From: Brachypodium distachyon
Taxonomy: Eukaryota; Streptophyta; Magnoliopsida; Poales; Poaceae
Reading direction: 5' to 3'
DNA length: 64,000 nt
NCBI RefSeq assembly: GCF_000005505.3
Contig: NC_016132.3
Coordinates: forward strand, 41,678,914-41,742,913
A program made the position numbers and the translations under genes. Of the stretch, positions 1-64,000 are shown piece by piece. The notes beneath the pieces are model-generated. The model saw only the letters and a list, made by a program, of their open reading frames with translations. It did no database searches and had not been told where the DNA came from. How positions within the stretch are numbered: the stretch's first letter is position 1; each line of letters begins with the position of its first letter.

Positions 1-901
1 TAACCTAGCTTGGCATGTATTTCTCATGTTTTACCATGTAGTCGACATTATCGGAAATGTTAACTTGGCTCAACATGTGTTTCTTGGAGTACTATATTTC
101 CTTGTTGTGAAGTACTATATTTCCTTAGTTTATACAGCTCGCAATCGTTCGCTATGATTGCACTTTTGTGCCACCAATTGCTGTCGCCGTTGGGATATGA
201 CTTGGCTTCGGCGCCTTAGGCCATGGTTATGAGCCACGGGTCCTAGTACCCTTGTGAGGGTCGCTATCGATATGCCGGTAGTGATCCGGACACTTCGACC
301 TGCCGTTCGGGAAATTTCATGTGGAATTTTCCCTCTTCGGACTTCAGGAAGCTATTCTTTCCCGCGATTATTATGGAGCCTTAGCCCGGTTACTATCATG
401 CAGGCCCGTGCGCGACGTCTCGCATACGGGTAGCATGGTTCTCTGAGGTAAGTATGCTCATGCATAACTCGCTTATTTACGGTTCTCCTTAAATGCGTTT
501 TAAGGAGTTTCCGGCCCACGGGGGACTTGGTTCTACTTGGCGGATGGCCTCGAGGCACGCTAGGATCCACCAAGGAACAAGTCGCCAGTAGCGACCTATG
601 TCCATGGACATTTTGGGAGGATGCCTGGGCCAACGGAGGCCTTTTCGCGTTCCTCGGTGAGCGGCACAGGGGCAGCGGCTCTTTTATGATGATGAGTCAT
701 GTGAGTGTCTCGTGTCACTCTTAATTTTCCTTAAGGACTTATTTTCTTGTCTTAAGGTATGCCCCGATGGGCACTTATAAGCCTTGTGTAGACGTGGCCT
801 CGTTGGCGCTTATGATCCCTCGAAGTTTCGCAGGGAAGAGGCCGGTTGGGCGCTGATGGTCTACTTTTGGGAGTGGCAAGGATTGTCCTTGAAGGTTCTC
901 C
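1..901 (-). other. 3' non-coding part of gypsy element C
   Basis: On the minus strand this lies downstream of the pol stop codon of element C at 902-904. I see no conserved protein and no clear TG...CA LTR edge, so the 3' LTR may start here or lie beyond position 1. A short direct repeat (agtactatatttcctt) occurs twice around 88-131. Open frames here are short and resemble no family I know. Plant Tat-type elements often have a long non-coding stretch between pol and the 3' LTR, which fits. Confidence 0.5.
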
Positions 902-1762
902 TTAGGCGTAGAAACGCCGGAGCTTGTCGCCGTTCCAGGCATAGACAAGATTTTGCCCTTTCATGTTCTTGAGGTGGTATGCACCATTTCCAAATACTGC
1001 GGCGATGCGGTATGGTCCTTCTCATTTAGGGTCGAGTTTGCGCTGGAGCTTTAGGTCGACATCCTTTTTCAGCACGAGATCTCCTTGGGAGAAGGCTCGT
1101 TCCCGCACTCTTGTTTTGTAGAAGCGCGCGGCGCTTTGCTCGTAGACGGCGTGTCTCATGAGGGTTTTGTCACGAGCTTCTTCCACAAGATCGATGGCCG
1201 TCTTGTGGTGCTCTTCATTTTCGATGAAGGCAATTGGAGTGGCTTCTTGGAGCCTTTCGACCCGAGGTGAGCGGAACTCGACCTCGACGGGAAGAACTGC
1301 TTCGGCTCCATACACCAAAGAGAATGGTGTTCGGCCCGTGGAACGGCTTACGGAGGTGCGTATGCCCCAAACCACACTAGCGAGTTCATCTCCCCATGCT
1401 CCCCTTGCTTTGCTAACCGTGTTCTCTACCCTTCGGCGGAGTCCTTGGAGGATTAATCCATTTGCCCTTTCACAAGCGCCGTTGCTCTTTGGGTAAGCAA
1501 CGGATGCGAAGTGCAGTTTGATCTTGAGGCATTCGCAGAATTTGATCAATTCCGCACAGTCGAACTGTTTGCCATTGTCCACGGTTAGCTCTCGCGGGAC
1601 GCCATATCGGCATATGATGTTTTCCCAGAAAAAAATTTGAACGGCCTGTGACGTGATCTTGCCGAGTGGCGCTGCTTCTATCCATTTGGAGAAGTAATCA
1701 ATCGTCACCACGAGGTACTTGCAGCCCCCGTTACATGCGGGGAAAGGCCCGAGAAGGTCCAT
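902..1762 (-). pseudogene. Integrase catalytic core and C-terminal part, element C
   Basis: This is the integrase core of a Ty3/gypsy polyprotein, which joins element cDNA to host DNA. The frame opens with MDLLGPFP (first catalytic Asp), then LTVDNGKQF (second Asp) and NGACERANG (the Glu), giving a D,D,E set. The later GDLVLKK segment is the usual gypsy integrase C-terminal motif. An in-frame TAG at 1763-1765 separates it from the zinc-binding part, where relatives have Trp. A TGA near 1022, again at a Trp position (KLDPK, then EGPY), cuts the tail, but homology continues to a natural stop at 902-904. The copy is therefore dead at several places. Confidence 0.85.
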
Positions 1763-1765
1763 TCC

Positions 1766-2134
1766 CTAGCGTGCAAATGGCCATATTATCGGGATATTCT
1801 TCAGGGAAGTCACGGGCGCATGGATTGACTTAGCCATTTTCTGGCAAGCGTCGCATTTCCGCAATATGGTGATTGCGTCTTGCACCATGGTGGGCCAATA
1901 GAATCCCTGTCGTAAGGCCTTCGCCGCGGTGGCTCTTGGCGCGAGGTGGTGGCCGCATATTCCTGAATGGATTTCCAGGAGGAGCTCGGCTTGCCGGTCA
2001 GGAGTAATGCACTTAAGCAATGCGGCCGCCCCTTTCTTGTATAGGATGCCATCGAGGAGGACGTACATTTCGGTTTTTGCGAGCAGAGTTTTGGCACTTG
2101 GGCCTTCTGCTTCTTCGTCCACCTCGCCTATCAA
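1766..2134 (-). pseudogene. Integrase zinc-binding (H2C2) region, element C
   Basis: This fragment holds the integrase N-terminal zinc-binding domain: H..H in the EIHSGICGHHLA segment, then CDACQKM, with the family signature RQGFYWPTM between them. It follows the second RNase H in the same pol and precedes the catalytic core across one TAG. The preceding frame ends at 2155, so a stop or frameshift also lies just upstream. No independent function is expected; it is a slice of the broken polyprotein. Confidence 0.8.
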
Positions 2135-2154
2135 GGCGCGGATAATGGTGTCAT

Positions 2155-2805
2155 CTAAGAGGGTGGAGCGTTGATGACCATGCTGGTCTTTGAAGCTTCG
2201 TCAAGGGCGTCGGCTTCTTCCTTTATGGATGGGGTGCGAATCACTTCGAAGAATGCGCCAGGTGGCAGCGGTTCTTTGGAACCGGCCGTTCGGGCTAACC
2301 TGTCGGCCAGGTGATTTTCTCCTCGGGAAATGCATCGCGCCTCCATACCTAGGAAATACCGTTCCATCTTGCGAACTTCTTCGATATATTTCTTCATCCT
2401 TTCATCAAGGCATTGATATGACTTGTCCATTTGGTTTATCACTAGTTGGGAGTCTCCTTGGATGAGAAGGCGTCGGACTCCCATGGCCTTGGCCAGTCGA
2501 AGTCCGAGAAGTAGCGCCTCATGCTCTGGCATATTGTTGGTGGCGTTGAAGTCCAGGTGGGCGGCGTACTCCAGGATTTTTCCTTCGGGGCTGAAGAGTA
2601 TGACTCCGGCCCCGGCGCCGTCAAGGCGCTTGGAGCCATCGAACCTCATTATCCAATGTGGTTCGGGGGCCTTGGTTTTGGGTGTGATTTCTTTGGGTGG
2701 GGCTAGTGGAGCATGCCACTCGGCCACAAAGTCAGCCAGGAGTTGGGATTTTATGGCCGTTCTCGCCGTGAGCTCTAGCGAGAAAGGGCCAATTCCGTTG
2801 CCCAT
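2155..2805 (-). pseudogene. Second (archaeal-like) RNase H domain, element C
   Basis: The 216-residue frame carries a second RNase H: MRFDGSK (first Asp), EHEALLLGL (Glu) and GDSQLVINQ (Asp), with a late LADRLAR segment. A second RNase H after the normal gypsy RNase H is the hallmark of the plant Tat lineage. It overlaps the end of the upstream reverse transcriptase frame in another phase. A frameshift near 2780-2800 therefore breaks what was one reading frame (the [19 protein letters not shown] segment belongs directly after ATGRIAKWATEL). Confidence 0.85.
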
Positions 2806-5330
2806 TTGGCGATTCTTCCAGTGGCTTCCTTATTGCTGAAGACTTCCTTGAGTGGGAAGGTAGTTGGCACCATGATGGTGTGGCCCATGAAGTAATGACG
2901 GAGTTTTCGAGAGGCCATGAGGAGGGCGTAAGCGATCTTCTCAATCTGGGTGTATCGACCCTTTGCTCCTCCCAAGGCTTCGCTCACGTAATATACCGGG
3001 CGTTGTGACCCGTCTTCCTCCTTCACGAGTGCTGCGCTCACGGCGACCGGGGTTGCGGCAAGGTACAGGAGCAAGGGCTCCCCCTGCTTTGGGCTCGTGA
3101 GAAGCAGAGGGGTCGACAAATAGGTCTTGAGTTCTTCGAAGGCCCTTTGAGCTTCGTCGGTCCACTCAAAGTTGTCGAGGCTTCTCAAGGCTTTGAAAAA
3201 AGGAAGACCCTTCTCGGATGATTGGGCGACGAATCGTCTCAAGGCTGCAATTCTTCCTGCTGGGCGCTGCACATCTTTGATGGAGCGAGAAGGCTCCATT
3301 TCCATGATGGCCCGGATTTTCTCCGGGTTAGCCTCAATCCCTCGTTGAGAGATGAGGAAGCCCAGGAGTTTTCCTCCTCGAACTCCGAATGCGCACTTCT
3401 CCGGATTGAGCTTTACGCCGTACTTGCGGAGATTGTCGAAGGTTTCCTGCAGGTCCTTGGGATTCGTTCCTGCAATTTGACTTTTGATGACGGCGTCATC
3501 CACGTATACTTCGGCGTTTCTCGCCAATTGTTCTTTCAGGATGAGGCTGACGAGGCGTTGGAAGGTTGCGCCGGCGTTCCTTAATCCAAAGGGCATTCTG
3601 CGATAGCAGAAGGTGTCGACGGGAGTGATGAAGCTGGTCTTTTCCTCGTCTTCCTTGGCCATGTGGACTTGGTGATATCCCGAATAGGCGTCCAAGAAGC
3701 TCAACCTTTCGCATCCGGCCGTGGAGTCGACCAGTTGGTCGATCCGAGGGAGCGGGTAGTCGTCCTTGGGGCATGCCTTGTTCAGGTCGGTAAAGTCGAC
3801 ACGCATTCGCCACTTGCCGTTGGCCTTTTTTACCAAGACAGGATTGGCTAGCCACTCGGGATGCCAAACTTCTCGGATAAGCCCGGCGTCGGAGAGTTTA
3901 GCGATTTCTTGTTTGATGACTTCACTTCGCTCGATGGAGAGTTTCCGAAGCTTCTGCTTCATGGGAGCTTTGTCGGGTCTCACGGCGAGGCGATGTTCCA
4001 TGATGTCACGCGGGACTCCTCCCATGTCGGAAGGCGACCAAGCAAAGAGGTCGGAATTCTTCCGGAGCAGGCCGACAAGTTCCTCCTCGAGTTTACTTGG
4101 GAGGTCGGCTCCAATCTTCACCGTGCGTGTGGCGTCATCTTGGGAGATGCGTACTTCCTTGAGTTCTCCCTCAGGGAGAGGCTTGGGGATGTAGCGCTCC
4201 TGAGGATTGGTTTCGGATGCTCCCGTGTTCGAAAGCAAGTTAATACTCTTGAATGATTCTCTCTTTTCGGCGCACTTGGTCTCGTGGCGGTAAAGTGTCT
4301 TCCTGTCAGAAGATTGCTCGCCGCGGACCGTTATCATGCCCTTCGGGCCTGGGATCTTCATGCACAAGAAATTGTGGTGGACGACGGCACAAAGACGGTT
4401 TAGCGTCGTCCTCCTGAGGATGGCGTTGAAGGAGGCCTCCATATCCACCACGTCGAAGCGTACGAGTTCGGTCCGAGGATTTGTGGCGTCTCCGAAGGTC
4501 GTGAGGAGCTGAACTTGTCCGAGCGGCTGAATGGACTTCCCTGGTACGAAACCGGTAAGGGGATAAAGGGATGGCTGAAGCGAGCCGTTCTTGTATCCCC
4601 CATGTGGCTCCATCAGTTTCTTTAATGTGCTCAGATATATGATGTCGGCGGAGCTTCCGCCGTCCACAAGAATCTTCTTGAGCTCACAATTGGCGATGAT
4701 CGCCGTCACAAAGAGGGCGTCATCATGTGGGAAGCGTATCCCCTTAGCGTCTTCTTCGGTGAAGGCAATTGGCACGCTCGCCCACTTAGGTGGTGGTGTC
4801 AGGGTGAAGGTTCCCACGACATTGACTTCGCGAGCGTACTCCTTGCGTTGTCGCTTTGATCTGCGTCCCGTTGCGGAGCCCCCAAGTATCACTCCGACGT
4901 GATGTGCGGGTTCCTGGAATGGGAGGTTGTCTTCCTTGGGTGCTGGGTCAGTGACAAGGACGTTGGCGAGGCGCGGAGCCTCGGCTGTCTTCTCATCCTT
5001 GCGCCGGGCTTGCATTCGCGCCTGGAACTCTTCGCGGGCTGCGATGAGCGTGTTGCACTCTTCGGTGCTATGGCTTGCCGAGTTGTGGATGAGGCACCTT
5101 CCAGCTCCTCCCTCGGTTGGACGAGGTGGCTTCTTGGGTTGCCAAGTCTTTTGGGGTGGTGCTTGTCCTTCGATGGCGAAAATTTTCCGGGCCTTGTCAC
5201 CGGCGCCCTTTTTTCCCCCACCTCTTCTTCTTCTTGGAAGACGAAGCGGGCGCAGGAGGTTTGTCAGACGAGGGAGTTCCTTCGGGAGCGGCGCGTGACG
5301 CGTCCTTCTTGGCGATGTTCCCGTCATCAC
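2775..5330 (-). pseudogene. Gag C-terminus, protease, reverse transcriptase and RNase H, element C
   Basis: This is the largest open frame in the window (851 codons). In order it has a knuckle-like C..H...H...EC at about residues 79-92, an aspartic protease core (ILVDGGSSADI near 220-230), reverse transcriptase (FTDLNKACPKDDYPLPRID near 513, and the catalytic YVDD at 609-612) and the gypsy RNase H (about 750-820). Together these degrade the polyprotein, copy RNA to DNA and remove the RNA. The catalytic YVDD is intact, but upstream and downstream frameshifts make the element defective. Gag and pol frames change phase around 5205-5215, within a G/A homopolymer. The phase change is +1, so it looks like an indel rather than a -1 programmed shift. 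Confidence 0.88.
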
Positions 5331-5800
5331 CCCGGGCGTATTCTTGCAAGATTCGATAAAGCTCTTTGGTCGTCTTCGGCGGGTTACGACTTAGGGCCCG
5401 ATTCACTTCTCCTTGGAGAAGACCTTGCATGCATGCGTCGATCACGGTGGTCGACAGCGGGTTGGCGATTTGGAAGAAGCTTCGGAGGGATTCCCCCGGC
5501 TTTTGTTTCACGGCGTATAGCTCGTGAGCCTGCACGGGCTCTTTAAAATTTCCTTGAAAGTTGGCGATGAAGACCTCTTGGAGGCGTTCCCATGAGTGCA
5601 CAGAGTTCTTCCGCAGGTTGTAAAACCAAGTTTGCACCATTCCAGTGTGCGCGAGCGGAAAGAGGTTGCACATCTCAATTGGACCTCCCCCGGCGGCCCG
5701 TATGGCGGTGGAGTAGACGTCCAAGAATTGAAGAGGATTTGACTCCCCGTCGTACGGCCGTATCGTGGGCGGCTTGAACCTTGGCGGAAAAGGCGCGTCT
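5197..5800 (-). pseudogene. Gag (capsid) fragment, element C
   Basis: The capsid-type retrotransposon Gag domain is readable from about 5800 (FKPPTIRPYDGESNP) through WFYNLRKNSVHSWERL and LRSFFQIANPLS. The frame ends in a Lys-rich tail at 5197. The N-terminal third is missing because sequence from 5801 rightward belongs to another element (LTR of element A). The ORF start at the internal Met near 5724 is an artefact; the homologous reading frame runs up to the breakpoint. Confidence 0.8.
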
Positions 5801-6790
5801 TGTGTCGCACCCGTGGCACCCGGGGTACCACCGCTGCGTGACGCGTGAGCCCCCTATCCCGGGTTCCCGGGAAGGTCTCATCCCGGGGAGCGTTTGTGAG
5901 CTCCCCGGCAAGCTACCAGCCCGAAAGAGGCTAGCGGGGCTTCGGGGAATATTCCCGCTTGGGCACCTCCCGGGAAGCCGCTTCCCGGGAAGAGGTTCCC
6001 GGGTGCGCTGGGCCCGGGTGCTTCCCGGGGTCGACTTGCGGGGACTGGAGGTTCCCGGGCGCGTGCCCCCGCCCCGGGTCATGGGGCCCAGTGGACAGCG
6101 CCACGCGGGCGCGTGGCGGGCGCGGGACGCGCGGTCCCACCAAGGCAAGGAGTAAGGCGCGCGGCTCAGTAAACGAGCCGACCGACGGGTAGTTACCTGT
6201 CCGATCCAAGGAACAGTGGTTGTCCAATCCTACCCTAGGGTCTTAGGCCCCTAGCAGCGGAGGTGGCATCCATGCACGCCACCAACTCACCGGGGGGAGT
6301 TGCATGCCTCCCCGTTGGACACTTGTAGCTGATGCACCGTGGCACGTGTGGCACCCCTTGTGTATAAAAGGAGGACCCATGCCAATGGTCAAAGGGGTTA
6401 GACGGGGAGGAGGTTGGACAGTTGGTAGGCTAGTGAGTTGGTCGGTTGGTTCCAGTAGACAGCCAGCAGAGAGCAGTAAGGGGTACTTAGACATGGAGAG
6501 GAAGCCCGGGAACTGCCCCGGCATCTTGGAAACGTTTCACCCGCAATCAATATCAGTTCAGACAGGCAGGACGTAGGGTTTTACACCTCTGGGTGGCCCA
6601 AACCTGGGTAAAAAACGTGTGTGCACTTGTTCTTGTACCCGCACGCACCCTTAGCATTCTGTCTCACCGGCCCCGTAGGGCCTCATCGGCCGTGCCGGTG
6701 ATCACCGGGTCTCCGCCCCAGACGCCCCTACCGAACCTAAAAGGGGGACGTGGCCGCACGCCCCCGGTGTCGAAGCACCGAGCGACGACA
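5801..6790 (+). repeat. 5' LTR of element A
   Basis: It begins TGTGTCGCACC and ends ...gacgaca two bases before a primer-binding-site-like stretch. A TATA box (tgtataaaagg) lies at 6361-6371. It aligns over its whole length, in inverse orientation, with 28077-29089, including the ends, the TATA region and the GC-rich cccgggaa-rich first 300 bases. It would drive transcription rightward into gag and pol. Confidence 0.85.
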
Positions 6791-6792
6791 TC

Positions 6793-6812
6793 TGGCGCGC
6801 CAGTTAGGGGGC
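6793..6812 (+). other. Primer-binding site of element A
   Basis: TGGCGCGCCAG followed by a GGGGGC-rich stretch starts two bases after the LTR end, the usual place for tRNA priming of minus-strand DNA. The core ctggcgcgccag is itself a perfect palindrome. The same sequence is at the matching place in element B. I do not name the tRNA with confidence. Confidence 0.65.
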
Positions 6813-6900
6813 GCGGGAGTGGACAGCGCCGGAGATCGCCAGCAGCAGAAGATCCCATCGGCATCGGCTTCGCTCTTCTTCGTCGACGAGCCTAGTTGCC

Positions 6901-9299
6901 ATGCCCCTAAGCGGGCTGGTTACTCCCGCATAGACCCGCGTGAGGCCCCAGCGGCGCACACGCGGTCGCACGACGTGCGACCCGAGTCGGGAGCTCAAGA
7001 GAATCCCGAGCCCTCGAGGGTGCAGCAAACGCAGCTGCCCCCGCCACCTCCCCGACCGTCGATCAACAATCGGCCGAAGGGACCGGCTGCTGCCAGTGCC
7101 GGGGGCAGTCGGGTGAGCACGCATGGCGTCGCCCGGGCCAGCCAACAGGTTGAGTCGCGGCCCGAGGATGCCCCGCGGCAGCGACACCCGGAGCACGCCA
7201 CGTCACGGCGACCCCTGGAGGTTTGCACCCTCCACACCCGGAGGCGTCCGGGGCCAGGGCGGGAAGCAGACGTTCAGGAAACCGGTTGCCCCCCGTGCGA
7301 ACCCCGGCTGAAGCCATCGTCGCCGCGCGCGTCATGGTGCAGTACGAGCCGCAGCAGGGCATGCCGGCGCACGAGACGTGGGGCGAGGAGTTGGAAGCGC
7401 GTCTCGCCCTGGCCGCCCAGCAGCCACAAGGCGAGGGCGACCCGGTAGGCTCCGGCCACGGGTAGAACCTGGAGCTCTGAGACGTGGCACCTGCCTCGTG
7501 ACAGGGGGGGAACCCTTCCCCTCCTTAGCAGGGAGGTAGACGGGGGCCCGGAGGGCTCCTCGAACTCATCGCCCACCGTCTCGGGGGGTGATATGCGTGG
7601 CATCTTGAATGCCCACCAGCAGGAGGATCTGCGCCCGCGCTTGGAGCGCCGGCGCAGGCGCGAGGTGGAGCGCCAGCGCCCACAGGAGCAGGAAGACGCT
7701 CCCATGGGCCCCGAGGACGGTTGCATCGCGTTCACGCGCGAGCTGCGGCGGGTGGCGTGGCCCCGTAAGTTCCGAGCGCCCGCGCTCGGAACGTAAGATG
7801 GGAGCGCTAACCCCAAAGATTTCCTCCTGACTTATACGCTGGGCATGCATGCCATCGGCGCCGACGACAAGGTCAGGGCGAACTGGTTCCCGATGGTCCT
7901 CAAGGGATCAGCACGAACCTGGTTGCTCAACCTGCCCGCCGGGTCCGTCGCCACTTGCGCAGACCTGCGCGAGCAGTTCGTGAGCGCGTTCCAGGGCGGC
8001 TATAAGCGCCCGGGAACCATGGCGGAGCTGCACACTATCGTGCAAAAACCGGGAGAGACGTTGCGAGCCTTCGTCAACCGCTTCTCCAACCTCTCCTATT
8101 CCATCCCAGAGGCAGAGGCGGCCGCCATTATCTACACCTTCGCCATCAACGTCCGCGATCCCAAGATGCGCGAGAAGCTGAGCACGCATCGGATCCGGAT
8201 GACGCAGGACTTGTACGCCTTGGCGCACAAATGCGCCATGGCCGAGGAAGGGCGCCTAGCGCCCGAGCTGGCAGCCCAGGCTGCCGCGAGCCCTGGCGAG
8301 GGCTCGCCGAAGAAGGGTTCCCACAAGCGCAGCAGGAAGCAAGTCCTCACTACGGACTCGGGGGCTCCTGCCGCGAGGCCTGCGAAGAAGGCCTCGCCGG
8401 GTGGAGAGTCTGGTGGGAAGCAGGGCGACGCGCCCCGCTGTCCCATCCACAACAACTCCACCCACGACGTGCAGAGTTGCCACGTTCTGCAAGGGATCAA
8501 GCAGCGGCGGGAGCAGTGCCACGAGGAGCGTCGCGCCGCCGGTGCCTGCTTCAATTGTGGCGACATCGGGAATCTCTCCCGAGATTGCCCGAACGACCCC
8601 AGAGTGGGTCTGAGGCCGGCTGGCGGTGGCGCCGGCAGGAGTGAACCCCAAGGGGGGCGCGGCCAGCCCCTCGCTGGACGGGAACGCCCTCCTCGGGGAC
8701 GCGACAGGGCGCGCGCTGAGGAGCAGCGCGTGTCCGACTATACCGGCGGCGACGAACCAGGCTTCCAGGAGCCTCGTGGCGTCGCCTGCATTCATGGGGG
8801 AGCTTACGCTCTCCCATCGCACGCCGCGGTGAAGCGCCTCACTCGCGACGTGTGCGCGCTGTTGCCGGATGCGGAGCCGCAGCAACCGCTGAGCTGGTCG
8901 CATGTGTCGGTCACCTACAGCGCCGACGATCACCCAGCGCAACAGTTGGGTTCCGGGGTAATACCCTTCGTCGTCTCGCCGATCATTAGCAATATGATAG
9001 TGACCAAGGTGCTGGTGGACAACGGAGCGGGGCTTAACCTCCTGTCCGCTAGGCTGGTGGAAAAGCTCCAGCTGCCGATGGAGCAGCTGAAGCCCACCGA
9101 ACCGTTCCGAGGGGTGAACCCCGGGATCGTGCGCCCGCTGGGACGCATCACGCTGCCGGTCACCTTCGGGTCACGGGAAGCGTTCAGGACCGAGCACATA
9201 GTGCTCGTCCTGGCGCATACCCCGTTGCCCTACAACAGGATCCTTGGTCGGCCGGCGCTGATCAAGTTGTCGAGGCTTCTTCATCAGTCTACGGAGTGA
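6901..9299 (+). pseudogene. Gag and start of protease, element A
   Basis: The start ATG at 6901 corresponds to the Gag start of arm B, but a one-base deletion in codons 2-5 shifts the frame. The readable N-terminal region is then in another phase to about 7450. A stop (TAA, 7794-7796) sits where B has Tyr. From 7845 a 484-residue frame carries the capsid domain (LRAFVNRFSNLSYS), a CPIHNNSTHDVQSC motif, a CCHC zinc knuckle and the protease active site VLVDNGAG. The knuckle reads CFNCGDIGNLSRDC: the zinc-binding His is Asn, while arm B keeps His. A one-base deletion near 9275 ends the frame within the protease. Confidence 0.82.
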
Positions 9300-11263
9300 T
9301 GAAGCTGCCGTCCGTCTACGGAGTCCTCTCCATCAGGGGCGATCTCAAAGACGCAGCTTGGTGCGTTGGCGAGGTTGTCCGGGCCGCTGCTGCAGCTGAC
9401 GCTGGCGACGAGGGTGTTGTCGAGGACGACGCCTTGCCGGGTGATGCGCCGATAACGAAGAAGGCCCGCGCCACCCCGCAAGGGCTTGCCGGGGGAGGCG
9501 CAGGCTTGAGCTCGCGCCCCAGCATGAGGCAAGGGCTCCGGGAGGAGGCCGCCAAAGTGAAGAAGCTGCCCCTCCAAGCCGGCAACAAGGAGCGCACCGT
9601 TACCGTCGGTGCGAACCTGACCGCCGAATAGGAAAGCACCCTCGTCACCTTCCTCCGGGATAACGCCGACGTGTTCGCCTGGGAACCGTCGGACCTTCCC
9701 AGAGTCCCTAGGGAGGTGATTCAGCATCGGCTCGCGGTGCACCCGGACGCGCACCCCGTCAAGCAGAAGATCCGGCGGCAAGCACAAGAGCGAAAAGATT
9801 TCATCAAGCAAGAAGTGGACAAGCTCAGGGCTGCCGGGGCGATCAGGGAAGTTTTGTACCCGACTTGGCTGGCTAACCCTGTAGTAGTGCCCAAAGCAGA
9901 GAATAAGCTTCGCATGTGCGTAGATTTTACCGATCTTAATCGTGCATGCCCCAAGGATCCCTTCCCTGTACCCCGTATCGACCAGATAGTTGATTCTACC
10001 GCTGGTTGTGACTTGTTGAGTTTTCTGGATGCTTTCTCCGGCTACCATCAAATCAAGATGGCGGTCGAGGATGAGGAAAAGACAGCGTTTATCACACCGG
10101 TTGGCTGCTATTGCTATACATGCATGCCTTTCGGGTTGAAGAACGCGGGCTTCACATTCCAGCACGCCCTGCGCGAATGTTTGGGGCCCCAGCTAGGCCG
10201 CAACGTGGAGGCCTACATGGACGACATCGTCATCAAATCGAAGCGTAGGGACTCGTTGGTTGATGACCTGCGGGAGACGTTTGACAACCTCCGCAGGATC
10301 AAGCTCAAGCTGAACCCTGATAAGTGCACCTTCGGTGTCAACTCCGGGCAGCTTCTGGGTTTCTTGGTTTCACACCGGGGGATACAGGCCAACCCGACCA
10401 AAATAGAAGCTACCAAGAAGATGGAGGCCCCCCACAAGGTAAAAGATGTCCAGCGCCTCAACGGCTGTGTTGCCGTGCTGGGACGTTTCATCTCCAGGCT
10501 CGGCGAGCGTGCCTTGCCTTTCTTCCGGGTAATGAAGAAGAAGGGTACGGTCGACTGGACCCCCGAAGCCGAGGCGGCGTTCCAGGAACTCAAGCAGTAC
10601 CTGAGGTCGCCGCCCACCCTCGTCGCCCCCAAGCTGTGCGAGCCGCTGCTACTCTACCTAGCGGCGACTGACCAGGTGGTCAGCTCGGTGCTGGTTGCCG
10701 AGAGGGAGGAGGACGTCCCGGGGACTGGGGCGGCGGGGCAGGGGGCTGAGTGGCCTCCGGCAACCACCTCATACCCGGGGACCGCCCCCGAGTCGACAAC
10801 CTTGGCACCGCGGAAGCGGTCGGTGCAGCGCCCGGTGTACTTCGTTAGTACGGTGCTGCGCGATGCGCGGACAAGGTACCCGCAAGTACAGAAGCTCCTT
10901 CTGGGGATTCTCCTTGCGTCCCGCAAGCTGTGCCACTACTTCCAGGCGCACCGTGTCACGGTGGTGTCCAGGTTCTGCCTCGAGCGAGCGCTCACCAACC
11001 GTGAAGCCACCAGGAGGGTGGCCGAGTGGAGGATGGAGCTGTCAGAGTTCGACATCTGCTTCGCAACCTCCAAAAGCATTAAGAGTACGGCCCTGGCGGA
11101 CTTCGTCGCGGAATGGACGTCTACGGGCGTAGAAGAAAGTGAGCCGGAGACCAGCCTTCCGGGCAAGCTGGATGAGGGCCACTGGGTCCTCTACTTCGAC
11201 GGTGCGTTCAGTCTTCAGGGAGCGGGGGCCGGGGTCGTCATCGAGTCACCAACAGGGGACTAG
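9296..11263 (+). pseudogene. Protease tail, reverse transcriptase, RNase H and part of second RNase H, element A
   Basis: A linker frame (9296-9631) ends with TAG in a place where CAG is expected (TAE then ESTLVTFL). From 9671 a 530-residue frame has the RT fingers ([21 protein letters not shown]), the catalytic YMDD at residues 182-185, the gypsy RNase H and the beginning of the second RNase H ([15 protein letters not shown]). It stops at TAG 11261-11263 (SPTGD, then LRFAVQL in the same phase). Arm B has the same TAG at the same codon. The RT catalytic motif is intact, but the polyprotein is broken. Confidence 0.85.
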
Positions 11264-11938
11264 TTGCGGTTCGCTGTCCAACTCGACTTCGCCAACTCCA
11301 CCAACAACACAGCGGAGTACGAGGGCCTGCTTGCCGGGTTGCGGGCAGCGGTTGCCCTCGACATCAAGCGCCTGGTTGTTCGCGGCGATTCCCAGCTCGT
11401 GATCAACCAGGTGAAGGAGGTCCGCAAGCTGGAACGAAAGTTCAAAGGTTTGCGCTTCGAGCAGGTCAAGCGGAAGGATAACTTCGCTGCCGACGAGCTG
11501 GCCAAGATGGCAGCAGAACGCCGGAAGCCTCCGGCGGGGGTTTTCTGCCAGAAGCAAGTGGCTCCTTCAGTCGCCCCCCAGCCGGCTGCCCCTCCGGCAA
11601 CCGAAGGAACCTCTGCATCAGCAGGGGTCCATGCCGCGGATATGGCAGCATGCGTTGGCAGGGGGATTCCCCCCTGGGCGGAAGAAATTGCCCGCTATTT
11701 GAAAGGGGAGGCTCTCCCGGAGGATGACGTCGCCGCGGAGCGTATAGCGCGGCAAGCCAAGATGTACACTGTGGTAGATGGTAACATCTATCGCAGGCGT
11801 GCGAATGGTGTCAAACTCATCTGCGTGCCGAAGGAAGAAGGGTGCGCACTGTTGGAGGACATACATCGAGGCACATGTTCACACCATGTGGCCTCCCGGG
11901 CTCTAGCCGACAAGGCTTTCCGGCATGGCTTCTACTAG
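11264..11938 (+). pseudogene. Second RNase H and integrase zinc-binding region, element A
   Basis: This continues the pol frame in the same phase after the TAG at 11261: NTAEYEGLLAGL and RGDSQLVINQ are the RNase H Glu and Asp motifs, and the CSHHVASRALADKAFRHGFY segment is integrase zinc-binding. Compared with arm B, 39 bp (13 codons, B's segment around KDYDCPQMVPYVE) are missing in frame after VINQV. It ends at TAG 11936-11938 where the family signature has Trp (GFYWPT). Arm B has the same TAG. Confidence 0.82.
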
Positions 11939-12756
11939 CCCACGGTCCTGGCCGACGCAGAGCGGCTGGTGAGGACGTGCGAGGCGTGCCAGTTCCACTC
12001 AAAGGAGAGCAACCAACTGGCGCAGGCCCTGCATGTCATTCCGTCCTCATGGCCGTTCGCGGTCTGGGGGCTGGACATCGTCGGCAAGCTACCAAGGGCG
12101 GTTGGTGGTTACGAATATTTGTTTGTGGCCATCGACAAGTTCTCCAAATGGGTGGAGGTGGAACCAGTGCGGAAGGTGACCGCCCAGGCGGCCATCAAGT
12201 TCTTCAAGGGCATCGTATGCCGGTTTGGTGTTCCTAACAGCATCATCACCGACAAAGGCATGCAATTCACGAGCGCGGCGTTTCAATCCTACTGCGAAGA
12301 CATGGGCACTAAGCTGCGCTTCGCGTCCGTCGCTCACCCGAGGAGCAACGGACAGGCGGAGCAAGCCAACGCAGAGGTGCTGCGAGGGCTCAAGACGAGA
12401 ACCTTTGACAAGCTCAAAGGCCACGGGAAGCACTGGGTCGAAGAACTCCAGCCCGTGCTGTGGTCCGTCCGGACCACACCTAGTCGGGCAACGGGCGAAA
12501 CTCCTTTCGCCCTTGTCTACGGGGCAGAAGCGGTGCTGCCCCTCGAGCTCAAGTACGGATCTCCCCGAGTACGCGCGTACGACGACACCAGCCAACACGA
12601 GCAAAGGGTCGATGATCTAAACTTCATCGAAGAGCTTCGATGCCGGGCTGCTGCGCGAGCCGCGCGCTACCAGCAAGGACTCCGTCGTTATCACGATAGG
12701 CAAGTCCGTCCCCGGTGGCTCGAGAACGGAGACCTTGTCCTGCGCCGGATACAAGG
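11939..12756 (+). pseudogene. Integrase catalytic core, element A (C-terminus deleted)
   Basis: In phase with the previous segment: CEACQFHSKE (zinc cysteines), VWGLDIVG (Asp), IITDKGMQF (Asp, with the usual following Asn changed to Lys) and SNGQAEQANAE (Glu). The frame runs through NGDLVLRRIQG and then jumps into GC-rich non-coding repeat sequence at about 12756. Arm B shows the missing part: the end of integrase and about 1 kb of following DNA. The residues after RIQG in this open frame are therefore not integrase. Confidence 0.85.
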
Positions 12757-12781
12757 GCCGTTAGGGCGGGTGGTGCCACGG

Positions 12782-13282
12782 AGGCGCGGAGGTGGTGCTT
12801 CCCGCCTGCGCCTAGCGCCGGCGGGTTCGCCGCCATCGCGCCCCTGCTGCATCACCCCATCGAGCCAGCCCCGAGGGACGCTACAGAGGCTCGATGGTAG
12901 GGCATGCCCTCCGCGTCCCGCGCCGACGGGTGCACTGCCGTTGTGCCCCTGCTGCGCTTCCTCAAGGGGGCGGCTCCTGGGCGAGGGTCGCCGCAAAGAC
13001 ACTGTGGTGGTGCATCCCCTCAGCGTCCGGCGCCGACGGGGTGCATTGCCACAGTGCCCTTGTCGCCCCCCCTCCATAGGACACCTCCGCGAGCAGCAGG
13101 GGTTGCCGCGGAGACTCTATGGTAGTGCGTGCCATCCGTGCCTCGCGCCGATGGGTGCACTATCATAGAGACCCGGCCGCATTTCCTTTGAGAGGGCCTT
13201 TTTCGGGCGTGGGTCGTTGCGAGGACGCTGTGATGGCGCCGGTGCCGGCGCTCGTCGCCCGTTCCGGCCCATCACCGCGTCC
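12782..13282. repeat. Five-unit stem-loop array, arm A
   Basis: Five imperfect inverted repeats of about 60 nt occur at a regular pitch, with starts near 12782, 12886, 12998, 13112 and 13223 (steps 104, 112, 114, 111). Examples are CTCTATGGTAGTGC (13114-13127) facing GCACTATCATAGAG (13157-13170), and GGACGCTGTGATGG (13223) facing CCATCACCGCGTCC (ends 13282). The units differ in sequence but each keeps its dyad. Arm B has the same five in inverse orientation. The array lies between pol and the antisense gene and contains no recognisable protein. Confidence 0.8.
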
Positions 13283-13397
13283 CTGCCGCGGCCCTCGAGC
13301 AGTTTTGCTCCCGAGTAAAAAGGGCCGTCACCTCCCTTGGGACGAGTTCCCCAGAAAACAACCCAGGTCTCCCCAGTTGCGGGGGCTGTCGCTGGGA

Positions 13398-13469
13398 GGC
13401 TATAACTTCCCCGCCACTAGTGCCCACCGTTCGGGGTGGGGCGAAGCCGGCAGTGAGGACGTTATAGCC
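13398..13469. other. Additional stem-loop (ggctataac / gttatagcc), arm A
   Basis: GGCTATAAC at 13398-13406 faces GTTATAGCC at 13461-13469, with further pairing inside the stem. It lies beyond the five-unit array and outside its regular spacing. The matching stem in arm B is at 20524-20595 and pairs for 14 of 15 positions. Confidence 0.65.
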
Positions 13470-13793
13470 GTCTCGCGGCTGCTCCCGGGGCGGAGTCCTC
13501 CTACGCCAGGGTTCTTCCCTGAAAGCCAGGGTCCGCCCCTGAAGGCGAGGGTTGCCGCGTGAGCGTGGTGGTAGCATCGTCGGCGGCGGTTGCCGCTGGC
13601 AGCGATCCTGCCCCCGCGCTCCCGCCGCATCCCTCAGAGATCGTTTCCCTTGAGCAGGTACACAAGGTGGTTCCCTCCCAAGGCAATGCCTCGTCTGCAC
13701 TCTACCGCCGAGCGGCACGAGACATTGGACCGAACGGAAAAGCTAAGTATCTAAACATGAACGTTGAATTCGCTAAGAGCTGAACGAAACTGA

Positions 13794-14440
13794 GCACTGT
13801 CTCGCTGGGTGTGACCCCGAGTCCCGCACGTAGCCGGAGTGTGAAAAGGGACGCTTGCGGGGGGAGTGCGCTCCCCGTGGGGCTTCACGGGTCCGTCCCG
13901 GAGGGGCACGGCTTGGAGTAGCTACCCCGCAAGCGGAGTGGCTCCCCGCTACCGCTTGCCCCCAGGTTGTCACCACGGGTCCGTCCCGGGTCCCTGGTCT
14001 GGTCAAGGGTGGTGCGCGCGCGAGTCCCCCACAACACAAGGCAAAATACGCGAAGGCTAAAAGCCCCCCCCCCCCGCCAGACAGTGTCAGGAACAGCGAA
14101 CTTGTCGAAAAGTTTACTCAACTAAGAGTTAGCGCTGCTTCGCCAGGTGTGGTCCCAGAACCTGCGCGTGGCCGGGGTGTGAGGAGGACACTTGCGGGGG
14201 GAGTGCGCTCCCCGTGTGGCTCTCGGGTCTGTCCCGGGAGGGCATGGCTTGGAGTAGTTACCTCGCAAGTGGAGTGGCTCGCCGCCTACCGCTTGGCCCC
14301 AGGTCGGCACCACGGGTCCGTCCCGGGTCCCTGCTCTGGTCAGGGGTGGGGCGTGCGAGTCCCCGGCAACACAAGGCCAAGCACGCAAAGGCTAAGGGAA
14401 CCACCCCGCGAGCAGCCTCGGGAACAAGGGACAAAAATTG
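13794..14440. repeat. Tandem duplication of about 330 bp, arm A
   Basis: Two diverged copies, about 13794-14104 and 14126-14440, share the landmarks cttgcggggggagtgcgctcc, gcttggagtag, caccacgggtccgtcccggg and acaacacaaggc/aacacaaggc. Arm B has a single copy (about 19880-20220), so this is a duplication in A or a loss in B. A 12-base C run sits in the first copy at 14064-14075. Confidence 0.75.
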
Positions 14441-14507
14441 AGCAAATTAACAAGCTTGATTAAGTACCAAACGATTACATGGACTGATCAAAAGGTCATT
14501 GTTCAAA

Positions 14508-14522
14508 TGGCGCTAAGCGCCA
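14508..14522. other. 15-base palindrome tggcgctaagcgcca
   Basis: A perfect palindrome around a central base lies between the tandem duplication and the antisense gene's stop codon. It is conserved in arm B at 19801-19815. It is short, so it could be a protein site or mere chance, but both arms keep it unchanged while the flanks differ. Confidence 0.4.
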
Positions 14523-14590
14523 TACTTGCAGGGAAGACAAACAGAAGAAGGTACAGTGGAAGCAACGAGCACGGCTGGGGGTTGCGGCAA

Positions 14591-17240
14591 CTAGTTGTCG
14601 CCGTCTTCGGCCGGGGGGTCGACGGGGGGATCAGGCTCCGGCTTCATCTGCATCCACTCGACGACCTCGTCGACACACTCGCGCACTGCTTGGGTGTGCG
14701 TGGGCTCGTCCTCGCTGTCGGACCAAGCGTCCAGCAGGGACTCGAAGGGGAATTCCGGGTCCCGGAGATGAATCCGCGGGAGGATTGTCCCGGCAACCTC
14801 CCGCACGCAGTTGGCGACTTCGTTGGCGCCATACTTGGCGATCCAGACGTCGAGCGCCCCGAGCTTCCCCACCAAGTCGGAGAAGAAGGGGATCAGCGTC
14901 GTGACGTCCGTGCCGTCCACCTCCCCCGCCTGCAGCTCGAACTTGGGCAGCAGGTCACGCAGCGACAGGGCGATCTTCGCCAGCTTCTCCGCTTCGAGCT
15001 GCCGCTGCCCGATCAGCGTGCCATGATGGAGTCGGGCATCTTGCACGGCCTTCTTGGCCTTGCTGACGCGGCCCTCCAGCTTCGCAAGCTCTAAGGCCTG
15101 GGTCGCGTTGGCCTCGCCGGCCTTGGCAAGCTCTTCCCGGACGGCGGCCAACTCATCCTCAAGCCCGGCCGCTCTGCCTTTGGCGGAGTTGAGCTCGGCC
15201 TCGTGCTGAGCCGCCGCTCTCGCCGCATCCTCGGCAACCTTGACCTGCACCTCCAGCAGGACGCGGAGGCCTTGGATTTCGCTGTGGTAGTTGGCGATCA
15301 GCTCGCTCTTCTCGTCCAGCCGCGCCTAGGCCATCGCGAGCCCCTCGGCATGCTCCTTCCAGGACGCTTCGAGAGTAGCCTCCATCGTGTCGAGGCTTCC
15401 CTGGAGCTCCGCGCGCTGGACCTCCAGTTGCCGACGGAGCTCGGTCTCCGGGACTACCGGCTCCCGTGCAGCCTCCAGGGCTTGCCGGGCCAGCCGCGCC
15501 TCCTCTTCGGCGAGGCGCGCCTCCTCGCGCAGCCGGGAGAGTTCGCGTCGCTCTCTCTCCACGGCCTCCCGCAACTCGCCGAGTTGATTCTTGGCGGCGG
15601 TGTGACGCTCCCTCACCTCGTTGTAGGAGGTGACGAAGGCGAACTGCTGGTCCCGAACGGCGTCCAGGAATCGGTGCCCCCGCTCAAAGACACTTGGATC
15701 CCACGTAAGGGGGTTCCAAGCGACCCCGGCGAGGGTGCCGAGGTCGGTGCCGGGGAGAGCCCCTGAGGGTGAAGACGCCCCTGCTGCCGAAGTGGGACTG
15801 GACGCGGGGTCGCCAACTTGCTCCCGGGGGTCTTGCCTTCCTTCCCCAGCAACTTCCCCCACGCCTGCGCTCGGGGACACCGGCGTTGGAGAGGGCTCCC
15901 CGCTCCCGGCAAGCGTTGCCTCCTGTTGGGCGACAGGTGAGCCCGTGCCTACCGCGTCCGTGGCTTCGGGTGCGTCTCCAGGAGCCGTCACGGCGCCGAC
16001 GGCATCCTCTGCTGCCGCAGCGTCCGTCGCAGCGAGGCCGGACGTGAGAGCCGGTTCCGCCTCCACCTCCGCCCCCGCACCCTCGACGACCGAGTCGGGG
16101 TCGACCACGGCCGCGCCTGTTCTGGGCGCGGGGGCACTTGTGCCTGCAACCATGAAGAAGCATGAGGGTCGGCGATGGCTGGTGCTATTGAAGGCCAACA
16201 AGGGCGACCGGGGCGGTTACCTTGTGCGGCCGTCGGGCTTGCCGGGGCAGCTTCCCCTACCTCGTCTGCGCCAGCGGGAGCGTCCAAGGATCATGCCGCG
16301 GGCGAGCTGCCGCTTGCTGCAGAAAGAGAAGGTATGTTTGTGAGTTTGGCTAGCAGGAATTGCAGTTGCAGGGAATCAATGAAGACGTACCCGGTGCCGG
16401 CCCTGCATCTGTCGGGGCTGGGTCACCAAAGGACATGCCCGCGCCGCTGCGCGTTCTCTTGCTTGGCGTGCCGGGCGGGGAATCGCTCCTCGCCCTCTTG
16501 CTGGCGCCCGCCGGCGAGGAGGACTTCGGGGGGTTGCGCCGGAGCGCGAAGCCCCGGAAGACCCACAAGCGGGCGGCGCCGTGGGCGCCCGCGGTGTCGT
16601 CGTGACCCGGAGAGCTCCGGGTGTCGATGGCGATGCCGCCGTGGCGCCGGGCGCCAAGTTCACGGAGGCCCCCGCCCCCGGGGCAAAGGCCGTTGTCGGG
16701 GCACCGGTGACCACCGCAGGTGCGGGCTTTGCCAGGGTACCGACGGGCACCCCGGGACCGGTTCCCGCTGCGGAGCTGGCGGCCGCAGCCAAGGCCGGGG
16801 CCGCCGCCGCTGAGGCACTCGCGGCCCCTATTGCCGCGGCTGCCGTCGGGGTACCGACGGGCACCCCGGGCGCTGCCGCCACCGCCATGTCGGTGGCCGC
16901 TACCGGAGCGGACGTCGCCATTGAGGAGACGGCTGCGGCCGCTGTGAACGCCCTCGATCTTCTTATGATCAAGGGCGCGCTGTCGCTGCTTTCTTCGTCG
17001 TCGTCCTCCACGGCGACGACTTCCGGGGACGCGGCCACCTGACCGGCCTCGTCGTCCAGAAACCGGAGGGCAAGCCAGCGGGGCTCGGACCCACCCTCGC
17101 TCTCCTCGAGCACCTGCTTCCCGCTGGATGCTCGCGGGGGAGCGTGCGGGACCCGGGTGGGGGTGTCTTTCATCAGCCCCCACTCGTTGAAGGCGGGAAG
17201 GCGCCAACGATGTCGCTGAGCGCCCTGACGCCCGCGTGGA
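14591..17240 (-). pseudogene. Spliced antisense gene of element A (coiled-coil protein, 5' end lost)
   Basis: It runs opposite to gag-pol. Exon 3 is 16143 to 14591, exon 2 is 16316 to 16221, and exon 1 runs from 16391 to about 17240. The introns (16317-16390, 74 bp; 16144-16220, 77 bp) have GT..AG ends and keep the frame, and arm B has introns of the same lengths at the same places. Exon 1 encodes an acidic VEDDDEESSDSAP stretch, then Ala/Pro-rich low complexity and a basic KR patch. Exon 3 encodes a long Glu/Ala/Arg-rich coiled coil ending PPAEDGDN. One in-frame TAG (15323-15325) replaces the CAG seen in arm B. The N-terminal coding part is cut off at the centre. An antisense ORF downstream of pol is known in some Tat-type elements; I cannot name a function. 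Confidence 0.7.
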
Positions 17241-17282
17241 GAGCGGAATCCCTCGGCGGGAGCTCCGTCGACTAAAAGATAT
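17041..17282. other. Unpaired centre of the inverted repeat
   Basis: Homology between arms stops at about 17020 on the left and 17283 on the right (the facing sequences are around the codons for AVEDDDEE). The roughly 240-260 bp between them reads, on the minus strand, as further upstream coding sequence of arm A's antisense gene (NEWGLMKDTPTR to FLDDEAGQVAASPE). The right arm therefore starts deeper inside the gene than the left arm, giving an asymmetric junction. Confidence 0.65.
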
Positions 17283-19731
17283 CGCCGTGGAGGACGACGA
17301 CGAGGAAAGCAGCGACAGCGCGCCCCTGATCCTGAGAAGGTCGAGGGTGTTCGCGGCGGCCGCAGCCACTTCCTCAACAACGACATCTGCCCCGGCAGCG
17401 GCCCCCACCCTGGCGGCGGCTACCGCTCCTGGGGCGCCCGCTGGTACCACGACGGCATCCACGGCAACAGGGGCCACGAGTGCCTCGGCGGCGGCCCCTA
17501 TCTTGCCGGCGGCCGCCGGCTCCGCGGCGGGATCCGGCCCCGGGGTACTCGCCACCTGCGGGGGCCTTCGGCGCCCCGGCGACGGCCTTCGCTCCGGTAG
17601 CGGGCGCCTCCGCGAGCTTGGCGCCCGGCGGCACGGCGGCATTGCCATTGACACTTGGAGCTCTCCGGGTCACGACGACACCGCGGGCGCCCACGGCGCC
17701 GCCCGCCCGGGGGGTCTTCCGGGGCTTCGCGCTCCAGCGCAACCCTCCGAAGTCCTCCTCGCCGACGGGCGCCAGCAAGAGGGCGAGGAGTGATTCTCCG
17801 ACCGGCTCGCCAAGCAAGAGGACGCGCGCGGACGCTGGCAGCGCCACCGACCCCGCTGCCTCGGGGGCTAGCGTCGGCACGGGCGCGCCCCTTGGCGACC
17901 CAGCCCAAGCGGAGACAGGGCCGGCACCAGGTATGTCTTCGTCGATTCCCTGCAACTGCAATTCCTGCTAGCCAAATTCACAAACATGCCTTCTCTTTCT
18001 GCAGCGAGCGGCAGCTCGCCCGTGGCAAGACTCTTGGACGCTCCTGCTGGCGCAGGCGAGGTAGCGGAGGCTGCATCGGCAAGCCCGACGGCCGCACAAG
18101 GTAACCGCCCTGGTCGCCCCTATTGGCCTTCAATAACACCAACCATCGCCGACCCTCATGCTTCTCCTCGGGTGCAGGCACAAGCGCGCCCGCGCCCGAA
18201 ACGGGCGCGGCCATGGTCGACCCCGACACGGTCGTCGGGGCCACGGGGGCGGAGGTGGAGTCGGAAACGGCTCCCGTGTCCGCCCCCGCCGCGACGGACA
18301 CAGCGGCAACAGTGGGGACCGCCGCCGCCGCGGCGGCACCCGGCGACGTGCCAGAAGCCGCAGACGTGGCCGGCCTGGGCTCACCCGCCGTCCAGAAGGG
18401 GACGACCCCCGCCGGAAGCAGGGAACCCTCTCCAACCCCGGTGTCCCAGAGCCTGGGCGCGGGGGAAGTTGTCGGGGAAGGACGGCAAGACCCCCGGGAG
18501 CAAGTTGGCGACCCCGCGCCCAGCTCCACTTCAGCAGCTGGGGCTTCGTCATCCTCGGGGGCTCTCTCTGGCACCGACCTCGGCACCCTCGCCGGGGTCG
18601 CTTGGAATCCTCTTACCTGGGATCCGAGCGTCTTCGAGCGGCGGCACCGGTTCCTGGACGCCGTCCGGGACCAGCAGTTCGCCTTCGTCACCTCCTACAA
18701 CGAGGTGAGGGAGCGCCACACCGCCGCCAAGAATCAACTCGGCGAGGTGCGGGAGGCCGTCGAGAGAGAGCGGCGCGAACTCTCCCGGCTGCGCGAGGAG
18801 ACGCGCCTCGCCGAAGAGGAGGCGCGGCTGGCCCGGCAAGCCCCGAAGGCGGCTCGGGAGCCGGTAGTCCCGGAGACCGAGCTCCGTCGGCAACTGGAGG
18901 TCCAGCGCACGGAGCTCCAAGGTAGGCTCGACGCAATGGCGGCAACCCTAGAAGCTTCCCGGAAGGAACATGCCGAGGTGCTCGCGGCGGCCCAGGTGCG
19001 GCTAGACGAGAAGAGCGAGCTGATCGCCAACTACCGTGGCGACATCGAAGGCCTCCGCGTCCTGCTGGAGGTGCAGGTCAAGGCCGCCGAGGGCGTGGCG
19101 AGAGCGGCGACTCAGCACGAGGCCGAGCTCAACTCGGTTAAAGGCAAAGCGGCCGGGCTTGAGGACGAGTTGGCCGCCGTCCGGGAAGAGCTCGCCAAGG
19201 CCGGCGAGGCAACCGCGGCCCAGGCCTTAGAGCTTGCAAAGCTGGAGGGCCGCATCAGCAAGGCCAAGAAGGCCGCGCAAGACGCCCGACTCCATCACCG
19301 CACGCTGATCGGGCAGCGGCAGCTCGAGACGGAGAAGCTGGCGAAGATCGCCGGGTCGCTGCGCGACTTTGGTGCCCAAGTTCGAGCTGCAGGCGGCGGA
19401 GGTGGACGGCACGGACGTCACGACGCTGATCCCCTTCTTCTCCGACTTGTTGGGGAAGCTCGGGGCGCTCGACGTCTGGATCGCCAAGTACGGCGCCAAC
19501 GAAGTCGCCAACTGCACCCGGGAGGTTGCCGGGACAATCCTCCCACGGATACATCTCCGAGACCTGGAATTTCCCTTCGAGTCCCTGCTGGACCCTTGGT
19601 CCGACAGCGAGGACGAGCCCACGCACACCCAGGCAGTGCGCGAGTTCATCGACGAGGTCGTCGAGCGGATGCAGATGAAGCCGGAGCCTGAACCCCCCGT
19701 CGACCCCCCGGCCGAAGACGACGACAGCTAG
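17283..19731 (+). pseudogene. Spliced antisense gene of element B (coiled-coil protein, 5' end lost)
   Basis: Exon 1 ends at 17930, exon 2 is 18005-18100, and exon 3 starts at 18178 and ends with the stop at 19729-19731. The introns are 17931-18004 (gtatgt..tgcag, 74 bp) and 18101-18177 (gtaacc..tgcag, 77 bp). Joining them keeps one reading frame: exon 1 and exon 2 both end in phase 1. The protein has an acidic start, an Ala/Pro-rich part, a basic patch (SKRARSDS), an acidic/Ala-rich middle and a coiled coil of about 250 residues. The C-terminus reads PPAEDDDS. A one-base insertion near 19368 shifts the frame, but arm A is open there. Its first coding exons are missing at the junction. Confidence 0.72.
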
Positions 19732-19879
19732 TTGCCGCGGCCCCTGGCTATACTCGTTGCTTCCCCTGTACCTCTTTCTTGTTTGCTTTACCTGCAAGTA
19801 TGGCGCTTAGCGCCATTTGGACAATGACCTTTTGGTTAGTCCATGTAACCACTCGACACCTAGTCAATCAAGCTTGTTA

Positions 19880-20220
19880 GTTTGCTCAATTTTTGTCCTT
19901 TATTCCCGAGGCCGCCTCGCGGGGTGGTTCCCATAGCCTGTGCGTGTCTTGCCTTGTGTTGCGGGGGGGCTTGCGCACGCCTCACCCTTGACCAGACCAG
20001 GGACCCGGGACGGACCCGCGGTGCCGACCAGGGGCCAAGCGGTAGCGTGGAGTCACTCCGCTTGCGGGGTAACCAACCCAAGCCGTGTCCTCCCGGGGCG
20101 GACCCGGGAGCCATACGGGGAGCGCACTCCCACCGCAAGCGTCCCTTCTAACACTCCGGCTACGCGCGGGATCCGGGGCCGCACCCAGCGGGGCAGTGCT
20201 CAGTTTCGTTCAGCTCTTAG
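19880..20220. repeat. Single copy of the GC-rich unit duplicated in arm A
   Basis: In inverse orientation this matches each half of 13794-14440 (landmarks gagcgcactcc, gggacggacccg, cttgtgttgcgggg). It has no coding potential that I recognise. It separates the antisense gene's 3' end from the stem-loop region. Confidence 0.65.
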
Positions 20221-20523
20221 CGAATTCAGCGTTCATGTTCAGATACTTAGCTTTTCCGTTTGGTCCAACGTTCCGCGATGCTCTGCGGTAGAGTGCAGAC
20301 GGGGTGCCACCTCGGTAGGAAACCATCCGGGGTACCTGTTCAGGGGAAACGATCTCAGAGGGATGCGGCAGGAATGTGGGGGCAGGATCGCCGCCGGCGG
20401 TAACCACCAATGACGATGCTACCACCACGCTCACGCGGCAACCCTCGCCCTCAGGAGCGGACCCTGGCCTTCAGGGACGAACCCTGGCTTAGGAGGGCTC
20501 CGCTCCGGGAGCAGCCACGAGAC

Positions 20524-20595
20524 GGCTATAACGTCCTCGGCGCCGGCTTCGTCACACCCCGAATGGCAGGTACGGGTGGCGAGGAAGTTATAGCC
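20524..20595. other. Additional stem-loop, arm B
   Basis: GGCTATAACGTCCTC (from 20524) faces GAGGAAGTTATAGCC (to 20595), 14 of 15 pairs. It is the counterpart of the stem at 13398-13469. The loop sequence differs between arms more than the stem does. Confidence 0.65.
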
Positions 20596-20709
20596 TTCCA
20601 GCGATAGCCCCCGCAACTGGGGAGACCTGGGTTTTCTCTAGGGGACTCGCCCCAAGGGATGCGACGACCCTTGTTACCCGGGAGCTAAACTGCTCGAGGG
20701 CCGCGGCAA

Positions 20710-21208
20710 GGACGCGGTGATGGGCCGGAACGAGCGACGAGCGCCGGCACCGGCGCCATCACCGCGTCCTCGCAACGACCCGCGCCCGAAAAAGACTCTC
20801 TCAAACGGAATGCGGTCGGGTCTCTGTGGTAGTGCACCCGCCGGCACAAGGCACGGATGGCACGCACTACCATAGAGTCTCCGCGGTCGACCCTGTTCCT
20901 TGCGGAGGTGTCCTACGGAGGGGGGCGATAAGGGCACTGTCGCAATGCACCCCGTCGGCGCCGGACGCGGACGGGACACACCGCCACAGTGCCTCTGCGG
21001 CGACCCTCGCCCCGGAACCACCCCTTTGAGGAAGCGCAGCAGGGGCACAACGGCAGTGCACCTGTCGGCGCGGGACGCCGATGGCACGCACTACCCCCGT
21101 GCCTCTGCGGCGCCCCTCGGGGTGGGCTCGATGGGGTGGTGCGGCAGGGGCGCGGTGGCGGTGCATCTGCCGGCGCTAGGCGCTGGCGGGAAGCACCACC
21201 TCCGCGCC
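20710..21208. repeat. Five-unit stem-loop array, arm B
   Basis: Stem-loops start at 20710, 20821, 20932, 21042 and about 21148 (steps 111, 111, 110, 106). The first is a perfect 14-bp stem, GGACGCGGTGATGG (20710-20723) with CCATCACCGCGTCC (20756-20769). The second pairs CTCTGTGGTAGTGC with GCACTACCATAGAG, one G:T. The third pairs GGCACTGT with ACAGTGCC. The stems have clearly different sequences but the same length, position and loop size. The spacers of about 50 bp are related too (tctgcggcg-type starts), so the array is a diverged tandem repeat whose dyads were kept. Confidence 0.82.
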
Positions 21209-21280
21209 TCCGTCGCACCACCTGCTTTCACGGCCCCGAACCCGGCTTCGCTCTGAGCAATTCCATGGTTGGGGCGCGCC

Positions 21281-21406
21281 TTTTATAGACACGGGGGTGG
21301 GCTTGCCACCACGCGCGACGGATCCGCGCGGCACCGTGGCGCCATTTCCCTGAACGCGGCGCCGTTTCCGCCGCCATGCTTACCGGGTAACCACGGCACA
21401 CGTGGC
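21281..21406 (-). promoter_or_regulatory. Candidate internal promoter (TATA plus G-box) facing the stem-loop array
   Basis: On the minus strand a clean TATA box, gtctataaaaggcgc (TATAAAA at 21287-21281), lies about 110 bp downstream of a G-box/ABRE-like ACACGTGGC (21398-21406). Transcription from it would start near 21255 and run through the five stem-loops. Arm A lacks this region because of its deletion after integrase. The motifs are seen; promoter activity is inference. A decayed LTR of another family is an alternative. Confidence 0.4.
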
Positions 21407-21755
21407 GGCCAGCCGCCAACTCAAAAGCCTCAGAGTGCGGTGAACCCCTTGTGTTGCAGTCCTCCCGCACCACAAGGGACTGGTGTATGGTGCGTCCCGT
21501 GGGCAGCTCACGGGCACCACAGTGTACAAGATTCCTCCCTTTCCTGCAGGTTAGACTCTTACCAGATCCGAGGTGCTGAAATTTTTTCGAAACTTACGAA
21601 AGCAAGTAACACAGGTGAATCAGATAAATCTCATCTCTCCTGCTTCCCAGCCCCCGGCACAAAGGGGTCGATGCCAAACTTGGATGTGAGCGTTTCCTTC
21701 CCGGACGCAGCGACTGCGCGGTGCAGGCGGCGGGAGGCCGAGCAACCGCACGCCA

Positions 21756-21833
21756 GTGGTGCACGTTGCGGGAAGCCCGCCAACGGCACGACCAGTGATG
21801 CACGTTGCGGGAAGCCCGCCAACGGCATGTCCA
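21756..21833. repeat. 39-bp tandem repeat, two copies
   Basis: Units 21756-21794 and 21795-21833 share gcacgttgcgggaagcccgc and differ at only a few bases. They are found only in arm B, in the non-coding part between integrase and the stem-loop array. Thirty-nine is a multiple of three, but I see no protein family here. Confidence 0.7.
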
Positions 21834-22101
21834 GTGCCGGAACGATCCAGCAACGGGTTTTCGTTTCGGGGCCACGGCAGCCCCTTGCTCACAACCAAGT
21901 AGGGAAAGACACCTTTGTGCATTTAAAGCAGGAGGCAAGAGGGGGAAAACAAGCGAATGAACAAGGCAAGAACATAGCTCAGGGGTGAAACACCTATCTT
22001 TATTCACAGTTAACTAGCGGTTTACACACGGGGGCTGCCCGGTTACACTAGTTCGAGAGGTATGCATCGGAGGCATCACCTGAGGGTCGGGCTCCGCCGC
22101 T

Positions 22102-23072
22102 TCACGGGTAGAACTTGCGCAAGTGTTCCATATTCCAGCTATTGGGCACCGGCAAGTCGTCTTCGGTTTCCAGGCGGACAGCCCCCGGCCTGGTCACCTG
22201 CACTACCCGAAAAGGGCCCTCCCATTTCGGAGTCAACTTGTTCCCGGCCTTCGTTCCTTGTATCCGACGCAGGACAAGGTCTCCGTTCTCGAGCCCCCGA
22301 GGACGGACTCGTCTGTCGTGATAACGACGGAGTCCCTGCTGGTAGCGCGCGGCTCGCACAGCAGCCCGGCACCGAAGCTCTTCGATGAAGTTTAGATCGT
22401 CGACCCTCTGCTCGTGTTGGCTGGCGTTGCCATACGCGCGTACTCGGGGAGATCTGTACTTGAGCTCGAGGAGCAGCACCGCTTCTGCCCCGTAGACAAG
22501 GGCGAAAGGAGTTTCGCCCGTTGCCCGACTAGGTGTGGTCCGGACGGACCACAGCACGGGCTGGAGTTCTTCGATCCTGTGCTTCCCGTGGCCTTTGAGC
22601 TTGTCAAAGGTTCTCGTCTTGAGCCCCCGCTGAACCTCTGCGTTGGCTCGCTCCGCCTGTCCGTTGCTCCTCGGGTGAGCGAAGGACGCGAAGCGCAACT
22701 TAGTGCCCATCTCTTCGCAGTAGGCGCGAAACGCTGCGCTCGTGAATTGCGTGCCATTATCGGTGATGATGCTGTTGGGAACCCCGAACCGGCACACAAT
22801 GCCCTTAAGGAACTTGATGGCCGCCTGGGCGGTCACCTTGCGCACTGGTTCCACCTCCACCCATTTGGAGAACTTGTCGATGGCCACAAACAAGTATTCG
22901 TAACCGCCAACCGCCCTTGGTAGCTTGCCGACGATGTCGAGTCCCCAGACCGCGAACGGCCATGAGGACGGGATGGCATGCAGGGCTTGGGCTGGTTGGT
23001 TGCTCTTCTTCGAGTGGAACTGGCACGCTTCGCACGTCCTACCAGCCGCTCTGCGTCTGCCAGGGCCGTGGG
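22102..23072 (-). pseudogene. Integrase, element B
   Basis: The reading frame carries LDIVGKLP (Asp), IITDNGTQF (Asp) and SNGQAERANAE (Glu), then NGDLVLRRIQGTKAGNKLTPKWEGPF and a natural end HLRKFYP at 22102. Unlike arm A this integrase has its complete C-terminus. It is separated from the zinc-binding part by the shared TAG at 23073-23075. Apart from that stop the core looks intact. Confidence 0.85.
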
Positions 23073-23795
23073 CTAGTAAAAACCATGCCGGAAATCCTTG
23101 CCGGCTAAAGCCCGGGAGGCCACATGGTGTGAACATGTGCCTCGATGTATGTCCTCCAACAGTGCACACCCTTCCTCCTGCGGCACGCAGTGGAGTTTTA
23201 CACCATTCGCACGCCTGCGGTAGACGCTGCCGTCTATCACGGTGTACATCTTGGCTCGCCGCGCTACGCGCTCCGCGGCGACGTCATCCTCCGGGAGAGT
23301 CTCCCATTTCAAATAGCGGGCGATCTCTTCCGCCCAGGGAGGAATTTCTCTGCCCATGCATGCCGCCATATCAGCGGCATGGACCCCTGCTGCTGCAGGG
23401 GTTCCCTCGGTTGCCGCAGGAGCGTCCCCGACAGCCGTCTGGGGGGTGACTGAAGGAGCCAGTTGCTTCTGACAGAACACCCCTGCCGGAGGCTTCCGGC
23501 GCTCTGCTGCCATCTTGGCCAGCTCATCAGCAGCGAAGTTGTCCTTCCGCTTGACGTGTTCGAAGCGCAAACCCTTGAACTTCCGTTCCAGCTTGCAAAC
23601 CTCTTCCACGTACGGGACCATTTGAGGGCAATCGTAGTCCTTGTTCACCTGGTTGATCACAAGCTGGGAATCACCGCGAACAACCAGGCGCTTAATGTCG
23701 AGGGCGACCGCTGCCCGCCGCCCGGCAAGCAGGCCTTCGTACTCCGCCGTGTTGTTGGTGGAGTTAGCGAAGTCGAGTTGGACGGCGAACCGCAG
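23073..23795 (-). pseudogene. Second RNase H and integrase zinc-binding region, element B
   Basis: The segment reads from the TAG at 23796-23798 (shared with arm A) through TAEYEGLLAGR, RGDSQLVINQVNKDYDCPQM and CSHHVASRALAGKDFRHGFY to the TAG at 23073-23075. It keeps the 13 codons that arm A has lost. The two stops are at the same codons as in A, one at a Gln position and one at the conserved Trp of GFYWPT. Confidence 0.82.
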
Positions 23796-25343
23796 CTAGT
23801 CCCCTGTGGGTGACTCGATGACGACCCCGGCTGCCGCTCCCTGGAGACTGAACGCACCGTCGAAGTAGAGGACCCAGTGGCCCTCGTCCAGCTTGCCGGG
23901 AAGGCCGGTCTCCGACTCACTTTCTTCTACGCCCGTGGACGTCCACTCCGCGACGAAGTCCGCCAGGGCCGTGCTCTTGATGCTTTTGGAGTTGGCGAAG
24001 TGGAGGTCAAACTCCGACAGCTCCATCCTCCATTCGGCCACTCTCCCGGTGGCTTCACGGTTGGTGAGGGTCTTCTCGAGGCAGAACCCGGACACCACCG
24101 TGACGCGGTGCGCCTGGAAGTAGTGGCGCAACTTGCGGGACGCAAGGAGAATCCCTAGAAGGAGCTTCTGTACTTGCGGGTATCTTGTCCGCGCGTCGCG
24201 CAACACCGTACTGACGAAGTACACCGGTCGCTGCACCAACCGCTTCCGCGGCGCCGAGGTTGCCGGCTCTGGGGTGGTCCCTTGGCTTGAGGTGGTTGCC
24301 GGAGGCTGCTCAGCCCCCTGCCCCGCAGCCCCAATCCCCGGGACGTCTTCCTCCCTCTCGGCAACCAGCACCGAGCTGACCACCTGGTCAGTCGCCGCTA
24401 GGTAGAGCAGCAGCGGCTCGCCCAACTTGGGGGCGACGAGGATGGGCGGTGACCTCAGGTAGCGCTTGAGTTCCTGGAGCGCCGCCTCGGCCTCGACAGT
24501 CCAGTCGACTGGACCCTTCTTCTTCATTACCCGGAAGAAAGGCAGGGCAAGCTCGCCTAGCCTGGAGATGAAGCGTCCAAGCGCGGCAACGCAGCCGTTG
24601 AGGCGCTGGACATCTTTCACCTTGCGGGGGGCCTCCATCTTCTCAATGGCTTCTATTTTGGTCGGGTTGGCCTGTATCCCCCGGTGTGAAACCAAGAAAC
24701 CCAGAAGCTGCCCGGAGTTGACACCGAAGGTGCACTTATCCGGGTTCAGCCTGAGCTTGATCTTGCGGTGGTTGTCAAATGTCTCCCGCAGGTCATCAAT
24801 CAGGGAGTCCCTACGCTTCGATTTGATGACGATGTCATCCATGTAGGCCTCCGCGTTGCGGCCTAGCTGGGGCCCCAAACATTCTCGCAGGGCGCGCTGG
24901 AATGTGGAGCCCGCGTTCTTCAACCCGAAAGGCATGCATGTATAGCAGTAGCAGCCAACCGGGGTGATAAACGCTGTCTTTTCCTCATCCTCGACCGCCA
25001 TCTTGATTTGATGGTAGCCGGAGAAAGCATCCAAAAAACTCAACAGGTCACAACCAGCGGTAGAATCAACTATCTGGTCGATACGGGGTACAGGGAAGGG
25101 ATCATTGGGGCATGCACGATTAAGATCGGTAAAATCCACGCACATGTGAAGCTTATTCCCCGCTTTGGGCACCACTACAGGGTTAGCCAGCCAAGTGGGG
25201 TACAAAACTTCCCTGATCGCCCCGGCAGCCCTGAGCTTGCCCACCTCTTGCTTGATGAAATCTTTCCGCTCTTGTGCCTGCCGCCGGATCTTCTGCTTGA
25301 TGGGGCACGCGTCCGGGCGCACCGCGAGCCGATGCTCAATCAC
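23796..25343 (-). pseudogene. Reverse transcriptase and RNase H, element B
   Basis: A 515-residue frame with RT motifs [31 protein letters not shown] (catalytic YMDD), LGFLVSHRG and the gypsy RNase H ([32 protein letters not shown]). It ends at the TAG shared with arm A. Its start (IEHRLAVRPD) abuts a deletion of about 190 bp that removed the protease-RT linker still present in A at about 9510-9705. Confidence 0.85.
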
Positions 25344-26212
25344 CTCCCTGGGACTCCGGGACGCGCGCTCGAGCCCGCACCTCCTCCGGCTAGCCCTTGC
25401 GGGGTGGCGCGGGCCTTCTTCGTTGCCGGGGCGTCACCCGGCAGGGCGTCGTCCTCGACAACACCTTCGTCGCCGGCGTCAACTGCAGCAGCGGCCCGGA
25501 CGACCTCGCCAACGCACCAAGCAGCGTCTTTGAGATCGCATCCGATAAAGAGGACTCCGTAAATGGACGGCATCTTCATCACGCCGTAGGCGCAATGCGT
25601 AGCCGCCATAAACTTGATCAGCGCCGGACGGCCAAGGATCCCGTTGTAGGGCAACGGGGTATGCGCCACGTCGAACACTATGTGCTCGGTCCTGAATGCT
25701 TCCCGGGACCCGAAGGTGACCAGCAGCGTGATGCGTCTCAGCGGGCGCACGATCCCGGGGTTCACCCCCCGAAACGGTTCGGTGGGCTTCAGTTGCTCCA
25801 TCGGCAGCTGGAGCTTTTCCACCAGCCTGGCGGACAGGAGGTTAAGCCCCGCTCCGTTGTCCACCAGGACCTTGGTCACCGTCATATTGCTAATGATCGG
25901 CGAGACGACGAAGGGTATTACTCCGGAACCCAAGTGTCGCACCGGGTGGTCGTCGGCGCTGAAGGTGATCGGCACGTGCGACCACCTCAGCGGCTGTTTC
26001 GGCTCCGCATCCGGCAATAGCGCGCACACGTCGCGGGTGAGGCGCTTCACCGCGGCGTGGGATGGGAGAGCGTAAGATCCCCCATGGATACAGGCGACGC
26101 CACGAGGCTCCTGGAAGCCCGGCTCGTCGCCGCCGGAATGGTCGGACTCGCGTTGCTCCTCGGCGCGCACCCTGTCGCGCCCACGAGGAGGGCGTTCCCG
26201 CACAGCGAGGGG
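25340..26212 (-). pseudogene. Protease region, element B
   Basis: A 287-residue frame with LPSHAAVKRLTRDVCALLP, the aspartic protease active site KVLVDNGAGLNLLSARLVEKL and LPYNGILGRPALIKFMAA. It is intact where arm A has its one-base deletion. The upstream stop at 26213-26215 is TAG where arm A has CAG (GRGQPLAG in A). The frame ends in the junction of the 190-bp deletion. Confidence 0.82.
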
Positions 26213-27966
26213 CTAGCTGCGCCCTCCTTGGGGTTCGACCCTGCCAGCACCCCAGTCGGCCGGCCTCGGACCCGCTCTGGGGTCGTTCGGGCAATCGCGG
26301 GAGAGATGCCCAATGTCGCCACAATTGAAGCAGGCGCCGGCGGCGCGGCGCTCCTCGTGGCGCTGCTCCTGCCGCTGCTTGATCCCTTGCAGGACGCGGC
26401 AACTCTGCGCGTCGTGGGTGGAGTTGTTGTGGATAGGACAGCGGGACGTATCGCCCTGCTTCCCGCCAGATTCCCCCCCCCCCCCCCCCGGCGAGGCCTT
26501 CTTCGTGGGTCTCGCGGCAGGAGCCCCCGAGTCCGCAGCGAGGACTTGCTTCCCGCTGCGCTTACGGGAACCCTTCTTCTGCGAGCCCTCGCCCGGGCTC
26601 GCGGCAGCCTGGGCTGCCAGCTCGGGCGCTAGGCGCCCCTCCTCGGCCATGGCGCACTTGTGCACCAAGGCATACAAGTCCTGCGTCGTCCGGATCCGAT
26701 GCGTGCTCAGCTTCTCACGCATCTTGAGATCGCGGACGTTGATGGCGAAGGTGTTTATGATGGCGGCCGCCTCCGCGTCCGGGATAGAATAGGAGAGATT
26801 GCAGAAGCGGTTGACGAAGGCCCGCAACGTCTCTCCCGGTTTTTGCATGATGGTGTGTAGCTCCGCCATGGTTCCCGGGCGCTTATAGCCGCCCTGGAAC
26901 GCGCTCACGAACTGCTCGCGCAGGTCTGCCCAGGTGGCGACGGATCTGGCGGGCAGGTTGAGCAACCAGGTTCGCGATGATCCCTTCAGGACCATCGGGA
27001 ACCAGTTCGCCCTGACCTTCTCGTCGGCGCCAATGGCATGCATGCCCAGCGTGTAGGTCAGGAGAAAATCTTTGGGGTTAGCGGTCCCGTCGTACATACC
27101 GAGCGTAGGGGCTCGGAACTTACGGGGCCACACCACCCGCCGCAACTCGTGCGCGAACGCAGTGCAGCCGTCTTCTGGGCCCAGGGGAGCATCTTGTTGC
27201 TCCAGTGGGTGCCGGCGCTCCACCTCGCGCCTGCGCCGGCGCAGATCCTCCTGTTGTCGGGCATTCAAGATGCCACGCACAACGCGGTGGGCGATGAATT
27301 CGAGGACCCCTCCGGGCTCCCGTCTACCAGGCCCCGCTGAGGAGGGGGAGGGTTCTCCCCCTGTCGTGAGGCGGGCAGCGTGCCTTCGCGCTTTAAGTTC
27401 AGCCCGTGGCCGGAGCCTACCGGGGCGCCCTCGCCTTGCGGCTGTTGGGCGGCCAGGGCGAGAAGCGCTTCCAACTCCTCGCCCCACGTCTCGTGCGCCG
27501 GCGTGCCCTGCTGCGGCTCGTACCGCACCATGACGCGCGCGGCGACGATGGCTTCAGCCGGGGTTCGCACGGGGGGCAATCGGTTTCCTGAACGGCTGCT
27601 TCCCGCCCTGGCCCCGGACGCCTCCGGGCGTGCAGGGTGCGAACCTCCAGGGGTCGCACGGGACGCGGCGTGCTCCGGGTGCCGCTGCCGCGGGGCATCC
27701 TCGGGTAGCGTCTCCACCCGTTGGCTGGCCCGGGCGACGCCATGCGTGCTCGCCCGACTGCCCCCAGCGCTGGGGGCAGCCGGTCCCCTCGGCCGATTGT
27801 CGGTCGACGGTCGGGGAGGCGGTGGAGGCAGCTGCGTTTGCTGCACCCTCGAGGGCTCGGGATTCTCTTGAGCTCCCGATTCGGGTCGCACGTCGTGCGA
27901 CCGCGTGTGCGCCGCTGGGGCCTCACGCGGGTCTATGCGTGAATCACCAGCCCGCTTGGAGGGCAT
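26213..27966 (-). pseudogene. Gag, element B
   Basis: The start is ATG at 27966 (MPSKRAGDSRIDPREAP), followed by a Pro/Arg-rich N-terminal region. A frameshift between about 27265 and 27340 moves it into the second frame, which carries VLEFIAHRVVRGILNARQQEDLRRR, the capsid domain (WADLREQFVSAFQGGYKRPG, LRAFVNRFCNLSYS), CPIHNNSTHDAQSC and an intact CCHC zinc knuckle CFNCGDIGHLSRDC. A run of 17 C (26473-26489) encodes extra Gly compared with arm A. Gag would coat the RNA and form the particle. Confidence 0.83.
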
Positions 27967-28056
27967 GGTGACAAGGCTCGTCGACGAAGAAGAGTGAAAC
28001 CGATGCCGATGGGAACTTCCGCTGCCGGCGATCTCCGGCGCTGTCCACTCCCGCGC

Positions 28057-28074
28057 CCCCTACCTGGCGCGCCA
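28057..28074 (-). other. Primer-binding site of element B
   Basis: On the minus strand TGGCGCGCCAGG followed by TAGGGGG lies two bases after the LTR end (gatgaca). It matches element A at the same place. Confidence 0.65.
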
Positions 28075-28076
28075 GA

Positions 28077-29089
28077 TGTCATCGCTCGGTGCTCCGACAC
28101 CGGGGGCGTGCAGCCACGTCCCCCTTTCAGGTTCGGTAGGGGCGTCTGGGGTGGAGACCAGATGATCGCCGGCACGGCCGACGAGGCCCTACTGGGCCGG
28201 CGAGGCAAAGTGCTAGGGGTACGCGCTAGTCCAAGAACAGACGTACGCACGATTTTTACCCAGGTTCGGGCCACCCGAAGGTGTAAAACCCTACGTCCTG
28301 CCTATCTGAGCTGATATTGATTACGGATCAAATGTTTACAGGTTGCCAGGCAAGCTCCCGGGCTTTCTCTCAGTGGCTAGGCACTCCTCACCGCTCTCTG
28401 CTGGCTGCCTACTGGAGCCACTAAGCATCTATCGAGCGAGCTTCGTCCGAACCAACTAACTAACCAAATGACTAACCCGTCAACCCTCTCTCCCCCCTAG
28501 ACTGTTGGCATGGGTCCTCCTTTTATACACAAGGGGATGCCACATGTGCCACGGTGCATTGGCTACAAGTGTCCAACGGGGAGGCATGCAACTCTCCCTG
28601 GTGAGTTGGTGGCATGCATGGGTGCCACCTCCGCTGCTAGGGGCCTAAGACCCTAGGGTAGGATTGGACAACCACTGTTCCTTCGACCCGACGGGTAACT
28701 ACCCGTCGGTCGGCTCGTTTACTGAGCCGCGCGCCTTACTCCTTGCCTTGGTGGGACCGCGCGTTCCGCGCCCGCCACGTGCCCGTGTGGCGCTGTCCAG
28801 TGGGCCCCACGACCCGAGGCGGGGGCATGCGTCCGGGAGCCTCCAGTCCCCGCAAGTCGGCCCGGGAAGCACCTGGGCCCAGCGCGCCCGGGAACCTCCT
28901 CCCGGGAAGCAGCTTCCAAGGAGGTGCCTAATCGGGAATATTCCTAGAAGCCCCGCTAGCCCATTTCGGGCTAGTAGCTTGCCGGGAAGCTCGTTGGCGC
29001 TCCCCGGGATGAGACCTTACCGGGAACCCGGAGGAGGGGGCCACGCGTCGCGCAGCGGTGGTACCCCAGGTGCCACTGGTGCGACAACA
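28077..29089 (-). repeat. 5' LTR of element B
   Basis: On the minus strand it begins TGTTGTCGCACC at 29089 and ends gatgaca at 28077, about 1013 bp. The TATA region (cttttatacac on the plus strand, near 28530) matches that of the left LTR. Its outer edge abuts a foreign LTR at 29090, with no target duplication matching the left side of the pair. Confidence 0.85.
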
Positions 29090-29924
29090 ACAATTAGAGT
29101 AAAGGGTGCCAATGATCGATGGCACAAGTGCGGGTATAAAAGTAGGGCGTGTACGCCGGCCTTATAGCGAAGGTCGCCGTACACTTGGACAAGTTGACAC
29201 GTCGATATGTTTTGAATAGGTTCAGTCGACCCTGCGGGTGCGACTTAATCCTATGTTAGGAAAGGCTTCGAGGGGGTTGTTAGCCAAGGGCTTGGGCCGA
29301 GCGGATCTTCCCAAGACACCTTTTGGCGAGAGGTTTGTCGGGGCCGCCTCGTACTTGGACCGAACGCGTCTTTCCAAGTATCGAGGTTAGGATACCCTCG
29401 AAACTCTAACCCAACCCCTTCTCCCTCGAGTTCGGGCCGAACGCGTCTTCCCGGATCTCGAAACTAGAGCTGTTTGCAAGAGGCTCTAGCCCTCTCCTCT
29501 TGAGTTTATTCAAGTTGAGAGTGAGTGATACATGCTCCCATGGCGGGGTATTTATAGCCTAGGGGTCCATGACAAAAGACCATGGCTACTCTTGAGGGAG
29601 AGAGAAAAGTGGGGGCAAAGTGGTAAAAGTAGTTCCTTTGATCCATAACTTTTGTGTGCACCATGAAGGAAAAGAGGGGCTTGGTCCATGGTCCACCATG
29701 GAATAAGGGCCCCCTCCTCACACCTTTCTTGCCCCCCACTCTAACTCATTTGACCCTTTGACCATGGCATGAGAGGCTTGACTCGTTGACTAGTCTTCCT
29801 TTGCCACGTAGGATTGACCGTGCCATGTAGACATCTTTTACTCGTGCTTGCGAAATGTTGACTTGGCCATCGCCACGTAGGATTTACGACCCGGCCCATA
29901 TAAGGGTTTTATTTTACTACAACA
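29090..29924 (-). repeat. LTR of a third family, possibly the 5' LTR of element C
   Basis: On the minus strand it starts TGTTGTAGTAAAAT at 29924 and has a TATA box ctataaatacc (29547-29554). A near-perfect stem-loop gtgtacg...cgtacac (29149-29184) lies close to its 3' end. It aligns with 41620-42440 throughout but lacks about the last 15 bases, where arm B's LTR begins. Its orientation suits a 5' LTR of element C (gag to the left, minus strand). In that case C's leader and gag N-terminus were lost. This link is inference. Confidence 0.7.
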
Positions 29925-31533
29925 GTAAGTCATTTTGAAATTTCCATATCGTCCAGACAATAGGAGATGTGCGTAACATATTCTGGTTCAACATAGAATA
30001 AGCAGGTTTTATCATTCAAATCCTGCCTCTTCCCCAGATTGTCTCTAGTGAGCAATTTGTTGTTGCTAAGCAACCACAAAAACATGTGAATCCTGGCAGA
30101 AACAGTAATTTGCCAAAGTGCAGGCTCATAGACATGTGAGGAGTAAATTCCAGCATACAAAGATTGTGAGGAGTAAATTCCAGCATTATTAAATTTCCAC
30201 ATCATTTGATCTTGTTCATTAAACAATTCAACACTAGACAAGATCTGGGACAACATCCTCCATTGTTCAAGTAGTCTAGATCCAAAGGCCCTCCTCAAAG
30301 ACAGCCTAATTTCATTATTAACCCAGACTTCACTCACAGTGACCATTTGTTCATTACAAATGATATAAAGGTCCCATAATTGAATGGCCAGACTAGAGCC
30401 TCCAAACTATTGGTCCTCCTAGAAACGAACGTTTCTACCATTCCCTATCATCCATTGATAACCTAGCTTAGCAGCTTGCCGTGCCCACAGGATCCCTTTC
30501 CAAAAAGTGGATCCCATCTGGTCATCAAGCAAAGATATTTGGATTATCAGCTTCATAATTAAAGTCAATTATTTGTTTCCAGAGCCTATGTGAGTCCAAG
30601 TTGTATCTATGAATCCAGGAAGCTAGTAGGGTGACATTTAGATCTCTAAGATTGGGTATACCCAGCCCTCCAAGCTCCTTTTTCATTACTTGTGACGCCC
30701 AATTTGCTAAGTGATACTTGTGACGTCCTTCATAGTTGTCCCACAAACTGTGGGCCATTTGGGAATTTAAAGCATGAATTGCCCAAATTGGAAATTTAAT
30801 TACAGATAATAGGTAAATGGAATGCTGGCTAAACATGCCCTAACTAAAATGATTTTCCCACCATATGAGAGAAGCTTGCCTCTCCACCTAGCCACTCTTT
30901 TAATAAGTTTGTCGATTACAGGCTAGAAGTCTTCTTTTATAAGTTTGTTGTGGTGTAAAGGCACACCAAGATAAGTAATAGGAAGGGCCCCTTTTTTGCG
31001 GCCAAAGATTTGGGCTAGAGAATTAACTTCCTCCTCTTCCATGTTCATTGGAATAAGATCAGATTTATGGTAGTTAATATTCATTCCTGAGATTTGTTCA
31101 TACAGAGTAAGAATCCATTTCAGATTTTGTGCCATTTGCAAGTCACTTTTGAGGAAAAAAAATAGCGTGTCATCAGCATACTGCAAACTGATGACACCAC
31201 CAGGGAAAAAACCAGGTAGCAAACCTGAGATAAGGTTCTGGTTAGCTTCTTTAATAAGCATTCTGGTAAAAACATCAGCTACTAGGTTGAATAAGATGGG
31301 GGACAGGGCGTCACCTTGTCTCAGTCCTTTTCTAGTTACAACTAAACCTCCATAGATCAAAGTTTGGAGTTTATTGATCCATTTTGGCCAAAGCCTCTCT
31401 ATGTGATCATTTGTTCTAAGAATTCCCAACTAACTCGGTCGTATGCTTTCTCATAGTCAAGTTTACGGAAAATTCCTTTATGTTGTTTGAGTAAATCTCC
31501 TGTATAATCTCATGTGCTATCATTCTAGTATAT

Positions 31534-32323
31534 AGAGTAAAATGCACCCGAGGTCTCTATTCTTTCGGAAAGGTGTCAAGTAGATCTCTAATCTTTCAAT
31601 GCACATTTGGGTCCTGATTGTTTGTTAAGTGATTCATCCCAGGTCCCTCGGCTGTATACGCAGCTCTGGCCGCATGACGTGGCTGACACGTAGGCTTTGG
31701 GCCCACCCGTCAGGCGATGACGTGGCGTTGCCATCTTACAGAAACCCCCCAGCACATTTCTCCCTCTCATTTTCGCGGCCCGCTGACGTTCTCCTCTTCT
31801 TCCTCGGTGCCGGAGAGGAGGGTCGCTCAGCGACAGCCATGGCCCACCGTGCCCTCGCCGCCCTCCTCTTCTTCCTCCTGCTCGCCGCCGTCGCCGCGGG
31901 GTCGGAGGAGGAGGCTGAGGTTCACGTGGCGGAGATGGTGGAGACGGCGATGCCCGCGAAGGAACTCGCCAGGCTGCTGGAGAGGCTCGAGGAGGTCACG
32001 TCTTCGCTCACCGCATCCGTCCGCGCTCGCTGCCAGATCCGCCACGGAGCCGGAGCCCCCGCCGCCGCCATAAGCGGGCCGCGAAAATGAGAGGGAGAAA
32101 CGTGCGGGAGGTTTTCTGTATGATGGCAACGCCACGTCGTCGCCTGACGTGTTGGCCCAAAGCCTACGTGTTAGCCACGTCATGCGGCCAGAGCTGCGCA
32201 TACAGTCGAGGGACCTGGGGTGAACCACTTAACAAACAATCAGGACCCAAATGTGCATTTTGAAAAATTAGAGACCTACTTGACACTTCGTGAAAGAATA
32301 GAGACCTTGGGTGCATTTTACTC
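31534..32323. mobile_element. Mutator-like element with long inverted termini (Pack-MULE type)
   Basis: Terminal inverted repeats of about 240-250 bp (gagtaaaatgcaccc...gcggcccgct at the left, its inverse ending ...gggtgcattttactc at the right) enclose about 285 bp of GC-rich unique sequence. A perfect 9-bp direct repeat, ctagtatat, flanks it at 31525-31533 and 32324-32332. Long inverted termini with a 9-bp target duplication define the Mutator superfamily. It carries no transposase, so it is non-autonomous, and it sits inside the LINE RT region. Confidence 0.9.
31839..32090 (+). CDS. Small signal-peptide ORF captured by the Mutator-like element
   Basis: ATG at 31839 opens an 83-residue frame. 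MAHRALAALLFFLLLAAVAAG is a convincing secretory signal peptide with a hydrophobic core of about 14 residues. An acidic, amphipathic part follows (EEEAEVHVAEMVETAMPAKELARLLERLEEVTSS). The last residues come from the right inverted repeat, so the C-terminus is chimeric. GC content and codon use are those of a grass first exon, unlike the surrounding LINE. I read it as the first exon of a host gene picked up by the element; I do not recognise the gene. Whether it is expressed cannot be seen. Confidence 0.5.
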   Translation: MAHRALAALLFFLLLAAVAAGSEEEAEVHVAEMVETAMPAKELARLLERLEEVTSSLTASVRARCQIRHGAGAPAAAISGPRK

Positions 32324-32905
32324 CTAGTATATGTCTTCATTTGATGAAGGCAGTTTGGTTGATGGAGATCAACCTGTCAGCGCAACCACCTAATCTGATT
32401 GTGCAAGCTTTAGCAAAAAATTTAAAGCTCCAATTGGTAAGGGATATGGGGTCTGAATTTCTTAAGGGAAGTAGCATCTTGTTCTTTGGGAAATAGTGTT
32501 AGCATGGCAAAATTCAGTCTGTATAGGTCAGCATTGTAGTTATCAAAGTCTCTAAAGAGATTCAACAAATCAAGTTTGATGTTTCCCAGAATTTTTGATA
32601 GAACAAAAAAGGGAAACCATCCGGGCCCGGAGCACCATCTGCATAGGAGGAGAAAACAATTTCCTTGATTTCCTCTTCAGAGAAGTTTTGGTCTAGGAAG
32701 TTGTTTTCCTCCTCTGTAACTATGTCCTCTCGGCCCCAAAAATCATTATCCATATTAATGTCCAGTCTGTCATCTTTACCAAATAGTTTTTTTTGTAAAA
32801 GTCCAAAGCTACCTGCAGCATGGTAGGTGTATCATGCACCAGCCCATCTGGGCCTTCCAAGGACGCAATCTTCTTCTTTTAGAAGCAGATGTTTTCCTCC
32901 TCAGT

Positions 32906-33529
32906 CTATATATGTGAGGCGACCCCATATAGCAATATAACGGACCGGATACGAATACATCGACGAACGGCGGGCACTGTAATTCCGGTGGGCAGGAGCG
33001 TAGCAGAAGGCAAAGAAGAAGCAGAGTAAGCAACATGCGAGGGGGGAAACGAAGGAGGGGGAGCCGTTCAGGCAGTTTCAGTTAAGTGGGGAAAAGAAAG
33101 GGGGCACCGTTACCAAAATTTTAACAGTATATCGCTGACACGGCGAAACGGGTACAAGAAGCTAGATGGAAACATCACCGTACCCACGATCGAACGGCCA
33201 CAGCGTGCCACGCCAAAAGGCAGTGTAGCGAATATTCGCTCAATATAATTTCCGTTTAAACTAAGGAGTAATTAGAAGATATCCAATATAATCAAAAGGC
33301 GACCATTAATTTGGGGAGATTCTATTCTTATGGCGAGGACAAAGATAGAATCAATTAATTTTAACTAAATATATGCATTTTTATTTCCAATAGAGGTACG
33401 CAGACGCCAATAGATAGGCCAATAGATCAATTTTTGTAAATATATATTGATCGTGTGGCCAGTACATGTTTTGACACATACAGAAACCATCTCTGCATCA
33501 CAATCTACTTTGTTTTGTTGAAGCACATA
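32906..33529. other. Unassigned stretch, then conserved upstream region of the peptide gene
   Basis: From 32906 to about 33230 I see no gene or known repeat. From about 33236 to 33529 the sequence aligns with 51690-52008 (shared gggagattctattctta, ggacaaagatag, atatatattga.cgtgtggcca). This is the upstream region of two copies of the cysteine-rich peptide gene, so promoter and gene were duplicated together. Confidence 0.6.
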
Positions 33530-34242
33530 AAGGAGAGAAGCAGGGTGGTCATGCTCATGATGGTTATCCTCGCATGTACAACAATACTTTCATGTAAGTA
33601 CATACAAACAACCATTTGAATTCTGACAAAGTTTTGGTGTTAAGAAAAATCATTTGATCAGTTAATATCCTGTTTTAGTCAGTCTAAAATTATTTTACAA
33701 TTTAACAATGAAAGTTAGTTGAGCCTGTATATCCTTGATTTTATTTTGACCGGAAAACAGTAGGAGAGGCTCCTACCGCGGTATATTATAAACTTGTAGT
33801 TATAAGTACATAATTACAAGCCGGGGCAAGTCCTTGCTGAAATTAAAGAGAGTCCATCAAAACAGATAATTCAGTGTACAGGTTTTGAGGCACTCTAAAG
33901 CCTAATAAAGTAAGATCAGCTCTAATTTTATTCCTCCAGGTTTGCAAAGAGGCAGCTTCTCCCTTGAAGATTAGATTGTTATGAATTTTCCAAATGTTCC
34001 AGGCAGCCAAAGCAAAAAGTTCAAAGCAGACAGGACTGCCAAAATTGTTGATTGAACGGATGGATAGCAACAAGCTCGAAATCTACATCTGCGGAAACTT
34101 AACCTGCCGAAATAATTTGTGCTACTGCTGTGCAGACACAATAGGGCCTTGTTTTGTGACTAGAGAGCAATGCATCGTAGGTTGTGGCTGCAACCCTCCG
34201 CGCACCGCCATGATGAGCATGTGTAGTTGCATATATTTTTGA
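33530..34242 (+). pseudogene. Cysteine-rich secreted peptide gene, copy 1 (MEG/ESF-like), broken
   Basis: Exon 1 (33530-33593) aligns with the signal-peptide exon of copy 3, but its start codon is AAG instead of ATG; an internal ATG at 33551 could start a shorter signal. The donor is cat|gtaagt. The intron holds a LINE insertion that removed the acceptor. Exon 2 (about 34054-34242) is open. It reads ERMDSNKLEIYICGNLTC, then NNLCYCC, CF.TREQC and GCGC, the cysteine spacing of MEG1/EMBRYO SURROUNDING FACTOR-like peptides (CYCC centre, later C and C). Such peptides are secreted in seed or reproductive tissues in grasses and Arabidopsis. This copy should not splice correctly. Confidence 0.65.
33741..34047 (-). 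mobile_element. 5'-truncated LINE insertion in the intron of peptide copy 1
   Basis: The 3' end of a plant L1: minus-strand ORF2 tail (FELFALAAWNIWKIHNNLIFKG...LLGFRVPQNLYTEL) followed by a 3' UTR ending ...ccggtcaaaataaaa. The short direct repeats ttgatt at 33735-33740 and 34048-34053 are target duplications. By comparison with copy 3, the insertion removed about 20 bp including the splice acceptor cctgcag. Confidence 0.75.
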
Positions 34243-34279
34243 TGAAATTAAGTCATGATAACTCCTAAACAAAATTGCT

Positions 34280-35372
34280 TATCCTTGCTGAAAGAGGCTC
34301 TCTCCCCAGTGTCTCCCCTCCTTTGGCCACAGGCCTTTGCCCCCCTCCCTCCCTCCTTCCCCTGCTTCCCCACCGTCGGAAGGGAAGAAAGGTGGTGGCG
34401 AGGTGGACTCCCTCGTCTCGCATGGCGTTGCGGCGCTAGATAGGTAGTGGCTTTTTCGTCTGATGCTGGGCGAGTGTTGGAGGCAGCCCTGCGGGCGTGG
34501 CGGCGAGGATGGCAATGTCGGGGCGGCACCGCTGGTACAGGGGCGCGCGGTCACCGGCGACGGTGGGGCGGGCCAGGCTGCGGCGATGGCTTCTCCTTCC
34601 ATGGCCCAGCGAGGAGGTGCGTGCTAGGGGTCACCAGATCCGGCGCTGGTGATGCCAGATCCGGTGCATGGTGCAATTGCGGCGCCCTGGCCGGTGGTGG
34701 TTGGTTGCGTGGCGTGCAGCGGGCTTCGTCGGCACATGCGACGGTACGGTGGCCTCTTGTCCGAACTCTGGCGTTCCTGTCCATTGTGGGTGTGTGGAGG
34801 CTGCGGTTGAAAACCATGCACCGATTGTTCTCGGTGCCGGCCATTACGACGTCCTCGGACGTCGTTTCCTTCTTGAATGCGTCGTTGTGCAACTCTATCA
34901 CATCCACCCTTCACAAACAAGGTGCCTTCGAGCGAAAACTCAGATTCGGTTCCCGGATCGGGTAACGGCGGCGTCTTTGGACGTCGTGCCCTCCTTGAAG
35001 GCGTTGCCTTTGGAGTCCTAGTTTGCCGGTGGAGTTTGCTTGCTGTGGTGGGCTTCGCTGGAATGGCGACTTCATGCAGCCCGGGCGAGCTGAGGGGCGG
35101 GCTGCTCTTATCTGGATTCTGGACAGCCTCTTCTTTACTCCGGTCGTCAAAAAAGCCCAATTCTGCCTACCTCTTTCTGGCACAAGGAGCTGCTCCCTGG
35201 TCGGCGTCGGCGGAGCGGGAGGGGTTTGGCTACAACGGTTGTGACTTGTTTCTTCAGTTCTGCTTTCTGTTTGCTGGCTTTTCTTGTAAATGCGGTCAAT
35301 TCTTTATTCTAATCGAGCGACCGATATCGACCGTCTTTGGCTTAAAAAACCCGACAATCTCTCAATAAATTG
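34280..35372. other. GC-rich stretch without a recognised gene
   Basis: Several overlapping open frames run on both strands, a typical effect of high GC, and none resembles a family I know. The end (tttctgtttgctggcttttcttgtaaatgcgg, then a short AT-rich tail) looks like the 3' untranslated part of a retroposed transcript. I cannot find clear borders or target duplications. Confidence 0.3.
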
Positions 35373-35374
35373 TA

Positions 35375-35486
35375 CTCCCTCTGATTCTAAATTCTTAATT
35401 CAAATTTTCCCAAATATGCATGTATCTATTCTTAAAAAACGTTTAGATACATGTAATATTTCGACAACAATTTAAGATCAGAAGGA
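35375..35486. mobile_element. Stowaway MITE
   Basis: It begins ctccctctgattctaaattctt after a TA and contains the shared core gtttagatacatgtaatatttcgacaacaattt. It ends in the degenerate inverse (gatcagaagga). It matches the MITEs at 50124 and 50459. Confidence 0.75.
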
Positions 35487-35594
35487 TTATGAGATACAAG
35501 CATTCAATTTAGTTGTTACATAAAGGCTTGTAGAGTTGTAGTCCATCAAATTAGATTACCAAACCTTTACAATAGCCGAAGATCCTTACACGTC

Positions 35595-36875
35595 TCAGAG
35601 CTGACGCACCGCATCTTGGAACGCCTGCATACAGGACTGCGGCAGGCCAAGCAGCACCACAATGCCGCCGCTGTCACGCGCGTCGCGCACGAACATGACC
35701 ACCTCCTCGCGCGGCAGCTCCGCGGGGCCGGACCTGACCGCCTCGCCCCACCCGAAGTCCGCCGCGCTGAACCCGAGACGGTTCCACGCCGTGACCAGCG
35801 TGGTCGCTGTCATGGACGGCGGCGCCCGGGCGCGGGTGGCCTCGACGTGGCCGATTGCGGAGCGGACGAACGCGTCGTCCGTGCGCTCGATGGCGTCCCG
35901 GACCGACCGCGCCGCCGCGGACAGCGGCTCCGCGAGGAGGTCCCCGGCCGCGGACACGCAGCAGGCGAACACGACGGCGTTCCCGAAGAATCCCCGTGGC
36001 AGCGGCGGGTCGAGGCGCCGCCTGCAGTCGACGGCGAACAAGAGCTTGGTCCTCTGCTCGGGCGCCATCCTCATGGCGTGCGCCGTCGCGCGCCACACGA
36101 ACGCCGTCAGGGCGGCGAAGGTCGAGCAGCCTTGGCCGGCTTGCTGCTTGAGCCTGGCGAGCGTGGCGGCGTCGATGGCGAAGGCCCGCCGCACGCGTGG
36201 CTCGCTGCTGTAGAGGGCCGCGAGGCCCGACACGTCCTCCATCTCCGCGAACTCCTGGCCCGCGTAGAGGCCCGCGTTGGGCCTGGCGCGCAGCACGGTC
36301 CGGTCGAGGAAAGGCGGGACGGAGAGGGGTGCGCCGCGGGCCGTCTCGGCCCAGGAGCGGAGGAACTCCGCGGCCGCGACGCCGTCCGCCAGGCAGTGGT
36401 TCATGGCGACCCCGAGCGCGAAGCCGCCGCACCTGAACCTGGTCACCTGCACGGTCAGCAGAGTCGCCGCGTCCTCGATATCGAACACGAGCTGCCCCTG
36501 GACCGCGGCTTCGGGCGCCGCCGCCAACACGACGTCCCCGACATCCTCGAGCTCGCAGTCGGCGTCCGCCGCGACGAAGGGCACCCCGCGGCGGTCGTTC
36601 CGCACGGCCAGCCTCCCGCCGTTCACGGCCAGGCTGCCTTGGAACGGGTAGTAGTGCACGAGCACCCTGCGCAGGGCTTCCATGAGCACCGCGGCCGGGT
36701 CGCCGCCTGAAGCAGCGCCCATGTCGCCGGATGGGCTGAAGACGTGCACCGTCTTCATCACCACGGCCACATGCTGGTCGAGGTTGGAGAGGTAGTAGCA
36801 CTCCTCGTCTTCGTCAGCGCCGGTGGCTGCTGCGGCAGCGTGCACGAGCACCGGCTCTGACCTCGTCACCTTCAT
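35595..36875 (-). CDS. BAHD-family acyltransferase
   Basis: A single-exon gene of 426 residues, normal length for the family. BAHD enzymes move an acyl group from acyl-CoA to an alcohol or amine in the cytosol. The catalytic HCLADG motif (HxxxD) is at residues 160-164, and the structural DFGWG motif at 373-377. WRATAHAM and GFFGNAV are typical mid-region segments. The N-terminal VTRSEPVLVHAAA and YLSNLDQHVAVVMKTVHVF resemble the group containing omega-hydroxyacid and monolignol or hydroxycinnamoyl transferases. The substrate cannot be told from sequence. The ATG at 36875 is the first Met after a TATA box 79 bp upstream. No stops or frameshifts are seen. It lies between TE debris and the reductase gene, which is on the same strand. 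Confidence 0.92.
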   Translation of the reverse strand: MKVTRSEPVLVHAAAAATGADEDEECYYLSNLDQHVAVVMKTVHVFSPSGDMGAASGGDPAAVLMEALRRVLVHYYPFQGSLAVNGGRLAVRNDRRGVPFVAADADCELEDVGDVVLAAAPEAAVQGQLVFDIEDAATLLTVQVTRFRCGGFALGVAMNHCLADGVAAAEFLRSWAETARGAPLSVPPFLDRTVLRARPNAGLYAGQEFAEMEDVSGLAALYSSEPRVRRAFAIDAATLARLKQQAGQGCSTFAALTAFVWRATAHAMRMAPEQRTKLLFAVDCRRRLDPPLPRGFFGNAVVFACCVSAAGDLLAEPLSAAARSVRDAIERTDDAFVRSAIGHVEATRARAPPSMTATTLVTAWNRLGFSAADFGWGEAVRSGPAELPREEVVMFVRDARDSGGIVVLLGLPQSCMQAFQDAVRQL

Positions 36876-36953
36876 GGTCTCTCTTCAGCAGGTACAGGTT
36901 ATACGGCTTTTCTTTTCTTATGTCAGTGGGGCTTTCTTACGATACGAAATTGG

Positions 36954-36961
36954 TATATATA
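36954..36961 (-). promoter_or_regulatory. TATA box of the BAHD gene
   Basis: ccTATATATAcc on the minus strand lies 79-86 bp upstream of the ATG, a normal distance for a plant TATA box with a short 5' leader. Confidence 0.6.
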
Positions 36962-37333
36962 GGGTGTAGAGCGTCAAGACGTGTTGACATGAGGAAAACA
37001 ACCTGATCCGTTGCAAAACGGTAAGGTCACACGGTTGGTTCGGAGAAATAATTTTCTTTACCATGTCTGACGATTGACTGCCTTTGCCCATTCTCCTGGA
37101 TTCGTCCGAAAAAGGTGCGACGTAACTTGTTTAACATACCAAACGTGTGATCTGTTGTATATCGATAGTCACTTGTACAAAGATATTATACATTTAGGTT
37201 TGTTCATATATATTCCTCAATGGCAACACTGGCAGGGTTCCACTTCACCGACAGTTATGTGACTTAACGGGAGAAAGATCGATGAAAATCCTCCTTTATT
37301 AAAAAAACTAATCAATTAACAGACAAACAATTT
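36962..37333. other. Spacer between the BAHD gene and the reductase gene
   Basis: This holds the upstream region of the BAHD gene and, at the left, the presumed 3' untranslated region of the reductase (minus strand, beyond its stop at 37334). I see no other gene or repeat. Confidence 0.5.
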
Positions 37334-40065
37334 CTACTGCTGCGAACTCTGCACTTTTGCCTTGAGCGCCTCAATGACTGCGGAGAAGTCCTGATTGGCG
37401 AGGCCGAGCGATTTCGCAGCCTTGTACAGCTCATTAGCAGCCGCGGCAGTAGGAATGGGCTGGGACACTGATTCTGCAAGGGCCAAAGCCAGCCTCAGAT
37501 CCTGCATAAGCATTGTTCGACTCAGTGCCAGAATCAGATGAAAATTGCAAATAAGGTTTTCGCCTGATTTTCCTTATAAACAAGGTCAATTCTCATCTAA
37601 CTGACGGATTGCATTTCGAGATTTCTCAACAAAAGAAAATCAGATATTGGAAATTGTGAATGTAAATTGTTTTGTGATGCCGTTATGTAGACCTCTGTTG
37701 CGAGTAGGAGACCCAGGGGTTACCTTCTGCTGATGTTTCAGGGGAAAGGCGGTAGGGTATGAAGCTTTAACCATGGAAGGGCCTTTGAGGGAGAACATGG
37801 GAGCATTGATTGCACCTTGTGAAATAGCCTGGAAGGACCAAACCATCCTAGGTTAGATTGTTTCTTGTTATGGTATTTCAGACTTCTTTCTGTTTGTTTC
37901 AGCAGAGCTACCTCGATTACAGTATTCCGGTCTAACCCGACTTTTTCACTCAGGAGCAACCCTTCTGCAAAGGAGACCATCATGCTGCAGTGTGTTGCCA
38001 CTTGCCACAAGGATTAGTAAAAAAAAAAGGGGACCAAAGTGTTGATGAATCTCAATAGGAGGTAAGCCAATACAAATTCAAATAAATGTAGTTTGTTATA
38101 CCTCCCCATGATCATATTAACTACGAGCTTCATCGCCGCACCATTTCCAACATCCCCGAGAAAAAATCTTGACTGGTTTCAGGGTAAGGAAAGCGTAAGC
38201 ATGCTTCCTGATCAACACGAGAGATCGATGGAAGTGCTTCCAGATAAGAGATGTTAACCTTGCCCATGACGTCAAGTAGGGGTGTCACTCTCTTGTACAG
38301 GGATTCATCGCCTTGTGTGATCATATCGATGGTTTCAGGTACCAGGCAAAAATGTATTTCACTAGTACACTTTCTCAAATACCAAGCATGGTGACAGAAA
38401 TTTACCTGCAGTAAGAAAGATCAGCAGTCCATCTTCTGCTGGCTTTTTCGAGCCTGAAACTGGAGCCTACTGAAATGTCATCAAGTAAGCATTGGACCAA
38501 CAGTACAATCACTGAAATTATATTGCTACTAGTAAGACATTCAGACAAGCAAATCAATAGTTGCACAGAAAGAGTACAAGCAGTGACATGGACCAAAAAC
38601 TACCTCAAGAAAAGATGCCCCAGTACTTGTAATACGTTCGCCGATCAACTTAGATGTTACATCATCGACCGTCGACACATCAACATACCTGTGATAGACA
38701 AGCAAGAGAAAATATAATGGTTCCAGAGTTACTTCTGTTGTTATGCATATGCTCTAGGCTTTCTGATCCCTTTCCAGAGCAATTTGTTACCCTTTCCCTG
38801 GGGCCATCCCTTCTGCAGCTCCATTTGTTCCACATGCAACCTCAGCCTGTGGAACAAACCGTTTATGAACACGATTAGGTTTGTGGTCATCCCGAGTCTT
38901 CATGAATAGAAGGGTGGTCAGAATTCTGAAACAAAACTTATACCGCGCTTTCTGGATCAGCAAGCATTGCAAAGGTCACATCGCAAGATGATGCAACTCT
39001 GGCCGGTGAAGCCTCAAATCTGTAGGAATCCATCCTCTTTTATGAGCATTAAGCAAAGCTTTGCATACATCTTTTGCTAAATATAACACTGTTTCTTTTT
39101 TAGGAGAAATACTGTTTCTTTTTTTCAGGTCAAACATGAACAATATGACATGAAACTATTTAGTAGACTAGTACCATTGGCAACAAATCCCTCGCAGGTT
39201 TAGAGGCTTTAGTCTCTTCAGTGGAATTGTAGGAAAACATAATCTTTTCAAAACAAAGTAGAGAAGAACAGATAAACAGAGAGAAAATGCCATCTTTTGA
39301 ATAGCTAACGCATCAGAGTTTAATAGCATGGCCCAGTTTCAGTATTGCTATAGTATGGTTTCACACGTTCCAAAACCTTCAGAACAAACTACTTGAGAGT
39401 GTATCGTGAATTAAATTACACAATAGTTTCTGTAGTGGTTTTGGAAACGACATATACTTCCATAAGAAAAAACTGATGGTAAATCACAGCTGAGTGGAGG
39501 TGTCGAGCATACTTGGCCCCAAGGCTGAGGAGAGGATCGCACTTGCTCTTGGTCCTGTTCCACACTGTCACATCACAACTGCAAATCACAAAGAAACAAT
39601 TCTAACACTAGACATGGCCACAGTATAAGCATAAGCAGGCAACGATACATCACTATTCACTGCAATAATATTAGACAAACAACTAGTCCATACCGATGAA
39701 AAATGTCTAAAAATTTCGTATGCCCTCTGTCTAAACCCCAAGTCCCCAACCCTCCAAGACAAGAAGAGAAGGGGGGAAATTACCCGGCCTTGATGAGATT
39801 GGATGCCATGGGGGCGCCCATGATCCCGAGGCCCAAAAACCCCACCCTTCCCTGGAATTCCACCCCTCCTGGAGCATCTGCAAGCCGCAGAGAACGCAGC
39901 ACACAAGAATAATCTGTCAATAATATCGCGTTGGGGGGGAAGAGCTCGGTTGGAACCGAAGCACGAAGCGACACCTGACGAGGAGGCGGAGCAGGACACG
40001 ACGAGGCGGCATCCCCTGCGCAGAGGCAGTGCCACCCTGGGGCAGAGTAGGAAGGCAGCGGCCAT
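37334..40065 (-). CDS. GLYR2: Glyoxylate/succinic semialdehyde reductase, organellar type, 12 exons
   Basis: Exons (minus strand): 40065-39975, 39877-39784, 39578-39513, 39019-38944, 38846-38791, 38688-38604, 38466-38406, 38311-38259, 38172-38102, 37984-37912, 37828-37724, 37501-37334. All introns are GT..AG and the 999-nt sum is one open frame of 332 residues. The family (3-hydroxyisobutyrate dehydrogenase-like) reduces glyoxylate and succinic semialdehyde with NADPH. Residues 1-30 look like an organelle transit peptide (MAAAFLLCPRVALPL). The Rossmann motif GLGIMG is at 46-51, the substrate loop SGSKKP at 160-165, and the catalytic Lys in GNGAAMKL at 209. The start ATG at 40065 fits the transit peptide; a longer frame upstream in another phase is not used. 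I use the symbol from similarity to plant GLYR2; a GLYR1-type name is less likely because of the transit peptide. Confidence 0.9.
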
Positions 40066-40761
40066 GACTGCAGCCAATAAGTAAGAGGGATAAGATTTGA
40101 GCTCCGGCAAGACGAAGCTGCAGCCGCTGGTGATTTGGGTGCGAGCACGACGCAGCTACGCCACTAGACCCAGACCCAATCCCGATCCGCTGTGGTGTGG
40201 ATTATGACTTTTTTAGATGCCTCCGGCCTGAATTGACCAGCTCTGATTCCTTGACCGCAAACTTAACCAGCACTTTATTCTCTCTCACACACACAAAAAC
40301 TTGCGTTGCAGTGGATCGTGACAATTCAGCTTTTTCAACCGGATTAGTTTTATTTTTACGTTTGCCTAACTAATTTTTGCCGGCTTGTGTGTATTTTCTC
40401 GCATCAGATTATAAAATAATTTCAGCACAATACAGTTCAGCTACACCAAACTGAACCTTGACAGTCTTTTACTTTATAATTTTATACTAAGAGCTGACCT
40501 CTGTTTCCTTTCATAATATGATTCGGCGTGTTTCTATGTCTAGTCTTATTGGATTTGAAATCATGGCAACACCGTTGTCTCTGACAATGCTTTCCTAGCA
40601 TTGTCTCCCTTCAAAACCAGTTCAAGCCTAATGCTCAACTTTGAGTGAAAGTTAGGGTCGGAGGCCTCGAGGGATTCTTTCGGCTGACACTAGCCCCTTG
40701 GCGCATGGTGTTGTATTTGGGTTATCGTCAACTCGTGGGTTTGTAAACAACTTTTTTTTAA
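40066..40761. other. Upstream region of the reductase and unassigned DNA
   Basis: The first 100 bp should hold the 5' leader of the reductase gene. Beyond about 40170 the sequence is AT-rich without a gene, MITE or known repeat that I can recognise. Confidence 0.4.
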
Positions 40762-41476
40762 GCAATTCCACAGTGCCCCCATCAAGTTGAGAGGTGATAG
40801 CATTTTTAGTCCAAAAAGTTCCAAAATGGAAAAAGCTAGTCGTAAAAGTTGAGATGCGGGAGCATCCTAGTCCAATTAGTCCAAACGACATGTGGCAGAA
40901 ACATGGAGTCCGGTCGGCTAAATTTTGCAACAAGGCCTCCCGGACTGGAACAATTTGTACACATGTCCCCGGTACACGCCCAAGAGTCCCGTCGGCTGCT
41001 TGGTTTCTGTCAACTGGGACCCCGCCGCCGCCCGGCGTCGTCCACCTCACCGGCACCGCCTTCTCCTCCGTTGACGGCCTCCTCTAGGGCCTCCTCTTCT
41101 CCAAAGTTGATGTCGTTCGCCGACGGCACCATCTTCAAGAACTTTCTTAACGCTTGGGCCGCCCGCCAGCTCTAGCCAACACTTCCGGCAGAGTACTACG
41201 GCAACGTCGTCTGCACCGTGAGCACGGAGGCGGCGCATGTGCCGGACCTGTTGGCCACGTCTCAGGAAGTGAGCGGGATGCGCAGTAACCCTAGGGGGTT
41301 TTCAGCAAAAATCTTAAATTGCCTGGGCCAACTAAACAGGACACGTGTCAACCCTTGATTAGTTTGGATCTCTAAGAAATCTACATCTCAACTCTTATGA
41401 CTAGTTTTCCCCATTTTGCAACTTCTTGAACTAAAATGTCCTCACCTCTCAAGTTGTTGGGGCAGTAGTGCAATTA
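40762..41476. mobile_element. Inverted-repeat DNA element carrying acyltransferase gene pieces
   Basis: About 100 bp at each end are diverged inverted repeats (left tcaagttgagaggtgatag and aagttgagatg; right the inverse of caacttgagaggtgagg and agttgagatg). No clear target duplication is seen, so superfamily is uncertain; Mutator-like is possible. The GC-rich middle reads FADGTIFKNFLNAWAA and, across a stop, EYYGNVVCTVSTEAAHVPDLLA. These match two separated parts of BAHD acyltransferases (after HxxxD, and the YFGN...DLLA part). They are not close to the BAHD gene at 35595-36875, so another gene was the source. Confidence 0.5.
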
Positions 41477-41619
41477 CCTCTTATCAATTCATCGAGACTC
41501 GAAGCTTTGCGTTTTCTTGAGAAAAAAACAACAAGACATAGGTTATATGATGAAAAAAAATCGTTAAAAAGTTCATCTCATGACGAATCTAATGAAATAC
41601 TTTTTGATGCAATATAATA

Positions 41620-42440
41620 TGTTGTTGTTCTACAAAACAACAGGAGAACGGGGTGCCAATGCACGATGGCACAAATGCGAGAATAGTATGTAGGGGGTGT
41701 ACGCCGGCCTTATAGCGAAGGTCGCCGTACACTTGGACAAGTTGACACGTCGATATTTTTTGAATAGGTTCGATCGACCTTGCGGGTACGACTTAGTCCT
41801 ATGTTAGGAGAGGCTTCGAGGGGGTCGTTAGCCAAGCGCTTGGACCAAACTCGTCTTCCCAAGTCGCCTATAGCGAGAGATCTCTAGGGGCCGCCTTGGA
41901 CCTGGGCCGAACTCGTCTTCCCAGGTAGCGAGGTTGGGATACCCTCGAGACTCTAACCCGATCCCTCTACTTCGAGTCGAGGTCGTACTAGACGGCCCGG
42001 AACCTCGAAACTAGGCTTCTCAAGTCGTGTCCCCGAGGTCGAGTCGAGACTAGGCTCGACCCAAGCACTCAAGAGCGGGCTCCTTGAGTTGCTCTAGCCC
42101 TCTCCCCTTTTATCTTATTCCAATGGAGTGTGAATGATACATGCCCCCATGGGGGGTATTTATAGCCTAGGGGTTCATGACAAAAGACCATGGCTACCCT
42201 TGAGGGAGAGGAAAAGTGAGGGTAAGGTGGTAAATTTGCTCCTAGAGCTTTCTTGGCCCTTACTCTAGCTCCTTTGACCATGGCATGGGGGGCTTAACCC
42301 CTTTGACTCTTTTGACCGGTGCTTAGTTGACATGGCTAAGCCTTGTTGGCAATTTGACCGGTCTTCGGGATTCGTTGACTTGGTCGTCGCCACGTAGGAT
42401 TGCGGCCCGGCCCATGTAAGGATTTTATTATATTACAACA
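41620..42440 (-). repeat. Solo LTR, same family as 29090-29924
   Basis: On the minus strand it starts TGTTGTAATATAAT at 42440 and ends ...GAACAACAACA at 41620, flanked by taata (41615-41619) and taatg (42441-42445), a 4/5 match to a 5-bp target duplication. The TATA box is at 42157-42164 and the conserved stem-loop at 41697-41732. No internal retrotransposon sequence is next to it, so it arose by LTR-LTR recombination or truncation. Confidence 0.8.
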
Positions 42441-42629
42441 TAATGCATATTTAGTTGAACAAATTGACAACCTAAGAACATGTGAACACCTTGTTAGCAA
42501 GTTAATAAAGGTGGTTGTTTGACCTAAAAAAAGAACATGCAAACATCTTATAAACCCTAATAGAGAAAGTATCGTTCAAGACGACCTTATTAAATTAAAA
42601 ACTATCAAGATAAAAGGTGTCAGGAATAA

Positions 42630-43999
42630 GGCCAACTCTAGCGGGACGACGCATTTGGGCCGGCACGGTCCGTTCGGCCCAGAACTTACAAAACGCGTCC
42701 CTAGCGAGGCGACCCATTTGCGCGGTGATCAGGATTCTGGTCCGCCGAGACGCATTCCGGACCCAAATCTTGGGCGGGCTTGCGTCTCCACGGACGCGGC
42801 ATGGTCCGGTTAGTCTGCCTCGATCAAACCCTTTCGCCTTCCCGTCCCCACCTGGCGGTGACCTAGCGGTCCATGTCATGGTCATATTAAATGGGGACCC
42901 CGTCCTCCCCATTTCCCCTTCCCAAACCCTAGCTCGCCATGGCCCCGAAGCCCTTCTGGCCGCCGGCAAGGAACGACCATGAGGCAGGCCGGATCCTCAT
43001 CGGGCCGCTCGCCCCGTTCCGTATTACCCCAGCGAGGGTGCGGGACAGGGTGTACGTCACCGTCGCCATGGCCCAGGATTTCTGGGAACGCGGCGCGCCG
43101 GTGCCATGACCGAACGTGCGCCTGTCGCACAAGTGGTACCTCAACCCGGCAAGGGTGTCGGTTCCGCCCGTGCCAGCATCCGGCCGCGTGCGGCGGGACG
43201 AAATCCGCCGCCGCCGCGCGGCATTGTCGGCGAATGTGCGCCAGCATCCGGCCTTTGCCCTGGACTCGGCCCACTTGGTCCTCTGGATCCAGACGGAGCA
43301 CAACGTCCGCCGCTACAACTACTTCTTCGTGGTGGCGGAGGCGGGTCTACCGGCGCCCAAGGAGGAGGAAGAAGTGGCGGACGAGGGGGCGGGCGCCATG
43401 GTGGCGGTGAAGGAGGAGGAGGATGAGAGCTCCTCGCTGCCGTGGAGGTGTCGAAGGCGGACGCGGTGACAGAGCCGCTCACCACCGAGGAGGAGGAGCA
43501 GCAGCTGCGGGCGGCGAAGGAGGCATCCGCGCTGGACGAGCTCGGCAGGTGGGCCGACCTCGGGACCACCCTCTACATCTCCGCCCATGAAGCCGACGTT
43601 GAGCCGGAGCTGGTTGCGCCACCGCCGCTGCCGCCAATGGTGGAGGTGAAGGAGGAGCCGGCGGAGCCGTGGTCGCCATGGCAGGACCGGACCGCCTCCT
43701 CGCCGGTCCAGTGCTGGAGCCCGCGGGGATCATCTACTTGGATTCGGACTCCGAGTAGATAATCTATTAGTTTTTATTATTATATGTAATTCTTTTAATA
43801 TCATTTAGTAGTACTTTCATCTATATACCTAAAAAGTTTCATCTACCGTATATGTAATGGCTACCTTTTGTACGTTTTTTTTTGTGCGTGTGAATTGGGT
43901 CGCCCACGTACGAAGGCCGGATTTCTGTCCAGCCCGCGACCCAAACGGACCAAACAGACCCAAAAAACTGTCCGTTTGGGTTGGGTTGCTGAGTTGCCC
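42630..43999. mobile_element. PIF/Harbinger-like non-autonomous element with an ORF
   Basis: The ends are GGCCAACTCTAGC (left) and the inverse of GGGCAACTCAGC (right), flanked by TAA on both sides (42627-42629 and 44000-44002). A 3-bp TAA/TTA target and GG(G/C)CA-type ends fit PIF/Harbinger. The interior is GC-rich with a gene-like ORF and no transposase. The borders rest on short matches. Confidence 0.55.
42939..43762 (+). pseudogene. Decayed ORF inside the Harbinger-like element
   Basis: ATG at 42939 opens MAPKPFWPPARNDHEAG. TGA at 43107-43109 interrupts where a Trp is likely, and the frame then continues in phase (NVRLSHKWYLNPARVSVPPVPASGR, RRRRAALSANVRQHPAFALDSAHLVLWIQTEHN). A frameshift near 43440 leads to an acidic Glu-rich part and a possible natural end (IIYLDSDSE). 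The RRRRAALS...DS...W...EH pattern recurs in grass-specific hypothetical proteins of such elements, as far as I recall. The function is unknown. Confidence 0.45.
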
Positions 44000-44363
44000 T
44001 AAGCTCTGATAAAGCGAGCGGGACTAGAAGGACCCTGCAACCGCTTTGATGCCGAGAACTACCGTGCCCAGACATGAGCGATCTGCACTCTCTGACCAGA
44101 GGCGCTCAATAAGAAATGGACAGTCAATGATGTCAATGATATCTTTAAACCTTCGCCATGTGCGTACGATAAGGCTTGGCAAGGAGTTAGAATCTCTGTA
44201 CAATCTATTTCTATTTCAAACCTTAAACTGATGGATGAAGTCTGAAATAAGCACTAACTTCCCAATTTCTGAAATTAGCAATCTGTTCTTATTATTTGTT
44301 GGTCTATTTGGCGGCATCGCAACTCCGTGGTTTTTGATGGTGCTATTCCTAGAGCCTTTTTAT

Positions 44364-44605
44364 GGTACCCTTATACTTCTAGTAGAAACGCGCAGTATAG
44401 ATTTAATCTGACCGTGTTGATTTAATTACTTTTTTGACGGTATTTTAGTCTTTATCCTCTACCAATCAATCGTTTCCGATCTCCGGTACCCTTATACTGC
44501 TAGTAGAAACGCGCAGTATAGATCTAATCTGACCGTGTTGATTTAATTACCTTTTTGACGGTATTTTAGTCTTTATCCTCTACCAATCAATCGTTTCCGA
44601 TCTCC
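44364..44605. repeat. 121-bp tandem duplication
   Basis: Units 44364-44484 and 44485-44605 begin ggtacccttatact and end cgtttccgatctcc. They differ at about three positions, so the duplication is recent. I see no gene in it. Confidence 0.85.
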
Positions 44606-46719
44606 TCGCCGTAAAAATTGCGTACCGCCCACATCAGTGCCATGGTAGCTCCCCTTGTAGTTGTAGGTGAACGAGGTCAGATGACAGCCATCACTCACCG
44701 GCAGCTTAGACTGCAGATCGATCGGCAAGGGCTGGAGCTACCACGGTGCTTTTGCCTCTATCGCGAGCCGCGTGCCGGATCTGTCCGCATTTCTCAAGCT
44801 GCTGGATGAAGAATGGTTAGCTGGAGCCCGGAGATGGGATCGTCCAGCCGCTAGCTAACATAGCCGCCATCGTAGTCGAAGGGAGACCGAACGACATAGC
44901 TAGATTAGCACCGCCACCGTAGTCGAAGGGAGACCGAACGCACAGTAGTCACAGAAATTTTTCACCGCAGATAACGGGATTCCGATTTTCCCCTACAGGC
45001 TACAGCAACGAAATTGAGGAGCGGTAATACTGCTCAGATTGAGGAGCAGTACACGTTAACATCAACCGTTGGATTCACAGAAATAAACGGTCCATATTAA
45101 CTACAGGGTACGGTAAAAGAGCTCTATTCCTAGCGTCGGCGCCATTCTCCATTCCATCCAGAGGAAGGTAGAATTTGGAGCAGAACAAGTTTACTCAAGG
45201 GGATCTTGTTTAGTAGCTTTGGATCGTGGGACTCACCGTGAATTGTAAGCGAGCAATCGCTATAAACTTGACCCACGGGCTTGTAAACCGCATCGCGGTA
45301 CTATTCTTCTTCAATACGGAGTATATGATTGACCATCGCGAACCAAATCACGTTTGGAAGAACGGGATGTTGGACATGGCAGACAAATCTCAGGATTTAT
45401 TAAAAAAAATCATTGAACGAGAACTAGACTGTGAACAATACGATGCCACACGTAGACGTCCACGCACCTATGGGTATAGGCAAGTAGACGTCTCGTCGGT
45501 GTTTAGGTTGTATGGAGAGAGGCGGGTGGTATGGACAGAGGCGGCGCCGCTAGACGCGCAACGCCATGGCCCACCGCAGCAAGGTCCGGTTGAAGACTTG
45601 AAGGAGCCATCTTCGTCGCCCTCCTCCAGCGGCTCCTCCCCACGACCTCAAAATCCCTGTACTGCAGCGGCGCTCGGCGGCGGCATGGACATCTGAATTT
45701 TACAGTGGCCGCGCGACGGTCTTCATCCTGCAGGAGTTTGGCTTGGTCCTTTTCTTTTGTATAATCGAAAAATGATTCATCTGAGAAGACAAATTGTAAC
45801 ATCAATGGAAAGTGACGTGAAATTTGGTACAGATCCGAGTTCCTTCCAAATTTGAGATCCAGCTCCTGCCATGTTCCTGTTCTTGCAACGTTCAAAGCTC
45901 GTCTTGCAGCGTGAAAGGTCGCCGGCCGCCCCACCTCTGCATGCGAGGGCGCTGACCACCGTCAACTGGGAGGCCGGCTCCCTCCGCTCCCCCCTGCTGT
46001 GACGCCCCGTGCGGCCGGTTTCCTCATCCATCCCGGGGCGCTGCTCCGACGCCCAGCGCGGCCGGTTCCTTCAGCTCCGCCGCCTGCGACCACCTTGCAC
46101 CGCCGCTTCGACGCCCAGCCGGCTTCCTTCTCTCCCCTTGCGCCCAGGCCCGGCTGCTCCCAAAGCGAGAACACCCGCCGCGGATTGGTTCTTTTTCAGC
46201 TCGAGCGCTCGTTGACTTGGTCGTCGGTGCCCTGCCTCTAAGAGCATACACACTCTTTAAAAAAACCACAGCTATAAACGCTTCTGCCTCCGACCACTGC
46301 AAGAGTGTGCCTCTGAGCAAAGAAACTAGTAAGTGCCGCTTCATCTGCAGGCAATCGCTAACAAATAAAAACAGTACCGGAAGTTGGAAAGGTGAGGTTG
46401 GAGGACTAGTACTTGGCTGTGAAAATGAGTTTTTAATTACATGGCGGGACTCAGTTTACAGGTGAAAAAAGAGCTAACATTGCAGCATTCGGTGATAAGA
46501 ATAGAGGCACTCTGTAGGTCCTAGCTTAGAGGCAAAATTGTCTCTATGAACTGTGGATGCCCTAACAGGGCACTGGATTACGTTGGCCTGTGATTCTTGT
46601 TCGGCTGCTCTTAAAGTTCCCATTTGCACCTGCTATATGTCACACCGGCGACGCGGCATCCCCCGCCCGGCCGCTCCTGACCCCCCACGCGGATTTCACA
46701 GATCCTTAGTTACACCTAA
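44606..46719. other. No recognised gene
   Basis: A short repeat, gtagtcgaagggagaccgaacg, occurs twice (about 44873 and 44919). A 156-codon open frame starts at 45226 (MGLTVNCKRAIAINLTHG) but has no family resemblance, a composition change half-way and no support for expression. A GC-rich piece (45500-46240) has frames on all strands. I see no intact gene, RNA gene or element borders here. Confidence 0.35.
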
Positions 46720-47133
46720 AATTTTGGAATTCATTTTTAATTGCAGAAACAAACATGTTTGATTGGTACGGAGTTGGTCACAAGAATTCAATCTCAAATT
46801 TCATGGAATTGCACAATCTAACTCCAATTTCTCTCCACTCCAAAAGCATAATTTCCGTGGAATTGTCTCTCACCCTACAAATTCATGTGGTAGACAAACA
46901 TGATTTTTTGAAAACAAGAAATTCAAATTCAATCAAATGAAATCCTATCAAAATTTGGATTTCATTTCATTTCATTTCTACCAAATGAAATGAAACCAAG
47001 GTTGCCAAACGGGCTGTACCTTCCAATTCCTTTACTCCGTCACTGGCCACCACAACCGTTGTCCTTGTATTTCTAGCGCCGGACGGAAGAGATTAGGCAT
47101 CAAGTGATCCACGGTAGAAATCGGAGGCAACAA
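46720..47133. other. AT-rich stretch, possibly a MITE remnant
   Basis: Runs such as gaaatcctatcaaaatttggatttcatttcatttcatttc and the end gccaaacgggctgt look like a degenerate small DNA element. I find no matching inverted ends, so this is only a description. Confidence 0.25.
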
Positions 47134-47275
47134 TGAGTCGGATGGATGGCAACAAACTCCAAAGGTGCATCTGAACCTGCCGATATAATTTGTGCTACTG
47201 CTGTGCAGGGTCTTGTTTTAAGACTAGAGAGCAATGCATCATAGGTTATGGCTGCCCCATGGTAATGTCACGATA
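47134..47275 (+). pseudogene. Cysteine-rich secreted peptide gene, copy 2 (exon 2 only)
   Basis: It matches exon 2 of copies 1 and 3: RMDGNKLQRC, then a stop (TGA), TC.YNLCYCC, CFKTREQC, GYGC. Compared with copy 1 a few codons are deleted before the first Cys, and the spacing between CYCC and CF is shorter. The signal-peptide exon is not found within 1 kb upstream. Similarity to copy 1 continues to about 47338 in the 3' flank, so this was part of a larger duplication. Confidence 0.65.
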
Positions 47276-47561
47276 AGCACGTGTAGTTACATATATTTCA
47301 GATGAGGAATGATATCATAACAATCTCTGAATAAAATGTATGAGATACAATCTTTCAATTTAGTTGATTCAATTTGTTAATCTACCAACATTTTTATTTT
47401 CACCTTTTGGTGTACACTACTGACGGTCAGCATTGTGCCTGTCAATGAAAGGCGTTCTCCACCGACCTTTAGGTGGGCACCTGACAGTGGTCGCATGCAC
47501 CGCTGACGATCGCCAAACCACCCGTACGCGGTATTACCGGACAAAAGGTAGTACTTAGTTA
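47276..47561. other. 3' flank of peptide copy 2 and unassigned DNA
   Basis: To about 47338 it aligns with the 3' flank of copy 1 (gtgtagttacatatattt). The rest (to the MITE) shows no gene. Confidence 0.4.
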
Positions 47562-47767
47562 CTCACTCCATTTCAAAACACAACTCATATTGATTTGTGC
47601 AGTTGGATCAATACAGCTCTCGTTTCTAGTGCCTGACCACTCATATTGGATTAGTAGTAAATAAATGTGAGTAGTTATTGACCGGTGCGGGTACCAAGAG
47701 AAAAACGAGGTGTGTTGTGAAACAAATGAGAAAAATCTATATGAGTTGTGTTTTGAAATGGAGAAAG
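47562..47767. mobile_element. Stowaway MITE, 206 bp
   Basis: The inverted ends ctcactccatttcaaaacac and its inverse (gtgttttgaaatggagaaag) extend to about 29 bp each, flanked by TA on both sides (47560-47561 and 47768-47769). The family differs from the other three MITEs in the window. Confidence 0.85.
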
Positions 47768-47999
47768 TAGTTGAAGCATTTACACCACCCCACTAAAAAC
47801 AAAATCATGAGTTATATCAGATCCAGATGATCCGCACCGTTCACATACCAGATTCAACGATCCAGTCGATCCTAATGATCTAAAACGTGAGTCTGACCAT
47901 CCCCTCCCTCCCAATCCTCACCCATAGGGATAATACGTTCTTTACGAGTTTCAGACATGGATATTTTTTTAATAAAGAAAGCCATCAAAAGAAAATTTA

Positions 48000-48961
48000 A
48001 AGGCTACCATTTGCACTTAAGGAGTAAGTAGCATGGAGCTGAGTCCCAGCCGTCTCAGCCCCTCGTCACTCTCAGCCGTCGGAACGAATTTTGAGGCAAT
48101 CGCTGGCCGTTCAATGTGCCTGGACCTCGCCTGGTTTTCAGCCCACAAAGCAAATCCGTTAACTTTTCAGCCCACGAAGCCACAGCGCTGGGTCTGGTAC
48201 CAGGGGATTGATACGAGCTGTGACCACACAGAGGGAGCCTGGTGGCGGCAAAACCAAGGTTTGATCTTCACCGGAATGCGCAGGCTCCCCTCGCCTCCTC
48301 CTGCCATCTTGGAGCTGTGAGGTGAGGAAAATCTTGGATCCTGATATTCGCATCCATAAGTGTTTATTTTTACGAGTTGTGTGGTCTTGATCGGCAACGC
48401 CATGGCGAAAGACGTGATGCCGTTGAGAATAAAGTTACTCTGGTTCTTTCTCTGCTGCGGCGGTGCCTTAGCGGGCGGTGTCACGGGGCCAGAGAGTTTT
48501 ACTCACCGCAGATTCGATGCGTATGATCTTGGGATTTTGAGTTTCTGTCCTCGCAGATTCGTTCATATGGATTTGATGAGTTTATGTCAGTGTGTCATGG
48601 TGATTTTGTTGGTATGGTCTTGTGTGGCTTTGGAGTTTTTTCGTGTTCTGGTGAAGATCTTGTGGTTTGACGACCGACTCAAGGGGCTTTTTGAAACCTT
48701 TGAAAGTAGTCAACATCATGCAGGGGTACGAGTGACAGCATTGCCGTTCAAGTCTAATTGCAGTTTCTTTACTGAAGCATCGACAAAAATTCGTATTGCA
48801 AAGATTAATATCATGGAGAAGATGTCTTTAAGATATTTCATTGTAATTCTTAGTTATATTATGAGTTGTTTTGTAATTTCTTGGGTCTATGATCCCAAGC
48901 ATTTTACCTGTAACGATTATAGAGTTTGAATAAAGTTACAGGCTATTTAAAAAAAAAAAGA
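48000..48961 (+). other. Poly(A)-ended retroposed unit, source unknown
   Basis: The region ends gagtttgaataaagttacaggctatttaaaaaaaaaaa: an AATAAA signal followed by an A-run (48951-48961), typical of a retroposed transcript or LINE 3' end. It holds a 189-codon open frame (48360-48929) with hydrophobic stretches (LRIKLLWFFLCCGGALAGG; VMVILLVWSCVAL; YFIVILSYIMSCFVISW) but I recognise no family. The 5' limit is not clear. Confidence 0.4.
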
Positions 48962-49529
48962 GACGCAGAACAGCGTCATCAACCCATGGGCCATGGCTTC
49001 GCCTGATTGGTCAAAAACCTTGGCCGTGACCGCCTCCTCCGCTCCCGCGAGCGATGCAACCTCTCGCCCGGCCTGCGGCGCCTCCCTGGGTTACCGCTCT
49101 CCTGCCCGGCGTCCGCGCGCTGCTTGCCCTCCTCATAACCACTGTCCGATCCGCTTCCGGCCGGATGGCATCCCGTCTTTAATGATGTTAATGTGCGGAT
49201 TCAGTTTCTTTTCTTGCACCAAAACAATCGACGGCAGTTGCTGCATCTTCGCCATTCTTCTCCTCCATTGCTCCCTATTCAAGGTTGTTTCTTCCAGCCC
49301 AACTTATGTTTTCTACCTAGCCTCCGCCGGATGCAATGGTTGCTGGATTGTTTTGAGTAAATATCTCTTTCTAAGATCACCTCCCCTCTCAGTAGCATCT
49401 TGGTTTTACAGATTGTTGAATATTCGCCCCCTTGAAGAGCACGCTGATCTATCTAATTAAGATGCACCTGCATTACAGAGAAACTATGGCACTTGTGTAG
49501 TTCACTAACCGTTACAGAAATGAATTTCG
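48962..49529. other. Unassigned, possibly 5' part of the dymeclin-like fragment
   Basis: An open frame from 48993 (MASPDWSKTLAVTASSAPAS) is GC-rich at first and then turns AT-rich. No family is recognised and no splice links to the exons downstream can be proven. Confidence 0.25.
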
Positions 49530-50123
49530 CTGCAGTTGATCATGTTATTGTTGAGCCAAATGCTCAAAATGGACCCGTTGTCAGGTTCTATTTTTCGCTG
49601 TTTGATGCCCTCGGTACGTAAGTAAAACATCATCCTTCTAATTCATGTATATGCTCATATTTTTATTCATTAGATTCATCCAATTTCACCAAATATTTCT
49701 AGGGTCATTCACAGAAAACAAGAAGATTGCTTTCTTTTTCCTCACAAACGAAAGTGTACCAATGAGAATGGTCATCTGTAGGTTATGGTTTACACTGACC
49801 ACTGCACTTATTTTCCCTAAAGAACACTGAACACTCCACTCCAGATGGACTCAGGTAACAGGATTTGATGGTTAAAAATGAGATTGCACCGCAGAATATT
49901 TTGATAGCAAAGTTTTGGAATTAAATATTCTGGCATCTTGCCTGGTCCCATTATCTAGAACCTGTCATCTTTAGTCAAGGGCTTATGGCCAAGCATTATG
50001 TATAAAGAGCCTAGTGGTGTATTTCATTTCTTTCTTCCACTATGCATGCCGATGCTTAAAAGACGAGAGCTCGGTTATATTGCTCTATTCTTTGGTCCAT
50101 GTGAGCTGCGACTTTAAGGAGTA

Positions 50124-50228
50124 CTCCCTCCGATTCTAGTCTCAAATTTGCCCAAATATGGATATATCTATTCGTAAAAAGTGTCTAGATACATGTAATA
50201 TTTCGACAACAATTTAACATCGGAGGTA
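50124..50228. mobile_element. Stowaway MITE
   Basis: ctccctccgattctagtctc to its inverse catcggaggtag, with flanking TA; it shares the tctagatacatgtaatatttcg core with the MITE at 35375. Confidence 0.8.
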
Positions 50229-50458
50229 GTATTTTCTGGTTCGAACAGACTTGGATACTTCGGTATGTTTTTCATAACAATGTTTCAACCCTTTGTATCA
50301 GACGATGTTGGCATATAATATTTGGGCAGAATGTGCTTTTGATTAAGTAGTAACATCTGACCACGACTTCTTTTTTAATCCATACACCTTCATAAATTTG
50401 CTTACTGCATTAGTTGATAAAACAAACACAAATGGAAACTAAATTTCATTTTTAAGTA

Positions 50459-50571
50459 CTCACTCTGTTCCATAATTCTTGTCTCAAATTTGCCAAAAAA
50501 ATGAATATATCTATTCCTAAAAGATGTCTAGATACACGTAAGATTTCGATAAGAATTATGTAACGGAGATA
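50459..50571. mobile_element. Stowaway MITE, degenerate
   Basis: ctcactctgttccataattc to its inverse (gaattatgtaacggagatag), same family as 50124-50228 with more changes. Just after it, two related stretches (taagcaaaaagacacttg...gtaacattgc and taagcaaacagacaattg...gtaacattgc, 50578-50685) form a short direct repeat. Confidence 0.7.
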
Positions 50572-51419
50572 GTAGTAAATAAGCAAAAAGACACTTGAAT
50601 GAGGTAACATTGCGTTTGACAACAATTTATTAGAAACTAATAAGCAAACAGACAATTGTGTTAGGTAACATTGCCTTTGAATATGTTTATTACAAACCAT
50701 CATTCATCGACAGCGTCAGTTGTTCTTTCTGCCAAATAATATCTTTGGATTCTAATAGTTTGTCTTTGACAGCTGATCCGTATCTTGGAAATGCTTTACA
50801 AGGCATAAAGGAAGACTTCCAATCAGATCGACATGTTGATAATTCTCCTAACACTGAGGCAAGATCCAACCTTCACACAAACTGTCTCGCTGTGAGCGCA
50901 TATGCATCTCAAAGGCTGGTTGCCTCTTCCGACATGCTTTCTCGCAAGTATGCTAGCTCAATGCCTCAATCTATCTCTGTTTGATTATAACTCTTTACAC
51001 CTAAAGTTAATTTAGTATTTTGCTTATATGTAGGCATGCCGAGTTGAAAATGACAAGGTTCTGACAGTTATATCCGATCAAATTGAATCAGGCAACATTT
51101 CAGATCCGTAACAACTGTCTACAATTATTTTATTTCATAATCATGTTTTATTCGTAAACACTGGTTTACTTTTGCAGTTGACAGAGATTCACATATATAC
51201 ACTTGACTTCTTAAGAATTGTGATGGCAATCATCAACGCAGTTCTTACATATGCATTACCAAGAAATCCTGAGGTGATCGCAATAGCTTGTATTGGCATG
51301 GGCAATGTGAAAGTGAATCAAGCATATCTCAGTCTTGCTTCAGGCAATTGCGGGGTGGCTGCAAGATCGCATGGCAGCCTAGGATCCTCCACCATCCTCC
51401 TCCAGCGCAGGGTATAGGG

Positions 51420-52008
51420 TATTGGGAGGGCCGCAGCTCGGTTGGACTGGAAGGGAACAATAGCACTGACCCAAACAAGAGTACGAAGGTATGAATTGTA
51501 GACTGTCCATGCAGAGAAAAATGTAATCGTCCGTCACTAGGGATCCTATCCGTCAAAACTCTATTTGACATATATAAGCGTCTATTATTTATTAAAATAA
51601 AACTATTGTTTTAAATATCTAGCGTTACAGTTTTCCGAGGTCTACGACATCTTATTAACCTACAACTTTTTTTACTATATGATCGGGCATGTCAACGCGC
51701 GCTATCAGGCCTAGTCCAATAAAATTATAGAAGGCGGCCATTGATTAGGGGAGATTCTATTCTTATTTGGGAGGACAAAGATAGCAAGCTAGAATCAATT
51801 ATTTATATCTAAATAATTACATTTTATTTCCAATAGTGGCACGTAGACACCAGTAGATAGGCCACCGAGCTTGGCGTGATAAGTAAATACTAAAAACAGA
51901 TCAATTTCTCTGTGAATATATATTGACCGTGTGGCCAATACAAGTTTTGACACGCAGCGATACCATCTCTGCATCAGAAGATCAACTTTGTTTTGACAAA
52001 AAAATATA
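51420..52008. other. Upstream region of peptide copy 3
   Basis: From about 51690 the sequence aligns with 33236-33529, upstream of copy 1. A TATA-like atatatatt is near 51916, about 90 bp before the ATG. To the left of 51690 I see nothing recognisable. Confidence 0.5.
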
Positions 52009-52384
52009 ATGGGGCGAAGCAGGGTGGTCCTGCTCATCATGGTTATCCTCTCATGTACCACAATACTTTCCCAATGTAAGTACATACCAATTCTGATAAA
52101 GTTTTGTTGTTAAAAAAATCATTAATTTGATCAGTTACAATCCCGTTAACCAATCTACGAATTATATTACAATTTAATCATGAAAGCTAGTTGAACCTGA
52201 AAATGCTTGATAACCTGCAGGTCGTACAGTTGAGCGGATGGATAGCAACAAGCTTCAAATTTGCACCGGCGGAGATTTAACCTGCTGAAATAATTTCTGC
52301 TACTGCTGTTCAGACATATTCGGAGCTTGCTTTGCGACTAGAGAGCAGTGCATGGTAAGTGCATGGTAGGTTGCGGCTGTGAAC
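52009..52384 (+). pseudogene. Cysteine-rich secreted peptide gene, copy 3 (MEG/ESF-like), best preserved
   Basis: Exon 1 (52009-52075) encodes MGRSRVVLLIMVILSCTTIL, a clear signal peptide. The intron 52076-52220 has GT..AG ends (aat|gtaagt, cctgcag|gt) and joins in phase through a Cys codon. Exon 2 reads RTVERMDSNKLQICTGGDLTC, then TGA where copy 1 has CGA, then NNFCYCC, ACFATREQC. The CYCC centre and Cys spacing match MEG1/EMBRYO SURROUNDING FACTOR-like secreted peptides. The 3' end of exon 2 is cut by the left end of the CACTA element at about 52384. With the TGA the product would stop after 2-3 Cys. Confidence 0.68.
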
Positions 52385-52402
52385 CCCATCCGTGATCACC
52401 CT

Positions 52403-52930
52403 CCAGTGGCGGTTAAAACGGACCAAAAAACACACCGTCACTGGAGGCCTCTCGAGGCATCCACGAGCGCCACCAGTGGCGGTAACGCCTCACCACCAGT
52501 GGCGGTGTTTGTCACCGCCACTGGAAATGGACATGGAAACCCTAACAACCACCAGTGGTGGCTGTAAAAAAGAACCGCCACTGGTAGACCACCCGATACA
52601 TGATGGTACTATTCAGTCTCAGTGACCTTTCCTGAATCCCTTAAGCACCGCCCGATCATTAGTTTAGTACTTAACCGGAACAGGAAACGCACTGAGCACT
52701 GAGTAGTAACCACCGGTAAGTGGGGTGGTGGAATCCTTTTTATGCTGGTCGGAACTCGTGTAAAATAGCGAGGTGGGACTAAAGCGGGGAAATAGGTGGA
52801 CGATCTCCAGTGGCGGGTCCCAAGTTACCCGCCACAGCTGAGGCCTCCAGTGGCGGTTTATTTTTCCGCCCGCCGCTGGAGGTCAACAGTGGCGGTTTAC
52901 CCGTACACCTGTCACTGGTGAGCTTCCTAT
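52403..52930. repeat. Left subterminal repeat clusters of the CACTA element
   Basis: About twelve copies of ccagtggcgg or its inverse lie in two groups, 52403-52585 and 52807-52920. Many copies form facing pairs that could fold. In En/Spm these motifs bind the element's TNPA-like protein; here the motif is family-specific. Confidence 0.8.
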
Positions 52931-53645
52931 ATATAACTACTGTGCGAGCTCGAAGCTGTTCGAGCTCGCGCGTCTGTCTTGGACCAGCTGCGGCTCTGTG
53001 CCTCATCGGCGAGGAAGCCCTGCCAAAATTGATGGCCGCGGCTCCAAGGTAGCTCTCCCCCCCTTTTCCTTCGTATTTCTCTCCCTTCTTCCTCCGCTTC
53101 TTCTTCTTCAATTTGGCCAAAAAGCCATTAATGGCGCGGTGGCCGGTGGTGGCAAATCCGTCCCCGATCTCTCTTCGGCGGCTCTCCCGGGCTGCCCCCG
53201 CTGTCTCTGAAGCTCCCCCTCACCCTAGTGAGGGCCCTCCCTCCCGGATCCCTCTCTCTCTCTCGCTTTAATTTTGCTCCGATGAGCTCCCTCTCTCTCT
53301 AGCTCTCTCTCTCTAGCGCTCTCTCTGGAGTCCATGGCCGCTGCTGCTTATGGGGGAGCTTAGCCCCTGGGGGTTAGCCCTAGGGTTAACCTTAACCTCG
53401 GGACCGGTGCACGTGCATGTTCAAGCATATTAAATGTGTGTTGACACCAGCCTTTGTGCCATGTATTTCTTTTGTGATGTGATACCGGCCGTCTTGCCGA
53501 TGTGGGTGGGGGTAATTTTTTTTGATGCAGACATCGAATTTTGTAGTGCAAAATGCTATTTTTTGTAGCAAAGGTCATTCCGAAATTTCCATTTTTGTCG
53601 ATCAAGCTAATTCGTTTATTTAAAAAAAAATTGTGTTGTAGCTCG

Positions 53646-56600
53646 ATGGGCCGTGCTTGGATGTACGAGGACAGGTTACGTGTTGAGTGGATAGAGCGGC
53701 TGAAGACTTTTGTCGATGCCGGCGTGGAAGATATGCATAGGAAAGGGGGTGATAAGATGTGTTGTCCCTATGTGAGATGTCGGAACAGCAAGCTGTACGA
53801 GCCAGAGGATGTCGAGATGCACTTGCTCATGCGGGGATTTGTGTCTGGTTATTCAAGGTGGACTTCTCACGGGGAGGATGGCATTGAAGTCGATGGCGGC
53901 ATTGAGATGGAAAACATGGAGCCTGACGACCAGCCTGGTGAAGAAGCATACCGTGGCGAGGATCCACAGGACGTTCCAACCGGTAGAATGGTTGAAATGC
54001 TGGACGATCAGCATCTGCAGAATCAGTTGGATGACCCCGAGGATGAGAGGGTATCCCGTAAGTTCGAGAAGCTGAGGGAGGATGCCGAGACACCGTTATT
54101 TGAAAATGCCGGCATGGATAACAGTGTGCTAGAAGTAACGCTCGAGCTTTTGCGTATAAAGGCAAAATACAACATCGTGGACTCGGGATTCACGGAGATT
54201 CTGAGTTACCTACGTATGGTACTTCCTTTGGGCAACAAGTTGCCTAAGAGCACGTATGAGGCGAAGAAAGTTACATGCCCCCTCGGGTTAAAGGTCATCA
54301 GATACCATGCTTGTCCGCTGGACTGCATCATATATAAGGGTGACTACAAAGACATGCACAGCTGTCCAGTATGCAAAACATCCCAATACAGGAAGAAAGA
54401 CCCCAATCCTAACGGCGGCGAGGAGGAAGAAGTGAAGCGTGGTCCGGCGGCAAAGACGGTCTGGTATCTCTCGTGTGGCACCAGGCTGGAGCGTTGGTTC
54501 CAGAACGAGAAGGAGGCCAGGTGGTTCGTCTACCACGACGCGACTCAGGCGTATATCGATCCCGACGGCGTGTACCGCAACGATAATGGAGTCCTCAGAC
54601 ACCCCGCAGATGCGGCTCAATGGAGGACTTTGGACGACGAATTCCCTGAGTTCGGCGCAGAGCCCAGGAACATCAAGTTCGGGATGAGTACGGACGGGAT
54701 CAATCCATTCGGAAACTTGAGCAGCAAACATAGCACATGGCCGGTGATCCTGTTCATATACAACCTCCCCCCGTGGCTTGTCATGAATAGGAAGTACATC
54801 CCCCTATCAATGCTCATACAAGGCCCTAAGCACCCTGGAGCTGATCTGAACGTGTATCTGGAGCTGCTGAAGGATGAGCTCAAGGAGCTTTGGGAGAAGG
54901 GTCGAAAGGTTTGGGACCCTCATAAGATGTGAAAGATCGGTATGGTCGACTAGAGGGGGGGGGGTGAATAGGCGACTAACAATTTTACTTTTTCTTTTCA
55001 CTTTTAAGGATACAAGCATCAATACATGGGTTCACTAAAACGTCTAAATGATGAACACCCCTAGTGTGATGCAATAGCCGAAGCACGAGCACAAGCAATA
55101 GATAATCAATTGAAACTTGCTTGATAGCCGAAGCACAAGATAAGCAATTAAACTTTGCAAGTAAGTAAAGGGGCAAGAATGATACCACACGGGAAGACGA
55201 AGATTTCACCGGAGTTCCACCTATTGAAGTCGGTGTACGTCTTCGTTTGGAGGAGTGCTCTACCACAAAGGTAGAGACGCCACAAAGGCTCACTCTATTC
55301 TCCAACTCACCACACTACAAAGGTGGGATGAGCTCTCACAACACCACAAAAGTGAGGTGAGTTCCACTAAGTGGCTTCCTTGAGGGCGAATGCCAACCCT
55401 TACAAACAAAGAGAAGGGCACAACTCCACAACTTAATTGGAGGATCCTTCCCGAATCCTCAAGCACCTCTTCAAAAGATTGGAGGCCTTGAAGAGACACC
55501 TTCCGGCTAGGGATCCAAAAATCCCAAGAGTAACAAACTCCACAAAGGAAACAAGGGGAATCAACCTTTTGCTTTGGTGAAACCCTAGATCTAGATCTCC
55601 TCCTCCAATCCTCAAAGAATCAACAAGGGGGGAGCTCTATGGAGGGAGATATAGCACTTTGAAGCTTTAGAAATGGTGTGGAGAGAGTTGGGCTTCGGAT
55701 AAGTTCATCCCGAAGTAGGGGATGTCTATTTATGGGGGTCCCGAAATCTAACCGTTATGCACTAAGTCTGCCAGGGGAGGAAGTTCCGGTCATACCCGAG
55801 AAGTTCCGCCCTTGTTCCGGTACGACCTCCGCCAAACACAAATGAATTTCAGTAGCATCACGGAGGTAGGCCGGACGTTTGGTGGAAGTTCCGCCCTACC
55901 GGAGGTAGGCCGACAGTTCCGGGCCTGGAACAGACCTGGCAAGACAGTTAGACTTTGGGTGGCTCTCTCTCGCACGGGTAGGCTTTATGTGGGTGCAAAT
56001 ATGGTAGTTTGTGTACGTGAAGTGGATTCACCCATTACCTTCCCATGTGGACTCCCTCTTAATAGTACGGAGTTCATACGACTCAATATAAATAAAAAGC
56101 CGCTAAACACTGCTACGCTTCTTTCCTTTTTGAGGGCAACGAACCGTCTTGTGCCATATGATCTCAAATCTGAAATACTCGAGCAAACAATTAGTCCACG
56201 AGTCATGTTGTCATTAACACCAAAACACTTAGGGAGGGAAATGCCCTTTCAAGACGGAGGAGTTCACCCTTCGAGCAGCTCTCCTGACATGTGTGCATGA
56301 CTACCCGACGAACGGGAACTCATCGTGCCAGTCAACACATGGGTACAAAGCGTGTACAAAGTGTGGGGACGAGACAGAAGGGCTGTTCCTGCCAGAATCA
56401 AAAAAGATTGTGTACATGGGACACCGTTAGTGGCTGGAGATGAAGGACCCGTGGAGGGATGATAAGAAAAACTTCAACGAGAGGGCAGAGAGGCGGCACA
56501 AACCGAGGGAACTGACTAGACACGAAGTATACGAAATTGCCAGGGACCTCGAAGTCGTGGCCAGGAAAGCACAGCCGGCTGCTGGTCCAGATGGCACCCT

Positions 56601-57385
56601 TACGTACAAGAGGAGGTCCGTGTTCTGGGACCTGCCTTACTGGAGGTTCTTACAAAGCCGTCAGACCATAGACGTCATGCATGTCGAGAAGAACGTGTGC
56701 GACAGCCTGTTGAGCTTGATGATGCACCACGCGGACAAGTCAAAAGATGGACCAAAGGCACGGAAGGACCTGCAGTGGATGGGGATAAGGAAGAAGCTAT
56801 GACCGATAACGCACGATATATACGCTTTGCAAACCTGCGTGTTACAGTCTGAGCAAAGCCGAGCTGCATAGAATGTGCGAGTGTCTCCATGGCATCAAAG
56901 TTCCATCGAACTACTCATCCAGCATCAAGAAACTCATTGACATGAAGAGCCACAAGCTGGTTGGCATGAAGTCTCATGACTGCCACGTGATTCTCACGCC
57001 TTTACTTCCGGTTGCAATAAGAGGCTGCATGGAGCCATGGGTGAGAGAGATGGTCATGATGCTCTGTGACTTCTTCGACATGATCGGCCAAAAGTCGATC
57101 ACGGTGGACCGTTTCCTGCAACTGAGGGACGCAATGATACAGATATTGTGTGAATGTGAGATGTTCTTTCCTCCAACGTTCTTCGACATTATGGTCCATC
57201 TGATGGTCCACGTCGCCGATGAGATCTTGTTGTTAGGGCCGTCGTTCCTACACAACATGTTTGGGCCCGAACGATACAACGGGGTGCTGAAGCGATATGT
57301 TCGTAACAGAGGGCGTCCCGAAGGAAGCATCATGGAAGGCTATCATGCAGAAGAGTGCGTTGAGTTCTGCACTAGTGCGTGCTAA
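53646..57385 (+). pseudogene. CACTA transposase (TNP2 type), interrupted
   Basis: ATG at 53646 (MGRAWMYEDRLRVEWIERL) starts a transposase-associated domain (WI...F...A...CPYVRCRN), then the TNP2 domain: CPLDCIIYKGDYKDMHSCPVC, FGMSTDGINPFGN, NLPPWLVMNRKYIPLSMLIQGPKHPGADLNVYLELLKDEL. At 54929 the frame is split by a solo LTR and resumes at 56252 with EEFTLRAALLTCVHDYPTNGNSSCQ and KACTKCGDET. Later come IDVMHVEKNVCDSLL and a DUF4218-type part (LPVAIRGCMEPWVREMVMMLCDFF, FFPPTFFDIMVHLMVHV, ERYNGVLKRYVRNRGRPEGSI). Stops near 56428 and 56800, a frameshift after that and a missing C-terminus make it dead. The enzyme would cut and join the element's ends. Confidence 0.85.
54930..56251. repeat. Solo LTR inside the CACTA transposase
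   Basis: Starts TGAAAGATCGG and ends CCCTTTCA, 1322 bp, flanked by agatg (54925-54929) and agacg (56252-56256). The one difference is a C-to-T at a CpG. The coding frame of the transposase rejoins exactly across it (HK before, TEEF after). The start (gtatggtcgactagagggggg) is a common grass LTR beginning. No internal domain is present. Confidence 0.8.
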
Positions 57386-58140
57386 AAGAAAGGAGGGAAA
57401 AAAAATTAGCCCGCCCGGTCAACTAGGCTGTTTCGGGTTCGGGCCCAGCCAGCCGAACCCGGGAGCTGCCTACTACCTACTGGGCCATCAGAGCATGGGC
57501 CCACAGGGCTATAATCCGAGCCCACTAGTGCGCACAGATAGGGTACCGGGCCCACAGGCCAGGCGAACGGGAGTGGCGGAGAGAGCGGCATTTGATTTTA
57601 TTCGAAAACTGAAACCGCCGCTGGTAATTGTATTTCATACAAATTTATGTGATTATGTGTGGCTTTTCTGCTAATTTAATTCCATAAAATTCAATTTTCA
57701 TCAAAATGAGCTGAAACTTTGCATGGGAACACTTCTAACTCTAATGAAGCCACATAGAGAAAATCAAGATCAAAGATGCTTTAATGTGACAATTAGGATG
57801 TTGGCATAGAAGGTATCAAAGATATCTACCTAAATGATCCCAAAATGGTATTTTTTATGGGCTTTATTTGGAATTTTGACACCAAACTTCATATGCAGCC
57901 ATATTGTTGTGTGAGAAGCTTCCATCCAAATATCAGACCATTCTGAGCAATTTTCTAATTTATAACAATTTTTAACCACAATAAACACTGCAAAAGCATA
58001 CATATTTCATTTTCAGCAATGCATTTAGCATTCAAAATTTTAGTGAGACAAGAAATTATTATTATACACTTGAAAGTACATGTACTATAATTTTTAGAAA
58101 GACACAAAATATAATAAGAATATAATACTAAAGCCAAAAT
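57386..58140. other. CACTA internal stretch without a gene
   Basis: The first 200 bp are GC-rich and the rest AT-rich. I see no transposase C-terminus and no other gene. This probably holds the decayed 3' part and terminator of the transposase gene. Confidence 0.4.
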
Positions 58141-58144
58141 AGTC

Positions 58145-58376
58145 ACCAGTGGCGGGTAGTTCTCAGATCCCCGCCACTGGTGTGTGGAACAGGGGGTGTG
58201 AAGAACCCTCACTTTTGTTCCTACTACCAGTGGTGGTGGTTGTTTAGTGCCCGCCACTGGTGAGCACCAATGGCGGGTATCCGTAAGAACAGCCACTGGT
58301 GGTCACAGTTAGCAATGGCGGGTATATGCTGATACCCGCCACTGGTGATTTTGCCTATATATATATATATATATAG
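58145..58376. repeat. Internal cluster of CACTA subterminal motifs and a TA run
   Basis: Eight copies of ccagtggcgg-like motifs in alternating orientation. The first two form an inverted pair, CACCAGTGGCGGG (58146-58158) with CCCGCCACTGGTG (58170-58182). A (TA)n run follows at 58355-58374. The cluster sits between the two genes of the element. Confidence 0.75.
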
Positions 58377-58719
58377 GACGCGCTGGACTTGGCGAAAATT
58401 TGTATTCGAGACGCGCGTGTTTCACAGACCAACAGCGCTCACTCCTGAACCCTACGGCGAAGCCCTGCCCGACTCTGCCTCCGCCGTCGCCACCGCCATT
58501 CCCCGCGCCGCCGCCACAAAGCCTAGCCGCCGCCGATGTCTTCGCAGGGGACGTCGGGGAAGACGAACCGCAGCAGCAAGGTGCGGCGCCGGCCCCGGCC
58601 GCTGGATCTGGCGGCCCCGTGAGGAGGGTACGCAGCCGGAGCTCTTCCGCGACCCCCGCTCCTGCCGACCTTGCGGCCGCCGACCCCGTCACCCCCACGG
58701 CCGCGACCCCCGATTAGGG

Positions 58720-59090
58720 TTGAATCTTGTTTTTTAGAGTCCAATTAGGGTTGAATCTTGTTGTTTATGTTTAATTAGGGTTTAAGTATTGTTGTTTATA
58801 TTTAGTTAGGGTTTAAATATTGTTGTTTATGTTTAGTTAGGGTTTAAATATTGTTGTTTATGTTTAGTTCTATAGTTAATTAGGTTTGAATCTTGTTGTT
58901 TATGTTTAATTAGGGTTGGAATATTGTTGTTTATGTTTAGTTAGGGTTTAAATATTGTTGTTTATGTTTAGTTCAATAGTTAATTCGGGTTGAATCTTGT
59001 TGTTTATGTTTAATTAGGGTTTAAATATTGTTGTTTATGTTTGGTTCTAGCTAATTAGGGTTTATATTGCTGTTTATGGTTAAATATTGA
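58720..59090. repeat. About 31-bp minisatellite with telomere-like core
   Basis: At least nine diverged units of the type ttagggtttaaatattgttgtttatgt follow each other, with variants (ttgaatcttgttg). The ttagggttta core resembles the plant telomere repeat TTTAGGG, but it occurs once per unit, not in tandem. It lies in the presumed leader or first intron of the second CACTA gene. Confidence 0.8.
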
Positions 59091-59639
59091 TGTTATTGCT
59101 GTTTATGGTTAAATGATACATGCATGTGATCCGGACCATCGTGTCGGTTGATATGAGCAATGTGGGCCCGGCCATCGTGTCGGGTCGTTGAGAAGGGTCC
59201 GGCCATTGTGCCGAGAGGGTATATGTGAGTGGGAATTTTATTTACGCAGGTATAAAATTCGGGTAGACTCATTTGTTGTTTTACAGCAATGGTCGTGCCG
59301 AAATTTTCTTGTTTTACAGCATAGGTCATGCCGAAATTTTCCGTTTTTTTAAATTTACTTTTATAAGTGTTGGATAGGAACCTCACGCTCGCGTTGAAGA
59401 GGTGCATGAGCAGCCACCGGTTGTGGAGGGAGAAGTCCAAGAAGAAGCGAGGGCATTTTCCTCGGGGGCATCTTCCTCGGGCTCGGAAATTGCCATGAGC
59501 GATGGCTTCGAGCACAGCAAAGAAGGAGCCGGGGAGCAGCTGTTCCTTGAAGGAGCCGAGGAGCAGCTAACGAGGAAGAAGCCCAGGGTGCGACGTCTCA
59601 GGCTACGGCGTCGACTACTCAGTCGAAGTCCAAGCGGGG

Positions 59640-62600
59640 TGCGAACAAGGTGCCGTTGGAGTCGTGGGTCGTCACCAAGCTCGGTAAAGAAAGCTACCCG
59701 GAGGAACTGGTGGAGGCAGCAAAAAAATTCGCCAACACATGCAATGCCATCGTACGGGGACGCGCTCGGATCTATCAAAGATGGAGCGACGTCCCTAAAG
59801 CTGTGAAGCAGGACTGTTACGAGGCGGCATGGAAGCGGTTCGTGCCTGCCAATGATGACATCCGCGTACGGTTGGAGTGGCGGATGCACCAAGTCATGAG
59901 GAAGGGCCAGAGCACGTGGCAATATAACTGCAGGATGCTCATCGGCAAAGACTAGAGGACTGTGGTTAACAAGCACTGGAAGGGGGTCTCGGAGGAGGAC
60001 TGGGAGAGGTTCAAGGTGTGGGTCAGGTCCCCTGATTTCAGGGCCAGCCAAAAATGGTACAAGGAGCTTCCTGAGAAAAGGCCCTTCGACCACCGCCTCG
60101 GCAGTCATGGACGCCCCGGAAAGGAGAAGGTGTGAGTGAAGGAGGACGCCGCATTGGACAAAGCCAGGATACAGCCGAGGGTCCCAACTTTGCTTCGCGG
60201 TGAGCGCTCCAGCAAAATGGTTGCCGTCGTCCATGACCGCAAATCAGTGGGCGGGCCTGGAGCCTATGTCAGAGAAGCAAGAGGCTGCACTTGTAAGGCC
60301 TCGTCCTGACATCTTCTTTTATCGGTTGGGCTTCTTATACTCACATATAAGATTAACACCAAGCATGTTGTTTTTTGTATACAGGGTGCAATGGCAGAGT
60401 GGGAGTCGGATGGCTCCCACTCATCTATCAACCAACAGTGGGATGATGCCATCAGCTACGCTCTGCAACGAAATGAGCACGGGGGCCATATGCGAGGTGT
60501 CGGTTCCGGGCCCTTTCGTGGGCAGATGGCGAAAGAGCAAGGTTCCCGGAAACGCAGAAGGGCGGATTGGCTGAGAAGATCCGGGTGTTGGCGAGGGAGG
60601 AGCTCAGGAAGCTCATGCGGCATGCAAGGGACCAGCGTGACGTCGACAACTTCATTGATCACGGTGTTTACCCGCCGGCGCCCATCCAACCAACCCCACC
60701 CACACCGGATCCTTCCCCGTTGGGGAATAATGGCACCTCATGCTCCGGCACCGAGTGCCAGCTTGACCCACTTGGGCCACCCGACGAGAACCTCATGGTA
60801 AGCGTCTTCACGCGGTACGAAAAATAGTGAAATACCACTATCATGCTCCAATCTATTAATGATGTTACCATGTTTGTCATGCGCAGAAGGGCGTCAAATG
60901 CCGGCTACACATGCCGACGGTGGGGAATCCTCTGGGCGCGCGCGGGTTGCTGATGCCGCGTACGGCCGTGGTGCACCACGTGACCCTGCGATACGACATG
61001 GTCAGGGTGCAGGTGGACTCCGTGCTCAAGGGCTTCGAGGAAGAACCGGTCCCTTATCCTCCGCACGAAGAGGCGACGACCCTAAGGGATTGCATTAACT
61101 CCTTCTTCATCTGGCCTAGGAGGTTGGTGGTCCTCGCTATGGAGCCTTCTCCGTCGCCCCGCCTCGGTTTGTCTCCACCCGCCCGGTGCCTGATGTCTCC
61201 GTCGTTGCTTGGCGCCTCACCCGGTCCTTTGGACTACGAGCCCGCAGAACGAGACTTCTCACCTGCGGCGGAGTGCAACGACGACAATGCAGGCCAAAAT
61301 CCTCCGTCGCCGCTCAAACCCGAAGCCCCGAAGCCATCCATACCAAGACCCATCTCTCGGAGAGCCGCAACAGCATCTGGGATGCAGGTCCCCCATAAAC
61401 CGGACAATTCCGATTTTCGGAGACGCGGGAAAAACAAGAGGGGGACAGGCGGCAATGCAAGCAAGGGCTCCTCTAAGGATGGGAAAGAGTCATCTTCTAC
61501 GGGAAGACAACCAAAGACCGTGCCACAGATAGAAGGAATTTGGGAAGAGCGACCAGATATTCTGAAGATGCCCACCCACCCCCATGTTGGAGATAGATTG
61601 CCTGATGGATCTTATTTCGTGGATAGGCGATTCTCCCAATTTTTGTTGTTCCACCCTGGACAACCGATGGTGTCTCATGATGACCTGTATCGCCTGCCAC
61701 GGGAGATGCAAGAGCTCCATGAAAAATACATGAATGTGGCATCATTAGGCGCAGACCTAACAAATCTGGAAATTAGGGTTCGAGTGCCAAAGCATTATGG
61801 CTTCTTCGACTCCAATACGGGGTAAATCCAGAGGGAAAGCGACATTACCTTCAGCATTGACTTCCTCGACTTGTTTTACCTCTTCAACCGCTAGTGCCTC
61901 GACAACGCCATATTAAGACCGTGGTGTGTACACTACACGAGGGAGGCCTATAGGGTGAAGCAATATGGCATGGCCGTCACCGACCCCCTTCTCTTCAATG
62001 CCACTTTGCTTGGTTCAGACCCATTGTTGGCCGAAAGTAGAAGGTTGGCGATTGAATACCTCACTCAATTCATCTTGAAGCACCAAGACCGTCGTTTTAT
62101 ATTGTACCATTTACAGTTTTCAATTCGCGTGAATACATACATCTTTTTTCGTCGGAAGATTAGCTTGTTATATTATTTGGCTAATACAATGTGCGTCCTT
62201 TTGTGAAACGGCAGCCATTGGGTGACAATCGCCATCTGCCTCGATCTTGGAGGGGTCACATAGTTTGATCAACTACAATGCAAGGAGAATGAACCACAGC
62301 GCGACTGGGACCCGATCAAAAATGTCATCGACTCAGCCTATTGCGACGCGGTGAAATGGTACGCGATGCCTGGCTTTAGCCACAATCCTGATGCTCCCCT
62401 CAAGCACACTTTCAGGTTCCCCTGCGAGCAACAGCCTGAAGGATCCATCTACTGTGTTACTACTACGCGTACACTATTCAGCAGTTCATCAACGACTTCC
62501 AACCGAAGGGGAAGAAGACCTTCGAAGAAGTGAGGAATTTCTTTCTGGCCAACGCCGAGTTAGGGCACAACTCAGAAATTCTCGTGTACGAGATCCAGAA

Positions 62601-62683
62601 GGACATCGGCGAAATCCTCAACAAGGAGGTCCTCAAAACGAGCGGGGATTACTACGGCGGCGGGATTGTCGCCAAAAGTGGTT
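59640..62683 (+). pseudogene. Second CACTA gene: transposase_24-like with Ulp1-like C-terminal domain
   Basis: Coding blocks are in several frames. SWVVTKLGKESYPEELVEAAKKF and RARIYQRWSDVPKAVKQDCYEAAWKRF (59655-59955) belong to the plant transposase_24 type. AEWESDGSHSSINQQWDDAISYAL...EHGGHMRGVG (from 60391) is the usual next block of such proteins. VVHHVTLRYDMVRVQVDSVLKGFEE (from 60965) follows. The end has HWVTIAICLDL (near 62217), DWDPIKNVIDSAYCDAV and CEQQPEGSIYCV (near 62427-62458). This resembles the His, Asp-region and Gln/Cys of Ulp1-type (C48) SUMO-peptidases. Stops (for example 59953-59955, 61823-61825) and probable introns make the exact structure uncertain. Confidence 0.6.
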
Positions 62684-62919
62684 AATTTGTGGGGAACAAT
62701 TTTATTTGTGGTTCATTCTTTCAAACACTTTGTATACATGCATGTGACTTGAATGTTTAACTCGTGTGGAACTTTGTAATATATTTGCTGCTATTCTGTT
62801 TCTTTGGTGCTGCTGTATTCCTGCTATTTTCTATGCTGTGATGTATTCCTGCTATTTCTGTGCTACAGGAATATTTATTTTTATACATAATTCATTTATT
62901 TTTTTCGGGAAAAATAGTA
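62684..62919. other. 3' flank of the second CACTA gene
   Basis: T-rich sequence after the SG stop codon at about 62683, presumably the 3' untranslated region. I recognise no other feature. Confidence 0.4.
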
Positions 62920-63165
62920 CCAGTGGCGGTTATAAACCACCACCACTGAACATATAGCAGTGGCGATTAGACACCACCGCAACTGGAAACGGTTCCAGTG
63001 GCAGTGGCAATTGACCGCCACTGGAAATGTCCAGTGGCAGGTACTGCGCCCGCCACTGCTGTACTCCACGCACTTTTCGGGTGGTGCCGGAGGGGTTTAC
63101 AGTGGCGGGTTGTAGGTCTTCGGTGGCGGGTATTTTACCTGCCATTGGTGATCTCGGTGCAGTAA
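62920..63165. repeat. Right subterminal repeats and end of the CACTA element
   Basis: About ten ccagtggcgg-like motifs in both orientations between 62920 and 63145, then gatctcggtgcagta as the degenerate right inverted terminus. Confidence 0.75.
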
Positions 63166-64000
63166 TGGCAAATGCCCTGCTAAAAAGGAAAAAAAAACTA
63201 AGGTACATCTTCGTCTTCAAAAAGAAGGTCACAATCCCAAAACTATCGGCATATCACCAAAGTTTCATATCTTGCATGTTGCCCTACTAACTAGTAGTAC
63301 AAATGGCACAGAAGATGAGCGCAACAACCCAAGTAAGTATCGAGGGGTATGATACGTGCGCAAAATTCACATGCTTCTTCGTAGGATGGCTAATAATATC
63401 AACCGATGAGAACCTGACAAGAGAATCATAAGTTATTCATTAGTCCCTAAAAGGATAACGAGAAGTGTTAAAGTTCACTGAGAGGAGGGAATTCGAGCCA
63501 GCTTACAATCATAATCCATCTCTCGTTTGCATGTTCTCCAAGTCATGCACAATATTCTTATCCATCAAAACTATATCAGAGACAAAACAAGATATTGTTT
63601 AGCAGTTGACCAACTGAATTTAGGGGTGTCATAGATCAAAGGTGGAACATAACCTAAGAATTCAGTTCACTAACCTCCAAGTAGTGTTACTTGTTTGCGA
63701 TAACTTCTTTGCCATGAGATTCAATAGATTATTTGGTCCTCCTGTAAAGCATAGTATGAATTTACGATACAAGTCTAGAAACTCTTAACTAGATACGCAA
63801 TTTCATAAAAATCCAGCGTTAGTCTTTATGACTTACAGAACGGAGATAATTCCTTGCCGTCAGCATGATTGTGGCATCACCTGCAAAGTGCAGCGTCAAG
63901 GAAGGAAATGTTGAGTCCACATTGTCCAAAAACATAAATGTGAAGTAATTTGAGATAGGAAATGTTGATTCAACATGTGTTAATATCTTTTCATAATGAA
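63166..64000. other. No supported gene
   Basis: AT-rich single-copy-looking DNA. Short minus-strand blocks with splice-like borders occur at about 63837-63880, 63675-63741 and 63507-63570, but they do not share an open frame when joined. I therefore do not call a gene. Confidence 0.35.

Follow-up and report, generated by a model that had tools for sequence, protein, structure and literature searches.

We use the window for the whole 64,000-nucleotide stretch of Brachypodium distachyon DNA analyzed here, in which each arm of a large inverted repeat carries a short run of closely spaced stem-loops. A first-pass annotation proposed that the stems differ from unit to unit while each retains its own pairing, and that it is the folding and not the sequence that is maintained, with a packaging or dimerisation signal, phased small RNAs or a silencing decoy as possible roles. 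The locus thus raises the question of whether selection has acted on the pairing of these hairpins and, if so, at which level (RNA or DNA) and to what end for the element that carries them.

The host element and its hairpins

Positions 5803-29086 of the window comprise a Ty3/gypsy element present twice in inverted orientation; the two copies meet near 17282-17287 and both lack the 3′ LTR. Copy A (5803..17287, forward strand) runs from the start of its 5′ LTR (TGTCGCACC) to the center of the inverted repeat, and copy B (17282..29086, reverse strand) from its 5′ LTR start at 29086 to the same center, with TGTCGCACC being the LTR end. In its own direction, the element displays an LTR, gag-like frames (recognized by eye), pol with the integrase, about 890 nt (measured in arm B from the end of the pol frame to the array start), the array, about 1 kb, and an ORF on the opposite strand; the array is situated in the non-coding stretch between pol and this antisense ORF. 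The pol open frame of arm B (22102..23283, reverse strand) shows a Pfam match to the integrase core (PF00665, 60.2 bits), while arm A is missing about 1 kb, which includes the last part of the integrase frame as well as the sequence preceding the array. The antisense ORF is represented by open frames in both arms, namely a part of it in arm B (18105..19691, forward strand, i.e., antisense to the arm B pol), which has no Pfam match, and two pieces in arm A (14591-15325 and 15326-16216, reverse strand).

PF04195 (TRP28) was absent from the window frames tested, both arms ending before the 3′ LTR, and is present on the antisense side of a fuller relative (L047:6782-7801, reverse strand, 58.4 bits). 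In this relative the array begins at position 2331 and the LTR at 8043, which, together with about 0.9 kb borrowed from arm B, yields an estimate of ~6.6 kb for the POL-3′LTR region, at the upper edge of the 2,933-6,566 bp reported for Retand elements in a 2025 survey. From the PF00665 match, the PF04195 match in the relative and the long POL-3′LTR region, we classify the element by sequence as a Retand-type (Tat) member of Ty3/gypsy.

The five stem-loops per arm reported at a pitch of ~110 bp were located in both arms, as were the stem examples quoted in the first-pass annotation. Each arm has five hairpins of ~62 nt, with 24-27 predicted pairs per hairpin and a pitch of 105-115 nt. In arm A they fold at 12780..12845, 12885..12950, 12995..13061, 13110..13175 and 13219..13286 (hairpins 1-5, forward strand), with the stem starts spaced by 105, 110, 115 and 108 nt; in arm B, hairpins 1-5 fold at 21146..21211, 21041..21106, 20930..20996, 20817..20882 and 20708..20771 (reverse strand). 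The folding energies of the arm A hairpins (-50.9, -44.5, -41.5, -38.6 and -33.8 kcal/mol in 66-nt windows) compare with best-five-window means of -38.5, -34.4, -32.6, -30.6 and -29.0 kcal/mol in 60 dinucleotide shuffles of that arm, and lie below every one of the shuffles at all five ranks (shuffle minima -46.3, -38.0, -37.6, -36.9 and -32.7), so that the fold-versus-shuffle comparison bears out the hairpins as more stable than composition predicts. Those of arm B have energies of -52.1, -48.8, -46.6, -42.2 and -32.5, the weakest being just inside the shuffle range of arm A, from which alone this control was made.

A single covariance model, whose training set included some of these same units, matches units 1-4 of both arms at 68-76 bits: 69.5 (model R1; 28.0 on the opposite strand), 73.2, 73.2 and 74.7 bits in arm A, and 76.2, 73.3, 68.1 and 69.2 bits in arm B. 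The fifth unit is more divergent. In arm A the base of its stem resembles the other units by eye with a different apical part, and the unit model misses it at E up to 1; in arm B it is matched on the forward strand, i.e., inverted, at 25.6 bits. Overall, unit 5 shows a weak model match in five of the searched arrays, inverted in four of them, and none in arm A. The units are, on these matches, homologous, diverged tandem copies; hence, of the earlier description of stems differing from unit to unit, the differing letters and the retained pairing stand, whereas the units are not unrelated sequences. The arms themselves are copies of one family with 88% identity over the array and are not independent, and the persistence of the array in both had been overvalued as evidence.

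The array across the genome and its subfamilies

The array is not limited to the two copies in the window. Of 964 candidates in the 271-Mb, 11-contig genome, 40 matches were scored, arm A being one of them, and every one of the 40 carries the array, at 90-100% identity; 30 of these were taken into the set with the exclusion of L001, which is arm A itself. Diverged arrays were present at two further loci, L051, with six hairpins, and L048, as a second array. Searches with these diverged arrays, in which 40 matches were scored of 1,026 and of 1,035 candidates, added seven arrays in all. The resulting set comprises subfamily A with 31 arrays (arms A and B together with L002-L030), subfamily C with five (the second array of L048, L051 and L060-L062) and subfamily D with four (L056-L059), the split between C and D being drawn by eye from an alignment of nine arrays; every sequence compared comes from one genome.

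The spacing of the hairpins is tightly preserved across this set. In 36 of the 40 arrays all steps fall within 1 nt of 105, 110, 113-115 and 107-111, and the remaining four have one deviant step each, of 94, 100 (twice) or 119 nt. A sixth unit is present in all five C arrays, and in none of the four D arrays or the nine A arrays displayed. The model had no match at E up to 1 in five loci of 9.9 kb that follow the integrase of a different Ty3 family (L049 and L052-L055), and neither the plasmid records nor the viral contigs searched contained relatives.

Compensatory change in the stems

Covariation between units was assessed with a tree-aware test over 71 units (four units of 18 arrays, minus unit 3 of L056, which has a deletion) against 1,000 simulations under a null that preserves the changes per column and per branch. 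The top two of the 1,953 column pairs are stem pairs (E 0.000 and 0.008), and a third stem pair ranks fourth without being significant (E 13.7). Both the stem score, 239, and the fraction of paired cells, 94.2%, exceed the highest values reached under the null (123 and 88.4%, respectively). In a set of 47 units, 94.9% of cells pair in register versus 27-56% when the strands are slid, and the covariation score is 0.282 versus 0.191 after shuffling, a value reached by none of 500 shuffles, with paralogous units not counting as independent trials. Two of five shuffle measures were not exceeded, namely pairs changed on both sides (95/500) and further pair types (187/500); likewise, more pairs with changes on both sides occur at a slide of +2 (10) than in register (7), but in fewer cells (26 versus 73).

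The comparison between subfamilies used the base stems alone, as did the allele and wobble counts below; RNAalifold disagreed with the single-sequence folds in the apical pairing, the latter were adopted as the pair set, and apical pairs were excluded from these counts. With ties given to A, 3 of 66 base-stem pairs are doubly changed and still paired from A to C, and 2 of 66 from A to D, whereas permutations redistributing the same changes over the same letters give means of 0.44 and 0.19 matched doubles and reach as many in 33 and 96 of 10,000 trials, respectively. The outcome shifts slightly, to 3 and 3 doubles, when the ties at pair 9 of unit 2 (in C) and pair 9 of unit 4 (in D) are resolved the other way, which leaves our weighing of the explanations as it was. 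Pairing is kept at 65 of 66 pairs in both the A-C and A-D comparisons, with permutation means of 56.5 and 59.0; as many kept pairs arise in none of 10,000 permutations for C and in one for D. Of the swapped pairs, two lie in unit 4, where one T-A became A-T and one A-T became G-C (the latter in C, with a 2:2 tie in D), and the third lies in unit 2, where A-T gave way to G-C; G:U intermediates are found at two of the three. These double changes are few in number, which we count against a selective explanation.

Within subfamily A the picture is a different one. Minor alleles were counted at base-stem pairs, leaving aside those carried by over 6 of the 31 copies, those with gaps and those at two pairs that are most often mismatched. 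Of the 76 that remain, 30 keep the pair and 46 break it. Those arising from Watson-Crick pairs lead to G:U in 18 cases, A:C in 12 and other mismatches in 22; those from G:U pairs lead to Watson-Crick pairs and to mismatches in 12 cases each. One further minor allele, outside the 76, is doubly changed and still paired. The supposition that stems within the family resist decay thus fails at this depth, the decay being as expected without selection after insertion; decay of this sort was among the outcomes that the first-pass annotation had itself named as refuting its reading. Because copies of the same subfamily decay freely, likeness between the two arms proves little, and the arm-versus-arm comparison was dropped as proof of constraint.

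The contrast between the two levels is captured by a McDonald-Kreitman-like comparison. Eleven of the 66 base-stem pairs differ between subfamilies, and ten of these are paired in all three groups, giving 10 kept to 1 broken versus 30 to 46 among the minor alleles (Fisher P 0.002 with ties to A; under the opposite treatment of ties, 11 to 1 and P 0.001). Fixed differences affect 9 of 132 stem sites (0.068 per site) and 12 of 163 spacer sites (0.074; Fisher P 1.0). Stems drift about as fast as spacers yet stay paired, which suggests that the letters are free and the pairing is not. Accordingly, the claim that folding and not sequence is maintained holds, as judged from these alignments, between subfamilies and between units, and falls away where it was drawn from arm-to-arm pairing.

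That stem sites evolve no more slowly than spacer sites nevertheless counts against selection and fits the main rival account, in which template switching during reverse transcription or DNA replication repairs palindromes (quasi-palindrome correction) and yields matched changes without selection or function. Reverse transcription indeed traverses folded RNA every cycle. However, repair of this kind would tend to replace tracts, whereas the double changes observed each concern a single pair, and some copies show G:U intermediates; such repair also predicts no bias of G:U over A:C. On the pol strand, the commonest base-stem states over the three groups (n=198) are 168 Watson-Crick, 26 G:U (at 12 positions), no A:C and 4 other. 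In subfamily A alone, the commonest wobbles are 11 G:U to 0 A:C as compared to 18:12 among new wobbles (P 0.018). The G:U excess does not stem from the folding program, because Watson-Crick pairs set the register. We hence regard template-switch repair as unlikely, while placing it first among the alternatives.

The same wobble pattern speaks for RNA of the pol strand as the molecule that folds, rather than for cruciforms in DNA or a symmetric repair process, although the claim about the strand is suggestive only, because the fold energies are mixed and the spacers are strand-biased too. In subfamily A the sense fold is lower than the antisense fold in 30, 30, 28, 17 and 11 of 31 copies for units 1-5, and in C/D in 2/9, 3/9, 8/8, 6/9 and 2/9, so that the energies agree with the sense strand for A units 1-3 and C/D unit 3 and not elsewhere. 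Spacers likewise differ by strand (0, 29, 0 and 29 of 31 copies), and base composition biases shuffled units by a mean of up to 2.6 kcal/mol between strands. Strand preference by folding energy was consequently set aside as a mixed result and is counted against our preferred explanation.

Possible roles and comparison with known systems

We lean towards the array being a cis-acting RNA element of tandem stem-loops, whose folding in the sense RNA would have been under selection and which would probably act as a protein platform in packaging or export. While the lineage was active, selection would have preserved the fold of the sense (genomic) RNA, and evenly spaced, repeated hairpins would most likely offer multiple sites to an RNA-binding protein. 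Such a protein might be the Gag nucleocapsid, acting in packaging, or a carrier of unspliced genomic RNA out of the nucleus. Selection on a copy would end once it is inserted; with copies unselected from then on, pairs would decay freely inside any one subfamily.

Other roles for the hairpins can be envisaged. With ~26 pairs they are long enough for Dicer-like enzymes, which might cut them, so that they would either give rise to small RNAs or act as a decoy sparing the coding region. In the part of PMC10760457 consulted, hairpins of maize LTR elements are reported to be 2.9-fold richer in small RNA than the rest. Against this, Rfam returned no family at its cut-off for 12600-13500, where the best hit to a described miRNA family was MIR1437 at 20.2 bits versus a cut-off of 168, and a hairpin that silences its own element might be expected to be removed by selection; a small-RNA role accordingly appears quite improbable to us.

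A further alternative is that a short sense transcript starts at an internal TATA box and has the array as its structured leader. A TATAAAA box is located at 21281..21287 (reverse strand), 76 nt before hairpin 1 of arm B, and the same motif is found 74-76 nt ahead of hairpin 1 in 29 of 31 A arrays (absent from L002 and from arm A, the latter by deletion) and in all five C arrays, with the four D stretches starting inside the place of the box. The 120 nt upstream of the array in arm B resemble the LTR core promoter with a score of 56, reached by 1 of 1,000 shuffles. Nonetheless, A/T letters mutate less than CpG, and survival of the box is for this reason weak evidence. Moreover, no long sense frame common to the copies was seen downstream of the array: stops counted per copy amount to 6-20 per sense frame in 1,250 nt across 28 of 31 copies, three being left out for incomplete homology. 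We view a leader of this type as still less probable. Finally, action at the DNA level, as cruciforms or as a regulatory array to which dimeric transcription factors bind, would accord with the adjoining promoter-like stretch and with the description of palindromic repeat arrays as cis-regulatory regions of transposable elements in the portion of PMC10760457 consulted, but is very improbable, as a fixed binding site would preserve letters that the stems swap and A:C would be expected to be as common as G:U, which is not so here.

The cis-acting RNA element favored here has its closest counterpart in the repeats of Retand elements. Like these, the array lies between pol and the 3′ LTR near the end of pol, is family-specific and varies in unit number, and, as in Retand elements, it is accompanied by an antisense ORF with PF04195, here in the relative L047. 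An earlier source on the Retand repeat system is reportedly Macas 2009. Repeats between pol and the 3′ LTR, of 8-100 bp, are described as a known Retand trait of unknown origin and function in the sections of PMC11963269 that we used, and a word search of that text returned no mention of hairpin, stem, inverted repeat or secondary structure. In contrast to the repeats as described there, each ~110-nt unit of the present array contains a hairpin with a covarying stem. A second point of comparison is provided by the miRNA-like hairpins and palindromes in the LTRs of Copia/Sirevirus elements (Bousios 2016, as cited in the part of PMC10760457 consulted); these too are palindromes in plant LTR retrotransposons, but according to that account they are concentrated in the LTRs, whereas the present array is internal and belongs to a Ty3 element. 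The openly licensed literature searched, mostly at the level of abstracts, contained no description of a covarying hairpin unit in Retand repeats; relative to it, the covarying hairpin unit is what appears new here, the repeats between pol and the 3′ LTR themselves being already known in Retand. Given the compensatory evolution in this array, Retand repeats look, at least in this clade, like structured RNA and not debris, and their function becomes testable, with the array offering an RNA on which the orphan antisense protein can be tried.

In its presumed working, the array is comparable to the Rev response element and the constitutive transport element of MPMV, which are folded RNAs in a genomic transcript, as predicted for the array; for this feature covariation supports the folding of the array, while the strand evidence is mixed. 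The MPMV element sits between pol and the 3′ LTR, a place that it shares with the array. For the Cer1 CERV, the part of PMC10309623 consulted describes an extra element protein required for the export of genomic RNA. With all three, the likeness would be one of working only, no sequence relation being expected. By analogy with them, there is a slim chance that the element's antisense-encoded protein (TRP28) or Gag assembles on the hairpins in the manner of a Rev response, for nuclear export or entry into particles. If true, this would unite the antisense ORF and the 3′ repeats of Retand elements in a single purpose.

Inverted element copies and their flanks

Two copies of one Ty3/gypsy (Retand-type) LTR retrotransposon, arm A and arm B, form an inverted repeat of about 23 kb at 5803–29086. 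At both outer ends of this repeat a 5′ LTR starts, while a 3′ LTR is absent inside, and the arms meet at 17282–17287, where the points of the element that are joined do not correspond. As the 5 bp bordering the repeat on the outside differ between the two ends, no target duplication is seen. On either side the repeat seems to be bordered by pieces of another Ty3 family, at 1022–5853 (minus strand) and 29087–29800, the latter matching stretches downstream of the integrase in that family.

Hairpins beyond the five-unit array

In the diverged subfamily C, the array is succeeded by a sixth hairpin whose stem is quite unlike the others in sequence; in L051, a locus of the same genome, it lies at 8581–8650 (local coordinates). 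Some subfamily C loci have a further partial copy of this stretch. Weak extra hairpins matching the covariance model of the units (E-values in the range 0.03–0.6) are found about 270 nt past hairpin 5 in three other loci, namely L043 (3144–3208), L046 (3115–3179) and L047 (3126–3190).

Other features of arm B and the window

The window further contains an AT-rich tandem array of 31-nt units (58713–59094) and two open frames: one of 461 aa (53547–54932), which we take to resemble a CACTA-type transposase fragment, and one of 429 aa (35595–36884, minus strand), presumably resembling a BAHD acyltransferase gene. Within arm B, a 39-bp tandem repeat (21730–21836) lies between the array and the end of the integrase. 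Ahead of the array is a C-rich, promoter-like stretch (21211–21331, minus strand; TATAAAAGGCGCGCCCC), which is similar to the core promoter of the element's own LTR at 6363.
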